Below are positions 1 through 37,949 of a stretch of DNA of 37,949 bases, piece after piece. The notes beneath the pieces were generated by a model. That model saw only the letters and a list, made by a program, of their open reading frames with translations. It made no database searches and was not told where the DNA came from. The translations under genes and the position numbers were made by a program. Numbering within the stretch: position 1 is the stretch's first letter; every line of letters begins with the position of its first letter. The stretch is from a virus, in the IMG/VR virus record IMGVR_UViG_3300027736_000106, positions 1-37,949 of that record, one strand, 5' to 3'.

Positions 1-49
1 GTCTTTGTTCTAATAGATATAGACTTTTAGACCACCCCCCCAGGGTAGA
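1..49. other. Left window edge, non-coding
   Basis: Short stretch downstream of the HNH gene with no gene. It contains a run of eight C bases near position 34-41. The comparable G-rich tract in copy B lies upstream of the small terminase gene (27780-27882). No function can be assigned. Confidence 0.3.
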
Positions 50-418
50 TTAAGCCTCAGACTCGAGGCGAGCGTGGCACTTGGTGCAGACGCTCATCAA
101 ATTCGATTGGTCGTCGCACAGTTCTGGGTGCGTCACCAATGGTTTGATGTGGTGTACTTGGTCAGCATTCCCTGTAAGGCCACGGTGTGTGTGGTAGCCG
201 AACGGATCCTCGCACATCGGCGAGGTTGCTATCTTCAATCTTCTTGCTTTCTGCCACCTCGATGATGATCTGAACATCGCGGCTTTTCTCAGCGCTGGAT
301 CTTGACGACGTGTAATGTCGTACAGCTTGTGCTTGTTGGGTGCGTACTTGGCATGCGTCGAACAATACCCTGGCTTAGCCAGTAGCTGTGCGCAGCATGG
401 GTATCGACACGGGTGCAT
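50..418 (-). CDS. HNH endonuclease (copy A only)
   Basis: Protein of 122 residues. The N-terminal third is cysteine-rich (HPCRYPCC, then a CSTH), and the C-terminal half carries the HNH core: VHHIKPL, a later N in the SNLMSVC segment, then a CTKCHAR zinc-finger closing part. Phage HNH proteins of this type usually sit beside the terminase genes and help cleave DNA at packaging; others are free-standing homing nucleases. The ATG overlaps the TGA of the helicase gene (TGATG), so the two are probably translationally coupled. A GTG directly before the ATG is an alternative start. In copy B only the first codons of this gene survive, at 28795-28818. The genes further left, probably a terminase of a different type, lie outside the window. 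Confidence 0.85.
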   Translation of the reverse strand: MHPCRYPCCAQLLAKPGYCSTHAKYAPNKHKLYDITRRQDPALRKAAMFRSSSRWQKARRLKIATSPMCEDPFGYHTHRGLTGNADQVHHIKPLVTHPELCDDQSNLMSVCTKCHARLESEA

Positions 419-1659
419 CACTGATGGTTAAACCGTTGATACTGCCCGTCCAGTGTTAGTTTCATCGTCGAGTCCCGCTGTCCGTTCCTCAGCTTACAAA
501 TCTTAATCCCGTCCTCGACGATCATCAGCAGAGCATCCGCATCCTGCTCGATCGCCCGTGACTCCCGCGTCTGGCCCGAGTCGTTGAGTTGAGTCGCGCT
601 GATCACCGGACACTGTAGTCGTTTTGCCAGTTGCTTCAGTCCCCCGCTCACCTTGGCAATCTCCTCTTCCCGGCTTTCACCCCGCGCTCTAGATCCACGG
701 ATGAGTTGCAGGTAGTCCACCACCACCAGCGATATGCTACCGTTCACATCACGGATGCGCTCGGCCTCAGTCTCTATCGTGTCCAGCGTTTGTCCTGGCG
801 AGCAATCCACCCACAGGTTGCTACCTATCAAATTTGCCACCCCGCGCTTGATCTTTGCCAAGTCTCCAGTGTTCGCACTGCGAGGCTGGGTGATAGTCCC
901 GTAGTCCACATGCACCATGGTCGAGATTAGTCGGCCGATGATCTCGTTCGCCATCATCTCCAGGCTAAACACCGCCACCGTTTTGCTGTTGGCTATAAAC
1001 TCGGATGCGATCTGCAACATCAGCACAGATTTGCCTCGGCTCGGTTTGCCCCCGATCACCCAGAATTCACCCGCCCTCATGCCGCCGCTGTGCGCGTCCA
1101 ACTCGGCGATGCCAGTGCTAGCCCCGGGGATGTCACCGGCGGCGTGATCGTTCTGGTAGGAATCAATAAACGCGTTGGCCGCGTCCCTAGCGGTCACCGC
1201 CCTTAGTTTGCCGCTGATGGCCGCTGTGAGTGCCGCTAAGGTGCCTTTAGCCGTCTCGATAGCCTCTTCGCTGTCATTTGCCCCATCCAGCGTCACCGCG
1301 CCCGTGATGGCTATCCTGCGAGCTTTCGCCTCTCTGAGTTGTTGCGACCACTTCGACCACCCAGCCGGGTTGATCGCGTAAGTGTAGGCCTCGTACACCG
1401 CCGCTGGTCCACCGGATCGGTCCAATGTCCCATCGAGCGCCATCCCTTGTACAAGCGCCACCATGTCGATCTCGCCCTCCATCTCGGGATCGGCTTTGTA
1501 GAAATCGATCACCGCCGACCTCAGCGGTCCGAGGTGCCAGAATGCCGCCTCATCGAGTCCCTCCGCTGCGGCTCGTCCCACGAATCCTCTCGGGTTCTGG
1601 ATCATGCATGACACCACGGCCTTCTCTGCCATCACCGCGCTTGGCATTGCTCGGCTCAT
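418..1659 (-). CDS. dnaB: Replicative DNA helicase, DnaB-like (copy A)
   Basis: Protein of 413 residues with an N-terminal helical domain, a linker and a RecA-like ATPase domain. Walker A is GGKPSRGKS at about residues 203-211, the Walker B region is VVVDYLQLI with Asp at about 315, and the SATQLNDSGQTRES segment matches the sensor and DNA-contact loop of DnaB. It would unwind the phage replication fork as a hexamer. The start overlaps the end of the initiator gene by 4 bp. It is nearly identical to the copy B protein, with about ten substitutions. The usual N-terminal domain of cellular DnaB is shortened, so length is slightly below the bacterial norm of about 450-470 residues. Confidence 0.93.
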   Translation of the reverse strand: MSRAMPSAVMAEKAVVSCMIQNPRGFVGRAAAEGLDEAAFWHLGPLRSAVIDFYKADPEMEGEIDMVALVQGMALDGTLDRSGGPAAVYEAYTYAINPAGWSKWSQQLREAKARRIAITGAVTLDGANDSEEAIETAKGTLAALTAAISGKLRAVTARDAANAFIDSYQNDHAAGDIPGASTGIAELDAHSGGMRAGEFWVIGGKPSRGKSVLMLQIASEFIANSKTVAVFSLEMMANEIIGRLISTMVHVDYGTITQPRSANTGDLAKIKRGVANLIGSNLWVDCSPGQTLDTIETEAERIRDVNGSISLVVVDYLQLIRGSRARGESREEEIAKVSGGLKQLAKRLQCPVISATQLNDSGQTRESRAIEQDADALLMIVEDGIKICKLRNGQRDSTMKLTLDGQYQRFNHQ

Positions 1660-2342
1660 ATCCCGACCTCCGCTGAGGTGAAGTTTCTGCCTAGTCCGAC
1701 ATCCGCCGAGGTGAAGCTGTCTTTCTTCATCGGCTTCTGCTCAAACACACCTTGCCAGCCCATCCGAATGCTCGTCTCGATGGCCGTCACGGCGTTCACC
1801 GCTCCCATCGCGCTCAACTTGTTGAGCTGCGCGTTCTCGGTCATCGGCGACCACGCTTTGAGGTTCGCCTGCTTTCGATATTCTTTCCAATTGTTCCACG
1901 CCGCTCTGAATGCATCCGTGTCGAGAGAAATGGGAAACTCCTTCTTTATATTCTTCTCTTCTCTTCTCTTCTCTGGTGACGATGGTGTTACGCTGTCAGC
2001 GTCACGCTTTTTTTTCATTCTTTTCGCTGTAAGTGACCTAGTCTTAGAGGTCTGACCGTTGTGCCTACTGAAGTTGCTAAAGGTCAAAAAACCACTTTTA
2101 CCCTCAATCCAACCGACTGTGCGCATTGCTGTTGCGAAACCGTTACGACCAGCGATACGATCGAGTGTCTTTTCTGTTACGCTGACAGCGTCACATTTAA
2201 ACACTTGTTGGTCTGCCCATACCCAGATCTTCAAAAGCCTTCCAATGACCTCCTCCGGTTCAATCTCGAGCATGTCCGAGATCTGATAAACCTCTGGCTT
2301 ATCGATCGTCGCGTGTTCAAATTTGATCCAATCTCCGGCCAT
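1656..2342 (-). CDS. Replication initiator / helicase-loader-like protein (copy A)
   Basis: Protein of 228 residues in two parts. The N-terminal part (about 1-130) begins MAGDWIKFEHATIDKPEV, like the winged-helix replication-protein domain common in phages, and has a basic linker (AKRMKKKRD). The C-terminal part (about 135-228) has the pattern of phage DnaT or primosomal proteins: AAWNNWKEYR, WSPMTENAQL, SIRMGWQGVFEQ. By analogy with lambda O and P and with DnaT it should bind the origin and deliver the helicase encoded just downstream. The C-terminal part is almost identical to copy B, whereas the N-terminal part is clearly different, as is the set of DNA repeats inside the gene. Initiation function is inferred from domain pattern and position. 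Confidence 0.75.
   Translation of the reverse strand: MAGDWIKFEHATIDKPEVYQISDMLEIEPEEVIGRLLKIWVWADQQVFKCDAVSVTEKTLDRIAGRNGFATAMRTVGWIEGKSGFLTFSNFSRHNGQTSKTRSLTAKRMKKKRDADSVTPSSPEKRREEKNIKKEFPISLDTDAFRAAWNNWKEYRKQANLKAWSPMTENAQLNKLSAMGAVNAVTAIETSIRMGWQGVFEQKPMKKDSFTSADVGLGRNFTSAEVGI
1976..2194. repeat. Putative replication origin with palindromic iterons (copy A)
   Basis: Two 19-bp near-palindromes, GTTACGCTGTCAGCGTCAC at 1987-2005 and GTTACGCTGACAGCGTCAC at 2176-2194, lie 189 bp apart inside the initiator gene. Single half-sites occur at 1976-1981 (GTGACG) and 2141-2147 (CGTTACG). An origin of repeated sites inside the initiator gene is the lambda O arrangement. Copy B has a different repeat, TGTAACG, at the same place. 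Confidence 0.6.
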
Positions 2343-2344
2343 GG

Positions 2345-2479
2345 TTAAGCAGCTTTCTCAGTGTAGGTTTTGTGTGCCACCACCAAGGCATCGAGCGCCC
2401 GGGTTAGCTCGGCCTTCAGCTTCTCGATCATCCGTTGTGCGTCGAGTAGCTCGTCCTGTAGTTGTTGGTTGGTTTTCAT
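2345..2479 (-). CDS. Small coiled-coil protein, 44 aa (copy A)
   Basis: Short gene of 44 codons starting MKTNQQLQDELLDAQRMI and ending in KAA. The sequence is almost entirely helix-favouring, with leucines at heptad-like spacing, so a short coiled coil is likely. The stop codon lies 2 bp before the initiator ATG. Copy B keeps the gene with conservative substitutions, which supports it being real. Function unknown; it could be an accessory of initiation or helicase loading. Confidence 0.6.
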   Translation of the reverse strand: MKTNQQLQDELLDAQRMIEKLKAELTRALDALVVAHKTYTEKAA

Positions 2480-2492
2480 CTCACCCAGAAAG

Positions 2493-2516
2493 CCCCACCG
2501 AGTTATCCCGGTGAGG
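2493..2516 (-). terminator. Stem-loop between OB-fold gene and small coiled-coil gene (copy A)
   Basis: On the minus strand CCTCACCG, an 8-base loop and CGGTGGGG form an 8-bp stem with one G-U pair, followed only by CTTTCT rather than a clear T-run. It may be a weak terminator, an attenuator or an RNA processing site. It is conserved in copy B even though the gene next to it differs there. Confidence 0.45.
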
Positions 2517-2562
2517 CGATGCATTGTGCCTTGTCCTTTTTTCTGGTCCCGATCAGAAATCT

Positions 2563-2940
2563 TTAGAATGGGATATCGTCGTCCTCATTCTTTTCGTATA
2601 CCTTTGCTGGTGGCTTGGCTCCGCTTTGCATTGCGGATCGTTGCGGTGCCGGTGCTGGTGCCGCGCCTGGCTTCTTGCGGTCAAACTTCCACGCTTGCAA
2701 ACTGACGTAGAATTTACCGTTGTACTCGTTGCCTCGGAGGTTGAATGAACAACTGATGCTATCTCCGAGCAGGTAGGATTCTAGATATAGAACGTCATCC
2801 TTGATCGCCTCGATTTTAATGTTCTGTGGATACTTGCCGTCCTCGATCTGGATGACAAATTCCCGCTTTTTAAAGCCGCTTTCAAACACCTGCACATCGG
2901 CGATGTGATGCAGGATTCCTTGTATTTCGTATTGGTTCAT
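2563..2940 (-). CDS. DUF3127-like OB-fold, single-strand-binding-type protein (copy A)
   Basis: Protein of 125 residues beginning MNQYEIQGILHHIADVQVF, with KKREFVIQIEDGKYPQ and a YNGKFYVSLQAWKFDRK strand region, the pattern of the DUF3127 family of SSB-like OB folds. The C-terminus is a proline/alanine-rich linker ending in acidic EDDDIPF, just like the acidic tail (DDDIPF) that bacterial SSB uses to recruit partners. Expected role: coat single-stranded DNA and recruit replication and recombination proteins. It overlaps the resolvase gene by 4 bp. It differs from copy B at a few positions, all in the C-terminal half. Confidence 0.82.
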   Translation of the reverse strand: MNQYEIQGILHHIADVQVFESGFKKREFVIQIEDGKYPQNIKIEAIKDDVLYLESYLLGDSISCSFNLRGNEYNGKFYVSLQAWKFDRKKPGAAPAPAPQRSAMQSGAKPPAKVYEKNEDDDIPF

Positions 2941-3428
2941 AGATGGTTAAGTCGGCCGTATTCGGCGATGAGTGCTGCGTCGATGAGTCCACCGTGTGGC
3001 ACCGTGGATCTCTTTGTTGCCAAGAACGTCTCGGTCGGCCATAGCTGCCGCACCTTTACTGCGGCCGCTGGCTTGGTGTCGCCCTTAGCACACCCAGCGA
3101 TCATGACCTTCTGCCACTTCTGTGGGCTGATGCGGTGATGGCGAATGCCTAGGCACTCCAGCACCGCTCGGATGCAACCGTAGCTGTCCCACATCGAGCA
3201 GAGCGCCATCACACCTGGTGAGTGTTTGCCAGGCGTTTCAAGAATCGCTGTCATGGTGTGCGGCGGTCCCACTAGGTATAGCCACTCCTTGAGTGCCACC
3301 GGATCGACCTCGTTGCCCTTGACTTGGCTACGGGTCGGCATCAGCACCATGTCGATCGGCGGCCCCGGGTGACTACTAATCGCCACGAGCGCCCCGCTGA
3401 GTCCGTTGTCGATGCCGATGTAGATCAT
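2937..3428 (-). CDS. RuvC-like Holliday junction resolvase (copy A)
   Basis: Protein of 163 residues with an RNase H fold signature: IGIDNGLSGAL with Asp7, AILETPGKHSPG with Glu64, SPQKWQK at about 101-107, and HGGLIDAALIAEYG with His145 and Asp150. These match the acidic active site of RuvC and of phage resolvases that trim branched DNA before packaging. The chosen ATG at 3428 overlaps the stop of the preceding gene (ATGA). An in-frame start five codons upstream is possible but would enlarge the overlap. Gene order beside Exo, Bet and an SSB-like protein fits recombination-dependent replication. Confidence 0.82.
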   Translation of the reverse strand: MIYIGIDNGLSGALVAISSHPGPPIDMVLMPTRSQVKGNEVDPVALKEWLYLVGPPHTMTAILETPGKHSPGVMALCSMWDSYGCIRAVLECLGIRHHRISPQKWQKVMIAGCAKGDTKPAAAVKVRQLWPTETFLATKRSTVPHGGLIDAALIAEYGRLNHL

Positions 3429-3643
3429 GCTTCTATCAACCATGATTTGATTCCCAGTAATTTAGAGGCCGTTAGGAGAGCGGCATGCTCGTCGCAGCCG
3501 CTGCATATTCTATCCATGCCGTGGTATACTTTGTATGGCATCATGTCCTCTGGTTTTGTAATCACATTGATATAGTGTCGCTTCATCCATTTGGATTTTC
3601 TCACCTCCACATCTTCTACTTCAAAAAATCTCTGCTGGCTCAT
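3425..3643 (-). CDS. Hypothetical protein, 72 aa, with duplicated 5' end (copy A)
   Basis: Begins MSQQRFFEVEDV and continues with a basic stretch (RKSKWMKRHY) and a CSGC pair. Family not recognised. Its first 12 codons plus one base are an exact copy of the start of the upstream homing-endonuclease-like gene. The longer open frame reaching to 3760 is out-of-frame read-through of that upstream gene, so the ATG at 3643 is the supported start. It overlaps the resolvase gene by 4 bp. Confidence 0.65.
   Translation of the reverse strand: MSQQRFFEVEDVEVRKSKWMKRHYINVITKPEDMMPYKVYHGMDRICSGCDEHAALLTASKLLGIKSWLIEA
3607..3643. repeat. 37-bp direct repeat, downstream copy (copy A)
   Basis: Identical to 4511-4547. 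Each copy runs on the minus strand from the ATG through codon 12 plus one base of its gene. The two copies flank the homing-endonuclease-like gene body. Confidence 0.9.
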
Positions 3644-4547
3644 TTGATTTGTTCTTTTCGTTCTGCTGAAAATAATCGCGCCCGAGTAGATCCATTCCGC
3701 CTGCGTCAAGCTCCAGCTTGCTGACGGCAGTCCACCCGCGATAAGAACAAGAACGCCCATCCTTTTTCAGAAGATCGGTGATTCCTCCCGCAATCCTTTT
3801 CCAGAACGGAGCGCGAGATTCAGGACGATCATCCACGAATCGGTGTTTGTTTTGCCGCGCCCATTCCGCAAGATTACTGAACTTGTGAGGGTTGCCGTAT
3901 GGGTCACGGATGATCCAGACCTTAGCGGCGAGGTGATCGAGCATTCCGGTTGCGTTACCGGCCTTGCGGCGGATTTCGTCCAACTGGCCAGACTCTTTCC
4001 ATTCCGCATTCTGCTTTTTGAGATTTGCCGACATTTTAGGCTTCAGCGTTTCCATGTCTCGCATCGCTCTGATTGAGTCCATCTGTTCCCGCGTCCCCCC
4101 GACTTTCGTCCCGTGATATTTCCCTTCCTTCCATGCTTTCCGCACGCCTTCGCCTGTGGCGCGGCAAGCATCTTGCGATCTCTTTCTGCCGCGCAATGAC
4201 TTGATCCGATTTTCGATGAACTCAGGAGTCTGATTGACCGCGTGCTGCATCTTGCCTTCGCCATAGGCTCTTTTGACGCCTTCGGCTTGTTTTGCCTTCC
4301 ATTCGTCGCCGTGTTTCTTTCCACGATGCGCAGCGCCTGGGTCATAGCATCCTTTCGCGTATAGCCGATCCAGTTCCGCTAGATTCCCGCATCCACATTT
4401 GCACGGCGTTTCTTCACGCCTAACCCTTTCGCCTAGCGTCCCTTTGCCTGTTTCCCAAGCGCGTTTCATAGATGCAGACCTTTTGCGGTTCGCATCTGCC
4501 TTTTTCGCCGCCACATCTTCTACTTCAAAAAATCTCTGCTGGCTCAT
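3621..4547 (-). CDS. Homing-endonuclease-like protein with NUMOD-type repeats (copy A)
   Basis: Protein of 308 residues. After the shared start MSQQRFFEVEDV come three basic repeats of NUMOD3 style, roughly SMKRAWETGKG (26-36), EGVKRAYGEGKM (89-100) and EGVRKAWKEGKYHGTK (133-148), and a cysteine cluster CKCGCG at 49-54 followed by a C and H. The C-terminal part (208-276, WIIRDPYGNPHKFSNLAEWARQ to YRGWTA) resembles a DNA-binding domain often found at the end of phage homing nucleases. I see no clear HNH or GIY-YIG catalytic core, so it may be degenerate or use an unrecognised nuclease fold. Its last codons lie inside the 37-bp repeat read in another frame, so it overlaps the next gene by 23 bp. 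Probably a mobile gene inserted into the recombination operon. Confidence 0.7.
   Translation of the reverse strand: MSQQRFFEVEDVAAKKADANRKRSASMKRAWETGKGTLGERVRREETPCKCGCGNLAELDRLYAKGCYDPGAAHRGKKHGDEWKAKQAEGVKRAYGEGKMQHAVNQTPEFIENRIKSLRGRKRSQDACRATGEGVRKAWKEGKYHGTKVGGTREQMDSIRAMRDMETLKPKMSANLKKQNAEWKESGQLDEIRRKAGNATGMLDHLAAKVWIIRDPYGNPHKFSNLAEWARQNKHRFVDDRPESRAPFWKRIAGGITDLLKKDGRSCSYRGWTAVSKLELDAGGMDLLGRDYFQQNEKNKSNEPAEIF
4511..4547. repeat. 37-bp direct repeat, upstream copy (copy A)
   Basis: Partner of 3607-3643, 904 bp away. It encodes the first 12 residues of the homing-endonuclease-like protein. Confidence 0.9.
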
Positions 4548-4927
4548 ACTTGTGGTAGTGCTGGCATCTCAGCCCAGTAGGTTATGTAGTAGTCGATCTT
4601 TTCGCATGTATGTACTTCCTGCCAGCCGTCATGCTTGGTGTAGGTCGCCACATACATTATCTCACCGTCAGTCGCCAGCACAACTCGCATTGTGTCTGGA
4701 TACGGGCCTGCCTGCCAATCTATTGTCCATGCAGATGGTTCTTTTGCCAGCCTGTCACGCACATCTTGCGTTTTTTTAAGCCGAGCAAGAAGGTCTAATG
4801 ATGTCGTCCTTAATGATTTAACGGTCTTTCGCGCCTCGTCGCGCTCGTGTTCTAATTGTTGTGCGAACTCGGTAGGGACAACATGATTGCCTCGCGCTAG
4901 GTTGTCTGTTTCTGGTGTGTCAGTCAC
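4544..4927 (-). CDS. Phage hypothetical protein, 127 aa (copy A)
   Basis: Starts MTDTPETDNLARGNHVVPTEF and has a charged helical region (EHERDEARKTVKSL), the pattern of small early-region proteins common in temperate phages of Gram-negative bacteria. The C-terminal half is beta-rich with aromatic residues. No enzyme motif seen. Start and stop overlap both neighbours by 4 bp. Confidence 0.7.
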   Translation of the reverse strand: MTDTPETDNLARGNHVVPTEFAQQLEHERDEARKTVKSLRTTSLDLLARLKKTQDVRDRLAKEPSAWTIDWQAGPYPDTMRVVLATDGEIMYVATYTKHDGWQEVHTCEKIDYYITYWAEMPALPQV

Positions 4928-5202
4928 TTCAGCACCTCCTGCACCTCGATGCGTTCCCAGTTTGAATCACTATAGCAATTGTGCGAGATTTGGTGGGTAT
5001 ATACATTTTGATATATTACCCATGTTCTAGGTTCCGGCTTGATCCGGTAGTGTTCTGGCAAGTCGTAAAAACCGATTTCTTCAGTTTCTCCAAAGTCTTC
5101 CCAGTAAGAATTACCAAATTCGCCGGATTTGAATTGTAAGTTTTTACCATCCACCAATGCTTGCAAGAGTGGCAGAAATTCGTGTGCGTTGTGTTTCGTC
5201 AT
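4924..5202 (-). CDS. Phage hypothetical protein, 92 aa (copy A)
   Basis: Contains LPLLQALVDGKNLQ followed by YRIKPEPRTW, a combination seen in a widespread family of small uncharacterised phage proteins encoded near recombination genes. No catalytic residues recognised. Overlaps both neighbours by 4 bp. Confidence 0.7.
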   Translation of the reverse strand: MTKHNAHEFLPLLQALVDGKNLQFKSGEFGNSYWEDFGETEEIGFYDLPEHYRIKPEPRTWVIYQNVYTHQISHNCYSDSNWERIEVQEVLK

Positions 5203-5828
5203 GATGCCGCGAGTGCTTGAAGTTTTTCGGACGTTGCTTTAAGATATACATCGAATGCCTTGAGTCCTTCTAGCATCTGGGCGGTGTACTCGTCGCGCTG
5301 TACATAGACATGGAAGCTAGGCAAGCCACGGTGGTAGGCATAGAAGTGCCATCCTATCGCGCCGGTCACCGCGAGTGACCCGTGTACCTGGTCCCGATAC
5401 TCGTCTGGCAGTCCGCCGATCTGGTGGTAGGTCAGCAGCTTGCTTGCCCTCGGACATTTGATCTCGAGTCCTTCGCCTGTCTCTAGGATCAAACCGTCTG
5501 GCGAACATCCGAACAGGCCGTGTTTGCTCTTGGCAAAACCGATCGAGTCCACGAGTAGCCCGGTCAATTTGGAAAACTCTTGGATGGCCTCCGGCTCCTG
5601 CTCGATACCGCGCTGAATGTCCGGCGTGACAAACACCTTGGGGTCTGGATAACCAGCAATTTCCGCCAGCACCTGGCTCGTCGCCGTGATGCGCGCCTTG
5701 TGGCTCGTCTTATCGCTCTTGGTCAACCAGGCACCCATGCCGCTTGCCGTGAGGTGGCCGCGTCGTGCTTCAAACCATTCGTCGCTGCGTTGGTCGCAGT
5801 CGATCAATTCGCATTCTGGGTAGTTCAT
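5199..5828 (-). CDS. YqaJ/lambda-Exo-type viral exonuclease (copy A)
   Basis: Protein of 209 residues. QRSDEWFEARRGHLTAS (13-29) is the family N-terminal signature; RGIEQEPEA (73-81) supplies the first acidic residues; GCSPDGLI carries Asp111 and GLEIKCP carries Glu122 and Lys124, together the PD-(D/E)XK active site. This enzyme resects double-stranded ends 5' to 3', leaving 3' single strands for the annealing protein encoded immediately upstream in transcription order. The length matches the family. Confidence 0.93.
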   Translation of the reverse strand: MNYPECELIDCDQRSDEWFEARRGHLTASGMGAWLTKSDKTSHKARITATSQVLAEIAGYPDPKVFVTPDIQRGIEQEPEAIQEFSKLTGLLVDSIGFAKSKHGLFGCSPDGLILETGEGLEIKCPRASKLLTYHQIGGLPDEYRDQVHGSLAVTGAIGWHFYAYHRGLPSFHVYVQRDEYTAQMLEGLKAFDVYLKATSEKLQALAAS

Positions 5829-6442
5829 GCTGTTGCTCCGTTTAGGATTTCCTGTGAGTTTTTAGGCAGAGCGAACGACACCACTGCGGCCGGTGCGCTC
5901 GGTGTTACATCGCGCATGCCAGAAATGGTCCGCGCCTCGTCGTCGTCGTGAATCCCCGAGAATCCAAACGCCACCCGAGCGCACTGGATGAGCGCCTTGT
6001 GCCGCAGCATCCGCGTCTCCATCTTCCATGGGTCGGTGGCGCGTTTGCACTCGGCGAGGTACTCAGTGACCGAGGTAGGATGAGCGCGGTCTTTGCGGTG
6101 GATCGTGCAGGTCACGCTGACCAGCTTGCCCTCGTCGAATGACTCGACGAACTGGATGCCGTCCATGTGCGGATGGTCGTTGCACATCCGGATCCAGCCG
6201 TCGACTGATACCACCGGCACGATGCCGCCGCCTTTGTTTGGAAAAGCGTAGAGTTCCTTGAGCAGCGGGTTGAGGCCGTACTCATTTGCCACCACCACCA
6301 GGCTAAGCAACTCCTCGTTGGTCGCGCCTTTAAAGACGGTGTTTTTAAGAGTGGCCAGCAACTTGTCTGGATCGACCGAGTACTTCTCGGCCATGAGCGC
6401 CAGGGCAGACGTTTTTTGTGTTTTTTCAATTTCGTTTTTCAT
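5825..6442 (-). CDS. bet: Bet/RecT single-strand annealing protein (copy A)
   Basis: Protein of 205 residues with the Bet/RecT core: a helical start (LALMAEKYSVDPDKLLATLKNTVF), then EELLSLVVVANEYGLNPLLKELYAFP, GGGIVPVVSVDGWIRM and CTIHRKDR. It anneals complementary single strands made by the adjacent exonuclease, the pair forming a Red-type recombination system. Its C-terminus is shorter than that of lambda Bet. It overlaps the exonuclease gene by 4 bp. Confidence 0.93.
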   Translation of the reverse strand: MKNEIEKTQKTSALALMAEKYSVDPDKLLATLKNTVFKGATNEELLSLVVVANEYGLNPLLKELYAFPNKGGGIVPVVSVDGWIRMCNDHPHMDGIQFVESFDEGKLVSVTCTIHRKDRAHPTSVTEYLAECKRATDPWKMETRMLRHKALIQCARVAFGFSGIHDDDEARTISGMRDVTPSAPAAVVSFALPKNSQEILNGATA

Positions 6443-6464
6443 AAAAGTAAAAAGGTTATGGTGT

Positions 6465-6599
6465 CTATTTGGTGAGAATGAGAATGGTTATGGTCGCAAC
6501 CATAATGGTTATGGTCGCCAGCGATAACCACCCGAGGTGGTTCAGCCGTTGGCGGCGTTTACGCCTCTTGTAGTAGGTGATCATGCGTTCGTGGTTCAT
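6465..6599 (-). CDS. Small membrane peptide, 44 aa (copy A)
   Basis: Short frame beginning MNHERMITYYKRRKRRQRL: a strongly basic N-terminus followed by a hydrophobic helix (LATITIMVATITILIL) and a terminal TK, consistent with a single-pass membrane peptide with its N-terminus inside. The ATG directly follows the stop of the HTH gene. Internal DNA repeats GGTTATGGTCGC encode the repetitive hydrophobic part. Function unknown. Confidence 0.5.
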   Translation of the reverse strand: MNHERMITYYKRRKRRQRLNHLGWLSLATITIMVATITILILTK

Positions 6600-6833
6600 T
6601 TAGTAGACCAAGAAGGATGGGTCCGCTTTGGGTGCCGTGGCATGCAGCGCCTCGATGACGTCATCGTAGACGAATCGAATTAAGCGCCGCCGGGTGTACG
6701 AGTCGGAGGTCGAGGATGATGGCAAGTTGGTGTCGATCTTCGACGGGATCCGACCGGCGCGGTGCCATCTCAGCACCACCGCCGTGTTCATGCCGAGTAA
6801 CTCGGCGAGTTGTGCAGCGGTCAGCAGTTTCAT
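6600..6833 (-). CDS. Excisionase-like / MerR-type HTH DNA-binding protein (copy A)
   Basis: Protein of 77 residues beginning MKLLTAAQLAELLGMNTAVVLRWHRAGRIPSKI: a winged helix-turn-helix of the excisionase and AlpA kind, with the recognition helix around VVLRWHRAG. It is the first DNA-binding gene after the control region, where a recombination directionality factor would be expected. The ATG at 6833 overlaps the stop of the tiny gene before it (ATGA); upstream in-frame starts would run through that gene. A transcription regulator is the alternative. Confidence 0.65.
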   Translation of the reverse strand: MKLLTAAQLAELLGMNTAVVLRWHRAGRIPSKIDTNLPSSSTSDSYTRRRLIRFVYDDVIEALHATAPKADPSFLVY

Positions 6834-6910
6834 GCCTGCTGGTACATGACGGTGACCACAAGCCACACGGTGAGGTTGATTCCAACAAGGATGGCTAGCG
6901 TGATTTTCAT
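6830..6910 (-). CDS. Tiny membrane peptide, 26 aa (copy A)
   Basis: Frame of 26 codons starting MKITLAILVGINLTVWLV and ending QQA, essentially one transmembrane helix. The ATG overlaps the stop of the regulator gene before it and the TGA overlaps the HTH start, so it fits precisely in a chain of coupled genes. Function unknown. Confidence 0.45.
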   Translation of the reverse strand: MKITLAILVGINLTVWLVVTVMYQQA

Positions 6911-7086
6911 GACGACAGTTGACCCGTTAAGATTTCCAATCCTCTCAAGATAGAGAGGCGGATTACGTCGCTTTTTTTGAGACCGGTCGCGATGACTGAT
7001 GCCTCAATTTCAGCGTTTAATTGAGCGGAAATACGCACCGTAATCGGCACGTCGGTGTTGATAATTGCTTGTTCTTCATTAGCCAT
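6907..7086 (-). CDS. Ribbon-helix-helix regulator, leftward (copy A)
   Basis: Protein of 59 residues starting MANEEQAI. The strand VPITVRIS followed by helices LNAEIEASVIATG and KKSDVIRLSILRGLEIL is the Arc/MetJ/CopG ribbon-helix-helix fold. As the first leftward gene of the control region it could be an early-gene autoregulator or a repressor. The upstream extension to 7122 has no support because it would run into the operator. Confidence 0.75.
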   Translation of the reverse strand: MANEEQAIINTDVPITVRISAQLNAEIEASVIATGLKKSDVIRLSILRGLEILTGQLSS

Positions 7087-7194
7087 GCAAAAAACGTAAG
7101 ACAAACGTAATACAAACGTCAACGATTATTTTACAAAGACCAACAAATAATTATTGTTTGCTTACAAACGCATTATGTCTTAACGTGTTAACCC
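7087..7194. promoter_or_regulatory. Divergent control region with 11-bp tandem operator repeats (copy A)
   Basis: Gene-free AT-rich stretch between divergent regulator genes. Three tandem 11-bp units start at 7094 (ACGTAAGACAA), 7105 (ACGTAATACAA) and 7116 (ACGTCAACGAT). Near the rightward gene are an ACAAACG (7164-7170), an inverted relative of the unit around 7175-7186 and a TTAACGTGTTAA palindrome at 7180-7191, four bases before the ATG. Repeats one helical turn apart suit cooperative ribbon-helix-helix binding. Exact -10 and -35 boxes are not assigned. Confidence 0.6.
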
Positions 7195-7437
7195 ATGAAA
7201 AAAAATATGCTTAATTTTCGTGTCGATACTGAGATACTCGACTTACTAACGGAAGTAATGGTTATTTATAAAAAACCAAAATCAACGATGTGTAGGGATG
7301 CGTTAGCGTTAGGTTTGCAAACACTTATGGAGGTAAACACAAGCCATCTTGCCCTTGTACAACAAAAATATCTTGAATTACAAAACGGAAAAAATGGTAG
7401 TGCAGAAAAAACAAATTCTGACAAAGACCAAGAATGA
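7195..7437 (+). CDS. Ribbon-helix-helix-type regulator, rightward (copy A)
   Basis: Protein of 80 residues: strand MLNFRVDTEILDLL, then helices with STMCRDALALGLQTLME, followed by a polar tail rich in K, N, S and D. The first half fits a short ribbon-helix-helix domain. First rightward gene of the divergent pair and a candidate lysogeny repressor, because no CI-like helix-turn-helix repressor is present. Overlaps the next gene by 4 bp. Confidence 0.55.
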   Translation: MKKNMLNFRVDTEILDLLTEVMVIYKKPKSTMCRDALALGLQTLMEVNTSHLALVQQKYLELQNGKNGSAEKTNSDKDQE

Positions 7438-7622
7438 AAACAAACAAAGCACGCTCGTCTAACAAAACAGTTCTTGGCGTTTCAATGCCGATAGAGCTGA
7501 AAAATAAAATATTCAAACACGCACAGGCCGATCATCGGAACATGGCGCAATGGTGCGTTGTGCAGCTTGAAAAAGCAGTTCGCGAGATTGAAGAGAAAGA
7601 CAGCAAACCAGACAAAAAATAA
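7434..7622 (+). CDS. Arc/CopG-like ribbon-helix-helix protein (copy A)
   Basis: Protein of 62 residues: strand KTVLGVSMPIEL, helix KNKIFKHAQADH, then RNMAQWCVVQLEKAVREIEE, the Arc/CopG pattern, and a lysine-rich tail. It is translated from an ATG overlapping the previous gene. It may act with the previous protein in the lysogeny decision, or as an antitoxin-like regulator; no toxin partner is visible. Confidence 0.6.
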   Translation: MKTNKARSSNKTVLGVSMPIELKNKIFKHAQADHRNMAQWCVVQLEKAVREIEEKDSKPDKK

Positions 7623-7625
7623 TAT

Positions 7626-7660
7626 TTTAGTGGCAACTATTTGGCAACTTTGCCACTAAA
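7626..7660. terminator. Inverted repeat beyond the rightward regulators (copy A)
   Basis: TTTAGTGGCAA at 7626-7636 and TTGCCACTAAA at 7650-7660 are perfect complements around a 13-base loop. It lies just after the stop of the rightward operon, so it may end that transcript, but no T-run follows. It also contains TGGCAA motifs repeated on the other side of the att core, so it may be an integrase arm site. Confidence 0.45.
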
Positions 7661-7699
7661 TCATAAACTTCCTAGTGTTCATATAGGGTCGGTTAATTC

Positions 7700-7744
7700 T
7701 TCGTAATGAATAGGTCGTCGGTTCAATTCCGACCAGCGGCTCCA
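7700..7744 (+). other. attP-type core: 3' half of tRNA-Thr(CGT)
   Basis: From TTCGTAA (anticodon loop, anticodon CGT) the sequence reads as a correct tRNA 3' half: stem strand TGAAT, variable AGGTC, T-arm GTCGG-TTCAATT-CCGAC, acceptor strand CAGCGGC, then TCCA. Upstream there is no D-arm and no GCCGCTG acceptor strand, so it is not an intact tRNA gene. Integrases of this type recombine in the anticodon loop and restore the tRNA on one side. Phage genes lie on both sides, so this is a phage-phage (attP-like) junction. Confidence 0.85.
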
Positions 7745-7775
7745 AAATTCCTTGTACTTGCTAGGATTTGAAGTT

Positions 7776-7842
7776 ACTCAAAAGCACTCAAAAGCACTCT
7801 TCAAATGGCAATAGTGGCAATTGTGGCAACCAATTCTGGCAC
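7776..7842. repeat. Short tandem repeats beside att core, possible integrase arm sites
   Basis: ACTCAAAAGC is repeated at 7776-7785 and 7786-7795. TGGCAA occurs at 7806, 7815 and 7824 at an exact 9-bp spacing, with a TGGCAC at 7837. The same TGGCAA motif occurs left of the core at 7631 and 7642 and inverted at 7650. Motifs on both sides of the core are what arm-type integrase sites look like. Confidence 0.45.
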
Positions 7843-7845
7843 CAA

Positions 7846-8892
7846 ATGGGTAGGTTAAATACATTCAAACCGACGCTCACCGAAGGAGGTTGGATGGTAT
7901 CGATCGGGCCATCGATGACGGCATCGGCTAAGCGGGTGAGAAAATTTTTCACCACCGAGTCTGCGGCCAAGAAATTCGCGGCCGCAGTTAAATCTCAGCA
8001 TGCTGCTGGCATGCGTGGCAGCATGATTCCCGCCGCGCTTGCCATCGATGCGGTTCGCGCTGCGGCGCTGCTGGAAGGCACCGGCATCACCATTTTTGAA
8101 GCTGCCTCTATGGCGGTGGCGAAGTTCAACTCCTCGAGCGCAGAGTTGTTTTGCGATCGATACCTGCGGACCATCACCGCGATGGAAAATGCCTGGTCAA
8201 ACTCGTACCGACTCAGCATGACCGCGATCCCTCGTTGGTTGCCTCCAGAGTTTATGCAGCGTAGGTGCCACGGCATCGACCGCGTCGCCATCGAGGCCGC
8301 TTTACGGGTCGTCCAACCGGCGCTGAAACAGTCTAGCCTCGACATGAAATCGACGCGAATTCTGGCGGTGGTGAATTTCCGACCTCGCCACCGTAAAGCC
8401 TCTGCGATCGAGATCCTCAGCGTCGCCCAGTGCGCTCGATTGCTGCGTGTCTGTGAGTGTGCTGCTGAGCGCCGTGTGGTTGCGCTGTTGCTCTTTGCCG
8501 GAATCCGACCGGACGCGCAGAACGGGGAGATTGGTCGCCTCGAGTGGTCGGCGATCACTGATCAGATTTACATCGCCGCCCAGATCAGTAAGACCAGCAG
8601 CGACCGCTACATCCCGATCAGCGCCCGGCTCGGTCGTCTGCTGCGCGGCCACCCGTTGTCTGGACCAGTTACTCCCCCGAACTGGCGGCGAGCATGGCAG
8701 CGCATTCGTCGCGATGCTGGCATCAGCGAAATGCACGATGTCTTGAGGCACACGTTCGCCTCAAACTATCTTGCGGCCCACGGTGAGGAAGCAACGAAAA
8801 ATGCCATGGGTCACACCCAAGGATCGGTGACTCTGTTTAGGCACTACCGCCGTGCGATTTTGCCAGCCGACGGCATCAAGTTTTTTCACTGA
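7846..8892 (+). CDS. int: Tyrosine recombinase integrase
   Basis: Protein of 348 residues from the ATG at 7846. A core-binding domain is followed by a catalytic domain with FAGIRPD (Arg221), HDVLRHTF (His297, Arg301), GHTQ (His323) and the nucleophile in FRHYRR (Tyr334). It inserts phage DNA at the tRNA-Thr attachment core 100 bp upstream. The frame stays open back to a TTG at 7768, but those 26 codons are the low-complexity TGGCAA repeat (reading SSNGNSGNCGN), which looks like arm-site DNA rather than protein. The gene converges on the endolysin gene with a 7-bp overlap. Confidence 0.9.
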   Translation: MGRLNTFKPTLTEGGWMVSIGPSMTASAKRVRKFFTTESAAKKFAAAVKSQHAAGMRGSMIPAALAIDAVRAAALLEGTGITIFEAASMAVAKFNSSSAELFCDRYLRTITAMENAWSNSYRLSMTAIPRWLPPEFMQRRCHGIDRVAIEAALRVVQPALKQSSLDMKSTRILAVVNFRPRHRKASAIEILSVAQCARLLRVCECAAERRVVALLLFAGIRPDAQNGEIGRLEWSAITDQIYIAAQISKTSSDRYIPISARLGRLLRGHPLSGPVTPPNWRRAWQRIRRDAGISEMHDVLRHTFASNYLAAHGEEATKNAMGHTQGSVTLFRHYRRAILPADGIKFFH

Positions 8893-9461
8893 GTCGCCTG
8901 AAAATGTTGGGCATCATAGCCCCATTCGACCGCACCAGAAATCCAGCCCTGGCGGTAGAAGCATTCGATGATCTCAATGGGCATGTTCGACCTGACCGGC
9001 CACGCATCCTTGAATCCGTTGGTGCTGGGTGCCAGGTCAATCGCCGCGCCGTAAGCATGTAGTGAGTAGGTGTTGCCGCCGCGCTTGTTTCTAAAATTGT
9101 ACACGCCAGCATAGTCCGAGGCGATCCGCATCACCGCCATGTCGCTGCCATGCCGCGACTTGATGTCCTCAAGTACGCGCATGAGAGAGTGAGCGCAGTC
9201 CTGGTGAACCCGAGTGGTCAGCACCTGCTTGCCCTGGTAAAAAGTCGGATAAGGAAACGTAATTTTGTCTAGATTGTTTTCATTCCCTGGCGATCCGTAG
9301 AATGCTTGGAGCGCCGACTGAGACTGTAGCGGCCACGGTGACGGGTGCGGCATCAGAGCATGCAGGTGAGCGCGACACGCCGCGATCGACCGCGGCCCCC
9401 AGAATCCATCTGGCTCGGCTCCCACGCGCCGCTGTAGCGCTATGATCTCGCTATGCACCAT
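8886..9461 (-). CDS. Endolysin: M15 peptidase with peptidoglycan-binding N-terminus
   Basis: Protein of 191 residues. Residues 1-35 (IIALQRRVGAEPDGFWGPRSIAAC) fit a short peptidoglycan-binding domain. The catalytic part has the M15/VanY metal signature SLHAYGAAID (His135, Asp142) and the closing EWGYDAQHFQ (His186). Such enzymes cut peptide cross-bridges or D-Ala and L-Ala-D-Glu bonds in the cell wall to free progeny. It is the last gene of the leftward late block, after the holin genes. No signal peptide is seen, so export depends on the holin. Confidence 0.88.
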   Translation of the reverse strand: MVHSEIIALQRRVGAEPDGFWGPRSIAACRAHLHALMPHPSPWPLQSQSALQAFYGSPGNENNLDKITFPYPTFYQGKQVLTTRVHQDCAHSLMRVLEDIKSRHGSDMAVMRIASDYAGVYNFRNKRGGNTYSLHAYGAAIDLAPSTNGFKDAWPVRSNMPIEIIECFYRQGWISGAVEWGYDAQHFQATQ

Positions 9462-9504
9462 GACTAATTGCTCTCGTGGTATTCGACTAGCATCAGCACC
9501 ACTG

Positions 9505-9654
9505 TCACTTATCGGCGAACATCTGGTTGGCGATGGCGACTGCCGTTGCCGAGTCCATCGATCCGGTGAAAGTGCCGTCTGGGTTGTTTGTGACCGTGCA
9601 ACCAGTCAACACAGCCGCGATGATGAGTGCGATGATTAGGAGTATGAGTTTCAT
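9505..9654 (-). CDS. Small lipoprotein in the lysis cassette, 49 aa
   Basis: Begins MKLILLIIALIIAAVLTGC, a textbook lipoprotein signal with lipobox LTGC and Cys at about residue 19, then a short polar mature part of 30 residues. Placed between a holin-like gene and the endolysin it could be an outer-membrane spanin subunit (Rz1-like), although it lacks the usual proline richness. The ATG overlaps the stop of the previous gene. Confidence 0.6.
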   Translation of the reverse strand: MKLILLIIALIIAAVLTGCTVTNNPDGTFTGSMDSATAVAIANQMFADK

Positions 9655-9809
9655 TTGCTTTTGATATTGATCAATCCCATGATAGCGAGGCCGACAGTGA
9701 GGATTGAATTTTGCAGCTCGGGATCTAGGTGGATACCGCATGCCATAGCAATTGCGATGAGCCCCTTCCAAGTGGATTCTTCGCGTAGTTTTTCGATGAT
9801 TGCGTTCAT
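9651..9809 (-). CDS. Holin-like protein, 52 aa
   Basis: MNAIIEKLREESTWKGLIAI begins an amphipathic helix and then hydrophobic segments (IAMACGI, ILTVGLAIMGLINI). The STWKGLIA pattern and length match a small phage holin family. The start at 9809 is preferred because the upstream extension overlaps the previous gene and is not hydrophobic. It would time lysis by opening the inner membrane. Confidence 0.65.
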   Translation of the reverse strand: MNAIIEKLREESTWKGLIAIAMACGIHLDPELQNSILTVGLAIMGLINIKSK

Positions 9810-9811
9810 GG

Positions 9812-10000
9812 TTATTTTAGGTTTTTGGTGATGATTGAGACGGCGCTGAGAGTTGAGACGATGATTGCTGCAACCAGCGCCACGGTCTGTAGCCATGGGT
9901 TGATCTCAGCCGGGACGATGTTGACAATTAGCCCGGCGATCGGAGCGCCGATGCCATAGAGAAATTTGGTTCCGAGGTCAGTTGAGTCGAATGGATTCAT
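9812..10000 (-). CDS. Second holin-like membrane protein, 62 aa
   Basis: Two hydrophobic segments (FLYGIGAPIAGLIVNIV and VALVAAIIVSTLSAVSII) separated by a short turn, and a basic end (TKNLK). It overlaps the FN3 gene by 4 bp and precedes the other holin-like gene by 2 bp. It may be the holin, with its neighbour as antiholin, or the reverse. Confidence 0.6.
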   Translation of the reverse strand: MNPFDSTDLGTKFLYGIGAPIAGLIVNIVPAEINPWLQTVALVAAIIVSTLSAVSIITKNLK

Positions 10001-10314
10001 TTGGGTGTAGCAGTGGTAGTGCGAACGATTTTTGAGATACGGAATCCTTTTGGTATAGTCGGCGCAGGGGGAACGACGAGCGTTGCCGACGGCTCAGACT
10101 CGCCAGCGATGTTTACGCCTGTGACGTTGACGTTGGTTCTACCGTCAGGAATCTGAACCGTGACTTGCGTTTCGGTAGTGCTGGCTACAGGCGAACCGTT
10201 AACGTATAGCGTATATGAATCCGCATCGGGGCTAGTGTCCCATGCAAAGGTCACTGTGCGTTCTGCTGCAAGAGGCAGGATTAGGGTTAGCAGAAGTGAT
10301 GTAGTTTTAATCAC
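9997..10314 (-). CDS. Secreted fibronectin type III domain protein, 105 aa
   Basis: Starts MIKTTSLLLTLILPLAAERT, a signal peptide with probable cleavage after LAA. The rest is one fibronectin type III domain: VTFAWDTSPDADSYTLYVNG and the later TNVNVTGVNIAGESEPS strand. FN3 domains occur in phage tail proteins, but here a leader implies export by the infected or lysogenic cell. It sits between the tail fibre and holin genes. Role unknown; surface masking or aid in lysis are possible. Confidence 0.6.
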   Translation of the reverse strand: MIKTTSLLLTLILPLAAERTVTFAWDTSPDADSYTLYVNGSPVASTTETQVTVQIPDGRTNVNVTGVNIAGESEPSATLVVPPAPTIPKGFRISKIVRTTTATPK

Positions 10315-10317
10315 GAT

Positions 10318-12315
10318 TTAGAAATTTGTTACCGTAGCACGGCAAGTAATAGATGCTGGATCAATTGCAACTGCTGTAATGTTTGCAAGCCGAATACTAA
10401 CCGTGTTTGTTGCACTAACCCAAGCTTGCTTTACAACGATTCCTGTTTCCAGTGCTGCACTCCAACCAAGAGATACCGAAGGGTTATTGGTGGTAACAGC
10501 ACCTGTAACGGTAATTGTTAAAGTAGCTTCACCTAATGCTCCAATGCTTGGAAAATCAAGAGCAGCAGTACTTGAAAAAATGCCGAGTGCAGCCGCGCCA
10601 GAACCTACAGTTAAGCTCGTTGCGAAATTTCCGTGGTTACCATAAAAATATCCCCACCGTTGACCAGATTTTCCAACCGTAAAAATATCATTTGTAGATG
10701 CTGGAACAACACCATATCCGTCAAGCCTAAGAAGCATACCACCAGATCCACCAACTATGTTTAATCCATTGGTATTATTATAGATTGAAGCCCAAGTCGA
10801 CGGGTTAATTAAATCACGATTATGGAAACGTAGTTCCGCGCTAGCAGCACCTGTTATTTCAAGAATATCTTTTGATCTCCAGCCACTATGGTTACCTATT
10901 GGCGGTACTAGCCTATGCTGTAGCTGTTTAGGCCATGCGGAAGAAACGTGACGGTGGTACGCCGCACCAATTGCGTTTGAACCAGCAGTATTGGTGTGTA
11001 TCTCGTCACCAGCATCATAAATACCCCAGAGCAAGCCAATCTCCCACGACGGTATCATTGCGGCAATGTCGAATAATGGCACTCCGTTCGCACTACACCA
11101 CGTTCTACTGTCGTTTATACCCTGTACATTGTTTGCGTAATTAGCGTTGGTTGTTTTAATTGGGTTCGGATTCCAAACAACAATTTGGCAATCTGGGGCA
11201 GCGGCACGAATTGCGGGGTATACATCATCCTTCCATTGGGTAGACATTACCGAATCTGCATAATCATAAATTAAAGTATTAGCTCCAGTGAGAGCAATTA
11301 CCTTTGCGAAAACCGTAGAGTTTAATCCAGCCAGTTGGTTCCCCCAATCGGAACCCGATACTGACCCAAAAGAAAAATTTTTCAGTCCTATAATGCTTTG
11401 ATAACAACCAACCGCAATAATTTTTACATTTCCACCAGACGAAAGGCAACGAATTTCATTATTCAAAGCAGAATCGGCAGCAATAAATCCACCGTCGGGA
11501 CTAATCAAGAAGTCATCTTCGTAAATACCAGCGTCTAAAGTTGCATTAGCTGTTGAGATTGTAGCAATTGTTGTAAAACTACCACTACCTACTTTTCTTT
11601 GTACCAGCAAGTTGCCACCACTCGGTTGTTTAAGATAAATAACCGAAATAGATCTCATTGGACCAGCATAACTATTAAAAGAATAGTCATAAGATGCTCC
11701 TGCTGGTAAATTTTGAACTGCTGCTACTGAGTATACATAATTGATTTCACTAGTCGCACCATTCAAAGGATTGTATGGTCCCTCTACACCCTTCATCGAA
11801 CCATCATTTGCTGGATGATTTGATATATATGCGTTAAATCTACGAATAAAGGAATCACCAATTCCCACAATAGTGTTTAAACTACTATATCCTAAAGTAC
11901 CATTTTTACTGTGCATTATAAGACTTGGCATTACTGAAGCACCGCTTGTACTTAGAACAGGGCCACTTGTAAGGTTGCCACCTACTGGTGGTGCTAATGA
12001 TTGCCACGTTGTACCGTTGCTGGTAAGCACATTTCCATTGGTGCTTGGAGCAACTACTTGTAATGCCGTTGTCCCATTACCCAGTAGAACATTGTTAGCC
12101 GCAAGAGTTGCTGCACCTGTGCCGCCTTTAGCGACTGACAGCGTCCCTGTAACTTTTGCCGTACTTAGGTCAACTGCACCTGTTGCAAGGTCAGCAGCGA
12201 CGATGTCACCCGTGCCTTTTTTGACTGCACCTAGTACGCCAAGCGCATCTTTAGATGGAGTGCCGGTTGCTGCGGTGAGCAATGAGTTGATGTCTGTGCT
12301 TACTGGAATTGGCAT
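10318..12315 (-). CDS. Tail fibre with SGNH/GDSL-type hydrolase domain
   Basis: Protein of 665 residues. The N-terminal region has low-complexity fibre repeats (KGGTGAATLAANNVLLGNGTTALQ, NVLTSNGTTWQSL), the usual virion attachment part. In the middle, VGIGDSFIRRF (Ser155) and YDAGDEIHTN (Asp437, His440) match blocks I and V of the SGNH hydrolase fold; the block III residue is less clear, around IYDYADSV. The C-terminus has fibre-tip features. The enzyme part could de-acetylate or cleave esters on host surface polysaccharide during adsorption. It lies at the distal end of the tail module, as expected. Confidence 0.75.
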   Translation of the reverse strand: MPIPVSTDINSLLTAATGTPSKDALGVLGAVKKGTGDIVAADLATGAVDLSTAKVTGTLSVAKGGTGAATLAANNVLLGNGTTALQVVAPSTNGNVLTSNGTTWQSLAPPVGGNLTSGPVLSTSGASVMPSLIMHSKNGTLGYSSLNTIVGIGDSFIRRFNAYISNHPANDGSMKGVEGPYNPLNGATSEINYVYSVAAVQNLPAGASYDYSFNSYAGPMRSISVIYLKQPSGGNLLVQRKVGSGSFTTIATISTANATLDAGIYEDDFLISPDGGFIAADSALNNEIRCLSSGGNVKIIAVGCYQSIIGLKNFSFGSVSGSDWGNQLAGLNSTVFAKVIALTGANTLIYDYADSVMSTQWKDDVYPAIRAAAPDCQIVVWNPNPIKTTNANYANNVQGINDSRTWCSANGVPLFDIAAMIPSWEIGLLWGIYDAGDEIHTNTAGSNAIGAAYHRHVSSAWPKQLQHRLVPPIGNHSGWRSKDILEITGAASAELRFHNRDLINPSTWASIYNNTNGLNIVGGSGGMLLRLDGYGVVPASTNDIFTVGKSGQRWGYFYGNHGNFATSLTVGSGAAALGIFSSTAALDFPSIGALGEATLTITVTGAVTTNNPSVSLGWSAALETGIVVKQAWVSATNTVSIRLANITAVAIDPASITCRATVTNF

Positions 12316-12323
12316 GATTTTGT

Positions 12324-13280
12324 TTAGTTGAAAGTGTAATAGTCAGTACCGGCTAAATTTATGTAGTAATCGTTTTGATAGGTAAAGCTGTTGCTTGGTG
12401 CGCCACCCGGGCTTGTGCCGCCAGCCTTGCCAAGTATCGTTAAAGTAACATCACACGCGTCAGGGTTTGCGGATGGGTTGGAGAAAACAAATTGCTCACC
12501 GGAAACATCAACACCAATATCCCATGATTGAAGATGCTTGCCTGGGGTTAAAAGTGTCGTTCCACCATATGTGTTTTGCAACGCGACCCCACCATTTAAA
12601 CAGACTGTGAGAGCAGCGTAGATCAATGACAAGTTGGGGATAGCGTTGCCTTCAAAGTCCTTGCCGTCACCGTCATACAATGCAACACCGGTTGTTGCTG
12701 CACCCAAAATTGTGTTAGCAGAATTTGCTGTGGTAATCCCGGTGCATGTGCCGTTTGCGACTGCAAGGTTGCATGTTGTGTCGTTGGCTTTTATAATCGA
12801 TACCCCGCCAATCGTTACTGATTTGCGGGTCAAGACGATCGAGGTTGTTGTACCACTAACCGTAAATTCTTGAGCAAAGCTAGCGTCGGCAGCGAGGGCT
12901 GCTCGCACTTTACCAGCCCACACCGTGGCTGTGTCTCCAATCAAGACAGGCACATATTTTATAGGCAAAGCAATGAGATAGGCCGTCAGGGTTATGGCAG
13001 CGGTTCCAGATTGTGCTATCGTACCAACGCAGGTTAATGTCTCAACCTGTGCTGTGCCTGGAACAAATGCGGTAAACGTACAGGCAGCAGTCTCTTGCGA
13101 GATTGTGAGCGTGGATGCCGTGCCGATCATCACCGCACGGATGGAATACATCACATCGGCATCAGGAAAGTTTTCCTGCTGTGTCGTTACACCTAGCTTT
13201 AAATCATTGTAGATGTTTGTCCCCGAAGGTTTCGCGATCGATCGCAAACCATATGATAGAGTTGGTTGCTCAATCTCCAT
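12324..13280 (-). CDS. Virion/tail structural protein, paralogue 1
   Basis: Protein of 318 residues, rich in Thr, Ala, Val and Gly. The central part (VWAGKVRAALAADASFAQEFTVSGTTTSIVLTRK) and the ALYDGDGKDFEGNAIP motif recur in the neighbouring gene, so the two are paralogues. The beta-rich, low-charge composition and the position before the fibre gene suggest a tail-surface or baseplate component. No specific family recognised. Confidence 0.6.
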   Translation of the reverse strand: MEIEQPTLSYGLRSIAKPSGTNIYNDLKLGVTTQQENFPDADVMYSIRAVMIGTASTLTISQETAACTFTAFVPGTAQVETLTCVGTIAQSGTAAITLTAYLIALPIKYVPVLIGDTATVWAGKVRAALAADASFAQEFTVSGTTTSIVLTRKSVTIGGVSIIKANDTTCNLAVANGTCTGITTANSANTILGAATTGVALYDGDGKDFEGNAIPNLSLIYAALTVCLNGGVALQNTYGGTTLLTPGKHLQSWDIGVDVSGEQFVFSNPSANPDACDVTLTILGKAGGTSPGGAPSNSFTYQNDYYINLAGTDYYTFN

Positions 13281-13286
13281 GGTGGA

Positions 13287-14153
13287 TTATGCGACTCCAG
13301 CAACAGTGATTTGTAATGCGCCTGGTGCGCTAGCTGCGAATGTGTAGGTTGTCTCGGCAAGCCCGGGGACAAACTGCGCTGCACCATTTGCGCCGATCGT
13401 AAACAAATCGTTTACGTTGCCAGTGACAATAAATGCTGCGCCGACGGTTTTAAAAAGCTCGCCTGTCACGCCAGTCATTGTTGGCAAGGTAGTTCCCTCG
13501 AAATCTTTTGCATCACCGTCGTAGATCAGCACACCTGTAGTTGCAACTCCGGCAGTCGTGTTAGCCGAGGTTGCCGCAGCCGTGATGCCAGTGGCTGTGC
13601 CTGTCGCGATTGCAATGTTCAACGTAGCATCATTAGCAGAATGGATGTGATGTGTTATACCAGCGGATACCAGCACGGTTGCTGGCTTGCGGGTTAAAAT
13701 AATTGCAGTGGTTGTACCGCTAACCGTGAAAAGTGCAGTAACCGCTGTGTCAGCAGCAAGCGCAGTGCGAACCTTTGCAGCCCATAAAGTTGGAGTGTCT
13801 GACGCAGCAACAGCAACAGGGATTGTCTTTGGTGATCCCGTCATGCCAACCGCTGTCACAACGATAGATGCGTTACCTGCGATCGTTACCGTGCCAACAG
13901 CGGTAGCCGTCTCGACCTGTGCAGTGCCTGCACCATATGCGGTTGAGCCGCTGGTCGATCCAGTGAGGTGGTTGAGCGAAAGGATATTGCCAGAAGCTGA
14001 AAAGAATGCCTGGAGAGAGTAAGCAACATTTGCTGTGGCCAGCGTGAATGCCTCGTTGTTGCTTCCGATTTGCACCCCGCCCAGCACGTTAGTGCTTAAC
14101 GGCGTTGCTTTAGTTGACAGACCGACGGTAGCGCGTGTGTTGCTTAGATTCAT
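13287..14153 (-). CDS. Virion/tail structural protein, paralogue 2
   Basis: Protein of 288 residues sharing LWAAKVRTALAAD, FTVSGTTTAIILTRK and LIYDGDAKDFEGTTLP with paralogue 1, in the same order. The N- and C-terminal parts differ. Gene duplication followed by divergence is the simple explanation. Likely a tail or decoration protein. Confidence 0.6.
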   Translation of the reverse strand: MNLSNTRATVGLSTKATPLSTNVLGGVQIGSNNEAFTLATANVAYSLQAFFSASGNILSLNHLTGSTSGSTAYGAGTAQVETATAVGTVTIAGNASIVVTAVGMTGSPKTIPVAVAASDTPTLWAAKVRTALAADTAVTALFTVSGTTTAIILTRKPATVLVSAGITHHIHSANDATLNIAIATGTATGITAAATSANTTAGVATTGVLIYDGDAKDFEGTTLPTMTGVTGELFKTVGAAFIVTGNVNDLFTIGANGAAQFVPGLAETTYTFAASAPGALQITVAGVA

Positions 14154-14186
14154 AGTTGTTTCTAGTGTTCAGTTTTATTCGCGGTG

Positions 14187-14396
14187 TCAAACGGGTGAAG
14201 GATTCAAAGCTGAGTCGCAGCATCCAGAGATTCTCGTTTTAGTTGGAGGATGGGATACATCGGCTAACTCAAACAAAGCCTTAGCCGATGCCTCATTATT
14301 TTCGCCTGCCTCTATGCATGCTCGGCAGTTTCCTGTTAATGGCTTTCCGCCGTGGTAACCCAGCAGGCAACCGTCAAGATAGTGAGGGCAATTCAT
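14187..14396 (-). CDS. Small cysteine-rich protein, 69 aa
   Basis: Cysteine pattern NCPHYLDGC, NCRAC and SGCC could bind a metal, in the manner of small zinc-ribbon-like proteins found in phage tail modules. It overlaps the next structural gene by 4 bp. Function unknown. Confidence 0.55.
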   Translation of the reverse strand: MNCPHYLDGCLLGYHGGKPLTGNCRACIEAGENNEASAKALFELADVSHPPTKTRISGCCDSALNPSPV

Positions 14397-14899
14397 GTTA
14401 TTTCAAAAAATGTTCCGTCAGGTTGCACTGTTGCATAAACGGTGATGGTGGCAACTGGAGTGGATGCACATGCACTCTGTGTGCCGGGAGAAATGGTTTG
14501 TAATTTTAAATCGCCTTTGTAACTGACCTTCAAAAGAGCGAATCCAGAACCACCTTGCGGAGAGTACCAACCTGCAAAGCACTCGATATTGTATGATGAT
14601 GACCAAAGACCATCAGTGCGTGCTAAATCCACAAGAACGTTTACACGCTCAAATCCGTTTTTAGACTGGTCATCCGTTCGCCCGTCACCGCCAATTAACC
14701 ATAAAACATACGTCCCACTGTCACCGCATGAAAATCCAACGGTTTCTGAGAACGCCGAAGTCTGTGTGTCCAAGTCAGTCATGTCAGTGCCAGTCCAATC
14801 GTAGGTGATGGCTAGCTCAGTCAACTCGCAGCAAACGCATGATGGCCTACCATTGCGGGTAATGACCTCGTTGCTGAGATTCATTTTTATAACTGGCAT
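14393..14899 (-). CDS. Tail-region hypothetical protein, 168 aa
   Basis: Starts MPVIKMNLSNEVI. Contains TYDWTGTDMTDLDTQTSAF, then GFSCGDSGTYVLWLIGGDGR and a beta-rich C-terminus with PVATITVYATV. The spaced Asp residues could bind metal. Family not recognised. The ATG at 14899 lies directly after the stop of the preceding gene; a start 8 codons earlier would overlap it. Confidence 0.55.
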   Translation of the reverse strand: MPVIKMNLSNEVITRNGRPSCVCCELTELAITYDWTGTDMTDLDTQTSAFSETVGFSCGDSGTYVLWLIGGDGRTDDQSKNGFERVNVLVDLARTDGLWSSSYNIECFAGWYSPQGGSGFALLKVSYKGDLKLQTISPGTQSACASTPVATITVYATVQPDGTFFEIT

Positions 14900-14900
14900 A

Positions 14901-15278
14901 TCAATCGCATTCGGAGGTATCAAGCCAAAGCACAGTCGTTCCGTTGTGACCTAGCACCGATGTCCCAGATCCGCTTGGATTAGAAAGAGCGATCCACTCA
15001 GTGCCGTTATGGTAAAGAATATTGCCCTCGACTCCAGGCGGCAAACTGCTGATCGTGCCGGTCAGAGATATTTTCCTGCCAGCATTGCCTCCTTGCCCGG
15101 TGGTCTTTGTCTCAGCGAGCTGCAAGCCGCTGCTGTGTGCATTGGTATCAACCTCTAGGGCTGAGTGTACAAAGTTAGCCATCAAGTCTTTTGCCGAGAT
15201 GCGGTACGGGTAACCAGCACCACCGATTGCTGGTGGTATCTTTGCCTTCTCTGAAAAATCGATTGGTTGGTTTGCCAT
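14901..15278 (-). CDS. Tail-region hypothetical protein, 125 aa
   Basis: Starts MANQPIDFSEKAKIPPAIGG. The C-terminal half (GNILYHNGTEWIALSNP, VLGHNGTTVLWL) has the NG-T-W repeats typical of phage fibre or collar proteins; the same style occurs at the start of the tail fibre. Probably a minor virion protein. Confidence 0.6.
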   Translation of the reverse strand: MANQPIDFSEKAKIPPAIGGAGYPYRISAKDLMANFVHSALEVDTNAHSSGLQLAETKTTGQGGNAGRKISLTGTISSLPPGVEGNILYHNGTEWIALSNPSGSGTSVLGHNGTTVLWLDTSECD

Positions 15279-15279
15279 A

Positions 15280-15924
15280 TCAATAAATCCTTGTGAGCAT
15301 AATATCTAGCTCGATAAACTTTCCGAAATTCCTTTGCGTTAAGATGGTTGGCTTTGGCTTTTTAAGCGATACGACAACAGACAAATCTTCAACAGTTGGA
15401 TGTTGAAATGTGTAAAAATCATAAAACCCATCAAGACCGTTGCCACCGTATTTCTTTATGAAAGTGACAAAAAAATCTAAGTACTTGATGTAATTTGGCG
15501 TGGTTAAATCTGATTCAAATAACGCAAGCGTTTCCAGTATGTAAACCTCCTCGGCTGGCAAAGTAATTTGATAGAACAAATCAAACAATGAAAAAACTGT
15601 ACCTCCATCAGTTAGAATAACCTCAGTTGCCACTGGATCGGGAATGCTTGTTGATGTCCTGCCGTATGCAGATACTTGAAACTCGGTAAATCCGTATTCG
15701 GTCTGTCTCTCTTGTGGTGCTGGATGGATGTATAACCCATCGACCTGCCCAGCATCGATATTCAATGATGATCCGTTTTGCAATGATGCCCGAGCATTTG
15801 CTACCGATCTGGTAGGGCAGGTTAACACCTGGTCAACTCTCATTAGACCGCTAGCAAATGTTGCCGTTGTCCTGTTTGGCAACTCGATCAGGTTGTCGCC
15901 GTTTGCTGTGTAAATCTGGTTCAT
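15280..15924 (-). CDS. Distal tail hypothetical protein, 214 aa
   Basis: Begins MNQIYTANGDNLIELPNRTT. Lies immediately after the tape-measure gene, where distal-tail or baseplate hub genes are found. The VDQVLTCPTRSVANAR start region and alternating strands fit a structural protein. No family signature recognised. Confidence 0.5.
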   Translation of the reverse strand: MNQIYTANGDNLIELPNRTTATFASGLMRVDQVLTCPTRSVANARASLQNGSSLNIDAGQVDGLYIHPAPQERQTEYGFTEFQVSAYGRTSTSIPDPVATEVILTDGGTVFSLFDLFYQITLPAEEVYILETLALFESDLTTPNYIKYLDFFVTFIKKYGGNGLDGFYDFYTFQHPTVEDLSVVVSLKKPKPTILTQRNFGKFIELDIMLTRIY

Positions 15925-15927
15925 TTT

Positions 15928-18072
15928 TTAAACTCCTAACGCCATAAGTGGCAGTTTTTTATCGATGCTCTTGACCGAGGTATCGATTGATTTTGCGATG
16001 GTTTCCAGAGATTTTGCTGGGTCTTTGCCTTTGCCATCTTGCCCACCGCCTTTCTCACCTTGCTTGCCGGGTGCTAGCTCTTTGTTTCGGACATTGAGCT
16101 TTTCCTTCACCGCGTCACGAAGCTCTCGTTGAGACATGCCTTTGGTGTCGATCTCAAGCTTCCTTGCCATGTCTGAGATCGATGTGCCGAAATCTTTGGT
16201 TGAGTTGGTAGCCTTTTTAAACTCGTCCTGCAGTTGCTGGTTTTCCTCTCTACCTTGCAATATCCGAGATTGTTTTCTGGCTCCGGTAAAGTCTCGCTCG
16301 CCGAGCTTCTCACTAAACTTTGATTTGATCTTGCCACCGGGATCGAGCTTTTCGCTTTCCTGTGCCTTGGCAATGTCAGCATTCATCTGCTGAGATGCGG
16401 TAAGTTGATCTTTTAATTCCTTGGTGATTCCCTTGTTAATTTGCAAGTTGTTTTCCAGGTGCTGACCTTGAGCCGCAACGGCTGATGTCATAGCATCTTG
16501 TAGAGTTGCCCCGCCATCCAATGCTTTTTGCAGTGCAACATAATATTGCTTTTGACCTTCTAATTCTTTGGTCAGTTGCTCATTGCCTAGTCCCTTTTGC
16601 GTTGCAATGTCTGCTTCAATTTCCTTGATTTTCTCAGCGTTGCTGGCTCGCTCGCCGCCGCCTTTTATTTGCAGTGATAGTAATACATCTTCATCATTGA
16701 TTTTTTTTAGTGCTTCTTGATTCTGCGCTTTCAACAACCTCAGCTTCTCGGATTGGAGATCGTTCTCCATTGCGACCGTATCAACGAGTTGAGCAGAATC
16801 TTTCTTTGCTTGATCATAAGCCTGTTTCATCGGAGTCATGGCGGCTTTTATATTTTCGCCCATCGAGGCAAAGCCAGCATTCGCTATCTCAAAATAGTTT
16901 TCTGCTCTTTGTTTGTCAGCCGTTCCAATTAGTAATGTTTTGTATGCTTCATCAAATCTGCCGATTGAGATCAAAAACTGAGCAAGTATTTTGTTCATTT
17001 TTGATGATACCTTGTTGATGATTCCTTCCATCAACGCATCAATTACAATCAAGATCCCTGATTGATCTAGCAGCACAGGGATCGCGGCCATCACGCCACG
17101 GATCGATGAATAGATCGAGTTGATGGAGTCAGCAATCTGCAGCTTGATGCTGCTGAAGATCAAATTGAACGCATTGCCAAACTCGCCCATGTTCACCGCC
17201 TGGAGCGCAGCAGAGAATCCCTCCATGGCGTTGGAGCCGCCGGTCAGAACCTCGCCGAGCCGCATGCCAATCGCGGCGGTGTCGATGCGGGACAGTAGGC
17301 TGGTGACCAGCTCGAGCGCCGGAGCCATGCGATCCATCAGTCCAGCGGCAAACTCCACAAACTTGCCCTTGATGACGGTGATGTTGTCCGAGATGTTATC
17401 GAAGATTTCTGCCGAGCGAGTCATCACCTCTGGCATGCTGCCGAGCTGTGATTTTGCCACGTCGATCTCGTCACTCAGATTCAACAGCACCGGGATTAAA
17501 GCGCCACCACCTCTGCCAAAGATGCCCATGGCTAAGGCTGCACGTTGTGCTGGATCGTCAACTTCCTTGAGCCTCTCAGAGATCATCTTGAGTTGCTCGA
17601 CCGGAGCCTTACCCTTCAAGTCATCAAAGCTCAGACCGAGGTTTTTTAATGCCTCGACATTCTTGTCGCTGCCATTGGCAGCATCGATCATAAACTTTTG
17701 CAGCTTGTTGATCGCTGGGCCGACAGCGTCTGCCGATGATCCAGCATTCTGAAATGCTCGCTGCAACACCATGAGGTTTCCAGATGTCTCGCCTGTCCGA
17801 TCACTCAAATCCTTCAGCTCGCCGCCCATGTCGAGCGCACGGCCAAAGTCTGCTAGGCTGCCAGCAATAGCATTCCCAGCAATGTTGAGCGCACCGAATC
17901 CAAGCGCGAGCGCAGCGCCGGCTTTAACCATCGAACCAAACGATGCCCCAACCGACTTCGATACCTGGTCAACGGTTTTGTTGATTGTCTCGGTAGACTT
18001 GTTGATCTTGGCGACCGTTACCGAATAGCCTGCATCTTCGGCGGAAAACCCAACTGTGATGTTATTGCTCAT
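15928..18072 (-). CDS. Tail tape measure protein
   Basis: Protein of 714 residues, the longest in the phage. The N-terminus is a long helical region (VAKINKSTETINKTVDQVSKSV), then a hydrophobic Gly/Ala segment (AGAALALGFGALNIAGNAIAG), then TMP-type text (GDRTGETSGNLMVLQRAF-like, IFGRGGGALIPVL), and a charged coiled-coil C-terminus. It measures tail length, so the tail should be fairly short. Start ATG overlaps the TGA of the frameshifted chaperone. The order chaperone pair, then tape measure, is diagnostic for long-tailed phages. Confidence 0.9.
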   Translation of the reverse strand: MSNNITVGFSAEDAGYSVTVAKINKSTETINKTVDQVSKSVGASFGSMVKAGAALALGFGALNIAGNAIAGSLADFGRALDMGGELKDLSDRTGETSGNLMVLQRAFQNAGSSADAVGPAINKLQKFMIDAANGSDKNVEALKNLGLSFDDLKGKAPVEQLKMISERLKEVDDPAQRAALAMGIFGRGGGALIPVLLNLSDEIDVAKSQLGSMPEVMTRSAEIFDNISDNITVIKGKFVEFAAGLMDRMAPALELVTSLLSRIDTAAIGMRLGEVLTGGSNAMEGFSAALQAVNMGEFGNAFNLIFSSIKLQIADSINSIYSSIRGVMAAIPVLLDQSGILIVIDALMEGIINKVSSKMNKILAQFLISIGRFDEAYKTLLIGTADKQRAENYFEIANAGFASMGENIKAAMTPMKQAYDQAKKDSAQLVDTVAMENDLQSEKLRLLKAQNQEALKKINDEDVLLSLQIKGGGERASNAEKIKEIEADIATQKGLGNEQLTKELEGQKQYYVALQKALDGGATLQDAMTSAVAAQGQHLENNLQINKGITKELKDQLTASQQMNADIAKAQESEKLDPGGKIKSKFSEKLGERDFTGARKQSRILQGREENQQLQDEFKKATNSTKDFGTSISDMARKLEIDTKGMSQRELRDAVKEKLNVRNKELAPGKQGEKGGGQDGKGKDPAKSLETIAKSIDTSVKSIDKKLPLMALGV

Positions 18073-18679
18073 GCGAATTTTTTGAATGCATCTTCAATTA
18101 AGCGTAGCGAGTCAAAGGACGATGTCTCTCTGGGTCTGTATGTCCGATGGATTCCTTTTGAATACAGGTCACAATCGATGATCTGTAGCCCTGCGCTGAT
18201 GGGTAACTCCTCGAGAATTTCCCTGTAGCCCCAACCAGTTGCCGACGCTAGGTGATAGACGTAGCTTGCAAGCCAGTTGGGGACTGCTAGTTTTTTGACT
18301 CTGGAGCCTGTGGACTAGAGTTTAATGCCACCGATGCCGCCGCCAGGTAGGTATTCATCGCGGTGTTCATCAACTCGACGTAATCGTTTAGCCCGGTGTG
18401 GTACGGCATGTGCGTATCGATCCAATCATCGACAGCATTAAGAAAGTCGGTGCGGTTGTTTACCACCGTACGGATCAATTCTTTCGACTCCGAATGCAGG
18501 TAGATAAACGCAGCGGTCTTGGATGTCGGATCGCCGAAGTCGTCGTCGAAGACCTTGTTGCGCTGTAGCCAGGACAAGCTCAGCCCGGTCATCGGGCGCA
18601 GGATAAACTTGCCCTTTTTCTTTTTGCCGTCGGTCATGCCTTCATGTCTCAATTCTTCGTCGTCTGTTAGTTCTGTCAT
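18069..18679 (-). CDS. Tail assembly chaperone, -1 frameshift fusion (GT-type)
   Basis: If ribosomes slip back one base at the A AAA AAC heptamer (18296-18290), translation passes the TAG and continues for 73 codons, starting LAVPNWLASYVY and including YREILEELPISAGLQ, ending KKFA before TGA. The fusion is about 203 residues and its stop overlaps the tape-measure ATG (ATGA). This reproduces lambda G/GT: a short abundant form and a rarer long form that together fold the tape measure. The extension frame has no good start of its own. Confidence 0.82.
18287..18679 (-). CDS. Tail assembly chaperone, short form (G-type)
   Basis: Protein of 130 residues starting MTELTDDEELRHEGM with a KKKKGK patch, ending PESKN. 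The stop directly follows a slippery heptamer. It lies between a small tail gene and the tape measure, the fixed position of the G gene in lambda-like tails. The protein itself shows no catalytic motif. Confidence 0.8.
   Translation of the reverse strand: MTELTDDEELRHEGMTDGKKKKGKFILRPMTGLSLSWLQRNKVFDDDFGDPTSKTAAFIYLHSESKELIRTVVNNRTDFLNAVDDWIDTHMPYHTGLNDYVELMNTAMNTYLAAASVALNSSPQAPESKN
18290..18296 (-). promoter_or_regulatory. Slippery heptamer A AAA AAC (-1 frameshift site)
   Basis: In the reading frame the codons are TCA AAA AAC TAG, so the heptamer has the exact X XXY YYZ phase. Two bases on, AGCAGT and ACTGGCT (18288-18271) can pair with one bulged G around a 5-base loop, a possible stimulator. 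Confidence 0.8.
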
Positions 18680-18690
18680 GTCTGTATAGG

Positions 18691-19077
18691 TTAGATTAGT
18701 TTGGAAATGGCGAGCTTGGTGGCATCGCTGGCATTTTCCGAGATGGCAACCTGCCGCCCGTTGACCTCGACAACCACCATCTTCGGCGTGGCCTTGATGT
18801 CGGTTATCAGTTCGTCACGGTTTGCTGCGTATGCTCGCAGGTAATTGATGACGTTCTCTGGGTCTTTTTTGGCGAGCGCATCGGCCCCAGTTGTCATGCC
18901 TTGAAATACCGCGTCTGCGGATAGCCCTGCTGCGTTTGCTGGCTCAAACCAGTAAGTGGTCGAGTCGCGACCATCGCGCCGCACCATGCAGGTGAATGCC
19001 ACCTTTTTGAACCCGAGCGTCAGCAGTGCTGTTGCGGTCTTGAGGTTGGACGTATAAAATAATTTCTGCGGAGTCAT
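18691..19077 (-). CDS. Tail-module hypothetical protein, 128 aa
   Basis: Starts MTPQKLFYTSNLKTATALLTLGF; contains FTCMVRRDGRDSTTYWFEP and a C-terminal VVVEVNGRQVAISENASDATK. Family not recognised. Placed between the tail tube gene and the chaperone pair, so it may be a tail-assembly factor. Confidence 0.55.
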   Translation of the reverse strand: MTPQKLFYTSNLKTATALLTLGFKKVAFTCMVRRDGRDSTTYWFEPANAAGLSADAVFQGMTTGADALAKKDPENVINYLRAYAANRDELITDIKATPKMVVVEVNGRQVAISENASDATKLAISKLI

Positions 19078-19085
19078 ATTTGTTT

Positions 19086-19109
19086 GCCCTCAATTTTATG
19101 CCGGAGGGC
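19086..19109 (-). terminator. Stem-loop after the tail tube gene
   Basis: GCCCTC (19086-19091) and GAGGGC (19104-19109) pair around a 12-base loop between the tail tube gene and the next gene. No T-run follows on the minus strand, so it more likely protects the tube mRNA or attenuates than terminates. Confidence 0.35.
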
Positions 19110-19124
19110 GAACGGCAAGTTAGA

Positions 19125-19496
19125 TTAAGTGGTCATCGTCGATGCATATTGCGTGGCGCTGAGAGAGACTTTTTTAAACTCTCCCTGGCTGCTCGACTCG
19201 TTGACGGAATCAACGATGATCGTGCCGCCGCTCAGGCCGCCGGTGTCGGTGGCATTGGCAAGAGACAATAGGGCTGCCACATCATAAGCAGCAGACCCAT
19301 TGACGTAACCCTCAAGCGAGATTGCTGCTGTCAGACCGCTATAGGCCACGGCGACAACATCGTTGACTGCATCACGCACCTCGGTCTTGACCGACTGCAC
19401 GTTGCGAGAAAAACTGGTGAGGATGATATCTGACTCGTTAACGATACCGTACTCAAGATCGGCTGCTGCGGTGCTTTTATAGACTGTTGCTGGCAT
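19125..19496 (-). CDS. Major tail (tube) protein
   Basis: Protein of 123 residues: MPATVYKSTAAADLEYGIVNE, beta-rich with many small residues (SGLTAAISLEGYVNG, GGTIIVDSVNESSSQGEFKKVSL) and no cysteines. Composition, size and position between head-tail connectors and chaperones fit a tail tube protein. Assignment is by context rather than by a recognised motif. Confidence 0.65.
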   Translation of the reverse strand: MPATVYKSTAAADLEYGIVNESDIILTSFSRNVQSVKTEVRDAVNDVVAVAYSGLTAAISLEGYVNGSAAYDVAALLSLANATDTGGLSGGTIIVDSVNESSSQGEFKKVSLSATQYASTMTT

Positions 19497-19538
19497 AGTG
19501 GTTGGTGTTCACCACTTGCCGGATGTCAAATTTTAGGC

Positions 19539-19961
19539 TTAGTTCTGAGGCTGCAAATCAAAGCGCGAGCATAGCACTTCAGCCGTAAACGATACTTCTA
19601 GGATGTTCTCATCCCAGCTCTGCGTGCTGCCCTGGTAAATCCACGAGTAGGTTTTCATGTCATCCAAGGTGGATGATTTCATGTAGCTCGAGTCGCCGAA
19701 TGTTGACTCGATCTGATCGATCCACTCGTCAAGGTCATCGTCATTGTCCCCGCTGTGGACGCGCAATGTTGCGGCGATGGTGACCATCTCGACGTGCTGC
19801 AATGCCTGGCTGTGCGCGGCCGTGTTCGTCACCTCAACAGCTAGTACCGGCAGCTCGATGGCATCGCGCAGCTTAGCGTCCACAATCGTAATGGTGGTGC
19901 TTGGAGTGTTTTGTTGCAGAGCGGCGATGGTTGCTAGTTTGAGCCGTTGTGAGGTGGTCAT
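19539..19961 (-). CDS. Tail terminator / minor tail protein, 140 aa
   Basis: Starts MTTSQRLKLATIAALQQNTPS and has strands (TTITIVDAKL, LPVLAVEVTN) and an acidic stretch (SGDNDDDLDEWIDQIE), like proteins that cap the tail and join it to the head. The ATG overlaps the upstream stop (ATGA); the longer frame to 20006 lies inside that gene. Confidence 0.6.
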   Translation of the reverse strand: MTTSQRLKLATIAALQQNTPSTTITIVDAKLRDAIELPVLAVEVTNTAAHSQALQHVEMVTIAATLRVHSGDNDDDLDEWIDQIESTFGDSSYMKSSTLDDMKTYSWIYQGSTQSWDENILEVSFTAEVLCSRFDLQPQN

Positions 19962-20644
19962 TTGTTTGCTTTCTCGATTGATTTTGCGGTGGTGATTTGC
20001 ATCCACTTGAGGCCATTTCTAAATCCCTGCTGGTGGGAGATGATCACCTCTGCTTCAGACTGGATATTTTTGATGTAGGATGTTGCGTTGGTGATCTCAA
20101 CCTTTGACTTAATATCATGGCCGGTCTTGGTGACAAATCCATGCGCCGCTTCTGCATGCCTGTTGATACGGCTATCAACTCCGCTCATCTTGGGCTTACC
20201 CAGATCATTGCATGCTTTTACCCATGCAGCTTTTGCCCGAAATGCTTTCGCCTGCTGGATTTTTTTATAGTCATTTTTCTGACCGGCAGGAATAAGGTCT
20301 AACCAAGGCTTGCCTTTTTGTTTTCTAAACTGTCGATATGGCACAACTCCTTTTACTCGCGCAGCATTGTGTGCAGATTTAATGTCTCGGGATTCTGGAT
20401 AGGCACCCATGTTGACCCCAAACCAAACGCTATCAATTTGGTGACCGATGCTTTTTACGAATTTGTCTAGCTTGTCGCCTTTTAATCCGTAGGGCTGCAC
20501 GGTTGTTACTAACCTGCGTCCTGCGGATTTTGCCATGCGCTGTAGTCCTTCCTCAGCGGTTTTACCCGTTGCCCTGGTAAAGTCCTCCAGCGACTTGTTA
20601 AACCTAGCAATCCCAGTAGGATCGGTCTTGATGGTCATTTTCAT
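19958..20644 (-). CDS. HK97 gp10-like / minor tail protein, 228 aa
   Basis: MKMTIKTDPTGIARFNKSLEDF start, with basic helices (EEGLQRMAKSAGRRLVTTVQPYG) and a very lysine-rich C-terminal half. Resembles the gp10-like head-tail joining group in its first third. It overlaps the downstream gene by 4 bp. Assignment rests mainly on position. Confidence 0.5.
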   Translation of the reverse strand: MKMTIKTDPTGIARFNKSLEDFTRATGKTAEEGLQRMAKSAGRRLVTTVQPYGLKGDKLDKFVKSIGHQIDSVWFGVNMGAYPESRDIKSAHNAARVKGVVPYRQFRKQKGKPWLDLIPAGQKNDYKKIQQAKAFRAKAAWVKACNDLGKPKMSGVDSRINRHAEAAHGFVTKTGHDIKSKVEITNATSYIKNIQSEAEVIISHQQGFRNGLKWMQITTAKSIEKANK

Positions 20645-20645
20645 T

Positions 20646-20963
20646 TTACTTCGAGTTGTTGATGCTCGTCAGTTCAAATGATACGGACACGGTGCCGATT
20701 CTAACCTTAGAAATCCGATATGCATTCGCACCGATGGTGCATCGCTTTTTGAGCAACAGGATAGGGTTGGCAACATGACTCGGTTGCGCTATAGCTATTG
20801 TCTGGATATCGTTCTCGTAGCCACCTAGCGCCCCTTCATAAGTATGACTGACATCATCCCAAACCACTGGGAAGGATTGCCCATCCACCACCATCGTTAG
20901 TGTGCCAAACAACGCATCTGCTTCGTTGTTGCCGACCAATAAAAAATCATCAACCAGACTCAT
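20646..20963 (-). CDS. Head-tail joining protein, 105 aa
   Basis: MSLVDDFLLVGNNEADALFG, followed by beta strands (TLTMVVDGQSFPVVWDD, SKVRIGTVSVSFELTSI). Size and place after the capsid block suit a head completion or stopper protein of the siphovirus connector. No decisive motif. Confidence 0.5.
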   Translation of the reverse strand: MSLVDDFLLVGNNEADALFGTLTMVVDGQSFPVVWDDVSHTYEGALGGYENDIQTIAIAQPSHVANPILLLKKRCTIGANAYRISKVRIGTVSVSFELTSINNSK

Positions 20964-20986
20964 ACCATTAGGTATGAAGTCAAAAA

Positions 20987-21511
20987 TTAGGCGGCCTTCA
21001 GTCTGTTAAGGCGTGGGCATTGTGGAACCCAGCGCAGCACGTCATCGGTGCGACCTGCGATGTAGCGAGCGCGTGGGTTGCGAACAACCGATCCCTCACC
21101 TCCAGCAGTGACGATCTCGTCGGCATGCTCGATGAGGTGGCGGGTGTCGGTGCAGCGCACTTGCTTGACGATGCCAACGTGCGCTGGGAGAGGGATGGCG
21201 AGCAGTTGCTTGTACCTGGCGCTGAATGGTGCGGAGCTGGGTACGTCAAAGGCTTGGAATGTCAGACCGTGCCATCCAGCGGCCATCAGCGTCTGGATCG
21301 CATTAAATTTGCCGCGACCGGCGAACAACTCACCGTCGAGCGTAATTGCTGGCATGCTTGCCTTGAACCATGCAGGAGCTGCGAGGATGTTACCTTCGCG
21401 GGTCACAAAATCAGCACCGTCCCACATGACGCGCCAGCCGTCAAGCTTCTCGGACATCATCCAGCCGTCAACTGATTGACCTTGGTAGTCGCGGAGAAGG
21501 GTTACTTGCAC
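20987..21511 (-). CDS. ATP-dependent DNA ligase adenylation domain, lacking OB domain
   Basis: Protein of 174 residues with nucleotidyltransferase motifs in order: SEKLDGWR (motif I, Lys22), LDGELFAG (III), FQAFDV (IIIa), GEGSVVRNP (IV) and DDVLRWVP (V, Arg in place of the usual first Lys). It ends 15 residues later, so the OB domain with motif VI is missing and the downstream sequence does not supply it in any frame. It starts at GTG. It could self-adenylate at most slowly, or serve another role. Unusual in a head-tail gene cluster; a terminator separates it from the capsid genes. Confidence 0.8.
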   Translation of the reverse strand: MQVTLLRDYQGQSVDGWMMSEKLDGWRVMWDGADFVTREGNILAAPAWFKASMPAITLDGELFAGRGKFNAIQTLMAAGWHGLTFQAFDVPSSAPFSARYKQLLAIPLPAHVGIVKQVRCTDTRHLIEHADEIVTAGGEGSVVRNPRARYIAGRTDDVLRWVPQCPRLNRLKAA

Positions 21512-21570
21512 GCCTTTTTGTAGGCTTTATTTATAGATTCGTAAAGACAAATCACTGGTATTTTAAAATA

Positions 21571-21610
21571 AAAAACCCACCACCCGGGATGGGTGATGGG
21601 CTTTGTTTTT
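21571..21610 (-). terminator. Rho-independent terminator after the capsid block
   Basis: On the minus strand CCCATCACCC pairs with GGGTGGTGGG (one G-U pair) over a 5-base loop and is followed by TTTTTTATTTT. On the plus strand one C-A mismatch weakens it. It ends the capsid plus small-gene transcript before the ligase and tail genes, or sets their relative level. Confidence 0.85.
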
Positions 21611-21622
21611 ACTATGAATACA

Positions 21623-21814
21623 CTACTTAGTCAGCTTCTTTTTTGGAAGCTCATTTACCCACAAAGCCTTGTTTGCATTAAACACCTCAACGAGGTTGAG
21701 ACTGTAAAGTTTGCAAATGCCATGATTCTTGGATTCGACCACTCCCGCGTCAAAGCTGATGCAAGGAATGATCTTACCTTCAGCAGTGACAAGGATATAG
21801 TTAATTGGAACCAT
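21623..21814 (-). CDS. Small protein after the capsid gene, 63 aa
   Basis: MVPINYILVTAEGKIIPCISFDAG, ending NELPKKKLTK. The ATG is four bases from the capsid stop and the terminator follows, so it is co-transcribed with the capsid gene. Possible head decoration or head completion protein; no family seen. Confidence 0.6.
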   Translation of the reverse strand: MVPINYILVTAEGKIIPCISFDAGVVESKNHGICKLYSLNLVEVFNANKALWVNELPKKKLTK

Positions 21815-21818
21815 TAGA

Positions 21819-22682
21819 TTATGGAGTTAGGACAAGAATTTTAAGTGCCGAAGTATCAGCAGCAACTGCACCGAACATGATGTCATAAGAACACCACAGG
21901 GCGCGGTTTGCGCGACTGCTCCACATGTTCATCTGCACTGTCAACCCAAGGTCTTCAATAAGGATGTTTTCCTGAGAGATCAGATCGTCAGTTACTGGCG
22001 AGCTAAGTGGAATACCAGCGGCCATTGCGATAGCTTCTGGTGATGCGGCAAATCCTTTGATCGTTGCACCTGCACCCGTCCAACGGTTGTTAAAGAAGAA
22101 ACCGTCAAAACCAAAGATGCCAGCATTGCGGCCATTACCAGCAAGGGTGAAACCCTCAAGGGTAGATGGCAGGAATTGTGCGTAGATTGAACCGTCCACA
22201 ACCAAGTTGCGCTCGGAACCATCTTGCAATGCACCCCACAATGTTTTCAAACTTGTAGCAGTTACCAAAGACGCAGTGTCAACATCGACAACAGCAGCAC
22301 CAAAGTTAGTAGTTGTGACAGGTGTAAGTGCAACGTCGATAATTTTGTTAGCAAGTTGACGAAGATTCTTTTCAGCCAGCATCTCAATACGGAAACCTTG
22401 GTTGATTTCGTTATTAGTAAGAGCAAAACTAGCGGAATATTGAGAAACCGAAACAGCAGCATTACTAAGCGTGGTGTCGCCACTTTCAAAGTTTGTTGCG
22501 TTGGTCTGAACGGTAGCACCAGCGCTGCAGATCGGAACCTGTACAGTTGCGCGTGGGCGGAGTTGATCGGCCGAAAAGTCCCGCGCAAATGCTTTGAGCG
22601 GAGCTAAACGGGATGAGAGGGTTGTGATTGCAGCATCGCGGAGCGAGTCAACAATAAGCCCTGCGGCGAAGGTGTTAGCCAT
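21819..22682 (-). CDS. Major capsid protein
   Basis: Protein of 287 residues: MANTFAAGLIVDSLRDAAITTL start, RPRATVQVPICSAGATVQ, the NNEINQGFRIEMLAEKN helix, and a C-terminal half with VTDDLISQENILIEDLGL and MWSSRANRALWCSYD. Length and order after the protease fit an HK97-fold capsid subunit, here without a scaffold part because the protease gene's C-terminal region may provide it. A strong terminator lies shortly after. Confidence 0.8.
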   Translation of the reverse strand: MANTFAAGLIVDSLRDAAITTLSSRLAPLKAFARDFSADQLRPRATVQVPICSAGATVQTNATNFESGDTTLSNAAVSVSQYSASFALTNNEINQGFRIEMLAEKNLRQLANKIIDVALTPVTTTNFGAAVVDVDTASLVTATSLKTLWGALQDGSERNLVVDGSIYAQFLPSTLEGFTLAGNGRNAGIFGFDGFFFNNRWTGAGATIKGFAASPEAIAMAAGIPLSSPVTDDLISQENILIEDLGLTVQMNMWSSRANRALWCSYDIMFGAVAADTSALKILVLTP

Positions 22683-22691
22683 GGTTGTTTA

Positions 22692-23750
22692 TTAGTTGTT
22701 AGTGGAGAGTTTTTCCCAGTTGGCTTTGCGGAATGCAGAGCGTTCAGCTGGGTTGGTGATTGCGTCGTACTGGGCGCGGATAGACAATTCAATGGCTACC
22801 TCGGCAAGTGCAACAGGAGATGGGTGACCCGTAGAGGCGAGAATCTCGGATGCCTTTTCGGCGATGTGCTGTTCGATATTTGCAGCGTCATCTTCAAGCT
22901 CGGTGACGGCCTTAAGCGATTGCTCAAACTTGGATTGCAAACTGACAAGGTCTTGGCGAGCGGTGACCAGCTCAGCTTGTAGAGCGACATTAGCCTCACC
23001 TACTGCGAGCAGTTCGGTGATGGTAGCGTTAGCGGTGCTTAGCTCAGCGCGAAGTGAATCGTTCTCGACGAGCGATGCCTCGATCTTCGCGGCCTCGTCG
23101 TTACCGGGAAACAATTTGGAAAGTAGTCCAGTCATACCCTTTGCAGCGCTGTCAAATTTCGACTTGTCTTTGCCGTCCTTGATGACGGTGTCAACGAAGC
23201 CATTTTGCATCGCTTCATCGGCGGTCATCCACGTTTCTGCCATCATCATTTTACGGATCTTGTTTTCATCCATGCCAGACCGCTCGGAGTAGATGCCAGC
23301 GATCTCGGCGCTGATGCTTTCGAGTAAATCAGCCTGTTGCTTGAGTGCGCGTGCATCACCGGCGGCGATAGTGCTGGCTTCGTGAATCATGACCCGGCTG
23401 CCAGCGGTCATCTCGCGCTGGTCACCGGCCATTAAGATCACGCTGCCCATGCTGGCGGCGAGTCCGTTTACCCTGGTGGTGACATTGACTCCCCGCGCCG
23501 ACATGGAGCGCAGTGCGTTGTAAATCCGCTGGCCCTCGAATACTGATCCGCCAGGCGAATTTATTTCAACCTCGACCAACTCGAGCGCATCGCTGGCAGA
23601 GCATACCACCTCGCCAATGCACATTTGCGCCAGCACTGCGGATTGACCGTATAGGCGGTCTAGGTCGTCGATGAGTTTGTCGGCGCTTTCTTTGTTTACC
23701 CCGGAGTTTAATTTGATAACTCCTGCGCGGTTTTGGATTTCAATTTTCAT
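22692..23750 (-). CDS. ClpP-like (S14) head maturation protease with scaffold-like tail
   Basis: Protein of 352 residues. The N-terminal two thirds are ClpP-like: INSPGGSVFEGQRIYNAL, VNGLAASMGSVILMAGD with the catalytic Ser in ASMGS, MIHEAS with the catalytic His, and TADEAMQNGFVDTVI. The rest (about 220-352) is a charged coiled-coil region rich in Glu, Ala and Leu, as expected for an internal scaffold cleaved during head maturation. It overlaps the portal gene by 4 bp and precedes the capsid gene. Confidence 0.9.
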   Translation of the reverse strand: MKIEIQNRAGVIKLNSGVNKESADKLIDDLDRLYGQSAVLAQMCIGEVVCSASDALELVEVEINSPGGSVFEGQRIYNALRSMSARGVNVTTRVNGLAASMGSVILMAGDQREMTAGSRVMIHEASTIAAGDARALKQQADLLESISAEIAGIYSERSGMDENKIRKMMMAETWMTADEAMQNGFVDTVIKDGKDKSKFDSAAKGMTGLLSKLFPGNDEAAKIEASLVENDSLRAELSTANATITELLAVGEANVALQAELVTARQDLVSLQSKFEQSLKAVTELEDDAANIEQHIAEKASEILASTGHPSPVALAEVAIELSIRAQYDAITNPAERSAFRKANWEKLSTNN

Positions 23751-25204
23751 GGTTGGATTTGAGTATTTTGATCTGATGGTGCCATCTCGTTTGGGGTCAG
23801 CATGGACATCTCACGATCGTCGATGGTGACCCCGTAAAGTTCTTCCGCTCGCCGAGCTGCTAGCTTGCGTAGTGCGACTTCCTGCGCCCGTTCTGCGTAG
23901 TGCGCCTCGAGCGTTTTGCCTCGCATACTGACGATGTCGCGCATGTTGGCCGCACCCATTTTCCAGAGTGCTTCAAGTTCCTTGGTGATGCGGCCGTCAT
24001 CGATTGTCAACTTGGGCGGTGTGCTGAATTCCCAGTTGTACCAATCCGCAGATGCTGGCAGGTCGCCACGCTTCTGGGCTTTCGAGATGGCATAGCCGAC
24101 CAATCGCTTGGCGGCGTAAAATAGCAGGTCTTGCCTGTCCTCGATGGAGCGCTGCGCCATGGCGATCTCGGTGCGCTGAGCGGTGCCACCACCGGCACCG
24201 TGGCCATCGTAAAACGCCATGCTCCAGTTGAGTCCCGCCAGCGCAGATTTTAACAGGCGGTTGTGGAAATCTAGGAATGGATTGCCAGGGCGATTGTTTA
24301 CCAGCGTCTCGATCTTGCCACCCGAGTTGCTCTTGAAATATCTGACGGTTCCGCCATCGAGTGACTCGACTGTCATGCCCTTGCCCGTCTCGGTGTCGCC
24401 GACCAGTGCGTTGTACGGATCATCGTGGTCTGGGCCGCCGTTGTCGTTGTACTCGACCAAAGAGATCGAAGACATCTGCAACATGGCAAGGCGTTCCCAA
24501 TCGTTCGACTGTATCATGTCGCGGCAGTCATTTATGCAGTGCGTCAATGCTGTTAGACCGCGGCTTTGGTATTGCCATTCTGGATCAAATAAGTGGATGA
24601 CATTTTCAGCTAGCAACCACTGGTCAAGCTCACCATTTTTGTCGCAGAATGCATAGGCTTTTGCCTCGCCGCTTTGATAGTGAACGATGCCGTCCTTGAG
24701 CATGCCGCCCTGGTACATCTGCCCGTCAGCAAATCCCTTGGGCGTAGCGATCCGGTGTGCCGGTATGCCTTGGTATTGCGGAAAACCTGTCGCCGTCTCG
24801 GTCAGCAAGATAAAGATTTCACCATCGACATCGATGGAGGATGACCACCCAAACAAGTTGGTTTTAAAATCATGCATGCCGCCTCTGGCATCACCGATTT
24901 TGTAGAAGATATCGTTGAGAAACTTGCCAGCAATGTTTCCAAACTCCTCGTCAGCGCCCTTGTAAATCGGCACGAATGCCCTGCCGACGGCATACATGCT
25001 GCGCTGGTTGATGGCATTCTTGATGGGTCCAAAGTTTAGATAGATCCTGCGAGCGTGGCTCTGCAACGTGATGCGATCATTCGACGGCACGAGGTCTTCG
25101 ATGTCGCGCTTTTGCACCGGCTCCCACGGCCTGTGGTAGTTTTGCTGCGCGGCCCTTGCGGCTTTATAGTTAACCTGCCTGCCGAATTGGTCGAGTATTG
25201 CCAT
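23747..25204 (-). CDS. Portal protein (lambda family)
   Basis: Protein of 485 residues. MAILDQFGRQVNYKAARAAQ, then PSNDRITLQSHARRIYLN with the following NAINQRSMYAVG, EIFILLTETATGFPQ, HLFDPEWQYQSRG and NWSMAFYDGHGAG, the conserved order of lambda-type portals. As a dodecamer it forms the DNA gate and docks the terminase. Starts with ATG and ends overlapping the protease gene. Confidence 0.88.
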   Translation of the reverse strand: MAILDQFGRQVNYKAARAAQQNYHRPWEPVQKRDIEDLVPSNDRITLQSHARRIYLNFGPIKNAINQRSMYAVGRAFVPIYKGADEEFGNIAGKFLNDIFYKIGDARGGMHDFKTNLFGWSSSIDVDGEIFILLTETATGFPQYQGIPAHRIATPKGFADGQMYQGGMLKDGIVHYQSGEAKAYAFCDKNGELDQWLLAENVIHLFDPEWQYQSRGLTALTHCINDCRDMIQSNDWERLAMLQMSSISLVEYNDNGGPDHDDPYNALVGDTETGKGMTVESLDGGTVRYFKSNSGGKIETLVNNRPGNPFLDFHNRLLKSALAGLNWSMAFYDGHGAGGGTAQRTEIAMAQRSIEDRQDLLFYAAKRLVGYAISKAQKRGDLPASADWYNWEFSTPPKLTIDDGRITKELEALWKMGAANMRDIVSMRGKTLEAHYAERAQEVALRKLAARRAEELYGVTIDDREMSMLTPNEMAPSDQNTQIQP

Positions 25205-25213
25205 ATGTTTACG

Positions 25214-25498
25214 TTAAAAAAATCTGGCTCTCGACCGGGATTGCATTGGCACAAACCCGGCGGCCAAGTAATCAAGTGCCAGGCGCAATGCGTTTTGCCT
25301 GTCTCCCTCGTTCAGCCCGATCATTTTCTGCATGGTCACCGAGTTCTTGGTGGCGCTCGTCATCATGTCCATGCCGCCCTTGGTAAGTGCGCCAGCAACC
25401 GATGAGTCAAATGCAGCTTGGATCGCGGCGATGCGACCAGCATCACCGATTGCATATTGGAAAAGATTTCTCGCCACATCTCTTGCGTTTGCTGCCAT
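25214..25498 (-). CDS. gpW-position head completion protein, 94 aa
   Basis: MAANARDVARNLFQYAIGDAGR, a mostly helical small protein between terminase and portal genes, the position of lambda W. Ends in a basic RSRARFF. Sequence identity to gpW is not clear to me; the call rests on size, helix content and location. Confidence 0.5.
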   Translation of the reverse strand: MAANARDVARNLFQYAIGDAGRIAAIQAAFDSSVAGALTKGGMDMMTSATKNSVTMQKMIGLNEGDRQNALRLALDYLAAGFVPMQSRSRARFF

Positions 25499-25515
25499 CC
25501 CTCAAAGGAGGCTTG

Positions 25516-27258
25516 TCAAACATTGAAGCCCGGGATGAGTTTGAGCATTAAGGCCGCCACGATCTGCATGGCCTCGCAATCCCAGGCGTGGTTGTCCTTT
25601 CTGAATCTTTTCCAAATCATTTGGACCTGTTTTGTTTTGGCATTAACAACCTCTACCTTACGTTCTGCGTCGATTTGCTTGACGTATTCTGGTGATGTAT
25701 CATCTGGCAATTCCCAAGCTGGCCCTTTTCCCGTGCGGTATGCATAAACAATGTCTTTGATCCGATCACTGCTCCAGTTTGCAAAACGGCAAGATGTGCC
25801 ATCTAGCGCAATCGCTCTGCCAAATTTTTGAAATGGTCTGTCTACTATCTTGCCGTCTCTGTTCCTCCAAGGGAAAGATTCAATCCCGCTTCCTTTTAAC
25901 GCAGTCCAATCCCGTTTTGCACAGGCAGAATAAACAAAATCTTTACCTCCAAAACCGGAATCTACAAAGACCATTGTAGAGCTTACCTTGTATCGCCTGG
26001 CTATTTCTTCAGCTTCATGAAGTCCCTCTAATCGACCAAAAAGAAGTTTCATGCTTTCGCCATTTGCTCGCCATGCACGAAGTACAAACCAAAAGTGATC
26101 CGCCTGAACGTCTATAGTTAGGAATCTCATTCTTGTACCTTTCACTACCATTTCATCTTCTATCAACTTTCCGTCGGCATACTCGGCAATCGTGTAGCCA
26201 TCCCCGATCAGTTCTTTTCGGTTGTCGGTCAGGTCTTCTTCCCACGTTTCTGCTAGGCGCTTTTGAATAAATTGCCGCAGCGGATCGACGTTGCCGACTT
26301 TGATTGCGTCCTTGGCCTCGAGCCACAGCAGGACAATTTCCCAGAGCGGTTTGCGCCAGTTGGCAAGCACGTTGTAGTGAAAGCCGACATGACCTGGCAG
26401 TCCTTCATGCGTTGCGATATACCTCCCCGATTCCGCAATCGCTCGCCGCGGTTGTGCCGAGTCCGCGCATGTCCACTTGCATTCTGGGTCTTCGCATTTC
26501 ATGTGCGCGGTTTGCGCCCTGGCTAATGCTGGTAGTTTCTCGTCCTCGCTGTAGACTACGTTTACCCACCGCCATTGCTGAGTTAGTTTACAGAGCGGAC
26601 AGTCAAAACTAAATTCACGTTGGTCAGTATTTGCCCACGCTTTGTCGAGGTCGTCGCCCTTCACGCCTGCTTGTGAGAGGATGTAAAATTGTCTGTTCCA
26701 CCTGTCGTGCAATCGCCCTCGGGCTTCGTTGAGCATGCCAGGTCTGTATTGCCACGCTTCGTCGCAGAATACCCGGCGCATCGACTTCGATTGTAATCCG
26801 CTGAGATTTGCGCCGGTCAGGAAAAGACTCATGTGCGGAAAGAGAACCTGCATCTTGCGCTTCTTGTGCCGATCCTCGGGTAGCAGCGCCGCTGTCTCAG
26901 GCGTGTTGCGGATCGCGTAGTCCATCCGAGTTTCAGCCCAGTCCTTTAGGTCGTCATCAGTCTGACCGACCAGCAGCGTCGGTCCGGGGTCTTCGGCGAT
27001 GATGTATTGCAACGCCGCCTCCATGAACGTGGTTTTGCCGGTGCCGATCGGGGCCAGTAGGACCACCTCTTTTGCGTCCGCGTTTGCCATCGTGTCGAGC
27101 GGTTCGCGCTGCCACGGTGCATTCTCGGTCTGGTACTTGGGTGTCAGTCCATCCATGATCGCCACGCGACCACTCGCCCAGTCTGCTGGTGACAGTCGTG
27201 CTGGCGGCCTGACCGCTACGCGGAACATCCGCAGAATCGATTCTATTCCGGCTGCCAT
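25516..27258 (-). CDS. Terminase large subunit (gpA-like)
   Basis: Protein of 580 residues. ATPase: Walker A APIGTGKTT at about 69-77 and a Walker-B-like MRRVFCDEAWQY. A zinc-binding insert CPLCK ... CEDPECKW follows. Nuclease part: TIDVQADHFWF and VDSGFGGKDFVY supply acidic residues. It cuts the concatemer and drives DNA into the prohead. It overlaps the small subunit gene by 16 bp. Lambda-A-type terminases normally cut at cos sites. Confidence 0.9.
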   Translation of the reverse strand: MAAGIESILRMFRVAVRPPARLSPADWASGRVAIMDGLTPKYQTENAPWQREPLDTMANADAKEVVLLAPIGTGKTTFMEAALQYIIAEDPGPTLLVGQTDDDLKDWAETRMDYAIRNTPETAALLPEDRHKKRKMQVLFPHMSLFLTGANLSGLQSKSMRRVFCDEAWQYRPGMLNEARGRLHDRWNRQFYILSQAGVKGDDLDKAWANTDQREFSFDCPLCKLTQQWRWVNVVYSEDEKLPALARAQTAHMKCEDPECKWTCADSAQPRRAIAESGRYIATHEGLPGHVGFHYNVLANWRKPLWEIVLLWLEAKDAIKVGNVDPLRQFIQKRLAETWEEDLTDNRKELIGDGYTIAEYADGKLIEDEMVVKGTRMRFLTIDVQADHFWFVLRAWRANGESMKLLFGRLEGLHEAEEIARRYKVSSTMVFVDSGFGGKDFVYSACAKRDWTALKGSGIESFPWRNRDGKIVDRPFQKFGRAIALDGTSCRFANWSSDRIKDIVYAYRTGKGPAWELPDDTSPEYVKQIDAERKVEVVNAKTKQVQMIWKRFRKDNHAWDCEAMQIVAALMLKLIPGFNV

Positions 27259-27779
27259 ATTTTAGATGCCTCTGAATTCAGCATTGCCATCGTCTCATCG
27301 ACCTTGGATTTTATCACCTTCTGCATACCCGCTGGTGCCATGCCCTCGAGCATCGGTGGTAAGTCCGCTTCCATCCGCATGATTGCCGCCTTCACGGCGG
27401 CACCAATCCGCAGCATTGCCTCCTCGACCATCGACCGGCTGACGTATGATCCCGCCGCTTCCCGCAGTTTGTAGGCATTCACTAAACCGTCGATCTGCGT
27501 CTTGATTCGCTGTGCCTCGTTCTTGTCGGTGCAATGTGCAAGCTCGGAGATGAGGCGCTCGGTGTGATCGGATGATTCAACCGGGTCGCTTGGCAACGGT
27601 GCCGATGGCACTGGTTGCCATTCGGGCTTGAGTGTCTTTGGTAGGATGCGGCACCTGGAGATTTTGGTCCGAACATCAGCATCGTCCCAGACGTTTACGC
27701 CAGCACGTTCCCAGTTCGACAAAGTCTGGATGCTGATGCCGATCTCTGCAGACCGCTGGTTTCTGGTTTGCTTTTTCAT
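27243..27779 (-). CDS. Terminase small subunit (Nu1-like)
   Basis: Protein of 178 residues. The N-terminus holds a helix-turn-helix (NQRSAEIGISIQTLSNWERAGV) for cos-site recognition; the C-terminal half is long helices for oligomerisation (SRSMVEEAMLRIGAAVKAAIMRM). Position just before the large subunit supports the call. Confidence 0.8.
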   Translation of the reverse strand: MKKQTRNQRSAEIGISIQTLSNWERAGVNVWDDADVRTKISRCRILPKTLKPEWQPVPSAPLPSDPVESSDHTERLISELAHCTDKNEAQRIKTQIDGLVNAYKLREAAGSYVSRSMVEEAMLRIGAAVKAAIMRMEADLPPMLEGMAPAGMQKVIKSKVDETMAMLNSEASKIWQPE

Positions 27780-27882
27780 ATCGTTGGCAGCAAATGACTC
27801 ATTTTGACAAAAAGGGATGATCCGTAACCCCGATCGTTTCTGGCAGTTAGGAGTCTCCTTACTGGGGGGCGGTTGGGTGGCC
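27780..27882. other. Intergenic G-rich region upstream of terminase genes, possible cos
   Basis: No gene. Holds the perfect palindrome AGGAGTCTCCT near 27849-27859 and a GGGGGGCGGTTGGGTGG tract around 27865-27881. cos sites usually lie beside the small terminase gene, so this is a candidate, without direct proof. Confidence 0.35.
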
Positions 27883-28302
27883 TCACCGCAGCGATGATCT
27901 CAGCATTTGCAGTCGTTTCTCGACCGGCTCAAGCAATGCGATTGCTTTGTTGATCTGCACGTTGTCCCACGCTTTAAACTGATCCAGCATCTTCCTATCC
28001 CACATCGTAAACGATTTGGATATGCCCTCGATCGTGATGATGCCGCCTGACTTGTCGCTTGGGTTAAGGCTTGGCTTTACCTCAAGGCGAGGAAGATCTA
28101 GGTCTAGCTCGAACTGTTGCTCGCATTCTGCTACATAGTCTGCGCCCCATTTATTCTCGGCATATTGTCTGGATTGCTTAACAAAACTTCTTGCGGCATA
28201 TCTGTAAAAAAGCAATTTCTTGTGTTCTGATTCCCATTCATCTTTGGTCAGGTCATTGCTTAGGCTTAGCTTCTTGGCGTTATGTTGTACGATGTCAGTC
28301 AT
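27883..28302 (-). CDS. Hypothetical protein, 139 aa (copy B specific)
   Basis: Starts MTDIVQHNAKKLSLSNDLTK, with charged helices (EWESEHKKLLFYRYAARSF, VEKRLQMLRSS). Family not recognised. The ATG at 28302 overlaps the end of the HTH gene by 8 bp, the longer frame being its shadow. It replaces the HNH gene present in copy A, together with its neighbour. Confidence 0.6.
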   Translation of the reverse strand: MTDIVQHNAKKLSLSNDLTKDEWESEHKKLLFYRYAARSFVKQSRQYAENKWGADYVAECEQQFELDLDLPRLEVKPSLNPSDKSGGIITIEGISKSFTMWDRKMLDQFKAWDNVQINKAIALLEPVEKRLQMLRSSLR

Positions 28303-28765
28303 ATTTGTGTTTGGCTTGGATTGTAGGTGATTGAGCCACCTTGCTGTATATCTCGCGGGTTGAGTTGCGCTTGCGAAACGTCGTGTTGTCCACGTCATTG
28401 ACCTGACTCGATAGCAGGTCACGCCAGGCGATGACGTAATGCGAGATGAGCGCCCGGGTAACGCCGAGCTTCTTGGCAATTTCGCTTTGTGACTTCACGC
28501 CGTTCAGCTCATTGAGGTTAAAAGCAATGGCAAGCGAGTGGATCATCACCACCATGTTCTTGCTCTGAAGCAGCATGCCGATGACGCTGGCCAGCATACC
28601 GGCCTCGAGTCGCCTCGACTGGTCATGCGCGTAGTCGATGATGCGCTGAGCCGTCTCTAGAGACACGCCAAACTCGTCGGCGATGATCTCTTGCTCGGTG
28701 TCGATCGCCGCAGCAATGTCGTGCGTATAAGATTTCTCATGCAACACAGTTGCAATATTACTCAA
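28295..28765 (-). CDS. HTH DNA-binding protein, 156 aa (copy B specific)
   Basis: Starts at TTG (MSNIATVLHEKSYTHD); a GTG six codons on is an alternative. Contains KSQSEIAKKLGVTRALISHYVIAW, a clear helix-turn-helix, after two hydrophobic helices. Could be a late-gene activator or a packaging DNA-binding factor, since it lies just before the terminase. Its TTG overlaps the TGA of the HNH scrap. Confidence 0.6.
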   Translation of the reverse strand: MSNIATVLHEKSYTHDIAAAIDTEQEIIADEFGVSLETAQRIIDYAHDQSRRLEAGMLASVIGMLLQSKNMVVMIHSLAIAFNLNELNGVKSQSEIAKKLGVTRALISHYVIAWRDLLSSQVNDVDNTTFRKRNSTREIYSKVAQSPTIQAKHKYD

Positions 28766-28818
28766 TTAGCAAATGCAGTCAATATGCATTTATTGCATGG
28801 GTATCGACACGGGTGCAT
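28762..28818 (-). pseudogene. 5' remnant of the HNH endonuclease gene (copy B)
   Basis: The TAATG junction after the helicase is followed by HPCRYPC, identical to the HNH start in copy A, then diverges (NKCILTAFAN) to a stop. Only about 24 bases of homology remain (28795-28818). It is the footprint of a recombination event. Confidence 0.8.
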
Positions 28819-30059
28819 TAGCGATGATTAAACCGTTGATACTGCCCGTCCAATGTTAATTTCATCGTCGAGTCGCGTTGACCATTCCTGAGCTTACAAA
28901 TCTTAATCCCGTCCTCGACGATCATCAGCAGAGCATCGGCGTCCTGCTCGATGGCCCGTGACTCCCGCGTCTGGCCTGAGTCGTTGAGTTGAGTCGCGCT
29001 GATCACCGGACACTGTAGTCGCTTTGCCAGTTGCTTCAGCCCACCGCTCACCTTGGCGATCTCCTCTTCTCTGCTTTCGCCCCGCGCTCTAGATCCACGG
29101 ATGAGTTGCAGGTAGTCCACCACCACCAGCGATATGCTACCGTTCACATCACGGATGCGCTCGGCCTCCGTCTCGATAGTATCCAGCGTTTGTCCTGGCG
29201 AGCAATCCACCCACAGGTTGCTGGCGATTAAATTTTCCACCCCGCGCTTGATCTTTGCCAACTCTCCAGTGTTCGCACTGCGAGGTTGAGTGATGGTCCC
29301 GTAGTCCACATGCACCATGGTCGAGATTAGTCTGCCTATAATCTCGTTCGCCATCATCTCCAGGCTAAACACCGCCACCGTTTTGCCGTTGGCAATAAAC
29401 TCGGATGCGATCTGCAACATCAGCACAGATTTGCCTCGGCTCGGTTTGCCTCCGATCACCCAGAATTCACCCGCCCTCATACCGCCGCTGTGCGCGTCCA
29501 GTTCGGCGATGCCGGTGCTAGCCCCGGGGATGTCACCGGCGGCGTGATCGTTCTGGTATGAATTGATAAACGCGTTTGCCGCGTCCTTAGCGGTCACAGC
29601 TCTTAGTTTGCCGCTGACGGCCGCTGTGAGTGCCGCTAAGGTGCCTTTAGCCGTCTCGATTGCCTCTTCGCTGTCATTTGCCCCATCGAGCGTCACCGCG
29701 CCCGTGATGGCTATCCTGCGAGCTTTCGCCTCTCTGAGTTGTTGCGACCACTTCGACCACCCAGCCGGGTTGATCGCGTAGGTGTAGGCCTCGTACACCG
29801 CCGCTGGTCCACCGGATCGGTCCAATGTCCCATCGAGCGCCATCCCCTGGACCAGCGCCACCATGTCGATCTCGCCCTCAATCTCGGGATCGGCTTTGTA
29901 GAAATCGATCACCGCCGACCTCAGCGGTCCGAGGTGCCAGAATGCCGCCTCATCGAGTCCCTCCGCTGCGGCCCGTCCCACGAATCCTCTCGGGTTCTGG
30001 ATCATGCAACTCACCACGGCCTTCTCTGCCATCACCGCGCTCGGCATTGCTCGGCTCAT
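28818..30059 (-). CDS. dnaB: Replicative DNA helicase, DnaB-like (copy B)
   Basis: 413 residues, same motifs as the copy A helicase at 418-1659 (Walker A GGKPSRGKS, VVVDYLQLI). About ten conservative differences, for example ISG to VSG near residue 148 and DLAK to ELAK near 266. Overlaps the initiator gene by 4 bp; stop TAA instead of TGA. Confidence 0.93.
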   Translation of the reverse strand: MSRAMPSAVMAEKAVVSCMIQNPRGFVGRAAAEGLDEAAFWHLGPLRSAVIDFYKADPEIEGEIDMVALVQGMALDGTLDRSGGPAAVYEAYTYAINPAGWSKWSQQLREAKARRIAITGAVTLDGANDSEEAIETAKGTLAALTAAVSGKLRAVTAKDAANAFINSYQNDHAAGDIPGASTGIAELDAHSGGMRAGEFWVIGGKPSRGKSVLMLQIASEFIANGKTVAVFSLEMMANEIIGRLISTMVHVDYGTITQPRSANTGELAKIKRGVENLIASNLWVDCSPGQTLDTIETEAERIRDVNGSISLVVVDYLQLIRGSRARGESREEEIAKVSGGLKQLAKRLQCPVISATQLNDSGQTRESRAIEQDADALLMIVEDGIKICKLRNGQRDSTMKLTLDGQYQRFNHR

Positions 30060-30766
30060 ATCCCGACCTCCGCTGAGGTGAAATTCCGTCCTAGTCCGAC
30101 ATCCGACGAGGTGAAGCTGTCTTTCTTCATCGGCTTCTGCTCAAACACACCTTGCCAGCCCATCCGAATGCTAGTCTCGATGGCCGTAATCGCGTTCACC
30201 GCTCCCATCGCGCTGAATTTCTTGAGTTGCGCGTTCTCGGTCATCGGCGACCACGCTTTGAGGTTCGCCTGTTTTCGATATTCTTTCCAATTGTTCCACG
30301 CTGCTCTGAATGCATCCGTGTCGAGAGAAATGGGAAACTCCTTCTTTATATCTTCTCTTCTCTTCTCTGGTAACGGTTTTTGTAACGGTGGAGGTGTTAC
30401 ATCTGTAACGCTACGAGCGTTACATGCTCGGCTTTTTGCCACCCTTCTGTTCGTATTTACACGGTTTTTTGCTGTTTGTCCGTTGTGACGATCAAAGTGC
30501 TTCAAAATCAAACGGTCGTTTAATTCTTCAATCCACCCGACATTTTCCATTGCTGTAACGAAGTTTGTAACACCCGTGTAACGATTAAGTAACGCTCGCA
30601 CCGTTACATTTGCGTTACCATCATCGGTGTGATTATCGAACCAAGTCCAGATTCGGATCAGCTTTCCGACGATGGCATCGGGATCGATACCCAACTCAGT
30701 TGCCATTTCCATGACCTCCGGCTTATCCGGTAAAGCATGCTCAATCTTGATCCAGTCTCCGGCCAT
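30056..30766 (-). CDS. Replication initiator / helicase-loader-like protein (copy B)
   Basis: 236 residues. The last 95 residues or so (from KKEFPISLDTDAF) nearly equal the copy A protein; the N-terminal part (MAGDWIKIEHALPDKPEVMEMATELGI) is homologous but strongly diverged, and the linker differs (AKSRACNARSVTDVTPPP). The diverged half is the presumed DNA-binding half. The gene contains eleven GTAAC-type repeats that shape its protein sequence (repeated VT pairs). Confidence 0.75.
   Translation of the reverse strand: MAGDWIKIEHALPDKPEVMEMATELGIDPDAIVGKLIRIWTWFDNHTDDGNANVTVRALLNRYTGVTNFVTAMENVGWIEELNDRLILKHFDRHNGQTAKNRVNTNRRVAKSRACNARSVTDVTPPPLQKPLPEKRREDIKKEFPISLDTDAFRAAWNNWKEYRKQANLKAWSPMTENAQLKKFSAMGAVNAITAIETSIRMGWQGVFEQKPMKKDSFTSSDVGLGRNFTSAEVGI
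30369..30619. repeat. Putative replication origin with TGTAACG iterons (copy B)
   Basis: Eleven copies of a GTAAC core in two clusters. First cluster: 30369, 30381, 30395 (inverted), 30404, 30418 (inverted). Second: 30554, 30566, 30577, 30588, 30602 (inverted), 30613 (inverted). Consensus TGTAACG. An AT-rich and T-rich stretch lies between them (30425-30550), where melting could occur. Confidence 0.7.
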
Positions 30767-30768
30767 GG

Positions 30769-30903
30769 TTAAGCAGCTTTCTGGGTGTAGGTTTTGTGTG
30801 CCACCACCAAGGCATCTAGCGCCTTGGTTAGCTCGGTCTTCAGCTTCTCGATCATCCGCTGTGCGTCGAGTAGCTCGTCCTGTAGTTGTTGGTTGGTTTT
30901 CAT
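30769..30903 (-). CDS. Small coiled-coil protein, 44 aa (copy B)
   Basis: Same length as the copy A gene at 2345-2479, with Ala to Thr, Arg to Lys and Glu to Gln type changes only. Conservation through a divergent region supports a real gene. The accessory cassette was added immediately upstream of its ATG. Confidence 0.6.
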   Translation of the reverse strand: MKTNQQLQDELLDAQRMIEKLKTELTKALDALVVAHKTYTQKAA

Positions 30904-30941
30904 GGGTATCATTTGGTCAGTTAGGTAATATTTAATCCTGC

Positions 30942-31850
30942 TTAGGGTTTATTAACGCTATAAATTAAACGGTCGGCATGGCATCGCAGTGGATAGCAAT
31001 GGCAGATCAAAACTTTGCCTTTCAGGAATAGAAATCCATTGGTGATTGATGGCTTATACGGCAGGTAATGATTAGCATAAGCATCACAAACAGCATCACG
31101 GTCGCCATCTGCACCCAGTACAAATGGATTGCCAAATAGCGTACCACGATCAACACGCACTGCCTTTGCGTTATTCTCAGCCCATGCGATGAGGTTCTTG
31201 TCCCGCTGTTGATTGGCAACTACGGCTTGTCCTGATTCGACCTTTGCCTTGCGTTCTTTTTCGTCATCAAGCCATGGGTCAGTTGGGATAGCACGAACAG
31301 CCTTGGTTGCGTCCTGCATGGTCATCTTGCCAGCCTTAACTTTCTCAAAGACTTCAGGCGCAGCAGTCTTCATCTTAACCGCCTGATTGACGTAGGTGCG
31401 GTTCGTGTTGAAAAGCTCGGCGGCTTTGGCGGATGTCTCATTTGTGTTATCATTCTTAGGCTGTCCCGCAATTTTTTGCGGGATAGGTTCGGATTGTGTA
31501 GCCGCCTGCTTCGCTCGCCTATCACTCTCCACCGTTAGCCTAATCATAACCAGCAGGTCATCGGCATCGGCAGCAATGCACGCCCACTGGCCCTTGTTCA
31601 GGTTGCGGCGTTTGTTGGTGCGCATCACGAAGGCGATGGCCTCGGTATCGGTGCCGGTAAACATGACGGTCGGCGGCTTGATTCCAAGCTCTTGGCAAGC
31701 CTTCGTGCGGTTCCATCCGTCCAGCACCTCTCCTTGATAAAGAGTGATAGGTTGCTTTTGATCGAATCCGTTCGTGCGGATGTCATCGAGCAGGCGGGTA
31801 AAATCCTCGGCCTTAGCTTCGGGGAATATGTTGTATTTGTGTTTGTTCAT
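30942..31850 (-). CDS. ParB-like domain fused to DUF4326 (copy B specific)
   Basis: 302 residues. Residues 1-80 form a ParB-type nucleotide-binding domain: PITLYQGEVLDGWNRTKACQ has the GEVLDGWNR signature in place of the chromosomal GERR box, followed by FVMRTNKRRNL. Residues 135-185 give a helix-turn-helix (SAKAAELFNTNRTYVNQAVKM). Residues 225-302 match DUF4326: VDRGTLFGNPFVLGADGDRDAV and ICHCYPLRCHADRL, with conserved Cys and His that could bind metal. No ParA partner is encoded, so plain partition is unlikely. Possible roles: regulation, or DNA or nucleotide modification against host defence. Confidence 0.75.
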   Translation of the reverse strand: MNKHKYNIFPEAKAEDFTRLLDDIRTNGFDQKQPITLYQGEVLDGWNRTKACQELGIKPPTVMFTGTDTEAIAFVMRTNKRRNLNKGQWACIAADADDLLVMIRLTVESDRRAKQAATQSEPIPQKIAGQPKNDNTNETSAKAAELFNTNRTYVNQAVKMKTAAPEVFEKVKAGKMTMQDATKAVRAIPTDPWLDDEKERKAKVESGQAVVANQQRDKNLIAWAENNAKAVRVDRGTLFGNPFVLGADGDRDAVCDAYANHYLPYKPSITNGFLFLKGKVLICHCYPLRCHADRLIYSVNKP

Positions 31851-32650
31851 ATATTATATGTATCAAAAAGCAATGGCTGCCCATCAGTCATGCGAGAGTT
31901 GGTTGTTGCTTGCTGGCCATAAGGCCAGTTGCCATCGCCAATAATAGAATGTTTAAAAAGATTTACGGAAACAGCCTCTCTTTTTTTAAGTCTATGTAGA
32001 TGGACACAAAGCCAAACATTACGCTTGTCTTTCATATTGCCCATAAGCATCCAAAAATCATAGCTTGGATCATTAACGCGCAGGTTGTTCATCAAATCCC
32101 AAACAGATTCAGGGTTGCGCCTTAAGCATTCATAAATTTCTCTTCCACCAAGATGAGATTTGTGAAATACACCTTGCGCCGATTTCCAAGAAACATATGG
32201 CTTTTGCCAATGTCTACCTTGTGTTACTATCCATCCGCATTCAAAATCATCTTCAGGTATGTTTTTAGGGATTTTCTGAGAGATTGCAAATTCACAGTCT
32301 CCCCAAGAAGGTTTCACAAAAGCAATGCTAGACCTGTTCGTGTTCTGATATTTGATTGGGTCATAGTATCCTGATTTAATGACTACAGAGTCTAATATTT
32401 CTCGCTTTTGATCTGGGTCATAAACTTTGCCAATCAAATTATAACCTACAATCCGATACGTCTCATGGCGAGGATCATTGCCCTTTTCGATTGTAATACT
32501 AACTACACCCCAAACAGGAAATAGAAGGTGTGCAGGTATAGGATAAAGGCGGATAAATCCTAGTTCTCTGGTCAAAACAATAGCACACATAGTTTTGCCA
32601 TGTTTCCCGGTATCGTTTGGCGCACCCACGCCCATAATAATGGCTTCCAT
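31847..32650 (-). CDS. Hypothetical protein of unknown family, 267 aa (copy B specific)
   Basis: Starts MEAIIMGVGAPNDTGKHGKTM at 32650, the first base where the two phage copies diverge; the extension to 32698 would run through the conserved stem-loop. Contains GYYDPIKYQNTNRSS, DFECGWIVTQGRHWQKPYVSW and DFWMLMGNMKDKRNVW, many aromatic residues, and ends DTYNI. I recognise no family. It overlaps the ParB gene by 4 bp, so the two are surely co-expressed. Confidence 0.7.
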   Translation of the reverse strand: MEAIIMGVGAPNDTGKHGKTMCAIVLTRELGFIRLYPIPAHLLFPVWGVVSITIEKGNDPRHETYRIVGYNLIGKVYDPDQKREILDSVVIKSGYYDPIKYQNTNRSSIAFVKPSWGDCEFAISQKIPKNIPEDDFECGWIVTQGRHWQKPYVSWKSAQGVFHKSHLGGREIYECLRRNPESVWDLMNNLRVNDPSYDFWMLMGNMKDKRNVWLCVHLHRLKKREAVSVNLFKHSIIGDGNWPYGQQATTNSRMTDGQPLLFDTYNI

Positions 32651-32666
32651 TTTCACACCCAGAAAG

Positions 32667-32690
32667 CCCCACCGAGTTATCCCGGTGAGG
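32667..32690 (-). terminator. Stem-loop before the accessory cassette (copy B)
   Basis: Same hairpin as 2493-2516 of copy A. Here it lies upstream of the ParB cassette, 17 bases before the unknown gene's start, so it may attenuate cassette expression. Confidence 0.45.
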
Positions 32691-32736
32691 CGATGCATTG
32701 TGCCTTGTCCTGTTTTCTGGTCCCGATCAGAAATCT

Positions 32737-33114
32737 TTAGAATGGGATATCGTCGTCCTCATTCTTTTCGTATACCTTTGCTGGTGGCTTAGCTCCGCTT
32801 TGCATTGCGGATCGTTGCGGTGCCGGTGATGGTGCCGCGCCTGGTTTCTTGCGGTCAAATTTCCACGCTTGCAAACTGACGTAATATTTCCCGTTGTACT
32901 CGTTGCCTCGGAGGTTGAATGAACAACTGATGCTATCTCCGAGCAGGTAGGATTCTAGATATAAAACGTCATCTTTGATCGCCTCGATTTTAATGTTCTG
33001 TGGATACTTGCCGTCCTCGATCTGGATGACAAATTCCCGCTTTTTAAAGCCGCTTTCAAACACCTGCACATCGGCGATGTGATGCAGGATTCCTTGTATT
33101 TCGTATTGGTTCAT
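32737..33114 (-). CDS. DUF3127-like OB-fold protein (copy B)
   Basis: As 2563-2940, with a few substitutions in the C-terminal half (FYVS to YYVS, a PAP to PSP change). The acidic DDDIPF tail is kept. The last difference from copy A lies at 32974; from 32975 on the copies are identical by eye. Confidence 0.82.
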   Translation of the reverse strand: MNQYEIQGILHHIADVQVFESGFKKREFVIQIEDGKYPQNIKIEAIKDDVLYLESYLLGDSISCSFNLRGNEYNGKYYVSLQAWKFDRKKPGAAPSPAPQRSAMQSGAKPPAKVYEKNEDDDIPF

Positions 33115-33602
33115 AGATGGTTAAGTCGGCCGTATTCGGCGATGAGTGCTGCGTCGATGAGTCCACCGTGTGGCACCGTGGATCTCTTTGTTGCCAAGAA
33201 CGTCTCGGTCGGCCATAGCTGCCGCACCTTTACTGCGGCCGCTGGCTTGGTGTCGCCCTTAGCACACCCAGCGATCATGACCTTCTGCCACTTCTGTGGG
33301 CTGATGCGGTGATGGCGAATGCCTAGGCACTCCAGCACCGCTCGGATGCAACCGTAGCTGTCCCACATCGAGCAGAGCGCCATCACACCTGGTGAGTGTT
33401 TGCCAGGCGTTTCAAGAATCGCTGTCATGGTGTGCGGCGGTCCCACTAGGTATAGCCACTCCTTGAGTGCCACCGGATCGACCTCGTTGCCCTTGACTTG
33501 GCTACGGGTCGGCATCAGCACCATGTCGATCGGCGGCCCCGGGTGACTACTAATCGCCACGAGCGCCCCGCTGAGTCCGTTGTCGATGCCGATGTAGATC
33601 AT
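33111..33602 (-). CDS. RuvC-like resolvase (copy B)
   Basis: Identical to 2937-3428. Part of the exact 4.97-kb repeat. Confidence 0.82.
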   Translation of the reverse strand: MIYIGIDNGLSGALVAISSHPGPPIDMVLMPTRSQVKGNEVDPVALKEWLYLVGPPHTMTAILETPGKHSPGVMALCSMWDSYGCIRAVLECLGIRHHRISPQKWQKVMIAGCAKGDTKPAAAVKVRQLWPTETFLATKRSTVPHGGLIDAALIAEYGRLNHL

Positions 33603-33817
33603 GCTTCTATCAACCATGATTTGATTCCCAGTAATTTAGAGGCCGTTAGGAGAGCGGCATGCTCGTCGCAGCCGCTGCATATTCTATCCATGCCGTGGTA
33701 TACTTTGTATGGCATCATGTCCTCTGGTTTTGTAATCACATTGATATAGTGTCGCTTCATCCATTTGGATTTTCTCACCTCCACATCTTCTACTTCAAAA
33801 AATCTCTGCTGGCTCAT
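33599..33817 (-). CDS. Hypothetical protein, 72 aa (copy B)
   Basis: Identical to 3425-3643, including the duplicated 5' end MSQQRFFEVEDV. Confidence 0.65.
   Translation of the reverse strand: MSQQRFFEVEDVEVRKSKWMKRHYINVITKPEDMMPYKVYHGMDRICSGCDEHAALLTASKLLGIKSWLIEA
33781..33817. repeat. 37-bp direct repeat, downstream copy (copy B)
   Basis: Same as 3607-3643; partner at 34685-34721. Confidence 0.9.
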
Positions 33818-34721
33818 TTGATTTGTTCTTTTCGTTCTGCTGAAAATAATCGCGCCCGAGTAGATCCATTCCGCCTGCGTCAAGCTCCAGCTTGCTGACG
33901 GCAGTCCACCCGCGATAAGAACAAGAACGCCCATCCTTTTTCAGAAGATCGGTGATTCCTCCCGCAATCCTTTTCCAGAACGGAGCGCGAGATTCAGGAC
34001 GATCATCCACGAATCGGTGTTTGTTTTGCCGCGCCCATTCCGCAAGATTACTGAACTTGTGAGGGTTGCCGTATGGGTCACGGATGATCCAGACCTTAGC
34101 GGCGAGGTGATCGAGCATTCCGGTTGCGTTACCGGCCTTGCGGCGGATTTCGTCCAACTGGCCAGACTCTTTCCATTCCGCATTCTGCTTTTTGAGATTT
34201 GCCGACATTTTAGGCTTCAGCGTTTCCATGTCTCGCATCGCTCTGATTGAGTCCATCTGTTCCCGCGTCCCCCCGACTTTCGTCCCGTGATATTTCCCTT
34301 CCTTCCATGCTTTCCGCACGCCTTCGCCTGTGGCGCGGCAAGCATCTTGCGATCTCTTTCTGCCGCGCAATGACTTGATCCGATTTTCGATGAACTCAGG
34401 AGTCTGATTGACCGCGTGCTGCATCTTGCCTTCGCCATAGGCTCTTTTGACGCCTTCGGCTTGTTTTGCCTTCCATTCGTCGCCGTGTTTCTTTCCACGA
34501 TGCGCAGCGCCTGGGTCATAGCATCCTTTCGCGTATAGCCGATCCAGTTCCGCTAGATTCCCGCATCCACATTTGCACGGCGTTTCTTCACGCCTAACCC
34601 TTTCGCCTAGCGTCCCTTTGCCTGTTTCCCAAGCGCGTTTCATAGATGCAGACCTTTTGCGGTTCGCATCTGCCTTTTTCGCCGCCACATCTTCTACTTC
34701 AAAAAATCTCTGCTGGCTCAT
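33795..34721 (-). CDS. Homing-endonuclease-like protein (copy B)
   Basis: Identical to 3621-4547. The 37-bp repeats again flank the insert. Confidence 0.7.
   Translation of the reverse strand: MSQQRFFEVEDVAAKKADANRKRSASMKRAWETGKGTLGERVRREETPCKCGCGNLAELDRLYAKGCYDPGAAHRGKKHGDEWKAKQAEGVKRAYGEGKMQHAVNQTPEFIENRIKSLRGRKRSQDACRATGEGVRKAWKEGKYHGTKVGGTREQMDSIRAMRDMETLKPKMSANLKKQNAEWKESGQLDEIRRKAGNATGMLDHLAAKVWIIRDPYGNPHKFSNLAEWARQNKHRFVDDRPESRAPFWKRIAGGITDLLKKDGRSCSYRGWTAVSKLELDAGGMDLLGRDYFQQNEKNKSNEPAEIF
34685..34721. repeat. 37-bp direct repeat, upstream copy (copy B)
   Basis: Same as 4511-4547. Confidence 0.9.
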
Positions 34722-35101
34722 ACTTGTGGTAGTGCTGGCATCTCAGCCCAGTAGGTTATGTAGTAGTCGATCTTTTCGCATGTATGTACTTCCTGCCAGC
34801 CGTCATGCTTGGTGTAGGTCGCCACATACATTATCTCACCGTCAGTCGCCAGCACAACTCGCATTGTGTCTGGATACGGGCCTGCCTGCCAATCTATTGT
34901 CCATGCAGATGGTTCTTTTGCCAGCCTGTCACGCACATCTTGCGTTTTTTTAAGCCGAGCAAGAAGGTCTAATGATGTCGTCCTTAATGATTTAACGGTC
35001 TTTCGCGCCTCGTCGCGCTCGTGTTCTAATTGTTGTGCGAACTCGGTAGGGACAACATGATTGCCTCGCGCTAGGTTGTCTGTTTCTGGTGTGTCAGTCA
35101 C
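34718..35101 (-). CDS. Phage hypothetical protein, 127 aa (copy B)
   Basis: Identical to 4544-4927. Confidence 0.7.
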   Translation of the reverse strand: MTDTPETDNLARGNHVVPTEFAQQLEHERDEARKTVKSLRTTSLDLLARLKKTQDVRDRLAKEPSAWTIDWQAGPYPDTMRVVLATDGEIMYVATYTKHDGWQEVHTCEKIDYYITYWAEMPALPQV

Positions 35102-35376
35102 TTCAGCACCTCCTGCACCTCGATGCGTTCCCAGTTTGAATCACTATAGCAATTGTGCGAGATTTGGTGGGTATATACATTTTGATATATTACCCATGTT
35201 CTAGGTTCCGGCTTGATCCGGTAGTGTTCTGGCAAGTCGTAAAAACCGATTTCTTCAGTTTCTCCAAAGTCTTCCCAGTAAGAATTACCAAATTCGCCGG
35301 ATTTGAATTGTAAGTTTTTACCATCCACCAATGCTTGCAAGAGTGGCAGAAATTCGTGTGCGTTGTGTTTCGTCAT
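35098..35376 (-). CDS. Phage hypothetical protein, 92 aa (copy B)
   Basis: Identical to 4924-5202. Confidence 0.7.
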   Translation of the reverse strand: MTKHNAHEFLPLLQALVDGKNLQFKSGEFGNSYWEDFGETEEIGFYDLPEHYRIKPEPRTWVIYQNVYTHQISHNCYSDSNWERIEVQEVLK

Positions 35377-36002
35377 GATGCCGCGAGTGCTTGAAGTTTT
35401 TCGGACGTTGCTTTAAGATATACATCGAATGCCTTGAGTCCTTCTAGCATCTGGGCGGTGTACTCGTCGCGCTGTACATAGACATGGAAGCTAGGCAAGC
35501 CACGGTGGTAGGCATAGAAGTGCCATCCTATCGCGCCGGTCACCGCGAGTGACCCGTGTACCTGGTCCCGATACTCGTCTGGCAGTCCGCCGATCTGGTG
35601 GTAGGTCAGCAGCTTGCTTGCCCTCGGACATTTGATCTCGAGTCCTTCGCCTGTCTCTAGGATCAAACCGTCTGGCGAACATCCGAACAGGCCGTGTTTG
35701 CTCTTGGCAAAACCGATCGAGTCCACGAGTAGCCCGGTCAATTTGGAAAACTCTTGGATGGCCTCCGGCTCCTGCTCGATACCGCGCTGAATGTCCGGCG
35801 TGACAAACACCTTGGGGTCTGGATAACCAGCAATTTCCGCCAGCACCTGGCTCGTCGCCGTGATGCGCGCCTTGTGGCTCGTCTTATCGCTCTTGGTCAA
35901 CCAGGCACCCATGCCGCTTGCCGTGAGGTGGCCGCGTCGTGCTTCAAACCATTCGTCGCTGCGTTGGTCGCAGTCGATCAATTCGCATTCTGGGTAGTTC
36001 AT
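35373..36002 (-). CDS. YqaJ/lambda-Exo-type exonuclease (copy B)
   Basis: Identical to 5199-5828; active-site Asp111, Glu122 and Lys124 present. Confidence 0.93.
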   Translation of the reverse strand: MNYPECELIDCDQRSDEWFEARRGHLTASGMGAWLTKSDKTSHKARITATSQVLAEIAGYPDPKVFVTPDIQRGIEQEPEAIQEFSKLTGLLVDSIGFAKSKHGLFGCSPDGLILETGEGLEIKCPRASKLLTYHQIGGLPDEYRDQVHGSLAVTGAIGWHFYAYHRGLPSFHVYVQRDEYTAQMLEGLKAFDVYLKATSEKLQALAAS

Positions 36003-36616
36003 GCTGTTGCTCCGTTTAGGATTTCCTGTGAGTTTTTAGGCAGAGCGAACGACACCACTGCGGCCGGTGCGCTCGGTGTTACATCGCGCATGCCAGAAAT
36101 GGTCCGCGCCTCGTCGTCGTCGTGAATCCCCGAGAATCCAAACGCCACCCGAGCGCACTGGATGAGCGCCTTGTGCCGCAGCATCCGCGTCTCCATCTTC
36201 CATGGGTCGGTGGCGCGTTTGCACTCGGCGAGGTACTCAGTGACCGAGGTAGGATGAGCGCGGTCTTTGCGGTGGATCGTGCAGGTCACGCTGACCAGCT
36301 TGCCCTCGTCGAATGACTCGACGAACTGGATGCCGTCCATGTGCGGATGGTCGTTGCACATCCGGATCCAGCCGTCGACTGATACCACCGGCACGATGCC
36401 GCCGCCTTTGTTTGGAAAAGCGTAGAGTTCCTTGAGCAGCGGGTTGAGGCCGTACTCATTTGCCACCACCACCAGGCTAAGCAACTCCTCGTTGGTCGCG
36501 CCTTTAAAGACGGTGTTTTTAAGAGTGGCCAGCAACTTGTCTGGATCGACCGAGTACTTCTCGGCCATGAGCGCCAGGGCAGACGTTTTTTGTGTTTTTT
36601 CAATTTCGTTTTTCAT
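35999..36616 (-). CDS. bet: Bet/RecT annealing protein (copy B)
   Basis: Identical to 5825-6442. Confidence 0.93.
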   Translation of the reverse strand: MKNEIEKTQKTSALALMAEKYSVDPDKLLATLKNTVFKGATNEELLSLVVVANEYGLNPLLKELYAFPNKGGGIVPVVSVDGWIRMCNDHPHMDGIQFVESFDEGKLVSVTCTIHRKDRAHPTSVTEYLAECKRATDPWKMETRMLRHKALIQCARVAFGFSGIHDDDEARTISGMRDVTPSAPAAVVSFALPKNSQEILNGATA

Positions 36617-36638
36617 AAAAGTAAAAAGGTTATGGTGT

Positions 36639-36773
36639 CTATTTGGTGAGAATGAGAATGGTTATGGTCGCAACCATAATGGTTATGGTCGCCAGCGATA
36701 ACCACCCGAGGTGGTTCAGCCGTTGGCGGCGTTTACGCCTCTTGTAGTAGGTGATCATGCGTTCGTGGTTCAT
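36639..36773 (-). CDS. Small membrane peptide, 44 aa (copy B)
   Basis: Identical to 6465-6599. Confidence 0.5.
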   Translation of the reverse strand: MNHERMITYYKRRKRRQRLNHLGWLSLATITIMVATITILILTK

Positions 36774-37007
36774 TTAGTAGACCAAGAAGGATGGGTCCGC
36801 TTTGGGTGCCGTGGCATGCAGCGCCTCGATGACGTCATCGTAGACGAATCGAATTAAGCGCCGCCGGGTGTACGAGTCGGAGGTCGAGGATGATGGCAAG
36901 TTGGTGTCGATCTTCGACGGGATCCGACCGGCGCGGTGCCATCTCAGCACCACCGCCGTGTTCATGCCGAGTAACTCGGCGAGTTGTGCAGCGGTCAGCA
37001 GTTTCAT
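36774..37007 (-). CDS. Excisionase-like HTH protein (copy B)
   Basis: Identical to 6600-6833. Confidence 0.65.
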   Translation of the reverse strand: MKLLTAAQLAELLGMNTAVVLRWHRAGRIPSKIDTNLPSSSTSDSYTRRRLIRFVYDDVIEALHATAPKADPSFLVY

Positions 37008-37084
37008 GCCTGCTGGTACATGACGGTGACCACAAGCCACACGGTGAGGTTGATTCCAACAAGGATGGCTAGCGTGATTTTCAT
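37004..37084 (-). CDS. Tiny membrane peptide, 26 aa (copy B)
   Basis: Identical to 6830-6910. Confidence 0.45.
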   Translation of the reverse strand: MKITLAILVGINLTVWLVVTVMYQQA

Positions 37085-37260
37085 GACGACAGTTGACCCG
37101 TTAAGATTTCCAATCCTCTCAAGATAGAGAGGCGGATTACGTCGCTTTTTTTGAGACCGGTCGCGATGACTGATGCCTCAATTTCAGCGTTTAATTGAGC
37201 GGAAATACGCACCGTAATCGGCACGTCGGTGTTGATAATTGCTTGTTCTTCATTAGCCAT
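37081..37260 (-). CDS. Ribbon-helix-helix regulator, leftward (copy B)
   Basis: Identical to 6907-7086. Confidence 0.75.
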   Translation of the reverse strand: MANEEQAIINTDVPITVRISAQLNAEIEASVIATGLKKSDVIRLSILRGLEILTGQLSS

Positions 37261-37368
37261 GCAAAAAACGTAAGACAAACGTAATACAAACGTCAACGAT
37301 TATTTTACAAAGACCAACAAATAATTATTGTTTGCTTACAAACGCATTATGTCTTAACGTGTTAACCC
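37261..37368. promoter_or_regulatory. Divergent control region (copy B)
   Basis: Identical to 7087-7194; the 11-bp units start at 37268, 37279 and 37290. Confidence 0.6.
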
Positions 37369-37611
37369 ATGAAAAAAAATATGCTTAATTTTCGTGTCGA
37401 TACTGAGATACTCGACTTACTAACGGAAGTAATGGTTATTTATAAAAAACCAAAATCAACGATGTGTAGGGATGCGTTAGCGTTAGGTTTGCAAACACTT
37501 ATGGAGGTAAACACAAGCCATCTTGCCCTTGTACAACAAAAATATCTTGAATTACAAAACGGAAAAAATGGTAGTGCAGAAAAAACAAATTCTGACAAAG
37601 ACCAAGAATGA
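37369..37611 (+). CDS. Ribbon-helix-helix-type regulator, rightward (copy B)
   Basis: Identical to 7195-7437. Confidence 0.55.
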   Translation: MKKNMLNFRVDTEILDLLTEVMVIYKKPKSTMCRDALALGLQTLMEVNTSHLALVQQKYLELQNGKNGSAEKTNSDKDQE

Positions 37612-37796
37612 AAACAAACAAAGCACGCTCGTCTAACAAAACAGTTCTTGGCGTTTCAATGCCGATAGAGCTGAAAAATAAAATATTCAAACACGCACAG
37701 GCCGATCATCGGAACATGGCGCAATGGTGCGTTGTGCAGCTTGAAAAAGCAGTTCGCGAGATTGAAGAGAAAGACAGCAAACCAGACAAAAAATAA
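37608..37796 (+). CDS. Arc/CopG-like protein (copy B)
   Basis: Identical to 7434-7622. Confidence 0.6.
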   Translation: MKTNKARSSNKTVLGVSMPIELKNKIFKHAQADHRNMAQWCVVQLEKAVREIEEKDSKPDKK

Positions 37797-37799
37797 TAT

Positions 37800-37834
37800 T
37801 TTAGTGGCAACTATTTGGCAACTTTGCCACTAAA
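37800..37834. terminator. Inverted repeat beyond the rightward regulators (copy B)
   Basis: Identical to 7626-7660, with the left-arm TGGCAA motifs. Confidence 0.45.
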
Positions 37835-37873
37835 TCATAAACTTCCTAGTGTTCATATAGGGTCGGTTAATTC

Positions 37874-37918
37874 TTCGTAATGAATAGGTCGTCGGTTCAA
37901 TTCCGACCAGCGGCTCCA
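37874..37918 (+). other. Second att core: 3' half of tRNA-Thr(CGT)
   Basis: Identical to 7700-7744, and the 31 bases that follow also match 7745-7775 up to the window end. This may be another attP-type junction, or attR if the shared core extends past the tRNA into host DNA. Confidence 0.8.
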
Positions 37919-37949
37919 AAATTCCTTGTACTTGCTAGGATTTGAAGTT

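Follow-up and report, generated by a model that had tools for sequence, protein, structure and literature searches.

The Cassette Is an Insertion in One of Two Phage Copies

The window analyzed here, meaning the whole stretch of DNA under study, comprises the 37,949 bases of a viral record, and its two ends are repeats of each other. Self-BLAST of the window aligned positions 2479-7775 (copy A) with positions 32653-37949 (copy B) at 99.8% identity and without gaps, and also aligned 2320-2479 of copy A with 30743-30903 of copy B (94%) and 395-1969 with 28795-30368 (95% identical). Copy B contains 1,749 extra bases (30904-32652) that are missing from copy A at the junction 2479|2480, as observed both in the self-BLAST and in the junction sequences, and because the A/B matches flank this segment we concluded that it is an exact insertion. 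A previous sequence-only reading of this DNA had described a two-gene cassette in copy B that was lacking in copy A, and its presence, coordinates and placement between a small coiled-coil gene and a stem-loop were all borne out.

The cassette and each of the features that bound it lie on the minus strand. It is flanked by the start codon of the small coiled-coil gene (30769-30912) and the stem-loop (32666-32691), which bounds the insertion site upstream and belongs to the site rather than to the cargo. This stem-loop comes after the DUF3127/SSB-like gene that also bounds the site (32737-33114; PF11325 at 1.6e-21, phrog_4932), and it is kept at the site in copy A, in copy B, and in the related contigs L124 and L125. 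The insertion point falls between the SSB-like and replication-initiator genes, and the GC content of the cassette is low (45% vs 51%; gene 2 alone, 40%). The flanks of L124 and L125 are ~95% identical to those of the window, and in these relatives the site is occupied by different two-gene cargo: genes of 210 and 164 amino acids from the phrog_4652 and phrog_15946 families in L124 (L124:5473-7124), and a repeat-rich gene with a 194-amino-acid gene in L125 (L125:5512-6863). Judged from these alignments, the interval between the stem-loop and the coiled-coil gene is a cargo-swap site. Furthermore, the first 19 bases past the coiled-coil start codon (30904-30922) also occur at the 3' end of the differing L125 cargo, as seen at the junctions and in the BLAST match of 30743-30922 to L125 6864-7042, and this 19-base scar suggests that the cassette displaced an L125-type cargo by recombination.

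Several other features of these sequences were observed. Within the cargo region of L124, positions 6128-6658 consist of GC-rich short tandem repeats in which several frames are open. The replication-initiator genes of the window (1656-2342 and 30056-30766) have their 3' parts in common and diverge at 1970-2320 and 30369-30742, a domain swap adjoining the cassette. The overlapping open reading frames 33599-33934 and 33795-34721 have the same start, MSQQRFFEVEDV, by way of a 47-bp repeat that is found in copy A too. An att-like tRNA 3'-end fragment (7640-7775) lies just before the integrase gene (7768-8892) of this phage, which is described as temperate, and occurs again at the window end (37814-37949). 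The window may represent prophages in tandem, or else a single circular map present in copies from two strains that assembly joined together.

Gene 1 Encodes a ParB-HTH-DUF4326 Fusion

Gene 1 (30942-31850) encodes a protein of 302 amino acids and overlaps gene 2 by 4 bp at an ATGA stop/start sequence (31847-31850). Both this overlap and the proposed fusion of a ParB domain with an HTH and a Cys/His-rich DUF4326 domain were upheld by our analysis. Residues 1-103 (31542-31850) are predicted to form a ParB-CTPase-like fold with a conserved DGWNR (GxxR) sequence; in the AlphaFold model of gene 1 (pLDDT 82), this N-terminus matched Myxococcus xanthus ParB-CDP in a VIA comparison with a Z score of 10.9 and an rmsd of 1.7 over 79 residues. 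It fell below the cut-off for TIGR00180 and PF02195, and it matched PHROG ParB families. A hypervariable linker (residues 105-138) joins the ParB fold to a KorB/ParB-type helix-turn-helix (residues 139-190; 31281-31436), which was recognized from the conservation profile and from fold matches extending to residue 189. The DUF4326 domain (residues 226-295; 30966-31175) matched PF14216 at E = 3e-15 and 57 bits, compared to a Pfam gathering score of 25, and its CxCxPxxCH signature is present as an invariant CHCYPxxCH (C283, H284, C285, Y286, P287, C290 and H291 in 18 sequences). Weak Pfam matches to RVE6 and HTH_8 were dismissed as chance.

The GxxR phosphate motif was kept, with G45 and R48 (of GWNR) invariant in 18 sequences. 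The ENxxR hydrolysis motif was absent from the gene 1 family, all members of which have TNKRR at this position, retaining the Asn and Arg and losing the Glu. Since the replaced residue is the catalytic glutamate, NTP hydrolysis by the ParB fold of gene 1 appears doubtful. The DUF4326 part showed a weak fold match (Z of about 3) to dual-specificity phosphatases, which agrees with the published placement of DUF4326 in the rhodanese-phosphatase superfamily (PMC9503650).

As the sequence-only reading had also recognized, this is a ParB without a ParA: the genes neighboring gene 1 are the coiled-coil, initiator, DnaB, DUF3127 and RuvC genes. A search for a parS-like site common to the loci found no perfect palindrome of 14-16 bp.

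Gene 2 Is a PDC-M19B Homologue with Predicted OB Folds

Gene 2 (31847-32650) encodes 267 amino acids, and the sequence-only reading could not place this protein in any family. That difficulty was only partly confirmed. On the one hand, tblastn of gene 2 against phages gave no match, a single-sequence pattern scan with gene 2 found nothing in viral contigs, and a pattern scan with gene 2 or its phage profile found nothing in cellular genomes. PDB sequence searches gave nothing useful, with matches to a SAKe designed protein and to FlgM dismissed as chance, as was the PADLOC Csx1 match of contig L024. On the other hand, the protein could be placed in the PDC-M19B family as a predicted dual-OB protein. 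Gene 2 matched PADLOC PDC-M19B (PDLC04508) at E = 3.3e-4 for the window protein, 7.7e-7 for that of contig L002, and 8e-7 to 1e-6 for relatives, and it also matched phrog_25907 in the PHROG search. Distant relatives were found by tblastn against plasmids, and these matched PDC-M19B at up to 2e-62. The homology to these plasmid relatives is secure, because a profile of the phage gene 2 proteins recovers them at E of 3e-22 to 8e-7, and DUF488-linked homologues at E of 1e-22 to 1e-6; P11, C22, R34, P37, W47, D59, R61, G204 and P243 are common to gene 2 and its distant relatives. These profile matches show gene 2 to be a homologue of the PDC-M19B family, which is a predicted and related family and not a well-known unrelated one, the kind of match that the sequence-only reading had named as a possible objection to its proposal.

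Structure prediction, which had been proposed together with a listing of the neighbors of homologues as a check, found OB folds in gene 2, and the listing found the partner genes adjacent. The N-terminal OB fold (residues 1-77; 32420-32650) matched an archaeal RPA OB domain with a Z score of 9.6 and an rmsd of 1.9 over 74 residues. The whole-length model matched the dual-OB DNA binders telomere-end-binding protein alpha, LEF-3 and HIN-200, although this AlphaFold model is modest (pTM 0.65), with its last 40 residues unreliable. Gene 2 is therefore predicted to contain two OB folds, of a type that binds single strands or DNA ends, of which the first is clear and the second, seen only in the whole-length matches to HIN-200 and LEF-3 (rmsd 5-7), is less certain.

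The Pair Is Conserved Across Viral Contigs

Using a contig set obtained from ParB-only patterns together with gene 1 and gene 2 scans, we identified 19 distinct viral contigs other than the window that encode a ParB-HTH-DUF4326 protein. Gene 2 was directly upstream on the same strand in all 19; the two genes overlapped by as much as 14 bp or lay as much as 61 bp apart, and in L022 the gap was 282 bp. Several of these contigs are closely related, so that independent lineages number about a dozen. It had been suggested that homologues rarely found adjacent would argue against a two-gene system, and adjacency was instead universal in this set. Protein identity ranged from 34 to 74% across the 19 contigs, and both genes were under purifying selection (dN/dS of 0.03-0.13 for gene 2 and 0.08-0.27 for gene 1), which argues that the observation is not due to chance. 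The divergence of gene 2 tracked that of DUF4326 best (Pearson 0.46 vs 0.36 for ParB; partial correlation 0.33 vs 0.07), which points weakly but consistently to DUF4326 as the functional partner of gene 2. Stand-alone DUF4326 domains occurred in many phages, where no dual-OB relative was found, and the complete ParB-HTH-DUF4326 protein was found in none of 398 Pseudomonadota genomes.

The cassette was thus confirmed by sequence comparison as a conserved, mobile two-gene module. The further proposal that it is a self-contained accessory system held as far as the pair itself is concerned: an accessory pair is strongly supported by the obligate pairing, the cargo-swap site and the movement between phages.

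In most of the other contigs the pair is found next to genes of replication (DnaB/primase, clamp, SSB, exonuclease). The insertion between the SSB-like and initiator genes in the window, and the resemblance of the ParB-HTH part to plasmid "replication/partition related" proteins, would be expected if the cassette were a replication, copy-control or partition factor, in which a plasmid-like ParB acts in phage genome segregation or replication control. However, there is no adjoining ParA, the pair of contig L004 lies between terminase and portal genes, and the cassette is missing from copy A and has unrelated cargo in its place in close relatives, so that it is dispensable for replication. A partition system was set aside due to the lack of ParA and this dispensability, and we regard the explanation as a whole as very improbable.

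Seven further contigs carried the ParB-HTH module of gene 1 joined to a DNA methyltransferase, of the MT-A70 type in L025-L029 and the N6_N4 type in L030 and L032 (the Pfam search covered one or two of the MT-A70 members, and the remaining MT-A70 contigs have the same C-terminus). Gene 2 was present in none of these seven. As DNA methyltransferases and DUF4326 alternate on the same module, analogy suggests that DUF4326 also acts on DNA.

Cellular and Phage Relatives of the Pair

The family of gene 2 has a characteristic neighbor in cellular genomes. DUF488 was encoded beside the gene 2-family gene in 79 of 80 bacterial loci (gene 2-family profile, pattern-found loci), and in the same 398 genomes, a random sample spread evenly over the Pseudomonadota, the dual-OB gene occurred in 10 genomes and adjoined DUF488 in all 10. 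We take DUF488 to be the sister domain of DUF4326, with the gene 1 domain and DUF488 both presumably belonging to the RapZ-C/DUF488/DUF4326 clade. The partner of the dual-OB gene was a ParB-HTH-DUF488 fusion in two archaeal plasmids, of S. shibatae (pBEU9E1) and H. walsbyi (PL100), and an HTH-DUF488 protein in Streptomyces. Gordonia phage Nymphadora encodes dual-OB gp43 and DUF488 gp42 beside its immunity repressor and integrase, and cyanophage KBS-S-2A encodes a dual-OB gene, which our gene 2 pattern/profile scan did not recover, with a DUF4326 protein. The annotation of Nymphadora gp42 (L211:6816-7268) as a HipA toxin appears to be incorrect, as it is a DUF488 protein (1e-29). From these partner genes we infer that the constant element is the dual-OB protein with a DUF488- or DUF4326-type domain, and that the DNA-targeting part varies.

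It is possible that the pair acts in prophage-borne defence (superinfection exclusion), shielding the lysogen from other phages as PADLOC predicts for PDC-M19. Gene 2 matches PDC-M19B and the DUF488 protein that is its relatives' usual neighbor matches PDC-M19A (PADLOC), the phage carries an integrase, and both the PDC-M19 label and the lysogeny-gene context in Nymphadora favor defence. However, the pair in the window lies within the replication operon and shares its strand with the lytic replication genes, with no excess of promoters of its own, and PDC status reflects guilt-by-embedding, with most candidates untested (PMC12988326). We therefore consider this explanation somewhat unlikely.

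A Model for the Action of the Cassette

Our best reading is that the cassette is a phage-borne DNA-modifying or DNA-end-processing system, probably acting in counter-defence or inter-phage defence. Both proteins very probably act on DNA as a pair; gene 2 accompanied the DUF4326 fusions in 19/19 cases and the methyltransferase fusions in 0/7. In this model, the ParB-HTH part would be loaded in the vicinity of a recognition site in double-stranded DNA, a step that CTP or some other NTP may gate; such gating is plausible by analogy, because an archaeal ParB-HTH-DUF488 fusion binds CTP (PMC12704722). The dual-OB protein would then present single strands, nicks or ends, and the cysteine-containing DUF4326 enzyme of the rhodanese/phosphatase superfamily would alter the phosphate or sugar of the presented DNA. 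The most likely outcome would be protection of the replicating phage DNA or counter-defence, given that the cassette is exchanged in the manner of accessory cargo and is situated within the replication operon, a position that speaks for a function in the lytic cycle. Counted in favor of this model are also the sharing of the ParB-HTH module with methyltransferases, the divergence of gene 2 in step with DUF4326, the published predictions for DUF4326, the resemblance of gene 2 to dual-OB DNA binders, the DUF488 neighbors of its cellular family, the ParB-HTH-DUF488 genes beside dual-OB genes in two archaeal plasmids, the KBS-S-2A pair, and the purifying selection. Counted against it are the loss of the catalytic glutamate, the lack of a common parS-like palindrome, the weak gene 2/DUF4326 correlation, the stand-alone DUF4326 domains, and the modest gene 2 model; moreover, we know of no enzyme activity for DUF4326. 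We hold the complete mechanism tentatively, at a little short of an even chance. DNA-end chemistry specifically is a more doubtful proposition, which one paper on the rhodanese superfamily reportedly put forward for the DUF488/DUF4326 clade. Similarly doubtful is a version with a phage-specific DNA-modification or end-processing system, in which a ParB-type clamp loads the rhodanese/phosphatase-fold enzyme DUF4326 on DNA, the dual-OB protein presents strands or ends, and a reaction swappable with methyltransferases shields phage DNA from host nucleases. Of the functions that the sequence-only reading had put forward, the modification of DNA or nucleotides and counter-defence are plausible candidates.

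DUF4326 has been predicted to act on ribose-linked phosphates, bridging NAD signaling and DNA modification, in PMC9503650 and PMC7824862, which treat its SLOG/Macro/NADAR fusions and its replication and restriction-modification fusions. If the NAD side of this prediction applied here, DUF4326 would remove a nucleotide signal of defence in NAD/ADP-ribose-type signal processing, with ParB-HTH regulating transcription only. We consider this improbable, as DUF4326 is joined here to DNA-binding modules and has an obligate dual-OB partner, and no NAD-linked domain was found within the cassette.

Comparison with Known Systems

The sequence-only reading had proposed an undescribed system. This was only partly right: we found no description of the ParB-HTH-DUF4326/dual-OB form, the available text of PMC9503650 and PMC7824862 included, but the PDC-M19B/DUF488 pairing is already a candidate defence system in PADLOC-DB, and predictions for DUF4326 have been published. 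No demonstrated function for any member of the pair was found. By sequence, the pair is a phage-associated variant of a widespread, computationally predicted pair (dual-OB and DUF488). Its significance is that this predicted pair exists in a phage version, with DUF4326 as the enzyme domain and an exchangeable DNA-targeting domain, from which a hypothesis on what DUF488 and DUF4326 do can be derived and tested, and that the pair is also present in the cultured phages KBS-S-2A and Nymphadora.

The C-terminus of gene 1 is a clear member of the DUF4326 rhodanese-phosphatase clade (PMC9503650; PMC7824862). The methyltransferase fusions have the same N-terminal ParB-HTH module as gene 1 (33-42% identity), but have MT-A70 or N6_N4 at the C-terminus and lack the dual-OB partner. 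Gene 2 resembles DuOB (PF22557) in being a predicted dual-OB protein, and its relatives match PF22557 below threshold (E of 6e-4 and 2e-3), whereas the window protein itself has no match. In KBS-S-2A, CPKG_00025/CPKG_00024 are likewise a phage-borne DUF4326 fusion and a dual-OB homologue encoded by overlapping genes, but another N-terminal DNA-binding domain replaces ParB and the gene order is reversed. The archaeal loci combine a ParB fold, an HTH and a rhodanese-like domain with an adjoining dual-OB gene, as the window does, but their rhodanese-like domain is DUF488 and not DUF4326, their ParB and HTH are canonical by Pfam, and they are plasmid-borne. Finally, the pair resembles PDC-M19 in that gene 2 is a divergent PDC-M19B homologue with an adjoining partner of the DUF488/DUF4326 clade, but it differs in that gene 1 has DUF4326 fused to ParB-HTH in place of DUF488, with no PDC-M19A match, and in that the window genes overlap on the same strand within a phage replication operon.
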